This document shows positions 1 to 42,873 of a DNA stretch of 42,873 nt, piece by piece. A program made the translations under genes and the position numbers. A model generated the notes under the pieces. That model made no database searches. It saw only the letters and a list, made by a program, of their open reading frames with translations, and was not told where the DNA came from. Within the stretch, counting starts at the first letter, position 1. Every line of letters begins with the position of its first letter. The DNA is from a virus, in the IMG/VR virus record IMGVR_UViG_3300022213_000014, positions 1-42,873 of that record. One strand, 5' to 3'.

Positions 1-126
1 CACGCAGGCAGGCACCCCGAACGTCACGGAGCAGGGAACCGGGAACTTCGGGACATACCAGCTGTTCTTCGGCTCGCGTGGCGGCACGACCTTCTTCTTC
101 AATGGCCGCGAGTACCAGACCGTCAT
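1..126. repeat. Left copy of the terminal direct repeat
   Basis: These 126 bases are identical to 42737-42862. Beyond base 126 the two copies diverge: the left continues ctgcgg and the right tcgcgg. Both continuations keep the same reading frame open. Such an overlap usually marks a circular assembly graph, or a circularly permuted or terminally redundant phage genome. Joined here, the molecule would be about 42,736 bp. Confidence 0.95.
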
Positions 127-1375
127 CTGCGGCAGAATCTGCACGCCATCCGAGATCAGCAAGACAGAGCGGTTCATCAACGCGCGGACGAGGGCCTACT
201 GGCGCCCCATCAACACCACGGCCCCTGTCGTCAGCGGAACGCCGCGTGTCGGGCAGACGCTCACCACGACGGATGGAACGTGGGATGCGGCGCCAGCTGT
301 CAGCGGCTACACCTACCAGTGGCTCTCCAACGGGCAGCCCGTCGGCACGAACGCCAACACCTACGTCCTGGCGGGTACTGACCGTGGCAAGAGCGTCTCC
401 TGCCGCGTGACGGCCACCAACCCCATCGGCTCCGCCTCCTCCGACAGCCTGCCGCTCGGGCCGATTCTTCAGCTTCCGACCAATACAACGGCACCCAGCA
501 TCCCGCAGGCGGCCCGCGTGGGCGTCGCCATGCTGTGCAACCCCGGCGTCTGGGTCGGCTTCCCGACGCCGACCATCACGGGCTACCAGTGGCGCAAGGG
601 CGGCACGCCGATCAGCGGCGCAACCGCGAGCAGCTACACGCCCGTTCAGGCTGACGCGGGCGGCATCCTCTCCTGCCTCGTGACGGCCTCGAACAGCGTC
701 GGCCCAGCTAGCGCAGCCTCGAACAACTCCGACGCGGTACTGGCGCCGCCCGTCAACGCAACGCCGCCCAGCATCCCGCTGGACGCCCGCGTTGGCGTGC
801 AGATGACGTGCAACCCCGGAACGTGGACAGGGCACCCGACGATCTCCTACGCCTACCAGTGGCGCAAGGGCGGCGTGAACATCGGCGGCGCGACGGCGAG
901 CACCTACACGCCGCAGGCGGGCGACATCGGCGGAATCCTCTCCTGCCTCGTGACGGCATCGAACAGCGTCGGCTCCGTTCCCCTCGCGTCGAACAACTCC
1001 AACGCGGTCACGCCGAGCCTGTCTCCTCCCGTCAACACGTCACCGCCGAACATCACGGGCTCCCCGACGGTCGGATGGACGTTGACGTGCAACAGGGGAT
1101 CGTGGACGGGTTACCCGGACCCGACATACGCCTACGCTTGGACGTCCGACGGCACGGCTGTCGGCACCAACAGCCCCACCTACGTTCCAGACGCAGACGA
1201 CGTCGGCAACATGATCGCCTGCACCGTCACGGCGAGCAACTCAGAGGGCAGCGCCGACGCGGCGGCACCCCCCGTCGGCCCGGTGGAACCCGAAGCCGAA
1301 GACATCGACCTTGGCGACGCGTCGCCACCGCAACTCAGTTCAGACGACATGGGTGGAGCATCCTATGGCCTTTAA
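1..1375 (+). CDS. Tail/adsorption protein with LamG-like and Ig-like domains (3' part; gene starts at 42132)
   Basis: The open frame enters at base 2 and ends with TAA at 1373-1375. It has no start inside the window because it continues the gene that begins at 42132. Joined across the repeat, the product would be about 659 residues. The part seen here finishes a concanavalin A/LamG-like sandwich and then carries four Ig-like repeats of about 85-90 residues, recognisable by YQW and the TASNSVG-type motif near each end. An acidic tail follows. Virion Ig-like domains usually give weak binding to cell-surface glycans. Two of the repeats are nearly identical in DNA. The stop overlaps the next gene by 11 bases. 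The role as a tail spike or appendage is inferred from domains and neighbours. Confidence 0.8.
   Translation, partial: TQAGTPNVTEQGTGNFGTYQLFFGSRGGTTFFFNGREYQTVICGRICTPSEISKTERFINARTRAYWRPINTTAPVVSGTPRVGQTLTTTDGTWDAAPAVSGYTYQWLSNGQPVGTNANTYVLAGTDRGKSVSCRVTATNPIGSASSDSLPLGPILQLPTNTTAPSIPQAARVGVAMLCNPGVWVGFPTPTITGYQWRKGGTPISGATASSYTPVQADAGGILSCLVTASNSVGPASAASNNSDAVLAPPVNATPPSIPLDARVGVQMTCNPGTWTGHPTISYAYQWRKGGVNIGGATASTYTPQAGDIGGILSCLVTASNSVGSVPLASNNSNAVTPSLSPPVNTSPPNITGSPTVGWTLTCNRGSWTGYPDPTYAYAWTSDGTAVGTNSPTYVPDADDVGNMIACTVTASNSEGSADAAAPPVGPVEPEAEDIDLGDASPPQLSSDDMGGASYGL
535..976 (+). repeat. Tandem 270-bp Ig-domain duplication
   Basis: Blocks at 535-545, 584-604 and 661-703 recur at 805-815, 854-874 and 931-973, always 270 bases later (90 codons). 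The 43-base block differs at only two positions. This marks a recent in-frame duplication of one Ig-like domain. The two outer Ig domains are much more diverged. Confidence 0.85.
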
Positions 1376-2645
1376 GACCCTCCAACTTCGCCGCGATACG
1401 GCAGCCAACTGGGCCTCGGTTAACCCCATCCTCGCCTCCGGCGAGATCGGATACGAGACGGACACCGACCAGTTCAAGTTCGGCAACGGCACCAGCACAT
1501 GGAACCAGCTGACCGAGTACTACAAGCCGGGCAGCGGCGGTGGTGGTAGTGTCGCGTGGGGCCAGATCACGGGTACGCTCTCAAGCCAGACGGACTTGCA
1601 GACGGCCCTGAACGGCAAGGCTCCGACATCGCACGACCATCCGGCGTCAGACATCCGCGACGCCTCGGCTGCTGGCCGCTCGATGCTTACGGCAGCCGAC
1701 GCTGCGGCGCAGACGGCGCTTCTCAGCACCTTCACGGGAACGGCGAAGGGCCTCGTGCCATCCCCGGCAGGCGCGACGACGACCTTCCTACGTGCGGACG
1801 GCGCGTGGGCCTCCGCTGGCGGCGGTGGCGGAAGCGACCCCGGCGGGCCTGATACCAGCATCCAGTTCAACGACAATGGCGTCTTTGGCGGCGACAGTGG
1901 CTTCACGTTCGACAAGACGACAAAGACCCTTACGCTCGGCGGCACAATAAGCACTGCCGGGGCGACGGGGTGGAACCGCGTTGGTCTTAATCTTGGGTAC
2001 GAGACGGGCGGCGCAGGAGGAGTGGGCGTTCTTATTCAAGCTGCAGGCACGACAGTCTCATTTCTTCGCGCCGAGAATGCCTCCCTGAACTTGGGAGTGC
2101 TCGGTTTCACCAGCAATCCTAACAACACGAGCTCAGACACTTATTTGCATCGCGACGCCGCCGGAACCCTCGCCCAGCGCAACGGCCCCAACGCCCAAAC
2201 CTTCCGCATCTACAATACCTTCACGGACGCATCCAACTACGAGCGGCTGTCGCTGGGGTGGGAGAACGACGCGGCTGTCATAAAAGCTGAAGCGGGCGGA
2301 ACGGGTACGCCCCGAAACATCGAGATACAGACAGAAGTAGAGGTGAAGGCTGTTCGTGAGACGGTCTACACCGCTGGTGACCTGACTGACATCGACCCGG
2401 CCCTCGGCGGCATCCAGACCGTCACGCTCGCGGCAAACCGCACGCCAACTGCAACCAACTTTGCAGACGGACAGAGCGTCACGCTGATGATCGCCTCCAA
2501 CACGTTCACGGTGAACTGGGCGACCGTAAATCCGAAATGGGTAGGAGGCGCAGTGCCAACGCTCCCAGCAAGCGGCTACGCTGTCATCGTGCTGTGGAAG
2601 ATCGGCACGCAAGTCTACGGCAAGGGTATAGGAGATGTAGCCTGA
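1365..2645 (+). CDS. Tail fibre with Mtd-N-like N-terminus
   Basis: The product has 426 residues. The N-terminus (residues 1-45) has the pattern LQLRRDTAANW...ASGEIGYETDT...KFGNGTSTWNQL, as in the N-terminal domain of the Bordetella phage major tropism determinant and many fibres, where it attaches the fibre to the virion. A Gly-rich linker (SGGGG), an NGKAPTSHDH segment and a KGLVPSPAGATTTFLRADG segment follow; all three are common fibre shaft signatures. A receptor-binding C-terminus is inferred. The ATG at 1365 is preceded by GGAG seven bases upstream and overlaps the preceding stop, so it is preferred over the upstream ATG at 1311. Confidence 0.8.
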   Translation: MAFKTLQLRRDTAANWASVNPILASGEIGYETDTDQFKFGNGTSTWNQLTEYYKPGSGGGGSVAWGQITGTLSSQTDLQTALNGKAPTSHDHPASDIRDASAAGRSMLTAADAAAQTALLSTFTGTAKGLVPSPAGATTTFLRADGAWASAGGGGGSDPGGPDTSIQFNDNGVFGGDSGFTFDKTTKTLTLGGTISTAGATGWNRVGLNLGYETGGAGGVGVLIQAAGTTVSFLRAENASLNLGVLGFTSNPNNTSSDTYLHRDAAGTLAQRNGPNAQTFRIYNTFTDASNYERLSLGWENDAAVIKAEAGGTGTPRNIEIQTEVEVKAVRETVYTAGDLTDIDPALGGIQTVTLAANRTPTATNFADGQSVTLMIASNTFTVNWATVNPKWVGGAVPTLPASGYAVIVLWKIGTQVYGKGIGDVA

Positions 2646-4561
2646 TGCTTGCGTGGAAACTCATGGCAGCTGATACGGAGGGGCCGCCCGTGAGTGGTGA
2701 GTCCGAAGCCGAGAAGTGGGCAGGCAGCGAGACAGACGTGGTTGCAATCTGCTTCGATGACCCAGCTTCGCCCTACGGCTCGATGGTCATCAAGGACAGC
2801 GTGACGACAGACAATGACTTCAACGCCAAAGCTTCTACGGGCCTTACACCAGTCGACAAGCTGAATTGGACTATGACATCCCCGACGATGGTGCGCGACG
2901 CGAACGGTCTTATTAAGTACGCGAACCATAATCGACTTGGAAACTCTCAGAAGTTTGACCAGTGGTCGGTTGTAGCGGCAACCTTGACACCCAATGCAGC
3001 GACCGCTCCAGACGGAACACAGACTGCTGCTTTGCTTACGGATGCCGCAGGAAGTGACAGACATATCTGCTACAGCCAAGTTACGGTGTCTGGCGATATT
3101 CGTCGGTACGGTATTCAATTCCGGTTGAAGAAGGGCACGTTCCGATATGCGCAGGTGCAGGTTGCCGACAACTCCGCACGCCGGCACGGTGTCGTCTTCG
3201 ACCTTCAGGACGGAACGATCACAGACACAGATACAAGCGGCACCGTGACTAACGCCGGAGAAGCCATTCAGGCGCTCGCGGATGGTTGGTTCCTGTGTAC
3301 AGTATATATGGACAATCCAACTACTGGGGGGTCGTCCACTATTTATCCCACGGTGGCGCTTTCCGACAGCCCGGAGCCGAACTACACAGGCGATCGCAAT
3401 CCGGTGTACATCGCAGACGGAACAGGTACGATCCTTGTGTGGGGAGGCGAGGTTAAATCTTTGCCCTGCCAAAACCCGTTTATCTATGTCGAGACGCCAG
3501 ACGCCAATGCTCGCTACGCGCTGCCAATCCAGCACGATGCAGCTGGTAATCGTCTTGGTCTGCTTGTCGAGGAGCAAAGAACGAACTATTTACTCTATAG
3601 CACAAACTGGGAGCAGGGAGTGGTCACTGTTGACAATACTGTTGTCACACCTAATTTCGCTATCGGTCCTGATGGCGCTATGTCTGCAAGCAGAATTCAG
3701 ATGGGTGAAACTGGTTACATCTATAAGCAGACAGACATAATAGCTGAAACCACCTACCTAAATTCTGTGTACTTGAAAGTCGCTTCTGGAACACTGGATT
3801 TGCTTCTGCGCTGCAATAACGATACCGGGGGCGAAGCTACAAAGACTGTTACACTCACAACTGCTTGGCAGCGTTTTGAGGTAGACCCAATAGCCTTAGG
3901 TTCGACAGATCGTTGCTATTTTGGATTTGATGCTCGCACACTTGTTGGTGGTGATGGTCTTCCAAAAGATTTTCTAGCGTGGCACGCACAGTGCGAGCAG
4001 GGTTCCTTTCCTACCAGCCCGATCCTCACTGGATCTAGCCAAGTCACCCGCGCCGCGTCGCAGAACCGATATTTGTTAGCGGAGCGTTTCAACGTAGGTG
4101 ACGAGGCTTCCAGTCTCGTATTGCATGGCAGAGTGTTCGGATCGCCCATTTACGATTACCCCCTTGTAATCGGCCTAGATGGAAGTGGAGCCCTTCGCGA
4201 CAATCGCCACGAGTTCACTCTTGAAAGCTCGTCGTGGGATCGTGGTGATCAATACCGTGGTGAATACTTTGAGTGGGATGCAAACCAAACTTCGATCTTC
4301 AGCCATCCGTTTATAGAAGCAGATGCAGCCTACGGATCAATTCAAAAGCTCTCATGCGGGGCTGACGCTGTCGGGTCTTCTGGCAGACGCCTGCTCGGAG
4401 CCGGTGCAATAACAGACGCCGAACCGGGTCTTGCGCCAGTCGGGACTGCGACAGCTCTGCGCTTCGGAAAAAACGCTCCGGTGGGTACTGTCGTCTACTC
4501 GCGCATCAAGCATGTGCCGCGTCGTCTATCGAACGCCGAACTGACCACGGAGGTTGAATGA
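2645..4561 (+). CDS. Large tail/adsorption protein with carbohydrate-binding-like sandwich repeats
   Basis: This is a 638-residue protein. Two segments, near residues 85-260 and 310-470, share a layout: an N-terminal NxxxW or NW motif, then APDGTQTAALL or GPDGAMSASRI, and a later AWQRFEV or GWFLCTVY strand. This resembles the duplicated CBM-like beta sandwiches of phage tail appendages. The start ATG overlaps the previous stop (TGATG), with AGGAG about ten bases upstream. It probably binds surface glycans; no catalytic motif was recognised. Base composition falls in the middle of the gene (about 3600-4300), which hints at mosaic ancestry. Confidence 0.7.
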   Translation: MLAWKLMAADTEGPPVSGESEAEKWAGSETDVVAICFDDPASPYGSMVIKDSVTTDNDFNAKASTGLTPVDKLNWTMTSPTMVRDANGLIKYANHNRLGNSQKFDQWSVVAATLTPNAATAPDGTQTAALLTDAAGSDRHICYSQVTVSGDIRRYGIQFRLKKGTFRYAQVQVADNSARRHGVVFDLQDGTITDTDTSGTVTNAGEAIQALADGWFLCTVYMDNPTTGGSSTIYPTVALSDSPEPNYTGDRNPVYIADGTGTILVWGGEVKSLPCQNPFIYVETPDANARYALPIQHDAAGNRLGLLVEEQRTNYLLYSTNWEQGVVTVDNTVVTPNFAIGPDGAMSASRIQMGETGYIYKQTDIIAETTYLNSVYLKVASGTLDLLLRCNNDTGGEATKTVTLTTAWQRFEVDPIALGSTDRCYFGFDARTLVGGDGLPKDFLAWHAQCEQGSFPTSPILTGSSQVTRAASQNRYLLAERFNVGDEASSLVLHGRVFGSPIYDYPLVIGLDGSGALRDNRHEFTLESSSWDRGDQYRGEYFEWDANQTSIFSHPFIEADAAYGSIQKLSCGADAVGSSGRRLLGAGAITDAEPGLAPVGTATALRFGKNAPVGTVVYSRIKHVPRRLSNAELTTEVE

Positions 4562-5241
4562 TCCGCGACTACTCATACGAATGCGACGACCGCGCAAGCT
4601 GGGAAGCCTTCGCCAAGGAGATCGGCATTCTCGACGCGGAGGGCAGGCCGACGCCGGGGATGCACGTTGACTGGATCGGCAAGATCGAGGACAAGGAGTA
4701 CGTCAACGTCCGATACGTCGAAAGCCGGAACGTCCCCGTGGCGCAGAGGGTGAGCCTTCTCACGTCCTTCAGCAGCCCCTCGGTGCGGTGGACGGACCCC
4801 GCAACCATCGAGCACTACCCCCGCATCTGGGCAGGCGGAATGACGCCGCTCACGGACGAGATGGCCGGGGGAATCCACGAGACGCTCTACCTTGAGCCTC
4901 TGGTGGAGCGGTCTGACGATCTCAAGGAGAAGCTCAAGAAGGAGATCGCGTGGACGGCGGAGGAGGACTGGACGAATAACCCGATCATGAAGGGCGACCG
5001 CAGGACATACGATGACGCGCTCTGGGAAAGCCTCGTGGACTACAACGTCTGGGCGCCGCCGATTGGCTGGCGTGAGGTTGTCACGGAGGGGTATCCGCAG
5101 TGGCGGCAGCCGACGGGGGCGCACGACGCATACCAGAGGGGCGACCGCGTCTCGCATATCGGCAAGAACTACGAGAGCACCATCGACGCCAACGTCTGGG
5201 CACCCGACGTTTACCCCGCCGGGTGGATGGAAATTGAATGA
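4558..5241 (+). CDS. Tail-associated protein with C-terminal CBM5/12 (chitin-binding-like) domain
   Basis: The product has 227 residues. Residues about 185-227 match the carbohydrate-binding module family 5/12 pattern, with AYQRGDRVSHIGKNYEST followed by NVWAPDVYPAGW. A shorter related YNVWAPPIGWREV stretch precedes it. The N-terminal 150 residues were not recognised. The ATG overlaps the upstream stop by four bases and follows GGAGG closely. In this context the domain probably holds the particle to cell-wall or surface polysaccharide during adsorption. A role in lysis is possible because lysis genes follow directly. Confidence 0.7.
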   Translation: MIRDYSYECDDRASWEAFAKEIGILDAEGRPTPGMHVDWIGKIEDKEYVNVRYVESRNVPVAQRVSLLTSFSSPSVRWTDPATIEHYPRIWAGGMTPLTDEMAGGIHETLYLEPLVERSDDLKEKLKKEIAWTAEEDWTNNPIMKGDRRTYDDALWESLVDYNVWAPPIGWREVVTEGYPQWRQPTGAHDAYQRGDRVSHIGKNYESTIDANVWAPDVYPAGWMEIE

Positions 5242-5261
5242 AAATCAAGGAGAACCAAGTA

Positions 5262-5621
5262 ATGGATAAGAAAATCTCTCTCGCCTTCCTCATCGGTGTC
5301 GTCGTCGGCATCATTCTCATGCTCATCGTCGGCATGTTCAATAGCTCGGCGCAGGCCAGCGTGCCGAAGTACATGCTTATCGGCGACAAGGGCTCGTGGA
5401 TCATCTCCGCGATCTTCGCGCCCATCGTCGGCCCTATGGCTATCGTCGGCTCTATCGTTGATCAGTCTGAGGGCAAGGTCCACACGAAGGCCCTGCGCCG
5501 CACGGCTATCCTGATGACTGTTCACGCTGCCATCGGCAGGAAGGAGAAGAAGGGCAGGAAGCACATCGAGGTGTGCTACTCGACCGGAAACTGGGTCAAC
5601 GCCCCAATGGTGTGCCGCTGA
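5262..5621 (+). CDS. Small membrane or secreted protein, holin/lysis candidate
   Basis: The product has 119 residues. Residues 5-22 form a hydrophobic helix after the charged start MDKK. The motif SSAQA that follows could be a signal peptidase site, so a secreted product is also possible. A second hydrophobic stretch (about residues 45-65, ISAIFAPIVGPMAIVGS) and a basic C-terminal half follow. The ATG at 5262 has AAGGAG nine bases upstream and is preferred to the in-frame ATG at 5238. It lies just before the endolysin gene, where holins and spanins often sit. The exact lysis role is not proven. Confidence 0.55.
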   Translation: MDKKISLAFLIGVVVGIILMLIVGMFNSSAQASVPKYMLIGDKGSWIISAIFAPIVGPMAIVGSIVDQSEGKVHTKALRRTAILMTVHAAIGRKEKKGRKHIEVCYSTGNWVNAPMVCR

Positions 5622-5622
5622 C

Positions 5623-6051
5623 ATGAAAACCAGCCACAAGGGACTTGCGCTGATCAAGGAGTTCGAGGGTTTGCGCCTGTCGGCGTACCCCGACCCCGCG
5701 ACGGGCGGAGAGCCTTGGACGATTGGTTTTGGAAGAACGAAGGGCGTCCGCAAGGGCATGCGGATCACGAAGGAGAAGGCCGATGAGTTCCTCGCGGAGG
5801 ACATCCGGGAGTTCGAGCGTCACGTCCCGCATGGGAAGCAACGTGAGTTCGATGCCATGGTCTCTCTGTGCTTTAATATTGGGCCGGGTAATTTCCGCCG
5901 TTCGAGCGTCCGCCGTCATCACGTCGCCGGGGAACATGAACTCGCCGCCACCGCCTTCCTCTCGTGGAACAAGGCGGCGGGCAAGGTGATGCCGGGTCTG
6001 GTTCGCAGGCGGCTTGCTGAGGCGAAGCTTTATTTTGGAGTGACTGACTGA
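5623..6051 (+). CDS. Endolysin, GH24 lysozyme (T4/R21 type)
   Basis: This 142-residue muramidase would cleave the bond between MurNAc and GlcNAc in peptidoglycan at the end of infection. The catalytic signature is visible: Glu15 in FEGLRLSAY, Asp24 in PDPATGGEP and Thr33 in WTIGFG, spaced as in the R21-like branch with the ATGGEP insertion. The FNIGPGNF and PGLVRRR motifs are also present. Length is normal for the family. There is no N-terminal membrane helix, so export would need a holin; candidates are at 5262 and 6713. Identification is secure. Confidence 0.92.
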   Translation: MKTSHKGLALIKEFEGLRLSAYPDPATGGEPWTIGFGRTKGVRKGMRITKEKADEFLAEDIREFERHVPHGKQREFDAMVSLCFNIGPGNFRRSSVRRHHVAGEHELAATAFLSWNKAAGKVMPGLVRRRLAEAKLYFGVTD

Positions 6052-6710
6052 TGCCGCTTACACTTGGAATGCTGTCAGCCGGCCAGGGAAAGAAGGCCCC
6101 AATCATTATTGGTACGGCCACACGCGGCGATTCGGTTCTCACCATGAGCCACACCGTCGTCGCGGGGACGGCTTGCCTTATCGTGCGTGTCGTGGGGTTA
6201 GACAACAGTTTTGCTTTTTGGACGAGCACTACCGCAAGGTGGAGCAATCAGACGATGACCAAGGGCATCGAGGACGCAAGCACCGGGTCGACGTCCGCCG
6301 CCGCTAGTATCTTCTATATGATGAACCCCACCCCCGGAACGGGGAACGTTGCATTGACCTTCAACAACGCCGCCACCTCATGGAGTGTCTTCGCAGAAAA
6401 CTGGGAAAACGTCAGCGGTATTGGTGGTAGCGCCCGGACAGATGCGGGCTCAACATTAGTATCCAGTTTCAGCCACACCATACCGCGAAGCGACGCTTCG
6501 AACGTGCTAATCAGCGTCGCTAGCATGAGATACGGTAGCGGATGGACCCCTGGCCCAGGTAACATCAAAGAACATGAGTCTGGTGGTGGTGGTACCATTC
6601 AAGGGATGATTTACAAGAGCCGTGCTGAAGGAACAGATACCGCTGCGGCTTCATGCTCTGGCGGAGATAACAGATTTGCTGCGGTAACTCTTGAGTTGGT
6701 GGCGAGTTGA
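6051..6710 (+). CDS. Predicted virion beta-sandwich protein, function unknown
   Basis: The product has 219 residues. The sequence is rich in Ser, Thr and Gly and short on charge, and it has a FYMMNPTPGTGNVALTF stretch. That stretch resembles a pattern seen in many phage and surface proteins (hydrophobic-x-x-P-x-x-GT followed by a strand). No enzymatic residues were recognised. The ATG overlaps the endolysin stop, with GGAG ten bases upstream. Location inside the adsorption module suggests a tail appendage or decoration protein. Confidence 0.6.
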   Translation: MPLTLGMLSAGQGKKAPIIIGTATRGDSVLTMSHTVVAGTACLIVRVVGLDNSFAFWTSTTARWSNQTMTKGIEDASTGSTSAAASIFYMMNPTPGTGNVALTFNNAATSWSVFAENWENVSGIGGSARTDAGSTLVSSFSHTIPRSDASNVLISVASMRYGSGWTPGPGNIKEHESGGGGTIQGMIYKSRAEGTDTAAASCSGGDNRFAAVTLELVAS

Positions 6711-6712
6711 CC

Positions 6713-6934
6713 ATGAGCGACGAGCAGAAGAAACTGGCGTGGGACTTGACGAGGGCCTGCTTCTATTTGCTCGCGGGGATCGTCTGGGCGCAGATCATCC
6801 TTGCGTATGGCGTCTGGGCGGCCTGCGAACTCGACGGCACCCCCGGCTCCTGCCGCGACTTCGCGCCGAACATCATGGAACTCCTGACGGGCGGCCTCGC
6901 GGTTGTCCTCGCTTTCTCTGGAAGGATGAAATAA
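6713..6934 (+). CDS. Small membrane protein with two helices, holin candidate
   Basis: The product has 73 residues. One hydrophobic helix spans about residues 12-33 (LLAGIVWAQIILAYGVW) and a second about residues 53-68 (MELLTGGLAVVLAF). A short segment with two Cys (CELDGTPGSC) lies between them, and the tail is positive (SGRMK). Size and topology fit a small class II-like holin, and the endolysin is one gene upstream. The ATG at 6713 is favoured over an in-frame TTG at 6707. The ORF at 5262 is the alternative holin. Confidence 0.6.
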   Translation: MSDEQKKLAWDLTRACFYLLAGIVWAQIILAYGVWAACELDGTPGSCRDFAPNIMELLTGGLAVVLAFSGRMK

Positions 6935-7710
6935 TGGCTACGCTACCGAACACCGGCTTTACTATCCCGACTGTAGGCGCTGACAGCGACCAGTGGGGCG
7001 GAATCGTCAACACGGCCTTCAGCGGCTTCGACGGATTCATCCAGGACGTCTCCGGCGCGAAGGTGCAGCGGGTTGCCAACGGCGGAACGGGGGCGGCTGA
7101 CGCAGCCGGAGCCCGCACCAATCTCGGCATCCAGCCCCTGCTCGATCTGAAGGCTCCGCTTGCCTCGCCCACGTTCACGGGTACTGTCGTCCTCCCAGTG
7201 GCGACCTCCATCGGCCCGGTGACGAGCGTTCAGATAGGCTACCTCGATGGCGTTACGAACAGCATCCAGGCACAGTTGAACGGCAAGGCGGCCACGTCTC
7301 ACCCACACGTCATCGCTGACGTCACCGGCCTCCAGGCAGCTCTCGACGATAAGGCATCCGTGGCGGCGCTCAACACCAAGGCTGACATTGCAGCCCTCGC
7401 CATTGTCACCAAGCGTGACGTGGCGGCAAGCGGCGACATACTTGCGACGGACGGAAACAAGATGCTGGCATCGCAGGGGACCGGGGCGGTTACGCTGACG
7501 ATTCAGCCTGACGCCACGATCGACGTTCCGATCAACAGCCGCATCGACCTGACGCAGGAGGGCGCGGGTGCCCTCTCGATCGCGCCGGGCGCTGGCGTCA
7601 CACTGCAGTCTCTCGGCGACAAGCGCAAACTGGCGGGACAGTATGCCGGGGCTACGCTATACAAGTACGCAGCCAACTCGTGGCGTCTCTACGGAGCGTT
7701 GACCACATGA
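6934..7710 (+). CDS. Tail fibre protein
   Basis: The product has 258 residues. The start MATLPNTGF...GADSDQWGGIVNTAF, the VANGGTGAADAAGARTNLG segment and the LASPTFTGTVVLP segment are classic phage fibre signatures. The LNGKAATSHPH stretch is shared with the fibre at 1365. An AALDDKASVAALNTKADIAAL shaft of heptad-like repeats follows, then a C-terminal beta domain. ATG follows AGGATGAAATA and overlaps the upstream stop. Confidence 0.75.
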   Translation: MATLPNTGFTIPTVGADSDQWGGIVNTAFSGFDGFIQDVSGAKVQRVANGGTGAADAAGARTNLGIQPLLDLKAPLASPTFTGTVVLPVATSIGPVTSVQIGYLDGVTNSIQAQLNGKAATSHPHVIADVTGLQAALDDKASVAALNTKADIAALAIVTKRDVAASGDILATDGNKMLASQGTGAVTLTIQPDATIDVPINSRIDLTQEGAGALSIAPGAGVTLQSLGDKRKLAGQYAGATLYKYAANSWRLYGALTT

Positions 7711-9257
7711 GCCAGAACATCGTCCTGAAGATGCCCCCTGGATTGGTGACGGACCTCACGTCCTACTCCGCCAAGCAGATGTGGCACGACGGGAACCTCG
7801 TCCGATGGACGGAGGAGGGTTCCCTCATGCCCGTCGGTGGCTGGGTCAAGACGAACGAGTTCGGTGAGGTGACCGGCCCCATCCGCTCGACCTACTCGTG
7901 GCGCTCGAACGACTTCCAGCCGTGGGGCGCTGTCGGCTCCGAGGACAAGGCCTACGCCTTCCGGCCAGGCGAGAACGACAACCTTACCGACATCACACCT
8001 GATGATCTCGTGTGGGAGCCTTCCGAAATGGAGGGCTACGGCTCAGGGCAGTACGGCGTCGGCCGCTACGGCCTCGACAGCGAGAGCGGCGGCGGCATCA
8101 CCTCCAAGTTCCTCGAGGCCTTCTGGACGTTCCACAACTGGGGCGAGGATCTTCTTGGCGTCCACGCCATCGACGGTCGCCTCTGGTACTGGAAGCAGGG
8201 TGCCGCAACGCCTTTCGAGGTGGTCGCCAACGCGCCCATCAAGAACTACACCTTCATCGTCACGAACGAGCGGCACGTCATAGTGCTGGGTGGCGACACC
8301 AACCCGCGCAAGGTCAAGTGGTGCTCCCGCGAGGACATCACGCAGTGGACGCCATCTGCCACGAACTCGGCGGGCGGATTCGACCTCGACACAACAGGCA
8401 TCATCCTGGCGGCAACGCACGTTCCGCAGGGCATCCTTGTCTTCACGGACATCGACATCCACCTGATCGAGTACATCGGCCCACCTTTCTACTACTCGCG
8501 CCGCCTCATTAGCCACGACACCGGCATCATCGGCCCGAAGGCCTTCGCGTCGACGGCCAACGGCGTGATCTTCATGGGGCCGAACAGTTTCTGGGCCTAC
8601 AGCACCGGCGTTATTCGCGTCCCCTGCCCGATCTCAAACGACGTCTTCACCTACAGCAATCTCAGCAAGCCGCTACGCGTGTTCATGGGTGAGAACGAGG
8701 AGACACGCGAGACGTGGATCTTCTACCCCTACATCGGCTCCACCGAGCCTGACCGCGTGGCGATCTTCAGATACGACAACAACGACAGCTCGACGTGGTG
8801 GTCCAAGGGCATCCTGAAGAGGACGGCGTGGCTCAGCGCCATATGGACGGAGAAGCCATATGCAATGGACAATAAGGACGTCTACCAGCACGAGATCGGC
8901 TGGACGGACAATGGCGCACCGCGCGACATCTGGATCAAGAGCGGCGCAATGGAAATCTCGAACGGCGACACGAACATGCTCGTCAACCGGATCTACCACG
9001 ACGCCGTGGTGATAAAGGACAACCTGGGCACCACCTACGCGCCAGATCCTGTCCCCTACTCCCTTGAGTTCTTGCAAGCGAACGCCCCGCAGGCGAAGAA
9101 GTACAGCACCGGCCCGATTACGCTGAACTCTGAGAACGGCTTCACGACAACCCGATTCAAGGCGCGTCAGATCGAGATGACCGTCCGTCAGGTGTCGCAA
9201 GTTCCATGGGCCATGGGTGACCTACGCCTGCGCGTCAAGGCAATGGGGGCGCGCTGA
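7707..9257 (+). CDS. Tail hub/stabilisation protein resembling P22 gp10
   Basis: This is a 516-residue protein. Repeated strand motifs include GRLWYWKQG, ERHVIVLGG, GILVFTDIDIHLIEYIGPP, TGIIGPKAFAS and NGVIFMGPNSFWAY. They give a beta-propeller-like pattern typical of the gp10-like packaged-DNA stabilisation proteins that seal the portal-tail junction in short-tailed phages. The start ATG overlaps the upstream stop (ATGA). The family assignment rests on recalled motif layout, so the function is likely but not certain. Confidence 0.65.
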   Translation: MSQNIVLKMPPGLVTDLTSYSAKQMWHDGNLVRWTEEGSLMPVGGWVKTNEFGEVTGPIRSTYSWRSNDFQPWGAVGSEDKAYAFRPGENDNLTDITPDDLVWEPSEMEGYGSGQYGVGRYGLDSESGGGITSKFLEAFWTFHNWGEDLLGVHAIDGRLWYWKQGAATPFEVVANAPIKNYTFIVTNERHVIVLGGDTNPRKVKWCSREDITQWTPSATNSAGGFDLDTTGIILAATHVPQGILVFTDIDIHLIEYIGPPFYYSRRLISHDTGIIGPKAFASTANGVIFMGPNSFWAYSTGVIRVPCPISNDVFTYSNLSKPLRVFMGENEETRETWIFYPYIGSTEPDRVAIFRYDNNDSSTWWSKGILKRTAWLSAIWTEKPYAMDNKDVYQHEIGWTDNGAPRDIWIKSGAMEISNGDTNMLVNRIYHDAVVIKDNLGTTYAPDPVPYSLEFLQANAPQAKKYSTGPITLNSENGFTTTRFKARQIEMTVRQVSQVPWAMGDLRLRVKAMGAR

Positions 9258-9838
9258 TGTCGGTAAAGCTGGTCCTTCCGCCACCTCCAAAGACCTACGA
9301 CCCCTACTACGAGATGCTGCGCAATCGTGAGATCGAGCGTGTCATGAACACGAAGATCGGCGTGAACGACATCAACATCTTCGGGGGTCAGCCCTTCATC
9401 TCCCTGCGCGGGACGGACACCGCCTTCACGATCCCGACCGGCATCACGCCGAGGGTGCTGCCGTTCAACCTGCTCCAGAAGGACACGGACAAGGACATGG
9501 TGTTCGATCCGAACTCCTACTCCATAACGAACCCCTACGCGATGGACGCCGTGGTCTACCTTAACCTGCGGCATGCGGCAGCCCCAGGCGGCGACTACGA
9601 CCTGAACATCCAGGGCTACGACCTCGGCTCCCCCTTCGGTCCCCCGCTTACGGTGACGATCAAGAACACCGAGACGCTCGACGTCCGCATCACCCGCTTC
9701 GTTGTCGGCTTCCCGCCCGGCACGGTGTTCGACCTTCGCGCGTGGCACACCCGAGCTGGACCCGTATCCTTCAACATAGCGCTTTCGCAGTGGGACATTG
9801 CCCGCGTCTCGCCCAACCCCGCACTGGTGATCCCATGA
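9257..9838 (+). CDS. Predicted virion structural protein
   Basis: The product has 193 residues and was not recognised as a named family. It looks like a beta-rich domain: TAFTIPTGITPRVLPF, then the charged segment KDTDKDMVFDPNS, then strands such as AVVYLNLRHAA and TVTIKNTETLDVRITRF. It is the last GC-rich gene before the sharp change in composition at 9835. Its stop overlaps the next start by four bases, so the two are co-translated. A tail or baseplate role is inferred from neighbours. Confidence 0.6.
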   Translation: MSVKLVLPPPPKTYDPYYEMLRNREIERVMNTKIGVNDINIFGGQPFISLRGTDTAFTIPTGITPRVLPFNLLQKDTDKDMVFDPNSYSITNPYAMDAVVYLNLRHAAAPGGDYDLNIQGYDLGSPFGPPLTVTIKNTETLDVRITRFVVGFPPGTVFDLRAWHTRAGPVSFNIALSQWDIARVSPNPALVIP

Positions 9839-10242
9839 ACGCTGTAGATAACATTTCTATTGCAGATAGTAAATTTGCTACTATTAGCAAGTTTATGGAA
9901 TTTAAACCAAAAATACAGGCTGCGCTTAACAGGCAACAAGGCGAAGGCTTTACATTTGATATGGTCTTTGACTTGCTTATAAATGGTAGAGTTTTGTTTT
10001 TCTGGAATGACACTAGTTGCGTGGTTGGTGAATTTAGAAATTATCCTGAAGGTATCCATGCGCATATATTTCTTGCAGCGGGTAATCTTGAAGGTTTAGA
10101 GGAATTGTTTACTAGCCTAGGTCCTTGGGCCAAGAGTCAAGGGGCAATAAAAGCTACGACTCTGTGTAGAAAAGGTTTTAAAAGGGCATTGCGCAAGTCT
10201 GGTTGGGTAGAAACACAAGTCTGGCTTACAAAGGAGCTTTAA
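9835..10242 (+). CDS. GNAT-like protein, phage gp13-type
   Basis: The product has 135 residues. The central and C-terminal pattern, HIFLAAGNLEGLEELF then PWAKSQGAIKATTLCRKGF and RALRKSGWVETQVWLTKEL, fits the short acyltransferase-like phage family that lies next to internal virion proteins (the T7 gp13 neighbourhood). The usual acetyl-CoA-binding pattern is weak, so catalysis is unsure. The gene is strikingly AT-rich compared with its neighbour on the left and opens the ejection-protein module. Confidence 0.55.
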   Translation: MNAVDNISIADSKFATISKFMEFKPKIQAALNRQQGEGFTFDMVFDLLINGRVLFFWNDTSCVVGEFRNYPEGIHAHIFLAAGNLEGLEELFTSLGPWAKSQGAIKATTLCRKGFKRALRKSGWVETQVWLTKEL

Positions 10243-10243
10243 A

Positions 10244-10855
10244 ATGGCAGAGACAAAAACTAAAACACAACTACCTGCATGGTATGAGGATGCCGCTAAA
10301 GACCTTATTGCTCTGGGTAAAAAGCGTTCAACTCTTGGATATGTGCCATATCTTGGTCCTGATGTAGCAGCTATCACACCTCAGCAAGAGGCTGGTATTA
10401 AAGGTTATGACGCCATGTCTTCTGCCTTTGGTATGCCAGCTGGAGGGGCTCAGGCTTTGTCTTATTTGCCTCAAGCTACTGAGTTTGCAGGCGGCGTTAA
10501 GGGTTATTCCAGCTTTCCAGGTTTTGAGCAATCTATGAAAGCTCTTAAGGCTAAGTACCCGGGTATTTATGATTATTTGCAATCTTTTAGTGTTAATAAT
10601 CGTGATACAGGTATTAGTTTTGAACAAGCCCTCAATCCTCCGGCACCTTCTCCAGGAACCCCACCTGTAATATCGCCTCCGTCTGGTGGTGGTAGCGGAG
10701 GTGGCGGGAGTGGAAGCTTTAGACCAGGTAGTGATCAATGGTGGTCTGTTGGTGGAAGTGGCGTAGGTTGGCAATCTCCAGATCAGCCAATTGGGCCTAT
10801 CCTTACTCGCCCTGGTGGCAATAATACTCTTGGTGGAAAAGGAGTGGCGCTATGA
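10244..10855 (+). CDS. Internal virion-like protein
   Basis: The product has 203 residues. An amphipathic N-terminus (PAWYEDAAKDLIALGKKR) and a PQQEAGIKGYDAM motif are common in phage ejection or pilot proteins. A Pro- and Gly-rich C-terminal half with a GGGSGGGGSG linker follows. AAGGAG lies seven bases before the ATG. The gene overlaps the next by four bases. The pilot role is inferred from position and sequence style. Confidence 0.55.
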   Translation: MAETKTKTQLPAWYEDAAKDLIALGKKRSTLGYVPYLGPDVAAITPQQEAGIKGYDAMSSAFGMPAGGAQALSYLPQATEFAGGVKGYSSFPGFEQSMKALKAKYPGIYDYLQSFSVNNRDTGISFEQALNPPAPSPGTPPVISPPSGGGSGGGGSGSFRPGSDQWWSVGGSGVGWQSPDQPIGPILTRPGGNNTLGGKGVAL

Positions 10856-11691
10856 AAGGCCCGACTGATTATACCGGCATGGCATTGCCCCAGCAATCAG
10901 CTGGTGCTTTTGGGCAGGCTCTGAGCGGCTCTAGCGAAGCTGCTAATACAGGCGCTGGATACGTAAACCAGGCAGGTGGTCTCTATGGTCAGTTTGGCGG
11001 AATGATGCCAAGCGACATAAGCACCAAGACACTTGGTGATACAAATCTGTCTCCGTATATGAACCCTTATCAGCAGCAGGTAACTGATGCTACAATGGGT
11101 GAATTGCGTCGTCAGCAGGATCTAAGCGACCAAGGTGTACGAGATCAGGCTATGAGCGCTCGAGCCTTTGGTGGCGATAGAATGGGTATTCAACAGGCTG
11201 AAAATACTCGTAACTATGACGACATTAGAGCTCGCACGCTTGCTTCGCTAAACCAGTCTAACTTTGGTAATGCCCAGCAAATGGCACAAACAGACATTGC
11301 GCGTCAGCTTGCGGCGGACCAGAGCAATCAAAATATGCGCTACGGCATGAGCCAGGCAGGTGCGTCAGGGCTTTCAGGGCTAGGGCAGGCTGGCGTAGGT
11401 GGTGGGCTCCAGGGCCTTGGTAATCTTGCCAATATGGGCTTTGGATTTGGTAATCAGCTATCTCAAAATCAGCTAGCCGCCGGAGCCTTGCAACAGCAGA
11501 TGATGCAGCAGCTTATAGACGCTGCAAAGGGACAGTATGCTGGTTGGACAGGTGCGCCTGATAAGGGTCTCGATGCGTATATGAAGTCTGTCCTAGGACC
11601 TGGCAACTCAGGGACTACTAAGACAGACACCGGTTGGCTTGGAACCGCAGCTGGTATAGCTGAGGGTATTGGCTCACTTCTTCCTTGGTGA
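10852..11691 (+). CDS. DNA ejection/internal virion protein
   Basis: The product has 279 residues. LSPYMNPYQQQVTDATM, the following RRQQDLSDQGVRDQAM, then ARAFGGDRMGIQQAENTRN resemble a widespread phage family near tail ends (the NPYTQ...AGAFGGSR type). Gln-, Ala- and Gly-rich low-complexity sequence and a hydrophobic C-terminus suggest a membrane-active pilot protein injected with the DNA. It is the most recognisable member of this module. Confidence 0.65.
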   Translation: MKGPTDYTGMALPQQSAGAFGQALSGSSEAANTGAGYVNQAGGLYGQFGGMMPSDISTKTLGDTNLSPYMNPYQQQVTDATMGELRRQQDLSDQGVRDQAMSARAFGGDRMGIQQAENTRNYDDIRARTLASLNQSNFGNAQQMAQTDIARQLAADQSNQNMRYGMSQAGASGLSGLGQAGVGGGLQGLGNLANMGFGFGNQLSQNQLAAGALQQQMMQQLIDAAKGQYAGWTGAPDKGLDAYMKSVLGPGNSGTTKTDTGWLGTAAGIAEGIGSLLPW

Positions 11692-11695
11692 TGAT

Positions 11696-12142
11696 ATGGA
11701 AAAGTCTGATCAAGATATTGTTTGGCTAGCTGAACGGATGGGTATTCCTCCGGAGATTGCTCTTAGGATATTCCGTGAAGGAGCTATGAACGTAGATCCG
11801 CAACCTGGAGCAGCTCCTTTCAACTTCCAAATCCAGGATGATAGGAATCTGCCAACGAAAAACGCAATACCGAACTATGTAGCGCCTGACCCTTCTGGCA
11901 TGCCAGCTATGGCGCCAGATGCGTTTAAAAATCCATTTGGATTACCTGGGCAAGCTCCGGCTGGAGGCATGCCCAGCACTGATACTAGTAGTCCAGCCGG
12001 TGTGTTTAGTTGGATTAAGGGTTCCCTTGGGGATACGGCCAATCCTATGCAAAGTACAGGTAAAACCGCAGGCACACCTAAGGAAGTAGCTAAGCAAGCG
12101 ATGTTTAAGATGATTACTAAAATGTTTCTAGGAGGAGCTTAA
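11696..12142 (+). CDS. Hypothetical protein of the ejection module
   Basis: The product has 148 residues. The N-terminal 25 residues (WLAERMGIPPEIALRIF) could form a UBA-like or helical adaptor. The middle is Pro-, Gly- and Met-rich and probably disordered. The C-terminal helix (KQAMFKMITKMFLGGA) is amphipathic. The ATG at 11696 is preferred because the longer frame would overlap the upstream gene. Function is unknown. Confidence 0.6.
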   Translation: MEKSDQDIVWLAERMGIPPEIALRIFREGAMNVDPQPGAAPFNFQIQDDRNLPTKNAIPNYVAPDPSGMPAMAPDAFKNPFGLPGQAPAGGMPSTDTSSPAGVFSWIKGSLGDTANPMQSTGKTAGTPKEVAKQAMFKMITKMFLGGA

Positions 12143-12143
12143 A

Positions 12144-12821
12144 ATGTCAGCACGTGATGATTTTAATTCAAATGCCCGGTCGCCTGGAGGCTGGGGTGGG
12201 CAGGGAAACCAGACTACTCAGGCTGGAGGCGGTGGCCATGGTTCACTTGGTGGTGGAAGTGGAACTAACGCTTCGGGCATGGGTGGCTTGCTCGGTGTAG
12301 GTGGTGGACGTGGTAGCAATATTGCTCCAGGCATATCTGCTGGCGGTGGTCGCACAGGGGCTGGCGTTGGCGATGGTCCTTCTTTGGATGCTTTGGCTAA
12401 TTTGTTCAGAGGTGGCAAAGGTGGACCCTCGGGCCAGGTTGGTACTGTCAACCCAGCGCTTAGAACCCGCCGTTATGTTAATCAACCGATTGAAGAGGTA
12501 AATTTGCCTCCGCCAGCTAAAATCCAAGAGATTCTTAATCAGAATCGTCCCTTGACGCCAGCCGAGCAAGCTCTGGTTAATTTCTGGCGTCAGAATGGAG
12601 GCAATGCATTTAGGTGGCGTACGCAAGCAAGGCCTGGTGCTAACTGGGTACCCAATCCTTCCAGTCCAGGCTTTCATAATGGTACAGGTCCAGATCAGGT
12701 ACCTGGAACAATTCCTCCGAATACTGGTAGTGGATATACCCCGCAGTGGGATAGACAGGCTTCTTCTGGGCAAGGATTACAGGATTTGTCTAGTGAAACT
12801 AGCTGGCGTAATGCCAGGTAA
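12144..12821 (+). CDS. Gly-rich hypothetical protein of the ejection module
   Basis: The product has 225 residues. The first 95 residues are extremely rich in Gly, Ser and Asn and look disordered. Residues 105-160 are more structured, with RTRRYVNQPIEEVNLPPP and LTPAEQALVNFWRQNGGN. A strong GGAGG lies eight bases before the ATG, so the gene is well translated despite its low complexity. It was not recognised. A disordered virion protein that unfolds during ejection is one possibility. Confidence 0.6.
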   Translation: MSARDDFNSNARSPGGWGGQGNQTTQAGGGGHGSLGGGSGTNASGMGGLLGVGGGRGSNIAPGISAGGGRTGAGVGDGPSLDALANLFRGGKGGPSGQVGTVNPALRTRRYVNQPIEEVNLPPPAKIQEILNQNRPLTPAEQALVNFWRQNGGNAFRWRTQARPGANWVPNPSSPGFHNGTGPDQVPGTIPPNTGSGYTPQWDRQASSGQGLQDLSSETSWRNAR

Positions 12822-12832
12822 GGAGAACAGCA

Positions 12833-14350
12833 ATGAGCTTGTTTGAGAAACTAAATTACGGGGATGTGCCGTTTGGAGTACGGCTCGTTGCTCTTGGGCA
12901 AGCTCTTCGCTCTATTCAAAATCCAAATGTAGAGCGTACTGGCCTTGCTATGATGGCGCAATATCAGCAAAAGGCTCAAGAAGAAAAGAAAGCTGCAGCT
13001 GAATTTGCCAAAAAGCAGGAGATGGCCAACAGACTTGCTGATAAGCTTGAAATGTCTAATCCTGAGCTTGCTGCTGCTTTAAGAGCAGATCCTAGCCTTG
13101 TCGATGACTATGGAAAGGGTACAATTACTGACTCCTTTCAGTCTAAGCGTGACGAGCGCCAGCGCGGCTGGTCGGTCGAGGATCGTGACTTTAATGCTGG
13201 TCTTCAAGAAAGAGGTTGGGATCGTCAGGATACACGTGCTGCCCAGGATCGTGCCTTCCAAGAAAAGATGCAGGAAGATAGGCAGGCTCAAGAAGTGTAT
13301 ATGGAAGAGCGTAAGCGTCAGCATGAGCAAGCTTTGCGTGAAGGTAGGCTTGAGGATGCTAAGCTTATTGCTGAAGACTTCTTTATGACAACTGGCTCTG
13401 AAATAGACGCTGGTGTATCGCCTGTACCAGGTGGCGCTTCACGTGCATCGCCTGTACCAGGTGGCGCTTCAAGTGCATCGCCTGTACCAGGTGGCGCTTC
13501 AAGTGCATCGCCTATCCCAACCCCTGGTGAACCACCAGAATTGGCTGTTTGGCGCGATAAGTTTAAGGATCCAAATATTTCCGCAACTGAAAGTGCTATC
13601 CTTACTGCAGCCTTTAAATCAGCTCTTACCCAGGGCGATTACGCTGATCCTAATGCAGCTGCACAAGCTGCTGCTCTAGCCTATCAGAAGATTATAAATG
13701 ATCGCAATGACACAATTACCGCCTCTGCTGCACAAAAAGAGGCCGAAATTAAGGCTGCTGAAGCTGCCGCAAAAGCTAGAGCTGAAAGGGCTGGTACTAC
13801 TGAGGCAGCCATTGCTAAAACAGAGCAGAGCGATCAAACAGCTGACAATGTGCTTACAGCCATTGATAATGGTCTTGCTGCTCTTGAGAATGAAGCTAGC
13901 GGCAAGCCTAATGAAAAGCAAGGAGCTCTTGCCCAGGCTCTAGAGCCTTACTTGCCTGCGACTGGTCTTGGCTCTGGGCTGGCTGGATATGTTTCAGAGT
14001 CTAATGCAAGAGCTATCTATAATGCTGTAGACACTGTTCAGTCTAACCTTGCCCTTGATAAATTGCTCGAGTTGAAGGCTACGTCTACAACGGGAGCTTC
14101 TGGCCTGGGTGCTTTGAACCTGAAAGAGTTGGAAGCATTGCAGAAAGCTATTACTGCACTTGATCCAACCGATCAGAACTTCAAGCAGAATCTGATGCGT
14201 GTTCGTGATCTGTATGCTAACTCTTCTGCCGAGCTTAAGGCATTTTCAGAAGATCTTCAAAACTTGCGTAAAAATCCGTCGCCAGAAATGAGAGCTGCAT
14301 TTGATGAGCTGTATGGCGTAGACGCACACCTTAGATTTGTGGGGCCGTAA
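12833..14350 (+). CDS. Internal virion protein with coiled coils and tandem ASPVPGGASS repeats
   Basis: The product has 505 residues. The N-terminal helix leads into a long charged coiled coil (about residues 40-190, rich in EEKK, QER and DRQ). A Pro-Gly hinge of 10-residue repeats comes next (about 195-228), followed by a second helical region with Ala-rich coiled coil near 295-330. No catalytic motif was seen. AAGGAG lies seven bases before the ATG. Size, position and helical content fit an ejected core protein that spans the periplasm. Confidence 0.6.
   Translation: MSLFEKLNYGDVPFGVRLVALGQALRSIQNPNVERTGLAMMAQYQQKAQEEKKAAAEFAKKQEMANRLADKLEMSNPELAAALRADPSLVDDYGKGTITDSFQSKRDERQRGWSVEDRDFNAGLQERGWDRQDTRAAQDRAFQEKMQEDRQAQEVYMEERKRQHEQALREGRLEDAKLIAEDFFMTTGSEIDAGVSPVPGGASRASPVPGGASSASPVPGGASSASPIPTPGEPPELAVWRDKFKDPNISATESAILTAAFKSALTQGDYADPNAAAQAAALAYQKIINDRNDTITASAAQKEAEIKAAEAAAKARAERAGTTEAAIAKTEQSDQTADNVLTAIDNGLAALENEASGKPNEKQGALAQALEPYLPATGLGSGLAGYVSESNARAIYNAVDTVQSNLALDKLLELKATSTTGASGLGALNLKELEALQKAITALDPTDQNFKQNLMRVRDLYANSSAELKAFSEDLQNLRKNPSPEMRAAFDELYGVDAHLRFVGP
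13421..13510 (+). repeat. Three tandem 30-bp coding repeats
   Basis: The unit cctgtaccaggtggcgcttc plus aagtgcatcg occurs three times, at 13421, 13451 and 13481, with a partial fourth at 13511. The copies differ at one base. It encodes PVPGGASSAS in register and forms a flexible linker inside the 505-residue virion protein. Copy number is likely to vary between relatives. Confidence 0.9.
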
Positions 14351-14351
14351 A

Positions 14352-15833
14352 ATGGCTGAGAATCTCCTTGTAAAAATGAGGACAAAGAAGACTACACCGG
14401 AGGCTTCTAAGTCTGAAAAGGTTAACCCGCTTATTGCGGCTCGCAAAGGTCAGCTTAAAATACCTACTGTGTTGGCTAAGCCTGAGGGCCAGCCATATGC
14501 AGAGGTTGACCCTGAAGCTGTGCGTCGTGATATGATACTAGCACAGTTTAAGCAGTTGCCTTGGTACGCACAAGCTGCGCAGGCAGCCGATGATCTGGCG
14601 CGACTGGGGGCTAAAGGTGCGAGCTTTAATGCTTTAGACCGGGCCCTGGGCCCAGAGCAACAGCGTATGACTGAAGAGGCTGGTATTCGTGCAGGTCTTC
14701 CTGGTGATATTGCTGAAATTGGTGGCATGGTTGTATCTCCCGTGACTCGGGCAGTAGGCGCAGCTGGTACGGCCCTTAAGCCAGTCGGCCGAGGTCTGAC
14801 TAAGGCATTGGCTAGGTTGGGTGTTACTGGTACAGAAGGCGCTGTGCTCGGTGGAACAGAGGCAGCAATTAATAATGGAGATATTGCTAGCCAGGCTCAG
14901 TTAGGCGGTGGAATCGCCGCGGGCGCGGAAACCTTGTTTAAACACATCATTCCAAAATCAGCGGGCACTTTGGCAGCATTGCTCTCCAAAGTACCTCGTG
15001 AGCAACAGCGGGAGATTTTCAGACTGGCCTCGGAGTCAGCCGACAGTGCAGCCGATCTAAAGTCAGTTCAAGCTTCCGCTGCCCCTGGTAAAACCATTGA
15101 CAAGATCACAGGACAGAGGGCCCAGATTTCTGGCGTGCCGATAAAGAACTTTGATAAGGTCGAAGATAAGCTAGCACAAATCTATGGCGACACGACTACT
15201 TCTAGCGGCTTCTCTGCCCTAGATCCTATAGACGCTAAAGTTGTACAAAACCTAATAGACTACCCTTATATAGCTCCTGGAACCAAGGAAAAAGGTTCTT
15301 TGTCCTTGAAGTACTTGGATGATTTAGTCTCTTATCTTGAAAATACAAAGGTACCCACTGCTTCTTCTAAAACGCAATCCGGTAGAATTACAGAAGATGT
15401 ACATAAGGCTGTAAGGGAAGCTGGCGCTGAATCGGATCCGCGCTTTGTTGAACTTATGAAAAGTATGGATGATCTAGCTGCTATACGCACAGCAGGCACT
15501 CAGACTGCTAAATGGATGCCTGAGAAAAACTTGCCGGGCACTGTACTGCAGTTGGCTAGTTTGGCCGCTATTCCTGGAGCTGGTGCTGCGGGAATACTTA
15601 ACCCGTTGCTGGCAGCTGCTATTGGCGGCACTGCGGGTAGTATATGGGCAGCTTCCAGTCCCAAGCTTGTAGGTAAAATTGCTCGTAAGGCGGGTAGTGC
15701 TAAGCGTAAGATTAAGAAGGCTACGGGCGGTGCCGGGTATGGTACACTGGGCCTTTCGCCTGGTGCAGCTGACGTATTTATGGAAGATGCCAAGGGCAAT
15801 AGGTACGATAAAGATGGCAAACGCATCCCTTAA
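14352..15833 (+). CDS. Internal virion/ejection protein with hydrophobic membrane-active segments
   Basis: The product has 493 residues. The N-terminus is basic (KMRTKKTTPEASKSEK). Small-residue hydrophobic segments occur around 110-180 (IAEIGGMVVSPVTRAVGAAG, then GLTKALARLGV) and 405-450 (LASLAAIPGAGAAGILNPLL, then AAAIGGTAGSIWAAS). A KKIKKATGG-like basic tail ends the protein. Gly/Ala-rich helices of this kind are typical of phage pore-forming ejection proteins. The ATG at 14352 is two bases after the previous stop. Confident as a module member; the biochemical role is inferred. Confidence 0.6.
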   Translation: MAENLLVKMRTKKTTPEASKSEKVNPLIAARKGQLKIPTVLAKPEGQPYAEVDPEAVRRDMILAQFKQLPWYAQAAQAADDLARLGAKGASFNALDRALGPEQQRMTEEAGIRAGLPGDIAEIGGMVVSPVTRAVGAAGTALKPVGRGLTKALARLGVTGTEGAVLGGTEAAINNGDIASQAQLGGGIAAGAETLFKHIIPKSAGTLAALLSKVPREQQREIFRLASESADSAADLKSVQASAAPGKTIDKITGQRAQISGVPIKNFDKVEDKLAQIYGDTTTSSGFSALDPIDAKVVQNLIDYPYIAPGTKEKGSLSLKYLDDLVSYLENTKVPTASSKTQSGRITEDVHKAVREAGAESDPRFVELMKSMDDLAAIRTAGTQTAKWMPEKNLPGTVLQLASLAAIPGAGAAGILNPLLAAAIGGTAGSIWAASSPKLVGKIARKAGSAKRKIKKATGGAGYGTLGLSPGAADVFMEDAKGNRYDKDGKRIP

Positions 15834-17340
15834 GCCTGGTTCACTGCCACCGACTATTGCAGGGCTTACGCCAGAGCCTAAAACAAAAAAGACTAAAACC
15901 TGGACTGAAGAGCTCAACGATTTTGGGCGCTTTCTTCTGGGTCCACACGGTGACGCTCTCTTTCAAGCTGGCGAGTTGGCTGCACAGTTTACTCCTGGTG
16001 CTGAAATACAAGATGTCCTAGAATCCAGCGGACAGCTTAGTAAAGGCGTGACCAATTTAAACCCGTGGGAAGCTGGAATGGGCTTGGCTGGGCTTATTGC
16101 AGCCTTTGTCCCAGGACCTAGTGGCAAGCTTGAGTTTCCCATTAAGCATGGTTCACAGCATAAACTTGCGCCTGAGGGTAATGAGATCTATGGCAAATTT
16201 GATCTTAGCAAAGCCCTTAGTGGTGAAGGCACTAACTATGAAGGAGCCGGTATTTATGGTGTAGATCCAGTTGGCACGGAGGTGGCTCAATACTATGCTG
16301 ACATGGGGTCACCTGAAGCTATAGCGAAGGTTGGCGGTGTTGATCTTGCAGATGAATTTGCCAAGTTAAGTAAAGAGTATAATACAGCTAGTCAATGGTT
16401 AGAACCAGAAGATGTAAAACAATTACGTGAAAAATTTGAATCAGTAGAAGACCTTCAGGAGCAGTTTGCTAAACAGAGTCTAGCTTACCAAGGTCTAAAT
16501 CCTGGAAGCGATGTTATTGAATTGCCCGATAGCGAGGTTGCTAAGCTTATTGATGAGGTAATACAGAATAAGTCTGTAGACACTTTGTTCATGGAAACTG
16601 ATGACGGTGTTGAAGCTGTCAAAGGTATGGATGAAGAGCTTTTATCCTTTTTGAATTCGTTTAAAGGCAAAGCCGCTACTATACAGCAGCCTGGCGGCTA
16701 TATTTATGATGCAATTGTGCACTCTAAGCCAGAAGACTTCCTTAATATGCACATGCCGCTTGCCTACCAAGATGACAAAGTAATATCAGCTGTAGACGAA
16801 TGGCTCAAACGTGCTCCCAAATCACAGTTTGATGATTACGATAAAGTACGTAAAAAGGTAATTGAAGATAAATATCATGTGCCGATTAAAGATTTAAGGC
16901 CTATATTAGGTGATCAGTACGCTACCGAACATGCAACTATTCTCAGTGACCTGGGCTTATCCGGCCAGAAGTGGTTCTCTAGCTATGGAGATGGACGCCA
17001 GCGTAGACGTGACTCTTTTGATCTATTTGAGCGGTTGTCAGGCAATAAAACACTGCAGCAAAGAACAGAGGATCTTCAGAAAGAAATAACTAAGCTTGAT
17101 AAACTTGTTAATGAAACACCGCTAGATAATGACAATATTCAGATGATAACTGAAGCCTTCAATAAAAAGGCTATACTTGAAAATCAGTTGCAAGCTATCG
17201 GCGGCAATAAATTTAAAGACGTAGAAGCTAGCCTTTACAACTTGTATAATAGAGATCCAGTGTATAATTATGTAATAAACGACCCGCAACGGATAACCAT
17301 CACGGGTCGTAAATTTGTACCTAAGGGTAGGCGCTATTAA
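15814..17340 (+). CDS. Large protein with ADP-ribosyltransferase-like polyvalent (ART-PolyVal-type) motifs
   Basis: The product has 508 residues. After a proline-rich N-terminus and a hydrophobic stretch (about 88-103, MGLAGLIAAFVPG), the protein shows KHGSQHKL (His112), KFDLSKALSGEG, YEGAGIYGV (about 143-150) and VAQYYADM (about 157-164). Later come GYIYDAIVHSKPEDFLN and, near the end, YNYVINDPQRITITGR. This order matches ART-like polyvalent domains: HGSPH, FDLSKIGTGEG, GWGLYFA, VAEYYR, LYEVDIP and NYVVFDD. A coiled-coil insert of about 80 residues splits the domain before the final strand. The gene ends the ejection operon, so the product may be injected and modify a host target. The start at 15814 avoids a 150-base overlap. 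Activity is inferred. Confidence 0.65.
   Translation: MANASLKPGSLPPTIAGLTPEPKTKKTKTWTEELNDFGRFLLGPHGDALFQAGELAAQFTPGAEIQDVLESSGQLSKGVTNLNPWEAGMGLAGLIAAFVPGPSGKLEFPIKHGSQHKLAPEGNEIYGKFDLSKALSGEGTNYEGAGIYGVDPVGTEVAQYYADMGSPEAIAKVGGVDLADEFAKLSKEYNTASQWLEPEDVKQLREKFESVEDLQEQFAKQSLAYQGLNPGSDVIELPDSEVAKLIDEVIQNKSVDTLFMETDDGVEAVKGMDEELLSFLNSFKGKAATIQQPGGYIYDAIVHSKPEDFLNMHMPLAYQDDKVISAVDEWLKRAPKSQFDDYDKVRKKVIEDKYHVPIKDLRPILGDQYATEHATILSDLGLSGQKWFSSYGDGRQRRRDSFDLFERLSGNKTLQQRTEDLQKEITKLDKLVNETPLDNDNIQMITEAFNKKAILENQLQAIGGNKFKDVEASLYNLYNRDPVYNYVINDPQRITITGRKFVPKGRRY
17279..17310 (-). terminator. Probable leftward terminator inside the end of the ART-like gene
   Basis: ACGACCCG (17279-17286) pairs perfectly with CGGGTCGT (17303-17310) across a 16-base loop. 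Read leftward, the stem is followed by TTTATTACATAATT. It lies about 25 bases past the stop of the GcrA-like gene and could end the leftward early transcript within the convergent gene. Confidence 0.5.
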
Positions 17341-17795
17341 CGTGGTCTAGAGCGCATTGGATCATAGCACTTCTGATGATGCTTAGGGCAGTAAGGGCTT
17401 TTCTCTTGCCGCTCTTCACCACAGAACAAATGCTTCCCTTCGCTAGACATCTTTACAGGATATTTACATTGCCTAGGCCCTAGGTCCTGGATTTCAATAA
17501 GCCCAGGAACTACTGTCTTTGGCACAAAGTGTAAAGGGATAAGCTTTACAGCTGGCGACATTGCTGGCTTAGGTATTTCAGGCTTAAGCTTAGCTTTCTT
17601 CTCGGCTTTAATCTTATGAAAGTTCTTTCCAGAAGCTGCTTTAAGCTTGACATCATGCCCGGCAATCCTAGCTCTGTGAATAACACCAACAATCACATTG
17701 CGGGAAACTCCGATCATTTTGCCTATTTCATTAGAAGACCTGCCACTATTCCAGGCTTCAATAATTAGTGGTAGCATATCGTCGTGCTTAGCCAT
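17337..17795 (-). CDS. gcrA: GcrA-like cell-cycle transcription regulator
   Basis: The product has 152 residues. The N-terminus has the GcrA helix-turn-helix pattern (LIIEAWNSGRSSNEIGKMIG then VSRNVIVGVIHRARIAG, residues 10-46). A basic Lys/Pro linker follows. The C-terminal domain has the family's Cys pattern CKYPV (Cys110), LFCGEE (Cys125) and SPYCPKHH (Cys136), then Cys143. Host GcrA in alphaproteobacteria binds sigma-70 holoenzyme and acts at promoters with methylated GANTC. The phage copy probably redirects host or phage promoters. It is the last gene of the leftward early operon, and its TAA shares a TTAA with the stop of the convergent gene. Confidence 0.85.
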   Translation of the reverse strand: MAKHDDMLPLIIEAWNSGRSSNEIGKMIGVSRNVIVGVIHRARIAGHDVKLKAASGKNFHKIKAEKKAKLKPEIPKPAMSPAVKLIPLHFVPKTVVPGLIEIQDLGPRQCKYPVKMSSEGKHLFCGEERQEKSPYCPKHHQKCYDPMRSRPR

Positions 17796-17798
17796 GTC

Positions 17799-17921
17799 TC
17801 ACCAGCAATTTACATTGTCTCCATTGACAGTACAGCAAATGCGTCTTGCATTCACTTGAAAGCACTGCGCTGCGTTTGCTTCTCCTGTCATAAGCAGTAG
17901 CAAAAGTATCCACTTAGTCAT
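17799..17921 (-). CDS. 40-residue secreted Cys-rich peptide
   Basis: This ORF encodes a signal peptide (MTKWILLLLLMTGEANA, with an ANA-A cleavage site) and a mature part of about 23 residues with four cysteines (positions 20, 29, 30, 39). AAGGAG lies eight to nine bases before the ATG. The start is one base past the stop of the upstream gene, which is strong support for a real gene. There is no lipobox at the first Cys, so it is not an obvious o-spanin. A periplasmic function, for example on the host envelope or against superinfection, is speculation. Confidence 0.65.
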   Translation of the reverse strand: MTKWILLLLLMTGEANAAQCFQVNARRICCTVNGDNVNCW

Positions 17922-17922
17922 C

Positions 17923-18180
17923 TCACTTCTCCTTGAGGGCGCGGATGCATTGAGTGAGGGTAATCACGGCGTCCCGCTCATCACTACCCCCCATCATTGA
18001 GTAAAGACTACCAGCGTATCCATCACCGAACTTCGCAGCCTCTTCCAGCGCATCCTCGCGGACTCTGCGGAAAGCAGCGGCAAGCTGAACTGGATCAAAT
18101 GCGACCGTGGTTTGGTATTCCTTGGCATATTGCGTCCACTGACAAAGCAAGTCTTCCGCAGTCTTGTCTGCCCAGTCCAT
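17923..18180 (-). CDS. Small hypothetical early protein
   Basis: The product has 85 residues. An acidic N-terminus is followed by a helical region (LAAAFRRVREDALEEAAKFG) and the C-terminus AVITLTQCIRALKEK. The ATG at 18180 is chosen over a longer frame that begins at 18279, because the longer one would overlap a small membrane-protein gene. The start lies one base after that gene's stop. It resembles small phage accessory proteins of unknown function. Confidence 0.6.
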   Translation of the reverse strand: MDWADKTAEDLLCQWTQYAKEYQTTVAFDPVQLAAAFRRVREDALEEAAKFGDGYAGSLYSMMGGSDERDAVITLTQCIRALKEK

Positions 18181-18181
18181 G

Positions 18182-18274
18182 CTACTCGCGCCCCTTGACG
18201 GCAAAGGCTGCCGCGACGAAGAACCCGAGCATGAACCCGACGCACAGTGCGATGTAGAGGTACAGCCAATACAT
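18182..18274 (-). CDS. 30-residue membrane peptide
   Basis: The ORF reads MYWLYLYIALCVGFMLGFF followed by VAAAFAVKGRE. It is a single transmembrane helix with a charged cytoplasmic end. A strong GGAGAC-type ribosome site (gaggagacgtgag) precedes the ATG, which lies one base after the stop of the upstream gene. The next start lies one base after its own stop. This tight packing supports expression. Function is unknown. Confidence 0.6.
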   Translation of the reverse strand: MYWLYLYIALCVGFMLGFFVAAAFAVKGRE

Positions 18275-18275
18275 C

Positions 18276-18491
18276 TCACGTCTCCTCGATCAGATTGCCC
18301 AGCTTCTGCTTAAGCGCTTCAATCTCCGCGATTACAGCAGTAGTCGTTGCACGCTCTTCCTCAACAGCAGCCTCGTGCCGCTTACGGAGAGCGTCGATGC
18401 GCGACTCTGAACTGCGAGCTAAACCGCTGATCATCTCGTTCAGGTAGGTGATCTCCTGCGTGATCGCAGTAACTACATTAAGAAGGGCCAT
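18276..18491 (-). CDS. Small coiled-coil protein
   Basis: The product has 71 residues. Residues 25-66 form a clear heptad coiled coil (LRKRHEAAVEEERATTTAV then IAEIEALKQKLGNL). The start overlaps the previous stop (TAATG). It is flanked on both sides by small membrane proteins, so a complex with one of them at the inner membrane is possible. Not recognised. Confidence 0.65.
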   Translation of the reverse strand: MALLNVVTAITQEITYLNEMISGLARSSESRIDALRKRHEAAVEEERATTTAVIAEIEALKQKLGNLIEET

Positions 18492-18709
18492 TACTTAATC
18501 TCCAGTTTCTTGCCGCGTGAGGTGAGTGTCGTCAGATGATAGCCGTGATCGGCGAAGTCAGGCTCATCGATCGCGGGCGGTTTCCACTCCTCGATCTCCT
18601 TGTAGGTCGTCGATCTGCCCCACATGAAGCCTGCAATAAAGCAAGTGACTCCAGTAGGCAGTACAATAATTGCAAGCCGTATAAGTAGCATTACCATATC
18701 GTTGCTCAT
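18491..18709 (-). CDS. Small single-pass membrane protein
   Basis: The product has 72 residues. Residues 6-30 are hydrophobic (MLLIRLAIIVLPTGVTCFIA) with GFMWGRS at the end. The remaining 40 residues are polar (EIEEWKPPAIDEPDFADHGY) and probably cytoplasmic. The ATG overlaps the upstream stop by four bases. Function is unknown; it lies in a run of tiny genes typical of host-takeover regions. Confidence 0.65.
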   Translation of the reverse strand: MSNDMVMLLIRLAIIVLPTGVTCFIAGFMWGRSTTYKEIEEWKPPAIDEPDFADHGYHLTTLTSRGKKLEIK

Positions 18710-18906
18710 TTAGTAGCTTTCCTCATGTCTGTAATTACATTTTTATAGGCCCTACCATCGGAAGGACTGACACTTACAAACACTACGCCAGACTTATTAC
18801 CGCGTACAAACACTTTATAATGCTTTCCTGCTTGAGCTATGTTTTCAAGAATAACACCTGCTTTATCGGCGCATTCTCGAATTCGTTTGCTATCACCTTG
18901 TCTCAT
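18706..18906 (-). CDS. Small HicA-like protein
   Basis: The product has 66 residues. The pattern AGKHYKVFVRGNK, VVFVSVSPSDGRAYKNVITDMRKA resembles short phage proteins with a HicA/dsRBD-like fold (KHxKv...vsxsPSDrRAxKNvxxDxrR). No HicB partner is adjacent, and the position of the His differs from classical toxins, so an RNA-binding rather than a toxin role is possible. The ATG at 18906 overlaps the upstream stop (ATGA), which decides the start. Confidence 0.55.
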   Translation of the reverse strand: MRQGDSKRIRECADKAGVILENIAQAGKHYKVFVRGNKSGVVFVSVSPSDGRAYKNVITDMRKATK

Positions 18907-19130
18907 TTTTCCACCGGCAATACCCAATATGACTGACGAAAACTACGCTTATAGTTTTCTTCATCATTCTCATAGAATTCCATAGTTTCTTCATCTAACC
19001 AATTAAGCCAGTTACAATTAATTACAGCATCAAACGCTGCTTCTGCAGCTTCTTTTGTTTCTCCAGCTACCATTATGTCCTCGTCATCAAAGGCTGATGT
19101 GTTGACTGCATATATTACATGAACGTTCAT
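18903..19130 (-). CDS. Small acidic hypothetical protein
   Basis: The product has 75 residues. It starts with a strand (MNVHVIYAVNTSAF), then a strongly acidic helix-rich part (AGETKEAAEAAFDAVINCNW, DEETMEFYENDEENY). The overall charge is very negative, as in DNA-mimic or antidefence proteins, but nothing specific supports that role. It overlaps genes on both sides by four bases. Confidence 0.6.
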   Translation of the reverse strand: MNVHVIYAVNTSAFDDEDIMVAGETKEAAEAAFDAVINCNWLNWLDEETMEFYENDEENYKRSFRQSYWVLPVEK

Positions 19131-19420
19131 TGGAAGTTCTCCCCTTCATTTCCTGTGTTATATTCCCAGGCCCACTCTTTCCAGAGCCAATCAGCTGCAT
19201 CGTCAAAGTTTTCAAAGCGCCGACTTTCTCTACCAACATCAACATATACTGTACCGTCTTTAGACATCTCCATAAAAGAACCACAACCAGGGAAGACCCA
19301 AGCATTTTCACTTAGATCCATATCAATCCAATGTTGAAGCGATGGATGATCGTTAGCCTTATCTTGTTTTAGAAAGTCACCGAGTCTTACTGCTGTTTTC
19401 TTCCATTCTTCACGTGTCAT
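19127..19420 (-). CDS. Hypothetical early protein
   Basis: The product has 97 residues. MTREEWKKTAVRLGDFLKQ is a helix. A strand-rich middle contains SFMEMSKDGTVYVDVGRESR, and the end is Trp-rich (DDAADWLWKEWAWEY). The ATG at 19420 overlaps the preceding stop, so it is preferred to an in-frame ATG ten codons upstream. Not recognised. Confidence 0.6.
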   Translation of the reverse strand: MTREEWKKTAVRLGDFLKQDKANDHPSLQHWIDMDLSENAWVFPGCGSFMEMSKDGTVYVDVGRESRRFENFDDAADWLWKEWAWEYNTGNEGENFQ

Positions 19421-19902
19421 ATGTACCACTCCGGGGTTGATGTTTTCCATTGAGCAATCGCTCGCTTTTGCATTCTATAATAGTTACGATAAGCTTCGAC
19501 AGTGCTTTTGTGCTTACAATCATCAGGCATACATTGAGGAGGTGCTACAAAACAGTCTTCATTAATATGTGGTATACAACATAATACATCGAGCATTGCT
19601 GTAGTTTTATGCCAATGCCCATATCGAATATGAAACTCATTGCAAAGCTCATCAAGTAAATTTAAAAGCCATTCGTAATGCCAACTACTTTCTCTTACCC
19701 AAATAGCGCAAGGATGATTGACATGTGTTGCTTTATAAAGCCCTACTGTATCTTGCCAAACAACATTGTTAGGCTCAATAATTCGATGAGCTGTTGAAAG
19801 GAGCTGTGCATACTCAAGTATCATTTTGACAACGTGTTTGTCACAATGATATGAAGCACAGATTCTAGGATTGGGATCTAAATAAAATATGTTCACAGAC
19901 AT
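19417..19902 (-). CDS. Pyrimidine dimer DNA glycosylase-like protein (T4 endonuclease V superfamily)
   Basis: The product has 161 residues. The N-terminus NIFYLDPNPRICASYHCDKH and the following VVKMILEYAQLLSTAHR, then THVNHPCAIWVRES and the late MPDDCKH...VEAYRNYYRMQKR, match a phage family related to pyrimidine-dimer excision enzymes. Members may repair UV damage or act on modified phage DNA. GAGGAAG lies five bases before the ATG at 19902, which decides the start over an upstream ATG. It is the first gene after the promoter at 19924. Confidence 0.65.
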   Translation of the reverse strand: MSVNIFYLDPNPRICASYHCDKHVVKMILEYAQLLSTAHRIIEPNNVVWQDTVGLYKATHVNHPCAIWVRESSWHYEWLLNLLDELCNEFHIRYGHWHKTTAMLDVLCCIPHINEDCFVAPPQCMPDDCKHKSTVEAYRNYYRMQKRAIAQWKTSTPEWYI

Positions 19903-19923
19903 CTTCCTCAAGTGTATAAGAAT

Positions 19924-19993
19924 ATTATATCGTCTTTTGGCAAACAAGTACACTGCCAAATGTGCAACTCTGGCATGTCAATTCTGCATAGCT
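19924..19993 (-). promoter_or_regulatory. Leftward promoter with phased direct-repeat operator (site A)
   Basis: Read leftward: -35 TGTACT (19952-19947), a 17-base spacer, -10 TATAAT (19929-19924). Upstream lie two 14-bp half-sites, GCTATGCAGAATTG (anchor base 19979) and GAGTTGCACATTTG (anchor 19957), 22 bp apart. The anchor is the final G of the half-site. The distal half-site directly abuts the stop of the HNH gene. It drives the small-gene operon that ends in the GcrA-like gene. Confidence 0.75.
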
Positions 19994-20434
19994 TCATAGA
20001 CCTCTATCCTTGGCCCATTGGAGTAACCATTCAGCTTCCGCTTTTAGATTTACAGAATTACCCTTACTGGCGTTTTCGGATCTAAGGAGCACTTGTAAAT
20101 TATACGAAATGGTAAGGCCGGATACTTCGGGATGCTCTACTGGCACTATATGATCGAGAGCTAATAGGCGCTTTTTGTAGCGATTAGCTGATAGTACCTG
20201 CTTTATAAGCTTTTCTAAGGCAGCTCTATCGTGTTCGAATAAGGGATGCTTAATTCGCTTAGACATAAAGAAATAGTCTACAGCTCGTTTAAGCTTGGAG
20301 TTACGAACAGAATTGGCTCGCCTCGCTCGTTTTTTCGCATGAGCAATGTGCAGCTTCCTGCAATTTATACAGGTCCTAGGAGAAGGCATTTGGTCTGCAG
20401 GATATTCCTTAAGACAAAATCTGCAATAAGGCAT
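19994..20434 (-). CDS. HNH endonuclease with N-terminal zinc ribbon
   Basis: The product has 146 residues. Two CxxC pairs (CRFC near residue 4 and CINC near residue 22) form a zinc knuckle. A basic linker (HAKKRARRANSVRNSKLKR) leads to the nuclease core LALDHIVPVEHPE...NLQVLLRSENASKGN, with the DH, the N and the final N/K of the HNH signature. It starts inside the helicase gene with a 26-base overlap, which suggests translational coupling. It could be a homing-type or recombination nuclease or help in packaging; the distance from the terminase genes argues against packaging. Confidence 0.8.
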   Translation of the reverse strand: MPYCRFCLKEYPADQMPSPRTCINCRKLHIAHAKKRARRANSVRNSKLKRAVDYFFMSKRIKHPLFEHDRAALEKLIKQVLSANRYKKRLLALDHIVPVEHPEVSGLTISYNLQVLLRSENASKGNSVNLKAEAEWLLQWAKDRGL

Positions 20435-21803
20435 CTTTCCCAGTAACCTTTTTAGATAGATCTTCTTTAGCATTCAAAGCTGCGTACGCTTTCTCTTCGA
20501 CTGTGCCCCGTGTAATAAAGTCATTGACAACTGTCCTAGAGTCTTGGCCAATACGATAGTTGCGGCGTAGAGCTTGCAAGCGCCACTCAAGGTTGAAGAA
20601 TCCATTGTAGAAGACTGATTGTTTGGCTTCGTTAAGGGTCAAGCCATGACCTGCGGACTGCGGATTAAGCACTAATACTTGAGCTGAGCCGCTGCGCCAA
20701 GCATCAATAACAGCTGTCCTTTGATCTGGGCTGGAGGCTGATGAGAATGTTAAAACATTATTGATTAGTGTTTTGCAGATGTCTTTAGTTGTATTGACAA
20801 AGGTAGACCATACAATGAGCTGATTAGTCGTGCCTTCTACGAGCTCTTTAAGAGCTGCTAATCTGTTATTTTTAAGCGAGACATATCCCCCATCTGGAGT
20901 TTTAAGCTGACCTGCTACTATCTGCTGGAGCCTTGTTAGAAGAGCTAGTGCATTGACTGCAGTAATTTCATGTTCTTCAATGTACAGTAGCGCCTTGTCA
21001 CGCAACTCTTCATAGGCTACTTTTTGTTCAATAGTAAGCTCAATGTCTATCTGCTTAAACACTTGCTCAGGAAGGTCTACACAGTCTTCGAGCTTTACAA
21101 AAGATGAGAAGGTATCTAGCTTCCGACGAAGGTCGTCAAGATCACGATAGCCTTCAATGACTTCGAAAGAGCGCGGTCCAAAGCGAGCTTGCTTAATAAT
21201 AGCATACCTGGTTTTGAAACCGTAAAAGTTCTTGTAGCCTAGAATGTTACGACTCAAGAATTCTGTTTGGCTAAATATATCTAGAGGAGACTGTACGATA
21301 GGAGTCCCACTAAGCACACGGCGAAACTGAGCATGAACAGCGAGCTCAATAGCTCTTTGAGTTCTATCTGCTTTAATGTTTTTAATAGCTGTGCTTTCAT
21401 CATAGATCACTCCGAACTTTGTATGCTTGACTATTGCATTTAGAAAGGGATACAACTTGTCGCTTACAAACGCGTCATGATTTATGATAAAGTAAAATAG
21501 TTTATTTTGATTGTTTTGCAGTTTAGAGATAAAGTCTTTCTTGTCTACTTTAGAAGGATTCCACTTATAAGTAGCAAATTCAACATCTGAGTGCTTAGGC
21601 AATTCAAGCTCGGCCCAGGTGCCGATAAGCGACTTAGGGCAAATGACTATAACGGTATCTATCTTTTCATTTTGATACCAATGCTCAGCTGTACGTATAG
21701 AGACCAGGGTTTTACCTGTTCCAGCTTCCATAAACAAGGCCCAGTTAGGCTTGTCTACAGATACGTCAAGCACTTCTTTTTGGTGCTTAAAAAGCTCGGT
21801 CAT
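20409..21803 (-). CDS. SNF2-family DNA-dependent ATPase/helicase
   Basis: The product has 464 residues. Motifs are in order: Q-like KHQKEVL, Walker A MEAGTGKT (residues 25-32), Ib VICPKSLIGTW, Walker B YDEST (134-138), motif III LSGTP (164-168), motif V VLNPQSAGHGLTL and motif VI QALRRNYRIGQ (about 406-416). The GHGLTL and RIGQ motifs are diagnostic of SNF2. No extra chromatin domain is present. Phage SNF2 proteins of this size sit in replication operons and probably remodel protein-DNA complexes or assist recombination. The gene overlaps the HTH gene upstream by four bases. Confidence 0.88.
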   Translation of the reverse strand: MTELFKHQKEVLDVSVDKPNWALFMEAGTGKTLVSIRTAEHWYQNEKIDTVIVICPKSLIGTWAELELPKHSDVEFATYKWNPSKVDKKDFISKLQNNQNKLFYFIINHDAFVSDKLYPFLNAIVKHTKFGVIYDESTAIKNIKADRTQRAIELAVHAQFRRVLSGTPIVQSPLDIFSQTEFLSRNILGYKNFYGFKTRYAIIKQARFGPRSFEVIEGYRDLDDLRRKLDTFSSFVKLEDCVDLPEQVFKQIDIELTIEQKVAYEELRDKALLYIEEHEITAVNALALLTRLQQIVAGQLKTPDGGYVSLKNNRLAALKELVEGTTNQLIVWSTFVNTTKDICKTLINNVLTFSSASSPDQRTAVIDAWRSGSAQVLVLNPQSAGHGLTLNEAKQSVFYNGFFNLEWRLQALRRNYRIGQDSRTVVNDFITRGTVEEKAYAALNAKEDLSKKVTGKDALLQILS

Positions 21804-22009
21804 TGGTAGTCAATCCTCTTAGCCTCTAGTTTCCTGTTCCGTCCACTATAAGGTCCAGTATTTACACCAACATCGGGCCAAGTTCTACCAAGTCTAATAT
21901 CTATGATAGTGGTAAGTGACACATCATACAAATAAGCAAGCTGCTTTGTGGGCAACTTGCTATTTCTAATGTTAATAACCTGATCAGGTCTCAGTTTATT
22001 CTTAGGCAT
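21800..22009 (-). CDS. Small helix-turn-helix DNA-binding protein
   Basis: The product has 69 residues. LRPDQVINIRNSKLPTKQLA then YLYDVSLTTIIDIRLGRTW is a compact homeodomain-like helix-turn-helix similar to those of phage HNH-linked or Cro-like proteins. The C-terminus is basic. AAGGAG lies five bases before the ATG at 22009. It is a candidate for the regulator of the repeated operator, but nothing ties the two together directly. Confidence 0.65.
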   Translation of the reverse strand: MPKNKLRPDQVINIRNSKLPTKQLAYLYDVSLTTIIDIRLGRTWPDVGVNTGPYSGRNRKLEAKRIDYQ

Positions 22010-22031
22010 ATTCACTCCTTAATGTTTAGTC

Positions 22032-22061
22032 GGGGAGAGCAGCGGCTATTCTACTCTCCCC
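22032..22061 (-). terminator. Intergenic hairpin between SSB-like and HTH genes
   Basis: GGGGAGAG (22032-22039) and CTCTCCCC (22054-22061) form a perfect 8-bp stem with a 14-base loop. No U-run follows in either direction, so it is more likely an mRNA-stability or processing hairpin than a terminator. Confidence 0.5.
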
Positions 22062-22112
22062 TGCTAAGCACTAAGTCAGGCGGGAGGCTACCTTAACCAT
22101 AGTGCCTAGGTC

Positions 22113-22928
22113 TCAGAATGGAATGGAATCATCGTCAGCATTAACCTTCTTAGCTGCCTTCTGAGTTTCCATTTCCATTTCAGATTCTTGAGCAACACGG
22201 CGCAGCAATCCCTTAGCTGCAACCAGGGCATAGTCTTTAGCAGCACGATACACATCAGCTGTAACCATATCGAGCTGCTCAAGCTTCGGGGAAGACCAGA
22301 TGTTCTGATCTTTCTGTTCTTTCTGAGTAGTCAAACGCCACTTAAACAGGAACCTAGGCGCCCGCTTATCAGTGCCTGGAATATTGGTTGTGCTAATCGT
22401 TGAATTCATACGACGACTAGCCTTAAGTGCAGTGCTCTTCAAAGGCATGATTGCCTGATGCCATACCTTCGACTCTGGGTCCTGGACCAATACATAATGA
22501 TAGGCCGTATCAATCAGCTGATGACCGTTAGGAAGAATTTGCTGATTTCTATCGTTTGGTTTAGCAAGGCCAACAATATCAGCGTTAGGATCGTGAGAAG
22601 CAACGAGGCCGCCACCCTGTTCGCGCGGAGTCCATTCAGTGACAAGACGTTCATAATAACAAGGCACAATAACAAGGCCAGTATTGCGGCCTTCAAAGGT
22701 ACGTTCAAGATTAGAAAGGTAGAGCATGCCAGCAGTACTGCCAGGAATATATTTCGCATGATCTGGGTTCACCTGGGGGCTGAGACCTTGCAGAATGTAC
22801 AGATAAGGAACTGCAATATCGGAAAGGCTGATTTTACCACCGAGATTAGAGTCCGCCGCCATATCCTCAACAGAAAATGGCATAGGCGCTAGGGCCCCGG
22901 TTTGTTCGAGTGTTACTTCTTTAGTCAT
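22113..22928 (-). CDS. Single-stranded DNA-binding protein-like
   Basis: The product has 271 residues. The C-terminus ends DDDSIPF, the acidic tip by which SSB proteins recruit partners. The middle is an OB-like region with strands such as TGLVIVPCYYERLVTEW and AYHYVLVQDPESKVW, followed by FLFKWRLTTQ. A phage SSB/ERF-associated family of this size is common in replication operons. It lies directly downstream of the coiled-coil gene at 22936. The function rests mainly on the C-terminal tip and context. Confidence 0.65.
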   Translation of the reverse strand: MTKEVTLEQTGALAPMPFSVEDMAADSNLGGKISLSDIAVPYLYILQGLSPQVNPDHAKYIPGSTAGMLYLSNLERTFEGRNTGLVIVPCYYERLVTEWTPREQGGGLVASHDPNADIVGLAKPNDRNQQILPNGHQLIDTAYHYVLVQDPESKVWHQAIMPLKSTALKASRRMNSTISTTNIPGTDKRAPRFLFKWRLTTQKEQKDQNIWSSPKLEQLDMVTADVYRAAKDYALVAAKGLLRRVAQESEMEMETQKAAKKVNADDDSIPF

Positions 22929-22935
22929 ATTATCC

Positions 22936-23499
22936 TCACTTCAAAGTTAGCTTAGTACGTTTTCCAACGTACACATTGAACAGTTCACGTGGGAACTGCT
23001 TACCAGACTGGATCATTTCTTTAATCCAGGCACGTAACGTAGAAGGATGAACTTGCTCGCCTACTTGAGCATCTAGTCCCAGCTCCTTAGATACATTAAC
23101 GATTGCTCTAAGGTGCTGCTTACTAAAGCCCTTCGGGAAAGGAATCGATACTTCACCCTTAATAATGTCAGCTTCACCATTCTCTTCTAACCACTTATAC
23201 GCTGCTATATCAGTGATTTTGCCAGAATAAAAAGGATTGACACTTACACGCACACCATTGGCAAGCCTAAACTCGTCAATGCCAATTTCCTCCATGAGCT
23301 CTGGAATTTTAATCTCAGAAAGCTCACTGTATGCTTTCTTCTTTTCAGAAAGCTCTGCTTCTATACGAGCAATTTCTTGCTCCAGAGCTAGCTGTTCTTG
23401 AGCAAGCTTGGATACACTCTCAAGCTTTTCTTGCGCAGGTATTTCACTTAATGCAGCTTCTGCATCAAGAAATACTTCGTCTAGATTAATGTCTGACAC
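22936..23499 (-). CDS. Conserved phage replication-operon protein, unnamed
   Basis: The product has 187 residues. Residues 25-65 form a coiled coil. The core then follows: IPELMEEIGIDEFRLANGVR, VSVNPFYSGKI, KWLEENGEADIIKGEV, QVHPSTLRAWIKEMI and PRELFNVYVG. This layout recurs next to SSB genes in many phages, but I cannot name a proven function. It starts with GTG at 23499; AAGGAG about ten bases upstream supports it. It overlaps the upstream gene by 14 bases. Confidence 0.65.
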   Translation of the reverse strand: MSDINLDEVFLDAEAALSEIPAQEKLESVSKLAQEQLALEQEIARIEAELSEKKKAYSELSEIKIPELMEEIGIDEFRLANGVRVSVNPFYSGKITDIAAYKWLEENGEADIIKGEVSIPFPKGFSKQHLRAIVNVSKELGLDAQVGEQVHPSTLRAWIKEMIQSGKQFPRELFNVYVGKRTKLTLK

Positions 23500-23686
23500 C
23501 GTTATCTACTCCTTCTGTTCTGTCTAGATAGGCGTTACACATCATGATTACAACGTTATGAAGACAAACGTTGCATATATCGTACTCAGTTACAAGTCTT
23601 TTCATAAAGTCAGCTAGTTCTTCTGATATTTTATCAGTTAGTTTTTCGATTTCTTCATCAGCAAGATTTGTTATATGTTTTGTCAT
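23486..23686 (-). CDS. Small hypothetical protein
   Basis: The product has 66 residues. It is helical, with an acidic start (LADEEIEKLTDKISEELADF) and three Cys in the middle (DICNVCLHNVVIMMCNAY). AGGAAA lies about ten bases before the ATG. It is the first gene after the promoter at 23713. Not recognised. Confidence 0.6.
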   Translation of the reverse strand: MTKHITNLADEEIEKLTDKISEELADFMKRLVTEYDICNVCLHNVVIMMCNAYLDRTEGVDNGVRH

Positions 23687-23712
23687 TGATTACTTTTCCT
23701 ATTGATAAGAAT

Positions 23713-23782
23713 ATTATAGCGCCTTTTGAACGCCTTGTAAACTGCCAATTTAACATGCCTGCTATGCCAATGGTGCATAGCT
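23713..23782 (-). promoter_or_regulatory. Leftward promoter with phased direct-repeat operator (site B)
   Basis: Read leftward: -35 TTTACA (23741-23736), a 17-base spacer, -10 TATAAT (23718-23713). Half-sites GCTATGCACCATTG (anchor 23768) and GGCATGTTAAATTG (anchor 23746) are 22 bp apart, with the same offset from the -35 as at site A. The region 23761-23781 is also a perfect 7-bp inverted repeat (GCTATGC/GCATAGC). It drives the SSB-HTH-SNF2-HNH operon. Confidence 0.75.
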
Positions 23783-24243
23783 TATGTTTTCTTTTTCCAT
23801 GCTTTGGAACGAATCCACTCAAGGTATAAGTCGAATTCGTATGCATTGGAAACTGTGATTAGCGGTTCAAGCATAGCTATTTTAGCTTTGACTTTACCAT
23901 GTCCAGCTGTTTCAACATTAGTAGACTTAACTGAGTCTATATCATAAAGTGAAAAGACGTTGTCTTTCCAAACAACAATATTAAATTGCCAAGGATGAAG
24001 GAAGTGGCGCATCTTAATAAAAGATGCCCATTGATACTGCTGAAAATAAATAAGATTACCACGTTGCATTTTAACTTCGTGGTAAAGTGTAATACCTTTC
24101 CAGATAAGTATTGTATCTGGCATAGAAGTGCCGATGTTTTCTATATGTGCTGCATATAGACCAGCTGCTTCGGCAAAGTCTTGCCATAAGTGTTCAGCAT
24201 CTTTTTCGTTAAAAGGCACACCGTCCTCGTTAAGTTCTGTCAT
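23782..24243 (-). CDS. VRR-NUC/PD-(D/E)xK nuclease-like protein
   Basis: The product has 153 residues. The catalytic pattern is TSMPDTILIWKGITLYHEVK, with D in PD and the E-x-K pair, followed by the Q-rich helix YFQQYQWASFIKM. This is the endonuclease core typical of VRR-NUC and related Holliday-junction or structure-specific nucleases in phage replication modules. The ATG at 24243 overlaps the polymerase stop. It probably resolves branched DNA or processes concatemers. Confidence 0.75.
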   Translation of the reverse strand: MTELNEDGVPFNEKDAEHLWQDFAEAAGLYAAHIENIGTSMPDTILIWKGITLYHEVKMQRGNLIYFQQYQWASFIKMRHFLHPWQFNIVVWKDNVFSLYDIDSVKSTNVETAGHGKVKAKIAMLEPLITVSNAYEFDLYLEWIRSKAWKKKT

Positions 24244-26102
24244 TTGCCTCCCCATGAATCCATAACTTTAAACTCCATAACTTGTGGCACTGTAAACTGA
24301 ATAGCGTTTTCAGTTATTTCTTTAATCATTACTGACTGTTGGCCACTCTGAATAGACGCGCCAATTTCATCGTAAAGCGTAATCAGCAATGGAATACGCT
24401 CTGCGTGAATCTGCACCAGGGCGCGCTTCATTTGCTCGGCAGCTGACCCCTGAACAATACTGTTCATAGCTTTATGAAGGCTGGCACGACGTACACTACC
24501 GTACTTTGCAATAGCTGCTTCCCTACCTTTAATAGGAAACTTACCACGCTGAAAGTATGGTGGTTCCCACATATCAAAGCGACGGCGCCTACCTAGCACA
24601 GTCTTAACGAACCCACGCTGCTCTGCTACTTCAATACAGTAATTCATCAACTCTTTCATAAAGGGGAAACCTTCATGATAGCTATTTAGCAAAGCCTGGG
24701 CTTTATGCGTAGACATCTGTAGGCCGTCAGCTAGTTTTTGTTTACCCATGCCATAAGCAACACCGAGATTAATAGTCTTAGCCTGAGTACGTGTGATAGG
24801 AGTGGGGCTAACTTTGTTAACCATTTCCATAGTCAAAGTGTGGTAGTCAGTATGAGGATTGTCAAGGTATACTTGACGTGCTTCAGCTGCCCCAGTCATC
24901 TTTAGGAGGTGAGCATAGTGCAAACTAATTCTTGGTTCTTGCTGACTGAGATCACCTTTGAACCATTTATCGCCTGAATAAGGAATAAAAAGCGATCTGA
25001 CAAGAGGTCCGAGTGTGGGGTGACGGCTAGGTATTTGTGCAAGGTTTGGATTGCTACAGGCAATGCGGCCACTGCGAGTACCTCCGGTGTCATCCCCGGA
25101 CATGAAAGATGAACCTCTAGTCTGGAACCATTGAGGATGAACTCTGCCTTCATAGGAATCCTCCAATATCATGCTTTGAATAAAGTCACGACGTATCTTT
25201 TCTTGCTGTCTGTATTTGCCAATCATATTAAGAAGTGGATCGTCAAGTGAAAGCAAGAACTCGTTAGATACTGAGTCGTTACCTTTCTCAGTCTTTTCAG
25301 GTACAATCCCCCGCTCTGCTACGGCAACTCCAAGCTGGGTTGGTGAGAACACATTCAGATCAGGGAACACTTGATAGATCTGGTCTAGCAATACCTGGTT
25401 TTCAGTAAGGAGACGATCGTTCTCTTTCTCCGCCCGATCAACATCAACAGGCACACCATTAATGCGCATCTCATGCAGCACTGGTATGAGCTGTGATTCT
25501 AGCTCAGCCACTTGCTGAAGCTCTTCCTCTATAATAATCTCTTTTTGAAGCTGGTAAATATCATATGTAGACTTAGCATCATACATTGCATATTCACCGA
25601 CTAAAGCTACTGGAAGCTTGAATACTTTAGACCAGTCTGGCTTACCGTCTACAATATAACCAGCCCTAAGTAAGGCACCTTCAATCTGATCTTTCTTTTT
25701 CTCTTCAAGACCATAGTCTTTACAAAGCGAGGCTAGTGAATAGCTCCGCTTTTCTTCATCGAGCAAAGCTTCAAGTATCTGTATATCTACTTGGTATGTT
25801 TTGTTGTCTATACCTAGTGACCAAAGGCACTCAGCATCATACCTATAGTTAGCAGCAATAGAAGTACGAATGTCGCTACTAAAAAGTTCAACCAACCAGG
25901 GCTTGAGTTGCGCGTAATCAACATTCCCGTCGCTATGACGTAAAGGAAAGTAACAATTAAACCCACTATCGAGATAAATAGCAATACCAATAACCTTTGC
26001 TCGCTTATAAACAAAGCCAGGTCCTTTCGACTTTAGATATGGATCCCATGTTTCAAAGTCGAATGCAAATTCACGTACTCTTGAGAGGTCTGGAAGTTCC
26101 AT
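24240..26102 (-). CDS. polA: DNA polymerase I (family A) with 3'-5' exonuclease
   Basis: The product has 620 residues. The exonuclease domain has Exo I FDFETW (Asp15, Glu17), Exo II ANYRYDAE and Exo III YAMYDAKSTYD. The polymerase has motif A GDLSQQEPR (about 384-392), motif B RTQAKTINLGVAYG (Arg438, Lys442, Leu446, Tyr450) and motif C TLYDEIGA (about 575-581). There is no 5' nuclease domain, as usual for phage PolA. Two details differ from E. coli Pol I: Leu at the Phe762 position and Tyr in place of His in the HDE motif. It is the replicative polymerase of the phage. Confidence 0.95.
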   Translation of the reverse strand: MELPDLSRVREFAFDFETWDPYLKSKGPGFVYKRAKVIGIAIYLDSGFNCYFPLRHSDGNVDYAQLKPWLVELFSSDIRTSIAANYRYDAECLWSLGIDNKTYQVDIQILEALLDEEKRSYSLASLCKDYGLEEKKKDQIEGALLRAGYIVDGKPDWSKVFKLPVALVGEYAMYDAKSTYDIYQLQKEIIIEEELQQVAELESQLIPVLHEMRINGVPVDVDRAEKENDRLLTENQVLLDQIYQVFPDLNVFSPTQLGVAVAERGIVPEKTEKGNDSVSNEFLLSLDDPLLNMIGKYRQQEKIRRDFIQSMILEDSYEGRVHPQWFQTRGSSFMSGDDTGGTRSGRIACSNPNLAQIPSRHPTLGPLVRSLFIPYSGDKWFKGDLSQQEPRISLHYAHLLKMTGAAEARQVYLDNPHTDYHTLTMEMVNKVSPTPITRTQAKTINLGVAYGMGKQKLADGLQMSTHKAQALLNSYHEGFPFMKELMNYCIEVAEQRGFVKTVLGRRRRFDMWEPPYFQRGKFPIKGREAAIAKYGSVRRASLHKAMNSIVQGSAAEQMKRALVQIHAERIPLLITLYDEIGASIQSGQQSVMIKEITENAIQFTVPQVMEFKVMDSWGGK

Positions 26103-26485
26103 TAAAATACGTCCTGTATTTTGTTACCAAAAGTATCAAGATAGATAATGAGTTCAATACCAGTATTGCGAATCATTAATCTACACTTTTCACATGGTGC
26201 TTCAGTGATATAAATTACAACGGCCTTTTCAATATCAGGGCATCTTAATAGAGCATTAGTTTCAGCATGAATAGCTTTGCATGACAGATTTGCGTCAAGG
26301 TAAGCAGGACAAGGTGTGAGTGGCTCGCAGTGCATATCGCCACGGGGTTGACCATTGTATCCAGTTGAAAGAATGTTACCATATTCATCCGTTATTACAG
26401 CTCCAACTTGTTTCTTCATACAGGTTCCGCGTTTTGCTAGAACCTGGGCTATCTCCAGCATTGTTTCATCTATAGTAGGTCTCAT
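26102..26485 (-). CDS. dCMP (deoxycytidylate) deaminase
   Basis: The product has 127 residues. The zinc-dependent deaminase signature is complete: HAET (His73, catalytic Glu75) and PCEKC (Cys98, Cys101). STGYNGQPRGDMHCE is the substrate-side motif typical of the deoxycytidylate branch. It converts dCMP to dUMP for dTTP synthesis and sits between the ThyA-family gene and the polymerase, with four-base overlaps on both sides. Confidence 0.9.
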   Translation of the reverse strand: MRPTIDETMLEIAQVLAKRGTCMKKQVGAVITDEYGNILSTGYNGQPRGDMHCEPLTPCPAYLDANLSCKAIHAETNALLRCPDIEKAVVIYITEAPCEKCRLMIRNTGIELIIYLDTFGNKIQDVF

Positions 26486-27294
26486 GTTGCACTCATCAAT
26501 CTATCTCTAGCAATACTTTGAGCAAAGCTGCGATCTTCATATTGCATGGATATAATGTTATACATAGCTTCTTTAACAGCTGGCCACTTCCAGATTTCAA
26601 AGGGTTCGTAATCATCGGCTGACTTAGCCACATAGTTGCTATACAAATGTGACAGTTTCTGCATCTGATCTTGATAGATATGACGCGAGCCTGCAGTAAT
26701 TACACAGATGCCTAGGTCAGTTGATTCTGCAAGCCTTGATGCTATCTCTGCAGCCATGCATGTAAAGGTGAACATGTCGTAAGGCAGACCCATGCCTACG
26801 TCTGATGAACGCATAGTTACTAGGCAATGGAGCTTATCATTACGTACAATAAACTGAAGAGCTACTGTACATGGAATATCTTTGCTGGGCTTAGGTGCCC
26901 GCTTCCATATAGTCATGACAGCTTGCCGAGTATTGCGGTCTTCATTAATCTTTTCAATAATATACCGTATCTGCTGCTTAAAAGGTGGACCATACGCACC
27001 TTTTAGCACTATTTGATCGTCAGAATATGGGCCTTGAATATGCTCAATCTCAGAATTCCAAGACAGCGCATTGCTACCTTCAATAACCCATAGTGGTTCG
27101 GCGCACATATAAAGCCACGATGTAGTAGGTTTTATAGTTACCAATGGATAATGCATATCAAAGCTAAGCTGATGTCCAAGCAATTCAAAGGACAGTCTGC
27201 CACCAGAGCCAGTAGATTTCTGTGGTGGCACAGCTTCTCCATTCGTGATTACATCACCTATAGTCTGGAGCCAGGCATCATTAGCTTTCATCAT
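26482..27294 (-). CDS. ThyA-family enzyme, probable dCMP hydroxymethylase rather than thymidylate synthase
   Basis: The product has 270 residues. The fold is clear: nucleophile Cys142 in DIPCTVALQF, then the phosphate-binding TMRSSDVGMGLPYDMF and late HIYQDQM. Thymidylate synthases have Asn in the LPFN motif to select dUMP; here residue 173 is Asp (LPYD). This is the change found in T4-type dCMP hydroxymethylase, where Asp favours cytosine. The product would be 5-hydroxymethyl-dCMP. ATG at 27294 follows GAGGA closely and overlaps the upstream gene by 14 bases; the adjacent ATG at 27291 is equally possible. Confidence 0.8.
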   Translation of the reverse strand: MMKANDAWLQTIGDVITNGEAVPPQKSTGSGGRLSFELLGHQLSFDMHYPLVTIKPTTSWLYMCAEPLWVIEGSNALSWNSEIEHIQGPYSDDQIVLKGAYGPPFKQQIRYIIEKINEDRNTRQAVMTIWKRAPKPSKDIPCTVALQFIVRNDKLHCLVTMRSSDVGMGLPYDMFTFTCMAAEIASRLAESTDLGICVITAGSRHIYQDQMQKLSHLYSNYVAKSADDYEPFEIWKWPAVKEAMYNIISMQYEDRSFAQSIARDRLMSAT

Positions 27295-27604
27295 CGGGTT
27301 CCTCAATAACTGAAGGTGCAACAGCTGGCGGAGCTTCATAGTTTGAGCCAACCAAGCCAGCATAGCCACAAATGTCTACAAGATTGTCTCTAGAACCTTT
27401 GCCCCCTGCTTCACGTGATACTTTAAGAAGTATCATCATCATGCCAACATCGAAAGGTGTAATCTCTTTCTTAAGATAAAGAGACCAATGCTTTGCAATG
27501 TTTTCGAAGGACTGCTGTGGCTCGCCATACTCTTGAGCACGCTTACCATTGATAAGCTCAGCTGCTTCATGCAGTAGCTTAGCTGCTTTTTTACGATCTA
27601 TCAT
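27281..27604 (-). CDS. DUF6378-like phage protein
   Basis: The product has 107 residues. LLHEAAELINGKRAQEYGEP, then FENIAKHWSLYL, FDVGMMMILLKVSREA and NLVDICGYAGL match a small helical family common in phage nucleotide-metabolism operons. A disordered acidic tail (PPAVAPSVIEEPDDES) follows. The arrangement resembles an all-alpha NTP pyrophosphatase fold, but the metal ligands are not obvious. The ATG overlaps the MazG-like stop (TGATG). Confidence 0.65.
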   Translation of the reverse strand: MIDRKKAAKLLHEAAELINGKRAQEYGEPQQSFENIAKHWSLYLKKEITPFDVGMMMILLKVSREAGGKGSRDNLVDICGYAGLVGSNYEAPPAVAPSVIEEPDDES

Positions 27605-27981
27605 CACTTTACCAAGTCGCTAAGATCTGGTGCTACCCAACCAGCAGGTTTAACTACATCATACACGGACTTGCGCTTGCTGTCTTTAACATCAACAGCC
27701 CGCACTTTTTTCATGTTGGCTTCGTGCACTCTTCTCCATGCTTCATTGAAGTCAAAGCCCTGCATATATGCTGTGCCAAGGGCTACGTACACTAGATCAA
27801 CTAATGCATCGAGTTGGTCATGCAAATTCTTTTGAGCAGATGCCATAGCATATTCGTTAATCTCTTCATCCATAAAATCAATACGAAAAACCCGCAGCTC
27901 ATTTGGAAGCGTGCGGGGTTTATCTTCATATTTAAGTGCAAACTTCTCGTGGAAGTCTTTAATATCTTTAAACAGATCCAC
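27604..27981 (-). CDS. MazG-like/all-alpha nucleotide pyrophosphohydrolase
   Basis: The product has 125 residues. The metal-binding pattern is FMDEEINEY followed by LHDQLDALVDLVYVALGTAY (ExxE then DxxxD), as in MazG and phage dCTP/dUTP pyrophosphatases. It would hydrolyse a dNTP to the dNMP. Next to a dCMP-hydroxymethylase-like gene, dCTP is the attractive substrate. It starts with GTG at 27981; AGGAGG five bases upstream supports that. It follows a stable UUCG hairpin. Confidence 0.8.
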   Translation of the reverse strand: MDLFKDIKDFHEKFALKYEDKPRTLPNELRVFRIDFMDEEINEYAMASAQKNLHDQLDALVDLVYVALGTAYMQGFDFNEAWRRVHEANMKKVRAVDVKDSKRKSVYDVVKPAGWVAPDLSDLVK

Positions 27982-28006
27982 ACTTTCCTCCTATTGTTTA
28001 CTAGAA

Positions 28007-28022
28007 CCCCTCCGAAGAGGGG
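28007..28022 (-). promoter_or_regulatory. UUCG tetraloop hairpin ahead of the MazG-like gene
   Basis: Read leftward the RNA is CCCCUC-UUCG-GAGGGG, a perfect 6-bp stem with the extra-stable C(UUCG)G tetraloop. It lies 25 bases upstream of the GTG start and just before the AGGAGG site. Such hairpins usually protect mRNA ends or mark processing sites. There is no U-run, so a terminator is unlikely. Confidence 0.75.
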
Positions 28023-28070
28023 CTCCGATAAGCAATAAGTGAGCAGTTTTAAGTCATGCTCAGGACTGTA

Positions 28071-28195
28071 GTATGTGTGGCACGCTCGGGATCAAACCGG
28101 GACACCTTTGCTGTTGCTGTCATACTCCTAGCCGCCCTTGTCGGCTTAAAACGGAGGCGTGGGCTTCACCACGCTGGGCCAGTGGCCTCACATAC
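28071..28195. ncRNA. Candidate 125-nt structured RNA element
   Basis: GTATGTG (28071-28077) pairs perfectly with CACATAC (28189-28195) and closes a multibranch structure. Inside are CTCGG/CCGGG (28085-28101), CTCC/GGAG around AGCCG/CGGCT (28125-28156), GCGTGG/CCACGC (28157-28174) and GGCC/GGCC (28177-28187). It lies in a non-coding gap between two leftward genes. Two pairs are G-U only if the plus strand is the RNA, which slightly favours that strand even though the flanking operon is leftward. It is too long and lacks the loops for a tRNA. No known family was recognised. Confidence 0.45.
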
Positions 28196-28199
28196 TAAC

Positions 28200-28697
28200 T
28201 TATTCAGCGGCTTCCAGATCGCCTTCTGGCTCATCTGAGAACTCATCGTCTTCATCACCAAGGATTTCCTCAGTGACGATCTTACGAGTCTTACGGGCGC
28301 CTGGATTCTTGACCGGTGCACGCTTGAACACGTTCTCCATGGTTTCACCAGTGATAGGATCAACCATGCTCTCGGCGGAAGCACGCTTGCCACCACCGCG
28401 AGGCTTATTGCCAAGGTTATCCTTGGTCTGTTCCATAATGTGAGAGGGAAGCTTACCGAGCATGGCGCGATAGTACGCAACAAAGCCAGGAACAACACTC
28501 ACATCCTTAGCCCGCGGAGAGAAGCGAGCCAGGTCACTGGAGATATGGTCGATGATAGCGTCTTCGCTAACCTTCTCATCATCCTTCTGCAGTTCAGAAA
28601 CGGCAAGGATAATAGCTGCAGCCTGGCTAGGAGCCTGTGCCATCAGCTTCTTAATCGACTCAGGTGTCATCTTATCAGAAAGCTTGTAGTAATACAT
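28200..28697 (-). CDS. Hypothetical early protein with acidic tail, possible third member of the YxxL-YYxxLK family
   Basis: The product has 165 residues. The N-terminal 85 residues (KLSDKMTPESIKKLMAQAP, then LAVSELQKDDEKVSEDAI and FVAYYRAMLGKLP) resemble in layout the two paralogues at 32400 and 33553. The rest is basic, then strongly acidic and probably disordered. GAGGAA lies before the ATG. As the first gene after the promoter at 28751 it should be strongly expressed early. A DNA-binding role is a guess. Confidence 0.6.
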   Translation of the reverse strand: MYYYKLSDKMTPESIKKLMAQAPSQAAAIILAVSELQKDDEKVSEDAIIDHISSDLARFSPRAKDVSVVPGFVAYYRAMLGKLPSHIMEQTKDNLGNKPRGGGKRASAESMVDPITGETMENVFKRAPVKNPGARKTRKIVTEEILGDEDDEFSDEPEGDLEAAE

Positions 28698-28750
28698 TTG
28701 TTTTTCCTCATGAGTTATTTATATAAGCGTTTCATACACTTACATATGTA

Positions 28751-28820
28751 ATAATATACCCCCGTTTTGAATAAGTAAACAACCAATTCCGCATAGCAGG
28801 TATGTCAATTCCGCATAGCT
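28751..28820 (-). promoter_or_regulatory. Leftward promoter with phased direct-repeat operator (site C)
   Basis: Read leftward: -35 TTTACT (28779-28774), a 17-base spacer, -10 TATTAT (28756-28751). The two half-sites are identical here, both GCTATGCGGAATTG (anchors 28806 and 28784), 22 bp apart. The offset from the -35 is the same as at sites A and B. It drives the nucleotide-metabolism and polymerase operon. Confidence 0.8.
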
Positions 28821-28876
28821 CAGATGATTCCGGTTAGGCATGCATTTGGCGCATACCAGAGCTGCGAAATAAGCGC

Positions 28877-28905
28877 TTTACAGGAAGATAAAAATAGTAT
28901 ATAAT
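28877..28905 (+). promoter_or_regulatory. Rightward promoter for the primase-helicase gene
   Basis: TTTACA (28877-28882), a 17-base spacer and TATAAT (28900-28905) make an almost perfect sigma-70 promoter. It is divergent from site C and 57 bp from the operator. The proximal half-site position holds only a degenerate match (CTGCGAAATAA), so this promoter may be regulated differently. No clear ribosome site follows before the ATG at 28948. Confidence 0.75.
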
Positions 28906-28947
28906 GGTTTTCTACGTTTTTAAAATAATAACAAATGCGGTATAATC

Positions 28948-31383
28948 ATGGCTCACCCACAGGTATCTCCAATTGAAGCAACTAATAGACTCATTCTCTC
29001 AGCACTTCATGCTAAGCCTAAGGAAGATAGTATCGGTAAGTTCATTGGCCTTTGCCCAGTACATGAGACTCTGCAATCGAATCCTTCACTATTGATATAT
29101 GAGAATGCGTCAGGGTATCTTGGGTTTACATGCCTAAGTAAAAAGTGTGAACACAATAAGATTGTAACGGCTATCAAAACTAAGTTTGGCTTGACAGTTC
29201 CCTATGCTGCCAAGAAGGTAGACTCTGGTGGTCAAGTCAATAAGATTATCAACTATCCTGCACACGAGTCCTCTCTCCCGCTTAAGTATCGGAAGGCAGG
29301 CGATACGCTCTATGAGTATCATTGTGAGACAGGGGAAGTTGCTTTCATTGTTCAACGTTGGGTCAATGCCGATGGCAAAAAAGACATCCGACCTTTCTTC
29401 TCTAAAACGTATGTATCTGAAGACGGAATATCGCAAAAGGATTGGGATCCCACCGATCCCCCGAAAAAAGACCGCCCTCTCTACAACCTCTTCAGTCTAT
29501 ATCAAAAGTCCAGTGGGTCAGTTCTTATTGTCGAGGGTGAAAAGGCGGCTGAAGCCGCTAAGCGTATACCTGAGCTCAAAGACTTTGTCATAACCACTTG
29601 GTCAGGTGGCACAAGTGCACACTCCTTTACAAACTGGAAGCCTCTAAAGGAGAGAGACACTTCTATCTATTTCTGGCCCGACAATGATGCCGCGGGCACT
29701 AAAGCAATGCGTGAAATCCTTGCTAAATTAAGCAAAGGTTTCAAAGATTCTAGGTTCTATATCCTTGACTATAAGAAGCTGGGCGTTCATGAAGTTGCCC
29801 AGGGTTGGGACATCGCAGATGAAAGCGCTGGTCCTGAATGTCCTTACTCTATTGAAGAGATGATTGCAGGCTTTGAGCCGTATACTACAGAGGAAATCCT
29901 AGAAACTGGCACCTTAGATGAAGAACTCGCTAGACTAGAAGCAGAGATCAGCCTAGTTAATCTAGGTGGTAAGATTCATTATGTCGAATTGAATCATCCC
30001 ATTGATGACCGTATATTACCCTATTATCATTGGAACAGCTTGGCCGATTTAAAGGCCGAGCGTAATAAACAAATCAAAAATGATGAAGAGAAGCTTATAA
30101 GCACTGTTATTACCTGGGCTAATAATCCTTCTAAACCAGCCTTTGAAGGCCTAATCTTTAAGCCCGATATTAATGACAAAATAGTCAAAACCAGTACTGG
30201 TAAGAAGATTAATATCTTTACTGGCTTTCCTGATTTTGGTGCGGCAACTAATACAATGCTTATTGAACTCTTCAATGAGTACATGGAAAAAATTCTTCCA
30301 GAAGTGTCAGAGCGTAACTGGCTTATTGATCAAATGCGCCTATCAGTTCAAAGACCCGCGGTAAAGCCTGGCAATGCCATTGTTTTAATTGGTCGCCAAG
30401 GCACTGGCAAAAGTACTTTCTATCGTGTCTGGAGTTCCATATTAGGTATAAATAATTGCGCATACTTGGGCGCAGGTCTAGACTCACAGTTCAATGATGT
30501 GCTATCAAAAGCGCTACTCATTGGTTGGGATGAATTCGAAATCAATCATCATAGAGATGTAAAGCAATACAACACCTTAAAGACCTGGATTACAGAGCCT
30601 AGGATCTCGGTTAATGGCAAGAATAAGCCAATGATTGAGCTTGATAGCTATCATCGCTTTGTTTTTACATCTAATAGTCTCCGTCCTATAAGCTTGCCTC
30701 CTGAAGATCGCAGATTTTTTATTACGTCAATCACAGATGCTCTAAAGGGCAACGACTCCTTTTGGACTCGTCTTTATAGTATCATTGATCCCGAGCATAC
30801 TTACGCCAAACCTATGGTAGAGTCTGAGCGGCTAGCCGCGCTTGCAGGCTTTGCCCAGTGGCTGCGCGAAACCGCCATTACTTCTAACGTAATGAAGGTA
30901 ATACAGACTTCAGCCAAAGAGGACATGGCTACACCTAACTCCGCCGTCTTGAGTATGTTTAAAGATATGTACAATGACCAAGAGCTACCTTCTGTTATAA
31001 CTGAATTTATGGATCCACTTGAGTCAGCTAAGTTTGGTAAAGAGCCTATCAAGTTGCCACAGCAGCGCTTTCTAGAGGCTATACGTACTAAGTATGGTCG
31101 TAACCATATGGAGGCTATGGAAGTTAAGCTGCTAAAGAAATACTTTATGGAAACAGCTTCAAATAAGCTGGACAGTAAAACATATAGTCTTCGCTATGTT
31201 GAAAATAATGCTATGGTTGTTAAGTCTGGTAAAGCTTACATATTGCCACCGATTGAAGAAGGCAGACGTATATTAGAAGAGATGCTTGGAATTTACCTTA
31301 AATGGGAACCCCTTGTAAGTGCCCCTGAAGATGATGCAGATCGCACAAATGTAGTTGAATTGGCAAAAAAGGATGTGTTATGA
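28948..31383 (+). CDS. Primase-helicase (zinc, TOPRIM and SF3/D5-like ATPase domains)
   Basis: The product has 811 residues. An N-terminal zinc motif (Cys36, His39, Cys62, Cys67) is followed by TOPRIM motifs VEGEKAAEAA (about 195-204) and WPDNDAAG (Asp245, Asp247). The ATPase has Walker A GRQGTGKST (482-490), Walker B IGWDEFE (Asp528, Glu529) and FTSNSLRPISLPPEDRRFF. It would prime and unwind at the fork. The start lacks a strong Shine-Dalgarno, and a TATAAT sits just before the ATG, so a leaderless transcript is possible. Identification is secure. Confidence 0.9.
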   Translation: MAHPQVSPIEATNRLILSALHAKPKEDSIGKFIGLCPVHETLQSNPSLLIYENASGYLGFTCLSKKCEHNKIVTAIKTKFGLTVPYAAKKVDSGGQVNKIINYPAHESSLPLKYRKAGDTLYEYHCETGEVAFIVQRWVNADGKKDIRPFFSKTYVSEDGISQKDWDPTDPPKKDRPLYNLFSLYQKSSGSVLIVEGEKAAEAAKRIPELKDFVITTWSGGTSAHSFTNWKPLKERDTSIYFWPDNDAAGTKAMREILAKLSKGFKDSRFYILDYKKLGVHEVAQGWDIADESAGPECPYSIEEMIAGFEPYTTEEILETGTLDEELARLEAEISLVNLGGKIHYVELNHPIDDRILPYYHWNSLADLKAERNKQIKNDEEKLISTVITWANNPSKPAFEGLIFKPDINDKIVKTSTGKKINIFTGFPDFGAATNTMLIELFNEYMEKILPEVSERNWLIDQMRLSVQRPAVKPGNAIVLIGRQGTGKSTFYRVWSSILGINNCAYLGAGLDSQFNDVLSKALLIGWDEFEINHHRDVKQYNTLKTWITEPRISVNGKNKPMIELDSYHRFVFTSNSLRPISLPPEDRRFFITSITDALKGNDSFWTRLYSIIDPEHTYAKPMVESERLAALAGFAQWLRETAITSNVMKVIQTSAKEDMATPNSAVLSMFKDMYNDQELPSVITEFMDPLESAKFGKEPIKLPQQRFLEAIRTKYGRNHMEAMEVKLLKKYFMETASNKLDSKTYSLRYVENNAMVVKSGKAYILPPIEEGRRILEEMLGIYLKWEPLVSAPEDDADRTNVVELAKKDVL

Positions 31384-31465
31384 CCGCACTTTGGTGGCAT
31401 TTGGGGTGTATAATATAAGAATACAGAGCAATGGTGTTCTGTATATACATCAAATGAGAGATCAT

Positions 31466-31675
31466 ATGAAAATCCGCTTAATAAAAACTGCTGATGAACT
31501 GGATCCAACCACCGCTACAGACTATCATGTTTGGGCTGAAACTGTTCTTGAATTCTTGGCTGAAATGTTTATCAATGGTAAAGAACTTCCAGAAGGAATT
31601 ACTAAGGAAGATTATAAAAATGCAGAAAGAGAGCTATTTCATGCTCTTGCTGACTTTCATAGAACACATCAGTGA
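31466..31675 (+). CDS. Small hypothetical protein
   Basis: The product has 69 residues and is acidic and helical (ETVLEFLAEMFINGKELPEG, KNAERELFHALADFHRTH). The ATG at 31466 has GAGAG upstream and is preferred to in-frame ATGs at 31355 and 31454. A TATAAT at 31419-31424 could serve as the -10 of a local promoter, but its -35 is poor. Function is unknown. Confidence 0.55.
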   Translation: MKIRLIKTADELDPTTATDYHVWAETVLEFLAEMFINGKELPEGITKEDYKNAERELFHALADFHRTHQ

Positions 31676-31685
31676 GGATTAAATC

Positions 31686-31883
31686 ATGGAACCGGGCAAA
31701 TATAGTTTGAACAACCGCCTAAATAAACTGGAAGCTAGGACCGTTGCAAGATCTATTGCAGAACAGATGCAGTTGGTAATATCTGTTCTTGACAATGATA
31801 TTACTCTAGGTGCAGAACATGCAGCTCTAAAAGAGACAACAATTCAATACATGCTTAGACTTGCAGAAGTTCTTGAGAAATAA
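31686..31883 (+). CDS. Small helical hypothetical protein
   Basis: The product has 65 residues. It is almost entirely helical (LNNRLNKLEARTVARSIAEQ, then LVISVLDNDITLG and IQYMLRLAEVLEK). It follows the previous gene by ten bases, with GAGGATTAAATC before the ATG. It resembles small phage proteins that regulate partner enzymes, but nothing specific was recognised. Confidence 0.6.
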   Translation: MEPGKYSLNNRLNKLEARTVARSIAEQMQLVISVLDNDITLGAEHAALKETTIQYMLRLAEVLEK

Positions 31884-31893
31884 GGGATTGACC

Positions 31894-32151
31894 ATGTTGA
31901 ACAACCGTGAAGAAGACCGCTTCCTTAACTTTGCCTATGGTCTGCCAAAACCAAAGGTTGAACAAAGAGTTGAACCAAAGCGGACCTATACTAAAGAAGA
32001 GCAACAGTTCTTAGATAGTTATATGAGGATAGTCAGTAGTATATGGAGTGAATGGTTCGCCACTAGAGGTAAACAAGGGGGTATGTCAATGACTGAAAGA
32101 GAAGATCAGCTGGCATATTATAGAAACCGCTTGAGAGAGCTCCGCAAATAA
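31894..32151 (+). CDS. Small hypothetical protein
   Basis: The product has 85 residues. The N-terminus is charged (NNREEDRFLNFAYGLPKPK), and the rest is helical (KEEQQFLDSYMRIVSSIWSE). The ATG at 31894 is preceded by GGGATTGACC and is chosen over a frame starting at 31861 that overlaps the upstream gene. It is the last gene before the terminator at 32173. Confidence 0.6.
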   Translation: MLNNREEDRFLNFAYGLPKPKVEQRVEPKRTYTKEEQQFLDSYMRIVSSIWSEWFATRGKQGGMSMTEREDQLAYYRNRLRELRK

Positions 32152-32172
32152 CAGCAGTGGGTGCTGTCAACT

Positions 32173-32205
32173 GGGCCTGGAGTGAAAGCTCTGGGCTCTT
32201 TTTTT
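32173..32205 (+). terminator. Rho-independent terminator of the rightward primase operon
   Basis: GGGCCTGGAG (32173-32182) pairs with CTCTGGGCTC (32189-32198) over ten base pairs including three G-U, followed by seven T. It lies 22 bases after the last stop of the rightward operon. Confidence 0.85.
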
Positions 32206-32223
32206 ATTTATACAAATACAATA

Positions 32224-32251
32224 AAGCCCCCAGTTTTTAAGCTGAGGGCTT
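32224..32251. terminator. Bidirectional terminator between convergent units
   Basis: AAGCCCCCAG (32224-32233) pairs with CTGAGGGCTT (32242-32251) with one mismatch. T-rich sequence follows on both strands (TTTATTGTATTT leftward, CAATTTGTTT rightward). It can end the leftward transcript from 32921. Confidence 0.7.
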
Positions 32252-32320
32252 CAATTTGTTTAATTGCAGAATCTTGCGAAAAAGCTGAAATACTCTTGGA
32301 TTACTCCCATAAAGTGTTCA

Positions 32321-32354
32321 CTGGTCAGTGTGAAAGTGACCACCAACCAGTAAA
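32321..32354. promoter_or_regulatory. Nested inverted repeat near the convergent stops
   Basis: ACTGGT and ACCAGT flank an inner GGTCA/TGACC pair around the sequence GTGTGAAAG. The two pairings share bases and are mutually exclusive. It could be a weak operator or an alternative hairpin. It lies between terminators, so a structural role in transcription ending is more likely. Confidence 0.35.
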
Positions 32355-32369
32355 CACCTAGGGTTCCGA

Positions 32370-32397
32370 AGACTATCTCAAGGATAGTCTGCTTTTT
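32370..32397 (+). terminator. Second rightward terminator
   Basis: AGACTATC (32370-32377) and GATAGTCT (32383-32390) form a perfect 8-bp stem with a 5-base loop, followed by GCTTTTT. It backs up the terminator at 32173 and ends just before the stop of the convergent gene. Confidence 0.8.
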
Positions 32398-32399
32398 CA

Positions 32400-32921
32400 T
32401 TACTCAGCAGCCATAAGCTGCGATTCTTCTTCAGCAATCATCCTAGCAAGCTCTTCATCTTCCGACTCACTGCTCTTGTGTACATTTTCCGCTTCTTCGT
32501 CTGAAGAGTTATCAACTTTTTCTTCGATCTCATCGCTGGGTTCATCAGATAGTACATCATCTGATGGCTCGATAACATCATCAAGGAACTCCTCTTCATC
32601 TAAATATTCCTCAGTTGACATGCTGTAGGAAGCTCCAGTTTCCATAACTCCAGCCTTTTCCTTTAGAAGCTTCACATAGTAAGCCCAGGTAGTGTGATAC
32701 TTCTCAGGAACTTGTCGAGTAAACCACAATCCACGCTTTACAGCTTCTTGAAGGATGTAGTCTCCAGTGGAGCCTCGGAAGGAGTCAATACCTGCGTTTT
32801 CCTTTTCAATCTTATACATCGTCTTAAGGATCGCTTTGCAGGTTGGATTAAAAGCACCAATGTTTAGCTGCTTGGCTTCTTCAAGGTTCAGTCTGTAGAG
32901 CTTGATCATCTTACTCATCAT
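32400..32921 (-). CDS. Early protein paralogue 1 with acidic C-terminus
   Basis: The product has 173 residues. The first 95 residues are clearly homologous to the gene at 33553: KLYRLNLEEAKQLN...FNPTCKAILKTMYKIEKE, then TGDYILQEAVKRGLW and HTTWAYYVKLLKEKAGV. The C-terminal 75 residues are a long run of Glu, Asp and Ser and probably disordered. GGAG lies before the ATG. It is transcribed from the operator-bearing promoter at 33014, so a regulatory or anti-host role is suggested. The fold looks like a small winged-helix-type domain but I cannot name it. Confidence 0.7.
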   Translation of the reverse strand: MMSKMIKLYRLNLEEAKQLNIGAFNPTCKAILKTMYKIEKENAGIDSFRGSTGDYILQEAVKRGLWFTRQVPEKYHTTWAYYVKLLKEKAGVMETGASYSMSTEEYLDEEEFLDDVIEPSDDVLSDEPSDEIEEKVDNSSDEEAENVHKSSESEDEELARMIAEEESQLMAAE

Positions 32922-33013
32922 AGTCTCCTAAGGGATTGATTGTTGTTTACATGTGTAGATCTAAGGGTTTCTAGATGTTTTCTTGAACCACTTTTCAGTG
33001 ATTCAATAGATAT

Positions 33014-33104
33014 ATAATACACCATTAAAAGCGCCTGGTACACACAATAATGCGCCTAGAGCCATGCCAAAAGGATGCTGCTGGTATGTCAATTTGGCAT
33101 GGGA
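33014..33104 (-). promoter_or_regulatory. Leftward promoter with phased direct-repeat operator (site D)
   Basis: Read leftward: -35 TGTACC (33042-33037), a 17-base spacer, -10 TATTAT (33019-33014). Half-sites CCCATGCCAAATTG (anchor 33090) and the weaker GCAGCATCCTTTTG (anchor 33068) are 22 bp apart. The pair lies exactly 21 bp further from the -35 than at the other three sites. It drives the gene at 32400. Confidence 0.7.
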
Positions 33105-33174
33105 TATATTAGCTAGGCTCTGGGACCTTTATTAACTCACTAGTAACCAACTAGTTACTGAACGGGCGTTCGAA

Positions 33175-33351
33175 ATAACTGGAAAACCGGCAACTGGGGG
33201 CCAAAATTCAGCCATATATGAAAAAATGATATATTTTTTTTAATTAATTTATATATCAGTTATTTCAGTTATATCAGTTATAAAGTAAAAAAATTCAACA
33301 ATATCAAGCACTTAGGAAAAAACTGAAGTCCAACTGGTTTATAACTGATAT
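33175..33351. repeat. Iteron-like ATAACTG/CAGTTAT repeats
   Basis: CAGTTAT occurs at 33257, 33266 and 33275 with a strict 9-bp period. Inverted copies (ATAACTG) lie at 33175 and 33341. The 11-mer ATATCAGTTAT occurs at 33253 and 33271 and inverted at 33341. A 9-base partial copy lies at 34075. The array sits beside an AT-rich stretch. Confidence 0.7.
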
Positions 33352-33361
33352 GTACCAGCTT

Positions 33362-33382
33362 CTAGGTCCTAGGTCCTAGGTC
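33362..33382 (+). repeat. Three tandem CTAGGTC repeats
   Basis: Three perfect 7-bp copies begin at 33362, 33369 and 33376. GGTCCTAG recurs at 34108-34117. The last copy runs into a CGGATTGAAC sequence that repeats at 33429-33438. Confidence 0.8.
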
Positions 33383-33514
33383 GGATTGAACTGGTGTCTA
33401 GGCCTCAAATAGGCCAGCTTCTAGAGCCCGGATTGAACCCGGATCGAGCCAGATTATAGGTCCGAGTCGGGTCTAGTCCGGGTCCTTGGCCCTGGGCTCA
33501 AATAAAAAATAAAA

Positions 33515-33538
33515 AAGAGGCCACTAGTGTGACCTCTT
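33515..33538 (-). terminator. Rho-independent leftward terminator
   Basis: AAGAGG (33515-33520) pairs with CCTCTT (33533-33538), with an inner CAC/GTG pair. Read leftward it is followed by TTTTATTTTTTATTT. It lies 15 bases after the stop of the gene at 33553. Confidence 0.8.
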
Positions 33539-33552
33539 CTCTTCTCTCTTGA

Positions 33553-33861
33553 TTAATCTTCTATATATTCTACTTCCAGATCTTTAGTCTTTCCTACTTC
33601 TAGAACATATGCCTCTTCCTTTAATCTTTTCACATAAAAGTTCCAAGTGGTGTGGAGTTTTGAGTCCACTTGTTTAGTCTGCCACAAGTCCATCTCTATG
33701 GCCTTCCTTAGGATATTATCACCAGTCATACCACAGTCTGGCATCTTGTCTTCCTTTTGGAGTCTATACATTGTCTTAATAATGGCTTTCATTGTGGTGT
33801 TAAATGGAGCCAAGTTGAGTGTCTTGACAGCTGAGCTGTCAATTTTATATAGCTTCTTCAC
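33553..33861 (-). CDS. Early protein paralogue 2
   Basis: The product has 102 residues. It shares KLYKIDSSAVKTLN, FNTTMKAIIKTMYRLQKE, TGDNILRKAIEMDLW and LHTTWNFYVKRLKEEA with the gene at 32400 but lacks the long acidic tail. It starts with GTG at 33861, with AAGGAT about ten bases upstream. It has its own terminator. Function is unknown; duplication of this gene next to the origin candidate suggests a role in replication control or transcription. Confidence 0.7.
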   Translation of the reverse strand: MKKLYKIDSSAVKTLNLAPFNTTMKAIIKTMYRLQKEDKMPDCGMTGDNILRKAIEMDLWQTKQVDSKLHTTWNFYVKRLKEEAYVLEVGKTKDLEVEYIED

Positions 33862-34183
33862 TGTTATCTATCCTTCTATCTAATCAAATGATCACCATTA
33901 ATCATTTGATTCTTATAATATATAATCTAATTGTGGCAGAATTATGGCAAGGAGATATGCATTTAAATCATAGTAGCTATACACTAGGCTCATGGCTCGA
34001 TCTAACTGAATATCCAGTCAGTGGCCCCCGCCCCCGCCCGCCCACCCTTTCTCTCTAGACCCCTGCACAAACTAATATCAGTTGGGGAACTTTTAGACAC
34101 CAGGTCCTAGCACCACAGTATATGATGAAAATAGTACTTCGGTCGCCCCAATTCCGCCGCATTTCCACTATATACTGTAAACT
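33862..34183. other. Non-coding spacer between early and late regions
   Basis: These 322 bases hold a candidate leftward promoter (TTGCCA, 17-base spacer, GATTAT, 33947-33919) for the gene at 33553, a GATTC (GANTC) near it, the C-rich tract at 34025, a partial iteron at 34075, and a probable rightward -10 (TATACT) eight bases before the terminase start. No convincing gene was found on either strand. Confidence 0.5.
34025..34047 (-). other. G-quadruplex-forming tract
   Basis: The plus strand has C runs of 5, 5, 3, 3 and 3 separated by single bases. The minus strand therefore carries five G runs with one-base loops, one of the most stable quadruplex layouts. It lies between the early and late transcription units, about 140 bases before the terminase genes. 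Confidence 0.8.
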
Positions 34184-34669
34184 ATGCTTAAGGTCCTTCC
34201 TTTGAACGACGTGGAACGGATGGAACAGGAAGATATGGCGCGTATGCGCATCTTCGCTGCCACCTTTAGCATGGGCGTGCCCATTTTGCGAGCGCTTCGC
34301 CAAGCTGGCTTCGACCGGGCGAACAAGGCTCTGGGCATTAAGCTGCTGGCCGATCCCTTTGTGCAGGCAGAGCTCGAGCGGAACCTTGAAACGCTGCGTA
34401 ATTCGCTCTTCCAGCAGAAGGAAATTATCCTAGCTCAGCTGGACGAAGATCGGAGCTACGCGTACGATACTGAAAACGCTGGAGCTGCTGTGGCGGCGAC
34501 CGTCGCAAAAGCCAAAATCCTGGGCCTTATGGACAAGCCTGGGGAGAACAATATGCCTAAGAAGATAACGGTGGAATGGGGAGAGCAGTCTTCTGAAACC
34601 ATCTATGAAAAGTCGAACCCTTTAGTGTACAGTGCACTAGAATCTACTGTGGGGAAAGCCGATGGCTAA
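34184..34669 (+). CDS. terS: Terminase small subunit-like
   Basis: The product has 161 residues. FSMGVPILRALRQAGFDRAN then LGIKLLADPFVQAELERNLE resembles the helical DNA-binding and oligomerisation region of phage small terminases. The C-terminus contains ITVEWGEQS. It lies two genes before the large terminase. The ATG at 34184 has no ribosome site and sits just past a TATACT box, so the mRNA may be leaderless. An in-frame ATG at 34217 after GGAACGG is the alternative start. Confidence 0.7.
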   Translation: MLKVLPLNDVERMEQEDMARMRIFAATFSMGVPILRALRQAGFDRANKALGIKLLADPFVQAELERNLETLRNSLFQQKEIILAQLDEDRSYAYDTENAGAAVAATVAKAKILGLMDKPGENNMPKKITVEWGEQSSETIYEKSNPLVYSALESTVGKADG

Positions 34670-34871
34670 ATTTAGTTCCCCTCAGCTCAGGAAGTCAGTA
34701 GCTCAAGCTAGAATGAATCAGGCGTTGAAGCGTAAGCAGAATGGACTACAGCTTAGAGAAGACAATAGACCAGACCTTTTTTATCAATTTGAGGGTAATC
34801 CAGAAATGAGAATGGCTCGACCCGCGAGCTTAATGGATTACATAAGATCTTTTTATATGAGACTACTGTAG
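34662..34871 (+). CDS. Small hypothetical protein between terminase genes
   Basis: The product has 69 residues and is very basic in the first half (LRKSVAQARMNQALKRKQNG), then aromatic (DLFYQFEGNPEMRM). It overlaps the small terminase by eight bases and precedes the large subunit by six. It could assist terminase assembly or DNA binding. Not recognised. Confidence 0.55.
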   Translation: MAKFSSPQLRKSVAQARMNQALKRKQNGLQLREDNRPDLFYQFEGNPEMRMARPASLMDYIRSFYMRLL

Positions 34872-34877
34872 GCAAGA

Positions 34878-36158
34878 ATGAAAATTAAGCTGGCATATAA
34901 TCCCAGGCCCTATTTTAAAGCTTTTCACGAGAGTGGCAAGCGCTTTAAGATTCTGGTATGCCATCGCCGCGCTGGCAAGACTGTAGCCGCTATTAATGAA
35001 ACTGTGCGGGAAGTGCTGATGTGCACTAAGCCTAATCCGCGCGGGTTTTATGTTGCTCCGACCTTTAGCCAGGCTAAGGACATTGCCTGGACCTATCTTA
35101 AAGAGTCGACGCGCGATATTCCTGGGATGAAGTTCTACGAATCGGAACTACGCGCTGACTTCCCGACAGGCGCTAGAATCAAGCTGTTCGGAGCTGAGAA
35201 CCCGGATCGCATGCGCGGACTTTATGCAGATGTGGTAGTCATCGATGAGTTTGCGTCTATGTCGCCCACTATTTGGGAAGAGGTCCTTCGGCCTGCGCTC
35301 TCTGATAGACAGGGGCGGGCCATGTTTCTAGGTACGCCTAAGGGGCAGGATGCATTCTATGATCTATGGCAGTTTGCTATAGCTCATCCGGAGGAGTGGT
35401 ACTCCCTTATGCTGAAGGCTTCGGATACTGGTATTATTCCGCCGAAGGAGCTCAAGGACAACTATGATTTGATGGGTGAGTCCAAGTACGCTCGCGAGTA
35501 TGAGTGCGACTTCACTGCCTCCTTTGAGGGCGCTTATTATCTTAAGGATATTATACGTGCAGACGTTACGGGTCGCGTTCGTCCTCTTCTTTATGATCCT
35601 GCTGCTGATGTTTATAGTTGCTGGGACTTGGGTGTAGCGGACGCAATGGCGCGCTGGGACTTTCAGGTGATTAATGACGAGTGGCACTGGCTCTACTACT
35701 ACGAAAATACAGGGCTTGGACTTGATCATTACATTAATGAGGTTAAATCCCGTCCTTATAAGGTATCCATGCATTTTATCCCGCACGATGCGGCAGCGCG
35801 TGAACAGCAGACTGGAAAATCCCGGCAGCTCTTTATGGAAGAACGCGGTTTTTGGACTACTGTAGTCGATCGGCATAAGATTGAAGATGGCATTTCAGCT
35901 ACGCGAATGATCCTTCCGCGGTCGTACTTTAATCGTGACGATACTAGGTTGGGCCTTAATGCTCTGAGAATGTATAAATCAGAGTTTCATGAGAAAGACC
36001 GGGTGCTTTCGGTTAAGCCAAAGCATGATTGGGCTTCACATGCGGCTGATGCCATGCGTTGCGGTGTAATGGGCATGGACGAATATGGCGCTAAAGTGCG
36101 CAAAAAGTCTGATTGGAAGAAACCGGTTGCGCGCGAGTCGCTTGGATCATATGCATGA
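34878..36158 (+). CDS. terL: Terminase large subunit
   Basis: The product has 426 residues. The ATPase domain has Walker A CHRRAGKT (about 28-35), Walker B DVVVIDE (about 118-124) and the coupling motif AMFLGTPKG. The RuvC-like nuclease domain has SCWDLGVADA (Asp about 250), HFIPHDAAARE and the late HDWASHAADAMR (about 383-395). Length and motif set are normal. It pumps DNA into the head through the portal and cuts concatemers. The start lies after AGGCAAGA. The end overlaps the portal start by four bases. Confidence 0.93.
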   Translation: MKIKLAYNPRPYFKAFHESGKRFKILVCHRRAGKTVAAINETVREVLMCTKPNPRGFYVAPTFSQAKDIAWTYLKESTRDIPGMKFYESELRADFPTGARIKLFGAENPDRMRGLYADVVVIDEFASMSPTIWEEVLRPALSDRQGRAMFLGTPKGQDAFYDLWQFAIAHPEEWYSLMLKASDTGIIPPKELKDNYDLMGESKYAREYECDFTASFEGAYYLKDIIRADVTGRVRPLLYDPAADVYSCWDLGVADAMARWDFQVINDEWHWLYYYENTGLGLDHYINEVKSRPYKVSMHFIPHDAAAREQQTGKSRQLFMEERGFWTTVVDRHKIEDGISATRMILPRSYFNRDDTRLGLNALRMYKSEFHEKDRVLSVKPKHDWASHAADAMRCGVMGMDEYGAKVRKKSDWKKPVARESLGSYA

Positions 36159-38287
36159 GCGTAGGGTTTAATAAAACTACAGTTACTGCATCATCTGATG
36201 TCAATGAACCCAAAGCTATGTCTCCAGAGGACCTGGAGCAGGTGGCGCGTGTTGCTCTTGAAGATGCTGTAGACTTTAGAGATTCAGAACTTGAATCGAT
36301 TAGAGAGCTTGTTGACAAGTATTATCAGGGTGAAACAAGACTCCCTATCCCAAAGGGTCGCTCTAAGGTCATTGTAACAAAGGTACGTGACGCCGTTAGA
36401 TCGGTTATTCCTTCGATGGCACGTATTTTTACTCAGACGGACACTATTGCTGAGTTTTATTCTGACGATGAAGAAGATCAGCAGATTTCGGCTGAAGCAA
36501 CTAAGTATTGCAATAATGTTTACCATAAATTTGATGGTTACTCGGCACTTATTCAAGCCACAACGGACGCTTTGAAGGCCAAAGTAGGTATTGTAAAGGT
36601 ATCTGTTGAGAATAAGCAAATAATATCTCATAGAATTTTTAAAAAGGAAGAGGCTTCCAACGTTATTCCGCTCGGAACAGCTACGGAAGAGTCAGAAGAA
36701 GAGTCTGTTTTTACCCAAAAGCGGTTTATAAAGGTTTGGAAACTGCAAGCCCTTGCTCCAGAGTCGTTTTTAATCTCTTCTGACGCTTTAGATGTTGAAA
36801 CAGCTAGATTGTGCGCCCATCAAGAAGAGAAGCGCATATCTGAGCTTATCGAAATGGGCATTAGCTACGATCTACTTAAAGATTTGCCTATTAGTTCTTC
36901 TATTAATAGCGAAGATAATGAGCGCAAAGGCTACGATCGTGAAAAAGAGGCTGGTTCTGTAGCTTCTGTTGATCCAACTTCAAGAGTTATCCTCTTTACT
37001 GAGGCTTACCTGCGTGTTGATGCTGATGGAGACGGCGTAGCAGAATTGCGCAAAATTAGGCTTGCGGGTGACAATTATAAGTTGCTCACTAGTGAACCTG
37101 TTAATTACGTACCATTTGCTGTATTTAAGGCTGAAATGCAGCCTCACGTCTTTTATCCGATTTGTTTGGCTGAAGACCTGGTTCAAGATCAGGATGCACA
37201 GACTGCTCTTTTGCGGTCAATTATTGATAATGCCTCTCTTACCAACTCTCCGCGTACTGAAGTAGATGAATCGATAGTTAACCTGGATGATGTGAAAAAT
37301 GGTGAAATTGGCGCCATTATCCGTGTACGTAGAGTGGGTGGTATCAATGAGTTGGCTACTCCCTTTGTGGCTGGTCAGACACTACCCGTTTTACAGTACC
37401 TGAATGAAGTATCAGAAGCACGCTCTGGCATTGTAAAGCTCTCTCAAGGTGTTGAAGCCGATGCCTTGCAGTCTACAACTAAGATAGCCGCAGCCGCTGC
37501 AATTAGTGCTGCTGATGCACGTATTGAAATGATGGCTAGGAATATCGGTGAAACTGGCGTAAAGGCTATGTTTAACTGTATTCTTAGAACGGCTATTTAT
37601 GAAGCAAGTGAACCGCAAAGTATCGCTACGCCAGATGGCTTTAAAACTGTTGATCCTAGTACTTGGCACACTTTTCTATCTGTGCGTGCCAATGTTGGTC
37701 TTGGATCTGGCCGTATAGATGAAAAGAAGATGATGTTGCAGTCTATGCTGCCATTGCAGCAGGCCATTCTTGATAAGTTGGGATCAGCTAATCCGCTTGC
37801 CGGCTGGATACAGATTCGTGAAACTCTGAAGACTCTGTTTAGATTGTCTGGTATTCACGATTATAATAAGTATTTTCCATATGTTCCGCCTGAAGAGCTT
37901 CAGAAAATGGACGCGGCTCAGAAGCAGGCTGCAGAGGCTGCTAATAAAGAAAAGCAAGCTGCTATGCAGATGCAACAGTCTGCTATGATGGAGCTGATTA
38001 AGGTCGAAAATAAGAAAGTTGAAGCTAATTATCAGTCCAAGCTTCAGGAAATGCAGCAAAAGAGTCAATCTCAAATTGAACAGCTAAAAGCTGAAATTAT
38101 GAGAATGCTGTCTGATAATCGCACAAAACTTACTGACATCTACCTTAAAGATGATCGTGAACGTGATAAAAACGACATGGATTTTACAATCAATGTTGCA
38201 AAAGTTGGACTAGATGAACAAAAAGTGGCTCAGACAGAGCTAAAAATTGAGGCCGATAGAAATGCACCTGGTGTCCCCCAGCAATGA
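36155..38287 (+). CDS. Portal protein, P22-like
   Basis: The product has 710 residues. The N-terminus contains FRDSELESIRELVDKYYQGE and GRSKVIVTKVRDAVRSVIPS, then FTQTDTIAEFYSDDEEDQQ, all typical of P22-like portals. The stem and wing region has DLVQDQDAQTALLRSIIDNA then LTNSPRTEVDES. A long coiled-coil C-terminus (about residues 590-700) forms the barrel. It is the dodecameric gate for DNA. The ATG overlaps the terL stop (ATGA), which decides the start over an upstream ATG at 36113. Confidence 0.9.
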   Translation: MSVGFNKTTVTASSDVNEPKAMSPEDLEQVARVALEDAVDFRDSELESIRELVDKYYQGETRLPIPKGRSKVIVTKVRDAVRSVIPSMARIFTQTDTIAEFYSDDEEDQQISAEATKYCNNVYHKFDGYSALIQATTDALKAKVGIVKVSVENKQIISHRIFKKEEASNVIPLGTATEESEEESVFTQKRFIKVWKLQALAPESFLISSDALDVETARLCAHQEEKRISELIEMGISYDLLKDLPISSSINSEDNERKGYDREKEAGSVASVDPTSRVILFTEAYLRVDADGDGVAELRKIRLAGDNYKLLTSEPVNYVPFAVFKAEMQPHVFYPICLAEDLVQDQDAQTALLRSIIDNASLTNSPRTEVDESIVNLDDVKNGEIGAIIRVRRVGGINELATPFVAGQTLPVLQYLNEVSEARSGIVKLSQGVEADALQSTTKIAAAAAISAADARIEMMARNIGETGVKAMFNCILRTAIYEASEPQSIATPDGFKTVDPSTWHTFLSVRANVGLGSGRIDEKKMMLQSMLPLQQAILDKLGSANPLAGWIQIRETLKTLFRLSGIHDYNKYFPYVPPEELQKMDAAQKQAAEAANKEKQAAMQMQQSAMMELIKVENKKVEANYQSKLQEMQQKSQSQIEQLKAEIMRMLSDNRTKLTDIYLKDDRERDKNDMDFTINVAKVGLDEQKVAQTELKIEADRNAPGVPQQ

Positions 38288-38516
38288 TGAACTTGAGAGT
38301 CTAAAACTTATTAAGGATATTGTTGATAACCGTCTGTTTAATCGTATGGTAAAGAATATGAAGGAGGCAATCGCATTTACCATGTTAGAGACAGACAAAG
38401 AAGATGAACGTGACCGCCTTTATAGCGAAGCTAAGGCAATCGATAGATTGGCTGGAGAGCTTACTAAAATGGCAAATCAATATAGATCATATTCGATGGA
38501 CAAAGTAAATGCTTGA
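38262..38516 (+). CDS. Small hypothetical head-region protein
   Basis: The product has 84 residues and is helical and charged (LESLKLIKDIVDNRLFNRMV, EDERDRLYSEAKAIDRLAGE). It overlaps the portal gene by 26 bases and the scaffold-like gene by eight. GAGG lies nine bases before the ATG. Such small proteins between portal and scaffold are common, but this one was not recognised. Confidence 0.6.
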   Translation: MHLVSPSNDELESLKLIKDIVDNRLFNRMVKNMKEAIAFTMLETDKEDERDRLYSEAKAIDRLAGELTKMANQYRSYSMDKVNA

Positions 38517-39510
38517 TGATGTGAACACTCTAGACGAAGCTGCGGCTTCGCTACTTATTAAGCCCACAGAACCCAAGGCAGAAAAGCCTGTTGAAAAGAT
38601 TGAGGCTAAAGAGGAGTCTGTAAATGAAGCTGTCACCGAAGAACCTGCTGAATCTAATGAAGGAGAAGATGCAGCTAACGAAGCCGAAGCCTCTGTCGAG
38701 GAAGATACGCCCGAAGAAAACCCCGAAGAAGAAGTAGATATTGACGACATTGAAATAGATGTCGTTGTTGATGGCCAGGAGTCTAAGGTTAAGCTTAGAG
38801 AGCTTAAAGCCAACTATTCCGGTGAGAAAGTTATTGAAAAGCGCATTCAGGAAGCCTCTGAAGCGCGTAATTATGCTGTACATTATGGTCAGCATTTGTA
38901 TGGCACCCTTGAAACTCAAGCTCAAAAGTTGAAGCAGCTTGACAGTATTCTTGAAAGAGTTGTTGAGCCAGAAATCAATTGGGAAGAGCTTAAAAAGAAT
39001 AATCTGCCTCGTTACTTGCTTGAGCGGGATCGCCAGCGTGAAGCCCAGGAAAAGCGGGCCGTTCTTAGCCAGGAGCAGCAGCGTATAGCTTATGAGCAGC
39101 AACAGCTTATGAATACGGCTATGGAAACGTATGCTTCAGATCAAGCCAAGGCTTTGGTTTCCAGAGTGCCTGAGTTTGCAAATCCTGAAACTGCACCTAA
39201 AATCATGCAGAGCCTAACTAAGGCAGCGGCTGCTTATGGTTATTCGCCTGAAGAATTTAGCGCAGTAATGGATCATAGAGCTGTTTTGGTTCTAAGAGAT
39301 GCAATGCTTTACCAGGAAATGGTTGGAAAGCGTAAAGAAGTTAAACCAGTAGCAGCTACCACAACCTTGCTTAGGCCGTCTCCTTCTAAGGCAGCTGTAA
39401 GCAAAGCTACGCAGGCTAAGAAGCTTCAGGATGCGCTTATTCGTAAGGCAAAAACATCCGGTAATGTTGATGATGTTGCTGCAACTCTTTTGATGAGAAC
39501 AAAGAAGTGA
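38509..39510 (+). CDS. Scaffolding-like protein
   Basis: The product has 333 residues. A strongly acidic N-terminal third (EEDTPEENPEEEVDIDDIEI) is followed by long helices (AQKLKQLDSILERVVEPEIN, ERDRQREAQEKRAVLSQEQQ) and a basic C-terminus (KKLQDALIRKAKTSG). This layout, together with a position between portal and major capsid genes, is typical of phage scaffolds that leave the head before packaging. No protease motif was seen. Confidence 0.75.
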   Translation: MLDDVNTLDEAAASLLIKPTEPKAEKPVEKIEAKEESVNEAVTEEPAESNEGEDAANEAEASVEEDTPEENPEEEVDIDDIEIDVVVDGQESKVKLRELKANYSGEKVIEKRIQEASEARNYAVHYGQHLYGTLETQAQKLKQLDSILERVVEPEINWEELKKNNLPRYLLERDRQREAQEKRAVLSQEQQRIAYEQQQLMNTAMETYASDQAKALVSRVPEFANPETAPKIMQSLTKAAAAYGYSPEEFSAVMDHRAVLVLRDAMLYQEMVGKRKEVKPVAATTTLLRPSPSKAAVSKATQAKKLQDALIRKAKTSGNVDDVAATLLMRTKK

Positions 39511-39660
39511 TTTACTATTTCGACATAGATAGGAGGGGGCATTACGCCGCTATACCGATGCTATGTCACAATACCGAAGCTTCCGACGACAGGCTAGTTC
39601 CTAGCGGGCATAGGCTTCACAAGACTATCTGTGAACATAACCCTCTAATGGAGAACTACA
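39511..39660 (+). promoter_or_regulatory. Leader of the major capsid gene
   Basis: The 150-base leader contains TTCACA (39616-39621) and TGTGAA (39630-39635), a perfect inverted repeat with an 8-base spacer (AGACTATC), and GGAG nine bases before the ATG. An AGGAGGGGG stretch near 39531 has no proper start codon after it. The inverted repeat may be a regulatory site or RNA stem that sets capsid expression. No clear sigma-70 promoter was seen. Confidence 0.4.
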
Positions 39661-40635
39661 ATGGCCGTTAATGCCAATGCACTTGAAACCTATGACTCAA
39701 TCACTATCCGCGAAGATCTTACGGATGCTGAAAACATGATTTCTCCGACCGAGACTCCGTTTTGGTCGAAGATTTCTGGCCGCACGAGTTGCTCTAATAA
39801 ATATCACGAATGGCCGATTGTTGAATTGGCTGCCGTTGATACTGCGAACCGTGTGCCGGAAGGCGAAGATGCTCCGGCGATTGACTCGCCACGTCTTGCT
39901 CTGCGTCGTGGTAATTACACCCAGATTTCCGATAAGGTTGTCAAGGTGACTGATACCTCGCAGCGCGTTGATGGTGCGGCAAATGTCGAAAAGCTGTCTA
40001 AGCAGATTGCTTATAAGCTCAAGGAGTTGAAGCGCGACAAGGAGGGCATGATCACTGATAACGTAGCAGCTAATCCCGGCGCAGGCAACGGTGCCACAAC
40101 TCGTGTGGCTGCGGGTCTTTCTGCCTTCTCGCTCACCAACGACCAGCTCGGTGCCACTGGTGTTTCTCCGACTCTCTCGGGAACCACCAACGGTTATCCG
40201 AATGCTCCCGCTACCCCTGGCACTGCGCGTGACCTCACCGAGGACATGCTTAACGTTGCCATTCAGGCTGTGTGGACTGAGGGTGGTGATCCACAGTATG
40301 TCTTGTGCTCGCCGATCAATAAGCGTCATATTTCAAAGACGTTTACGGCTAATGCCACGAAGTGGAAGGATTCGGACGACAAAAAGCTTATTTCCGCAGT
40401 CGATGTTTATGAAAGCGATTTCGGCCAGGTTCAGATCGTTCCTGACCGCTTCTCGCCTGCTGGCGACGTCTTCGTGCTGGACAATTCGCTGCTTAAGATT
40501 GCTGAGCTTCAGCCCACTCGTCAGCTTGATCTGGCTCGTACAGGTCACACTGAAAATAAGCTGATTCAGTGCGAGTACACGCTCGAGGTCGGCAACGAGA
40601 AGGCCATCGCCGTCATCCGCGCGACGAACGGCTAA
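39661..40635 (+). CDS. Major capsid protein, SU10/DUF5309 type
   Basis: The product has 324 residues. The start TYDSITIREDLTDAENMISP, then TPFWSKISGRTS, HEWPIVELAAVDTANRVPEG, NYTQISDKVVKVTDTSQRVD and the C-terminal HTENKLIQCEYTLEVGNEKA match the DUF5309 capsid family of HK97 fold. Codons are visibly GC-richer at third positions than in neighbouring head genes, as expected for a highly expressed protein. GGAG lies nine bases upstream. The strong hairpin at 40651 follows. Confidence 0.88.
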   Translation: MAVNANALETYDSITIREDLTDAENMISPTETPFWSKISGRTSCSNKYHEWPIVELAAVDTANRVPEGEDAPAIDSPRLALRRGNYTQISDKVVKVTDTSQRVDGAANVEKLSKQIAYKLKELKRDKEGMITDNVAANPGAGNGATTRVAAGLSAFSLTNDQLGATGVSPTLSGTTNGYPNAPATPGTARDLTEDMLNVAIQAVWTEGGDPQYVLCSPINKRHISKTFTANATKWKDSDDKKLISAVDVYESDFGQVQIVPDRFSPAGDVFVLDNSLLKIAELQPTRQLDLARTGHTENKLIQCEYTLEVGNEKAIAVIRATNG

Positions 40636-40650
40636 TAACTAACCTAAATC

Positions 40651-40685
40651 CTCGGAGGGGGATTGATAATTAGTCCTCCTCCGAG
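40651..40685 (+). terminator. Strong hairpin after the capsid gene
   Basis: CTCGGAGGGGGA (40651-40662) pairs with TCCTCCTCCGAG (40674-40685) over 12 base pairs with one G-U and an 11-base loop. No T-run follows (TTAACG). It probably stabilises the capsid mRNA or attenuates downstream expression rather than fully ending transcription. Confidence 0.7.
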
Positions 40686-40709
40686 TTAACGTCAATAGTT
40701 GAGGATATA

Positions 40710-40973
40710 ATGGCCAAAGTTCCGGTTAAAAAAGAGATTAAGTATTCCCGCATTCGCCCGCTAGTTAGGGCTATGCTAGACCCGTATAATTCGGTTCGCG
40801 TTAGACCTGACGAGGAAAACGGTATCATCATGGATGCTAATAAGGCTAAATTCCATGTTGATATGGGTGAAGCGGAGTATATTGAAGAAGAATGCCCAAG
40901 TCCATTTGCCCCTAAGCCAGCGCCGGCGCCCGCTGTAGAAAAGCCTGTTATTGCTGAAAAAATGAAAATCTAA
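40710..40973 (+). CDS. Small head protein candidate
   Basis: The product has 87 residues. A basic start (KVPVKKEIKYSRIRPLVRAM) leads to a short strand region and a Pro/Ala-rich tail (PFAPKPAPAPAVEKP) that looks like a flexible linker. GAGG lies seven bases before the ATG. It lies between the major capsid and the adaptor genes. A head decoration or completion role is plausible; the family was not recognised. Confidence 0.55.
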   Translation: MAKVPVKKEIKYSRIRPLVRAMLDPYNSVRVRPDEENGIIMDANKAKFHVDMGEAEYIEEECPSPFAPKPAPAPAVEKPVIAEKMKI

Positions 40974-40974
40974 G

Positions 40975-41265
40975 ATGATTAAAGAAGAGTTTTTCTTTGA
41001 GGGTCTGAAATCAGAGCGCATGATTATTAAGCGCACTGAGGATGTAGAACCCGTCATTGATGAAGTTACTGAGTTTAAGAATGAAACCCGAAATGGTTTC
41101 AGTAAGTCTCGCAACTGGCGTAAAATTGGTTCAATACCCCTTATCGTTGTTGAGCAGTGGATACGCGAGAAAGGTATTGATTTAATGGCGCCAGGCAATG
41201 AAAAGTATGTTAAACAAGCTCTTAATGAAATGAGCAAGTTTAGAACAGTAGATAAGGCACTTTAA
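40975..41265 (+). CDS. Hypothetical head-tail region protein
   Basis: The product has 96 residues. It starts EEFFFEGLKSERMIIKRTED, then contains WRKIGSIPLIVVEQWI and ends KQALNEMSKFRT. It is packed directly between two structural genes (one base after the stop, the next start abutting). This suggests a structural or assembly role. Not recognised. Confidence 0.55.
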   Translation: MIKEEFFFEGLKSERMIIKRTEDVEPVIDEVTEFKNETRNGFSKSRNWRKIGSIPLIVVEQWIREKGIDLMAPGNEKYVKQALNEMSKFRTVDKAL

Positions 41266-41898
41266 ATGAGCTGGCCTACTTCATACGCTGGTTGGATAGC
41301 ACGACTTAAGGACTGGCTAGTCGTAGTTGATTTGCCAGATTCCGCTTTTGGTTATTGCTTAGATAGCGCAAACCAAAGGCTTAATCGTGACTTAAACAGC
41401 CAGTGGATGGAGTCTACTTTTAGCCATACTATTGTAGACAGTGATCCAATTGATATTGAAGCTGTAATACCTGATTTTAATAGAATTAGGTTAGTTAGCT
41501 TGCAAAACGCGTTTCCACTTAAAGTAAAAGCTCTTAATGAATTTAAAAATGAAGTAGCTGAAAACCCATCTGGCGCAGATGATCCATCTATTTATACAAT
41601 TAATGCTATGAAATTGTATATTTGGTCTCCACCAGCTATAAATAAAGTTGTGGATATTGATTACTATATAAATGTACCGCCGCTGTCAGAAACTGTAGAT
41701 TCCAATATTTTTACTGAAAAGCATCCAGATGCTTATTTGTATGCTGCGCTTTTAGAAGCTACGCCTTTGATTGCCGAGGACGAACGGCTACAAACTTGGA
41801 CAACTTTTTATAATAATATTCGTGAAGCTATTAATGTAACTGCCGATCGTGCGAATAAAGGTTCTACCCCCCTGCAACGTCAACTGAAGGTGATGTAA
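41266..41898 (+). CDS. Head-tail adaptor protein
   Basis: The product has 210 residues. SYAGWIARLKDWLVVVDLPD, then YCLDSANQRLNRDLNSQWME, LYIWSPPAINKVVDIDYYIN and HPDAYLYAALLEATPLIAED follow the layout of SU10-type phage adaptor proteins, which dock under the portal. AT-rich sequence contrasts with the next gene. The TAA overlaps the following ATG by one base (TAATG). Confidence 0.75.
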   Translation: MSWPTSYAGWIARLKDWLVVVDLPDSAFGYCLDSANQRLNRDLNSQWMESTFSHTIVDSDPIDIEAVIPDFNRIRLVSLQNAFPLKVKALNEFKNEVAENPSGADDPSIYTINAMKLYIWSPPAINKVVDIDYYINVPPLSETVDSNIFTEKHPDAYLYAALLEATPLIAEDERLQTWTTFYNNIREAINVTADRANKGSTPLQRQLKVM

Positions 41899-42128
41899 TG
41901 CTAAACAATCAAATTCCAAGCCGGGCCTTCGCAATCACTCCGAGTGACACGACGCGCATCGCTGCTTCCGGCGTCTACGTCGGCGTCGGCGGCGACCTCG
42001 TGGTAGAGCCTGAAAAAGGTGGTAATACTGTCACAATCATCGCAACGGACGGTCTGATGCTGCCTCTGCGTGTGGTGCGCGTCCTGGCGGCGACAACGGC
42101 GACAGACATCATCGGATTCGGAGCCTGA
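41898..42128 (+). CDS. Spike base protein, RCAP_rcc01079-like
   Basis: The product has 76 residues. FAITPSDTTRIAASGVYVGV then GGDLVVEPEKGGNTVTI and LRVVRVLAATTATDIIGFGA match the small spike-base family known from the Rhodobacter gene transfer agent. It is shorter than usual, so the copy may be trimmed. It anchors receptor-binding spikes on the particle. The gene marks the abrupt start of the GC-rich module. Confidence 0.75.
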   Translation: MLNNQIPSRAFAITPSDTTRIAASGVYVGVGGDLVVEPEKGGNTVTIIATDGLMLPLRVVRVLAATTATDIIGFGA

Positions 42129-42131
42129 GCC

Positions 42132-42873
42132 ATGAAGATTGGCGTGGGGATCGGCATTCCGTTCGTTGGAAAGGCTGGAGAGGCATTTACGCCTACTGGC
42201 CTCTTCCTGAACGGCGAGCAGGGCGTCTGGTACGACGCCTCCGACCTCTCAACGCTGTTTCAGGACGCCGCAGGCACGACACCCGTGACGGCTGTGGGGC
42301 AGCCCGTCGGTCTCCATCGCGACAAGTCCGGCAACGGCAACCACCGTGCCCAGACCGACACCGCCAAGCGGCCAACGCTGGGGCAGGACGAGAACGGGAA
42401 CTACTTCCTTCTCTACGACGGCGCGAGCCGCTTCCTCGTCACCGAGGATCCTGTGGACTTCACGGCGACGGACGAGATGTCGAGCTTCGTCGGCGTCCGC
42501 AAGCTGAGCGACGCGCTTCAGGCGACGGTCTTCGAACTCAGCGCAAGCGCCACGAGCGGCAATCCCGGCAGCTTCACGCTTCAAGGCCCCAGCGGCCCGG
42601 CTACGGACACATACCGCTACACGGGCGGCGGCACGACCTCCAGAAGCTCCTCGTTGACCGGGTACCCGGCACCCACCACCAACGTCGTCACCTACCTCCA
42701 GAAGATCAGCGGACCCCTCATCCAGCCCCGCATCGACACGCAGGCAGGCACCCCGAACGTCACGGAGCAGGGAACCGGGAACTTCGGGACATACCAGCTG
42801 TTCTTCGGCTCGCGTGGCGGCACGACCTTCTTCTTCAATGGCCGCGAGTACCAGACCGTCATTCGCGGGAAGA
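42132..42873 (+). CDS. Tail/adsorption protein with LamG-like domain (5' part; continues at base 2)
   Basis: This is the start of the gene whose remainder is at 1-1375. 247 residues are visible before the window ends. After a 20-residue lead, the region GLFLNGEQGVWYDASDLSTL, HRDKSGNGNHRAQTD, RPTLGQDENGNYFLLYDGAS and EQGTGNFGTYQLFFGSRGG forms a concanavalin A/LamG-like sandwich, common in phage adsorption proteins. The frame is still open at the last base. The last 11 bases differ from the matching left sequence (VIRGK here, VICGR there), so a choice of variant is needed when joining. Confidence 0.8.
   Translation, partial: MKIGVGIGIPFVGKAGEAFTPTGLFLNGEQGVWYDASDLSTLFQDAAGTTPVTAVGQPVGLHRDKSGNGNHRAQTDTAKRPTLGQDENGNYFLLYDGASRFLVTEDPVDFTATDEMSSFVGVRKLSDALQATVFELSASATSGNPGSFTLQGPSGPATDTYRYTGGGTTSRSSSLTGYPAPTTNVVTYLQKISGPLIQPRIDTQAGTPNVTEQGTGNFGTYQLFFGSRGGTTFFFNGREYQTVIRGK
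42737..42862. repeat. Right copy of the terminal direct repeat
   Basis: The copy is identical to 1-126 and lies within the LamG-like coding sequence. The 11 bases after it (42863-42873) do not match the left side, although gcgg is shared in register. Confidence 0.95.

Follow-up and report, generated by a model that had tools for sequence, protein, structure and literature searches.

A 43-kb phage carries a predicted dCMP 5-hydroxymethylase of the ThyA superfamily

Introduction

The occurrence of 5-hydroxymethylcytosine (5hmC) in phages is classical, and phage T4 has a dCMP deaminase and a dCTP-cleaving enzyme alongside its dCMP hydroxymethylase. In the latter enzyme, gp42 (PDB 1B5D, 6A9B), the reaction is terminated by a water molecule activated by Asp145, a residue at whose position thymidylate synthases (TS) have Leu; the D145N change abolished product formation, S94A kept about 25% of the activity, and an Asp three residues before the catalytic Cys is a published signature of hydroxymethylation (PMC6400193). 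The Streptomyces CMP 5-hydroxymethylase MilA (PDB 5JNH, 5B6D, 5JP9) serves antibiotic synthesis and not DNA modification, and it owes its ribose preference to Ala176 and Lys133 (PMC5175136). According to PMC8670742, which cites Liu and Santi (1992), a TS in which Asn177 is replaced by Asp methylates dCMP, this single residue being enough for the conversion. We infer that the enzyme of phage Xp12, whose DNA has 100% 5-methylcytosine (5mC; PMC7653180), also methylates dCMP.

Modified cytosine has already been linked to enzymes similar to the one described here, namely Asp177 TS homologues of environmental phages (MetaGPA, 2021; PMC8670742). In that work, positions 177 and 147 ranked first among the residues associated with modified-cytosine contigs, and some of these contigs carried carbamoyltransferases. 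DNA of the Stenotrophomonas phage vB_SmaS-AXL_3 (AXL3) resisted 35 of 37 restriction enzymes, all 35 with G/C in their sites, while the two that did cut have sites made up of A/T only (PMC7504290), a pattern consistent with modified cytosine; for comparison, the 5hmC-rich DNA of T4gt resists 82% of enzymes (PMC7653180).

Phage Genome and Thymidylate Synthase-Like Gene

The window analyzed in this work is the whole of an IMG/VR virus record of 42,873 bases. Its head genes were SU10-like (portal PF23899, capsid PF17236, adaptor PF24175), the relatives of the portal including Sinorhizobium and Rhizobium phages, and a homologue of the cell-cycle regulator GcrA, possibly controlling host cell-cycle genes, was found at 17337-17795 on the minus strand (PF07750, E = 6e-20); the portal relatives and the GcrA-like gene hint at an alphaproteobacterial host. 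The tail-fibre module (41900-42873 plus 1-9750) displayed about 57-67% GC vs. about 40-50% elsewhere, the change being abrupt near 41,900 and 9,750; either this adhesion module was acquired recently or the assembly is chimeric. An exact 126-base direct repeat (1-126 and 42737-42862, the final 11 bases beyond it diverging) looks like an overlap left by the assembly of a circular map, or else like a repeat within the tail genes.

The gene under study (26482-27294, minus strand) encodes 270 amino acids from an ATG located inside the end of the upstream gene, and an alternative GTG start at 27369 would extend the product to 295 amino acids. The 270-aa protein matched PF00303 in Pfam (E = 4e-24) and PHROG_160 (E = 2e-33). 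In the alignment with Escherichia coli TS (EcTS), the catalytic and substrate-binding residues Glu66, Cys142, Arg162, Ser163, Asp165, His205, and Tyr207 were all intact (EcTS Glu58, Cys146, Arg166, Ser167, Asp169, His207, and Tyr209, respectively), as was Arg123 (EcTS Arg126), whereas Trp80, Trp83, and the C-terminal tail of TS were gone, Gln occupying the Trp80 position. Three further replacements affected the active site: Asp139, three residues ahead of the catalytic Cys142, aligned with Leu143; Thr143, directly after this Cys as in T4 gp42, aligned with His147; and Asp173 aligned with Asn177. Relatives were collected by a profile scan of IMG/VR, which found 364, and the best 80 of these, that is, the loci most similar to the query, were kept; the two peptide patterns of the scan excluded the three positions just mentioned. 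In the alignment of 43 family sequences, Asp139 and Asp173 were Asp in all of them. Seven loci (the window, L007, and L012-L016) formed a subgroup.

Sequence, fold, and context together make dCMP hydroxymethylase (EC 2.1.2.8) the best assignment for this ThyA-superfamily protein. Our preferred reading, which we hold with a probability of roughly 0.83, is that the gene encodes a dCMP 5-hydroxymethylase and that its operon would drive the replacement, large or complete, of cytosine by 5hmC in virion DNA as a shield against restriction.

Operon Organization and Neighboring Genes

The gene belongs to a minus-strand operon whose junctions mostly overlap by a few bases (4 bases between deaminase and hydroxymethylase). 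It is headed by a 165-aa protein of unknown function (28200-28697) present in the seven loci of the subgroup only, and continues with a 125-aa MazG/PRA-PH-like all-alpha NTP pyrophosphohydrolase (PPase; 27604-27981; PF01503, E = 2e-16), a relative of DR2231 and candidate dCTPase/dUTPase, and with a 108-aa DUF6378 protein (27281-27607; PF19905, E = 1e-30). The ThyA-family gene comes next, and is followed by a 127-aa dCMP deaminase (26102-26485; PF00383, E = 2e-18; PHROG_174, E = 5e-33), a 620-aa family A DNA polymerase (24240-26102; PF00476, E = 3e-55) which would presumably use hydroxymethyl-dCTP (hm-dCTP), and a small 157-aa nuclease-like protein (23782-24255) related to a VRR-NUC-annotated protein behind the ct3Et533 polymerase.

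An earlier note on this DNA had placed the deaminase and the MazG-like enzyme in the operon, and both identifications were borne out: the HAE and PCxxC zinc motifs of the deaminase were invariant in 66/66 relatives, and residues E40, E43, D58, and D62 of the PPase (EExxE...DxxxD) in 69/69. The order PPase, hydroxymethylase, deaminase, DNA polymerase was conserved across 85 loci: 83 contained the PPase cluster, 72 the polymerase, which as a rule lay two genes beyond the hydroxymethylase on the downstream side, and 62 the deaminase cluster. Searched for directly, the deaminase turned up in 72 of 87 loci. The same note had also reported a T4 endonuclease V-like gene and the lack of a glucosyltransferase. 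The former is present (19417-19959; PF03013, E = 9e-6; PHROG_624, E = 1e-51), but repair enzymes of this kind are not specific for hydroxymethylcytosine (hmC) and the gene was therefore dropped as evidence; as to the latter, no glucosyltransferase emerged among the ORFs scanned against Pfam and PHROGs.

The DUF6378 gene lies at the position where relatives have a kinase. It was considered as a part of the pathway and rejected, as a TS-like gene was near only 2 of the 80 DUF6378 loci scanned, each a relative of the window that was already known; the domain is generic in phages, and the protein gave no match against the PDB. Its label in PHROGs, "phosphofructokinase" (phrog_474), looks wrong for a short phage domain.

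Of 87 loci, 65 had a nucleotide kinase and 50 a methyltransferase of Methyltransf_23 type, the latter a few genes upstream of the hydroxymethylase (for instance L046:5500-6408 and AXL3 gp31); this methyltransferase is a candidate further modifier of 5hmC in the relatives. In 12 loci a C5-cytosine DNA methylase (PF00145, one representative scanned) appeared a few genes upstream (for instance L021:1742-2785), an odd pairing with a hydroxymethylase if every cytosine already has a C5 group; the window has no such gene. In the Lactobacillus phage ATCCB, a "thymidylate synthase" with the residue code of dCMP hydroxymethylases adjoins a beta-glucosyltransferase, and glucosylated hmC is probable in this Gram-positive phage. 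Neither the kinase nor the methyltransferase of the relatives was detected in the window by a profile search in all frames, and both were also absent from the subgroup, which was counted against the preferred reading. T4, in contrast to the window, encodes glucosyltransferases and a dNMP kinase.

These gene contents bear on the alternative that hm-dCMP is made as proposed and the DNA base is then further modified, or only partly substituted, through an enzyme that was not recognized. Such an outcome, compatible with the assignment of the enzyme itself, seems possible, if rather doubtful: a methyltransferase stands beside the operon in many relatives, some have a NUDIX or DNA methylase gene, ATCCB combines the same code with its glucosyltransferase-annotated neighbor, and several ORFs of the window match no known family, whereas no candidate base-modifying enzyme was found in the window, where carbamoyltransferase and dihydrofolate reductase (DHFR) genes were not recognizable either. 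AXL3 gp28 belongs to the family of the window protein (33% identity), with the same code and the same PPase and deaminase neighbors, but AXL3 differs from the window in encoding ThyX, a methyltransferase, and a nucleotide kinase. Since additional candidate modification genes are present in AXL3, its restriction phenotype need not reflect plain 5hmC.

Residues Determining the Product

The earlier note had derived hydroxymethylation from the Asn-to-Asp change at residue 173. The change itself is present and the dCMP hydroxymethylase reading stood, but Asp177 alone fits a dCMP methylase equally well: this residue selects cytosine only, and the product is set at other residues. For this reason the hydroxymethylase signature, the acid three residues before the Cys, was tested, and the reading now has firmer grounds in Asp139 and Thr143.

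At EcTS positions 143/147/177, enzymes whose activities are mostly literature annotations or inferred from relatives showed Leu/His-or-Val/Asn in TS, Asp/Asn/Asn in the dUMP hydroxymethylases (SPO1, M6, Det7, Ab18, and P26218), Asp/Thr/Asp in the dCMP hydroxymethylases of T4 and Aeromonas as well as in MilA, and Asn/Pro/Asp in the Xp12-like enzymes, for which AXL1 and DoCa6 represented Xp12 (MT664984) and Bosa (LR743532). The window protein presented Asp/Thr/Asp, as did every family sequence retrieved (43/43 in the alignment). Asp139, which corresponds to EcTS Leu143 and T4 Asp145, and Thr143 are common to T4 gp42 and MilA, both tested on cytidylates, and neither is found in TS or Xp12-like enzymes; judged by these comparisons, they are the residues that would separate a hydroxymethylase from a methylase.

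A second alternative is an Xp12-like dCMP methylase that would carry out reductive methylation with DHF as by-product and give rise to DNA with 5mC. The Xp12 relatives do resemble the window in having Asp177, a deaminase, and a PPase, but they carry Asn143, Pro147, and Trp80 where the window protein has Asp, Thr, and Gln. In addition, a DHFR gene lies near the enzyme gene of AXL1, the Xp12 relative, whereas DHFR gave no match in the other loci searched, the window included. Taking into account also the tree described below, in which Xp12-like enzymes group with TS and the window protein does not, we regard methylation as improbable.

Two features departed from the T4 pattern or from the family. 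The site of T4 Ser94 was not conserved (GAYG in the window protein vs. SNYG), which was counted against the preferred reading; a Ser/Thr at this position, two residues ahead of the active-site Tyr, belongs to a T4-derived signature but is no strict requirement for hydroxymethylation. GAYG also occurs in the dUMP hydroxymethylases of M6 and Ab18. In the subgroup, the region of the phosphate-loop Arg21 was occupied by a 6-residue insertion at a place where relatives have Pro-Arg in the alignment, and this was likewise counted against.

Phylogeny and Structure

In the maximum-likelihood tree the family of the window protein formed one group (96/92), and the dUMP hydroxymethylases were the closest phage group to it (90/85). 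TS and Xp12-like enzymes grouped together (99/93) with the window protein outside, and the T4-type enzymes were separate. As far as the tree shows, the lineage would not be T4-like; an origin of the family inside the clade of T4 dCMP hydroxymethylases was not favored by the tree, yet a tree constrained to unite the family with the T4 type was not rejected by the AU test (p = 0.30, and 0.14 with the Gram-positive pair), and an independent origin is for that reason not claimed. T4 gp42 resembles the window protein in its Asp/Thr/Asp code and in lacking the C-terminal tail, and differs from it at Ser94, Trp80, and Arg127.

The AlphaFold model (mean pLDDT 94.6) retrieved MilA chains as its top seven PDB matches, ahead of every TS chain, and the family profile also matched MilA (E = 4e-41) better than the best TS (E = 6e-24), so that by profile and by fold MilA is the best solved match. 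MilA, a hydroxymethylase of CMP and dCMP which has Ala176 and Lys133, prefers CMP, whereas the window protein carries the residues of dNMP enzymes, Ser163 and Arg123; this deoxyribose-type pair was present in 43/43 family members and points to dCMP rather than CMP as the probable substrate.

The proximity in the tree raises the alternative of a dUMP hydroxymethylase working in a 5hmdU route, like SPO1 gp29 and the phage M6 enzyme. These enzymes have Asp143 and partly GAYG in common with the window protein, and SPO1 also the FSDDG and RQA motifs. However, Asn147 and Asn177, which select uracil, were found in all the dUMP hydroxymethylases compared, as against Thr and Asp without exception in the family of the window, which makes a uracil substrate very unlikely. 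An ordinary dTMP-forming TS with a divergent active site, the annotation "thymidylate synthase" that relatives often receive automatically, is the least credible of all, given that Asn177, Leu143, His147, Trp80, Trp83, and the C-terminal tail were all replaced or lost and that AXL3 has a ThyX-type enzyme for dTMP (PMC7504290).

Proposed Pathway

Starting from the residues, fold, and operon observed here and from their conservation, the chemistry, dCTP removal, incorporation, and protection of a dCMP hydroxymethylase pathway may be outlined by analogy with T4, MilA, and AXL3. Cys142 would attack C6 of dCMP while Asp173 reads the N3/N4 edge of cytosine; methylene-THF would donate the carbon, and water activated by Asp139 would capture the exocyclic methylene, yielding 5-hydroxymethyl-dCMP and THF. 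The MazG-like PPase may convert dCTP (and dUTP) to the monophosphate, thus removing normal dCTP and feeding the substrate, and the deaminase may divert part of the dCMP to dUMP for dTMP. The hm-dCMP would then be phosphorylated by a host or phage kinase, and the family A polymerase would take up hm-dCTP, so that virion DNA would contain 5hmC largely or wholly instead of cytosine and be shielded from restriction. Genome-wide 5hmC in virion DNA is likely by this analogy, incorporation being supported by the linkage to the PPase and by the AXL3 phenotype.

We further suggest, tentatively and at somewhat less than even odds, that the subgroup consists of small phages with naked, unglycosylated 5hmC for cytosine. 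Their dCMP hydroxymethylase, marked by a unique insertion in the phosphate loop, would stem from a non-T4 lineage near MilA and the dUMP hydroxymethylases, and the phages would do without a nucleotide kinase of their own. Under this suggestion, that lineage and not the T4 one would be the common route to hmC in environmental phages.

Significance

The environmental phages of the MetaGPA study resemble the window in having an Asp177 TS homologue with a changed residue 147 and PF01503 and PF00383 neighbors; the additions made here are that this phage is a member, that the residue code is clean, and that the non-T4 lineage is large and stands apart. Cytosine hydroxymethylation in phages that are not T4-like is under-recognized because its genes are annotated as "thymidylate synthase". 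Among the enzymes compared, the sequence at the three code positions is enough to tell apart dTMP synthases, Xp12-type methylases, and the hydroxymethylases of dUMP and dCMP. By the same code, environmental phages in the hundreds are likely to carry modified cytosine, which matters for host range, restriction, CRISPR resistance, and sequencing bias. A phage of 43 kb that has neither glucosyltransferase nor kinase would represent a minimal hmC system in nature.
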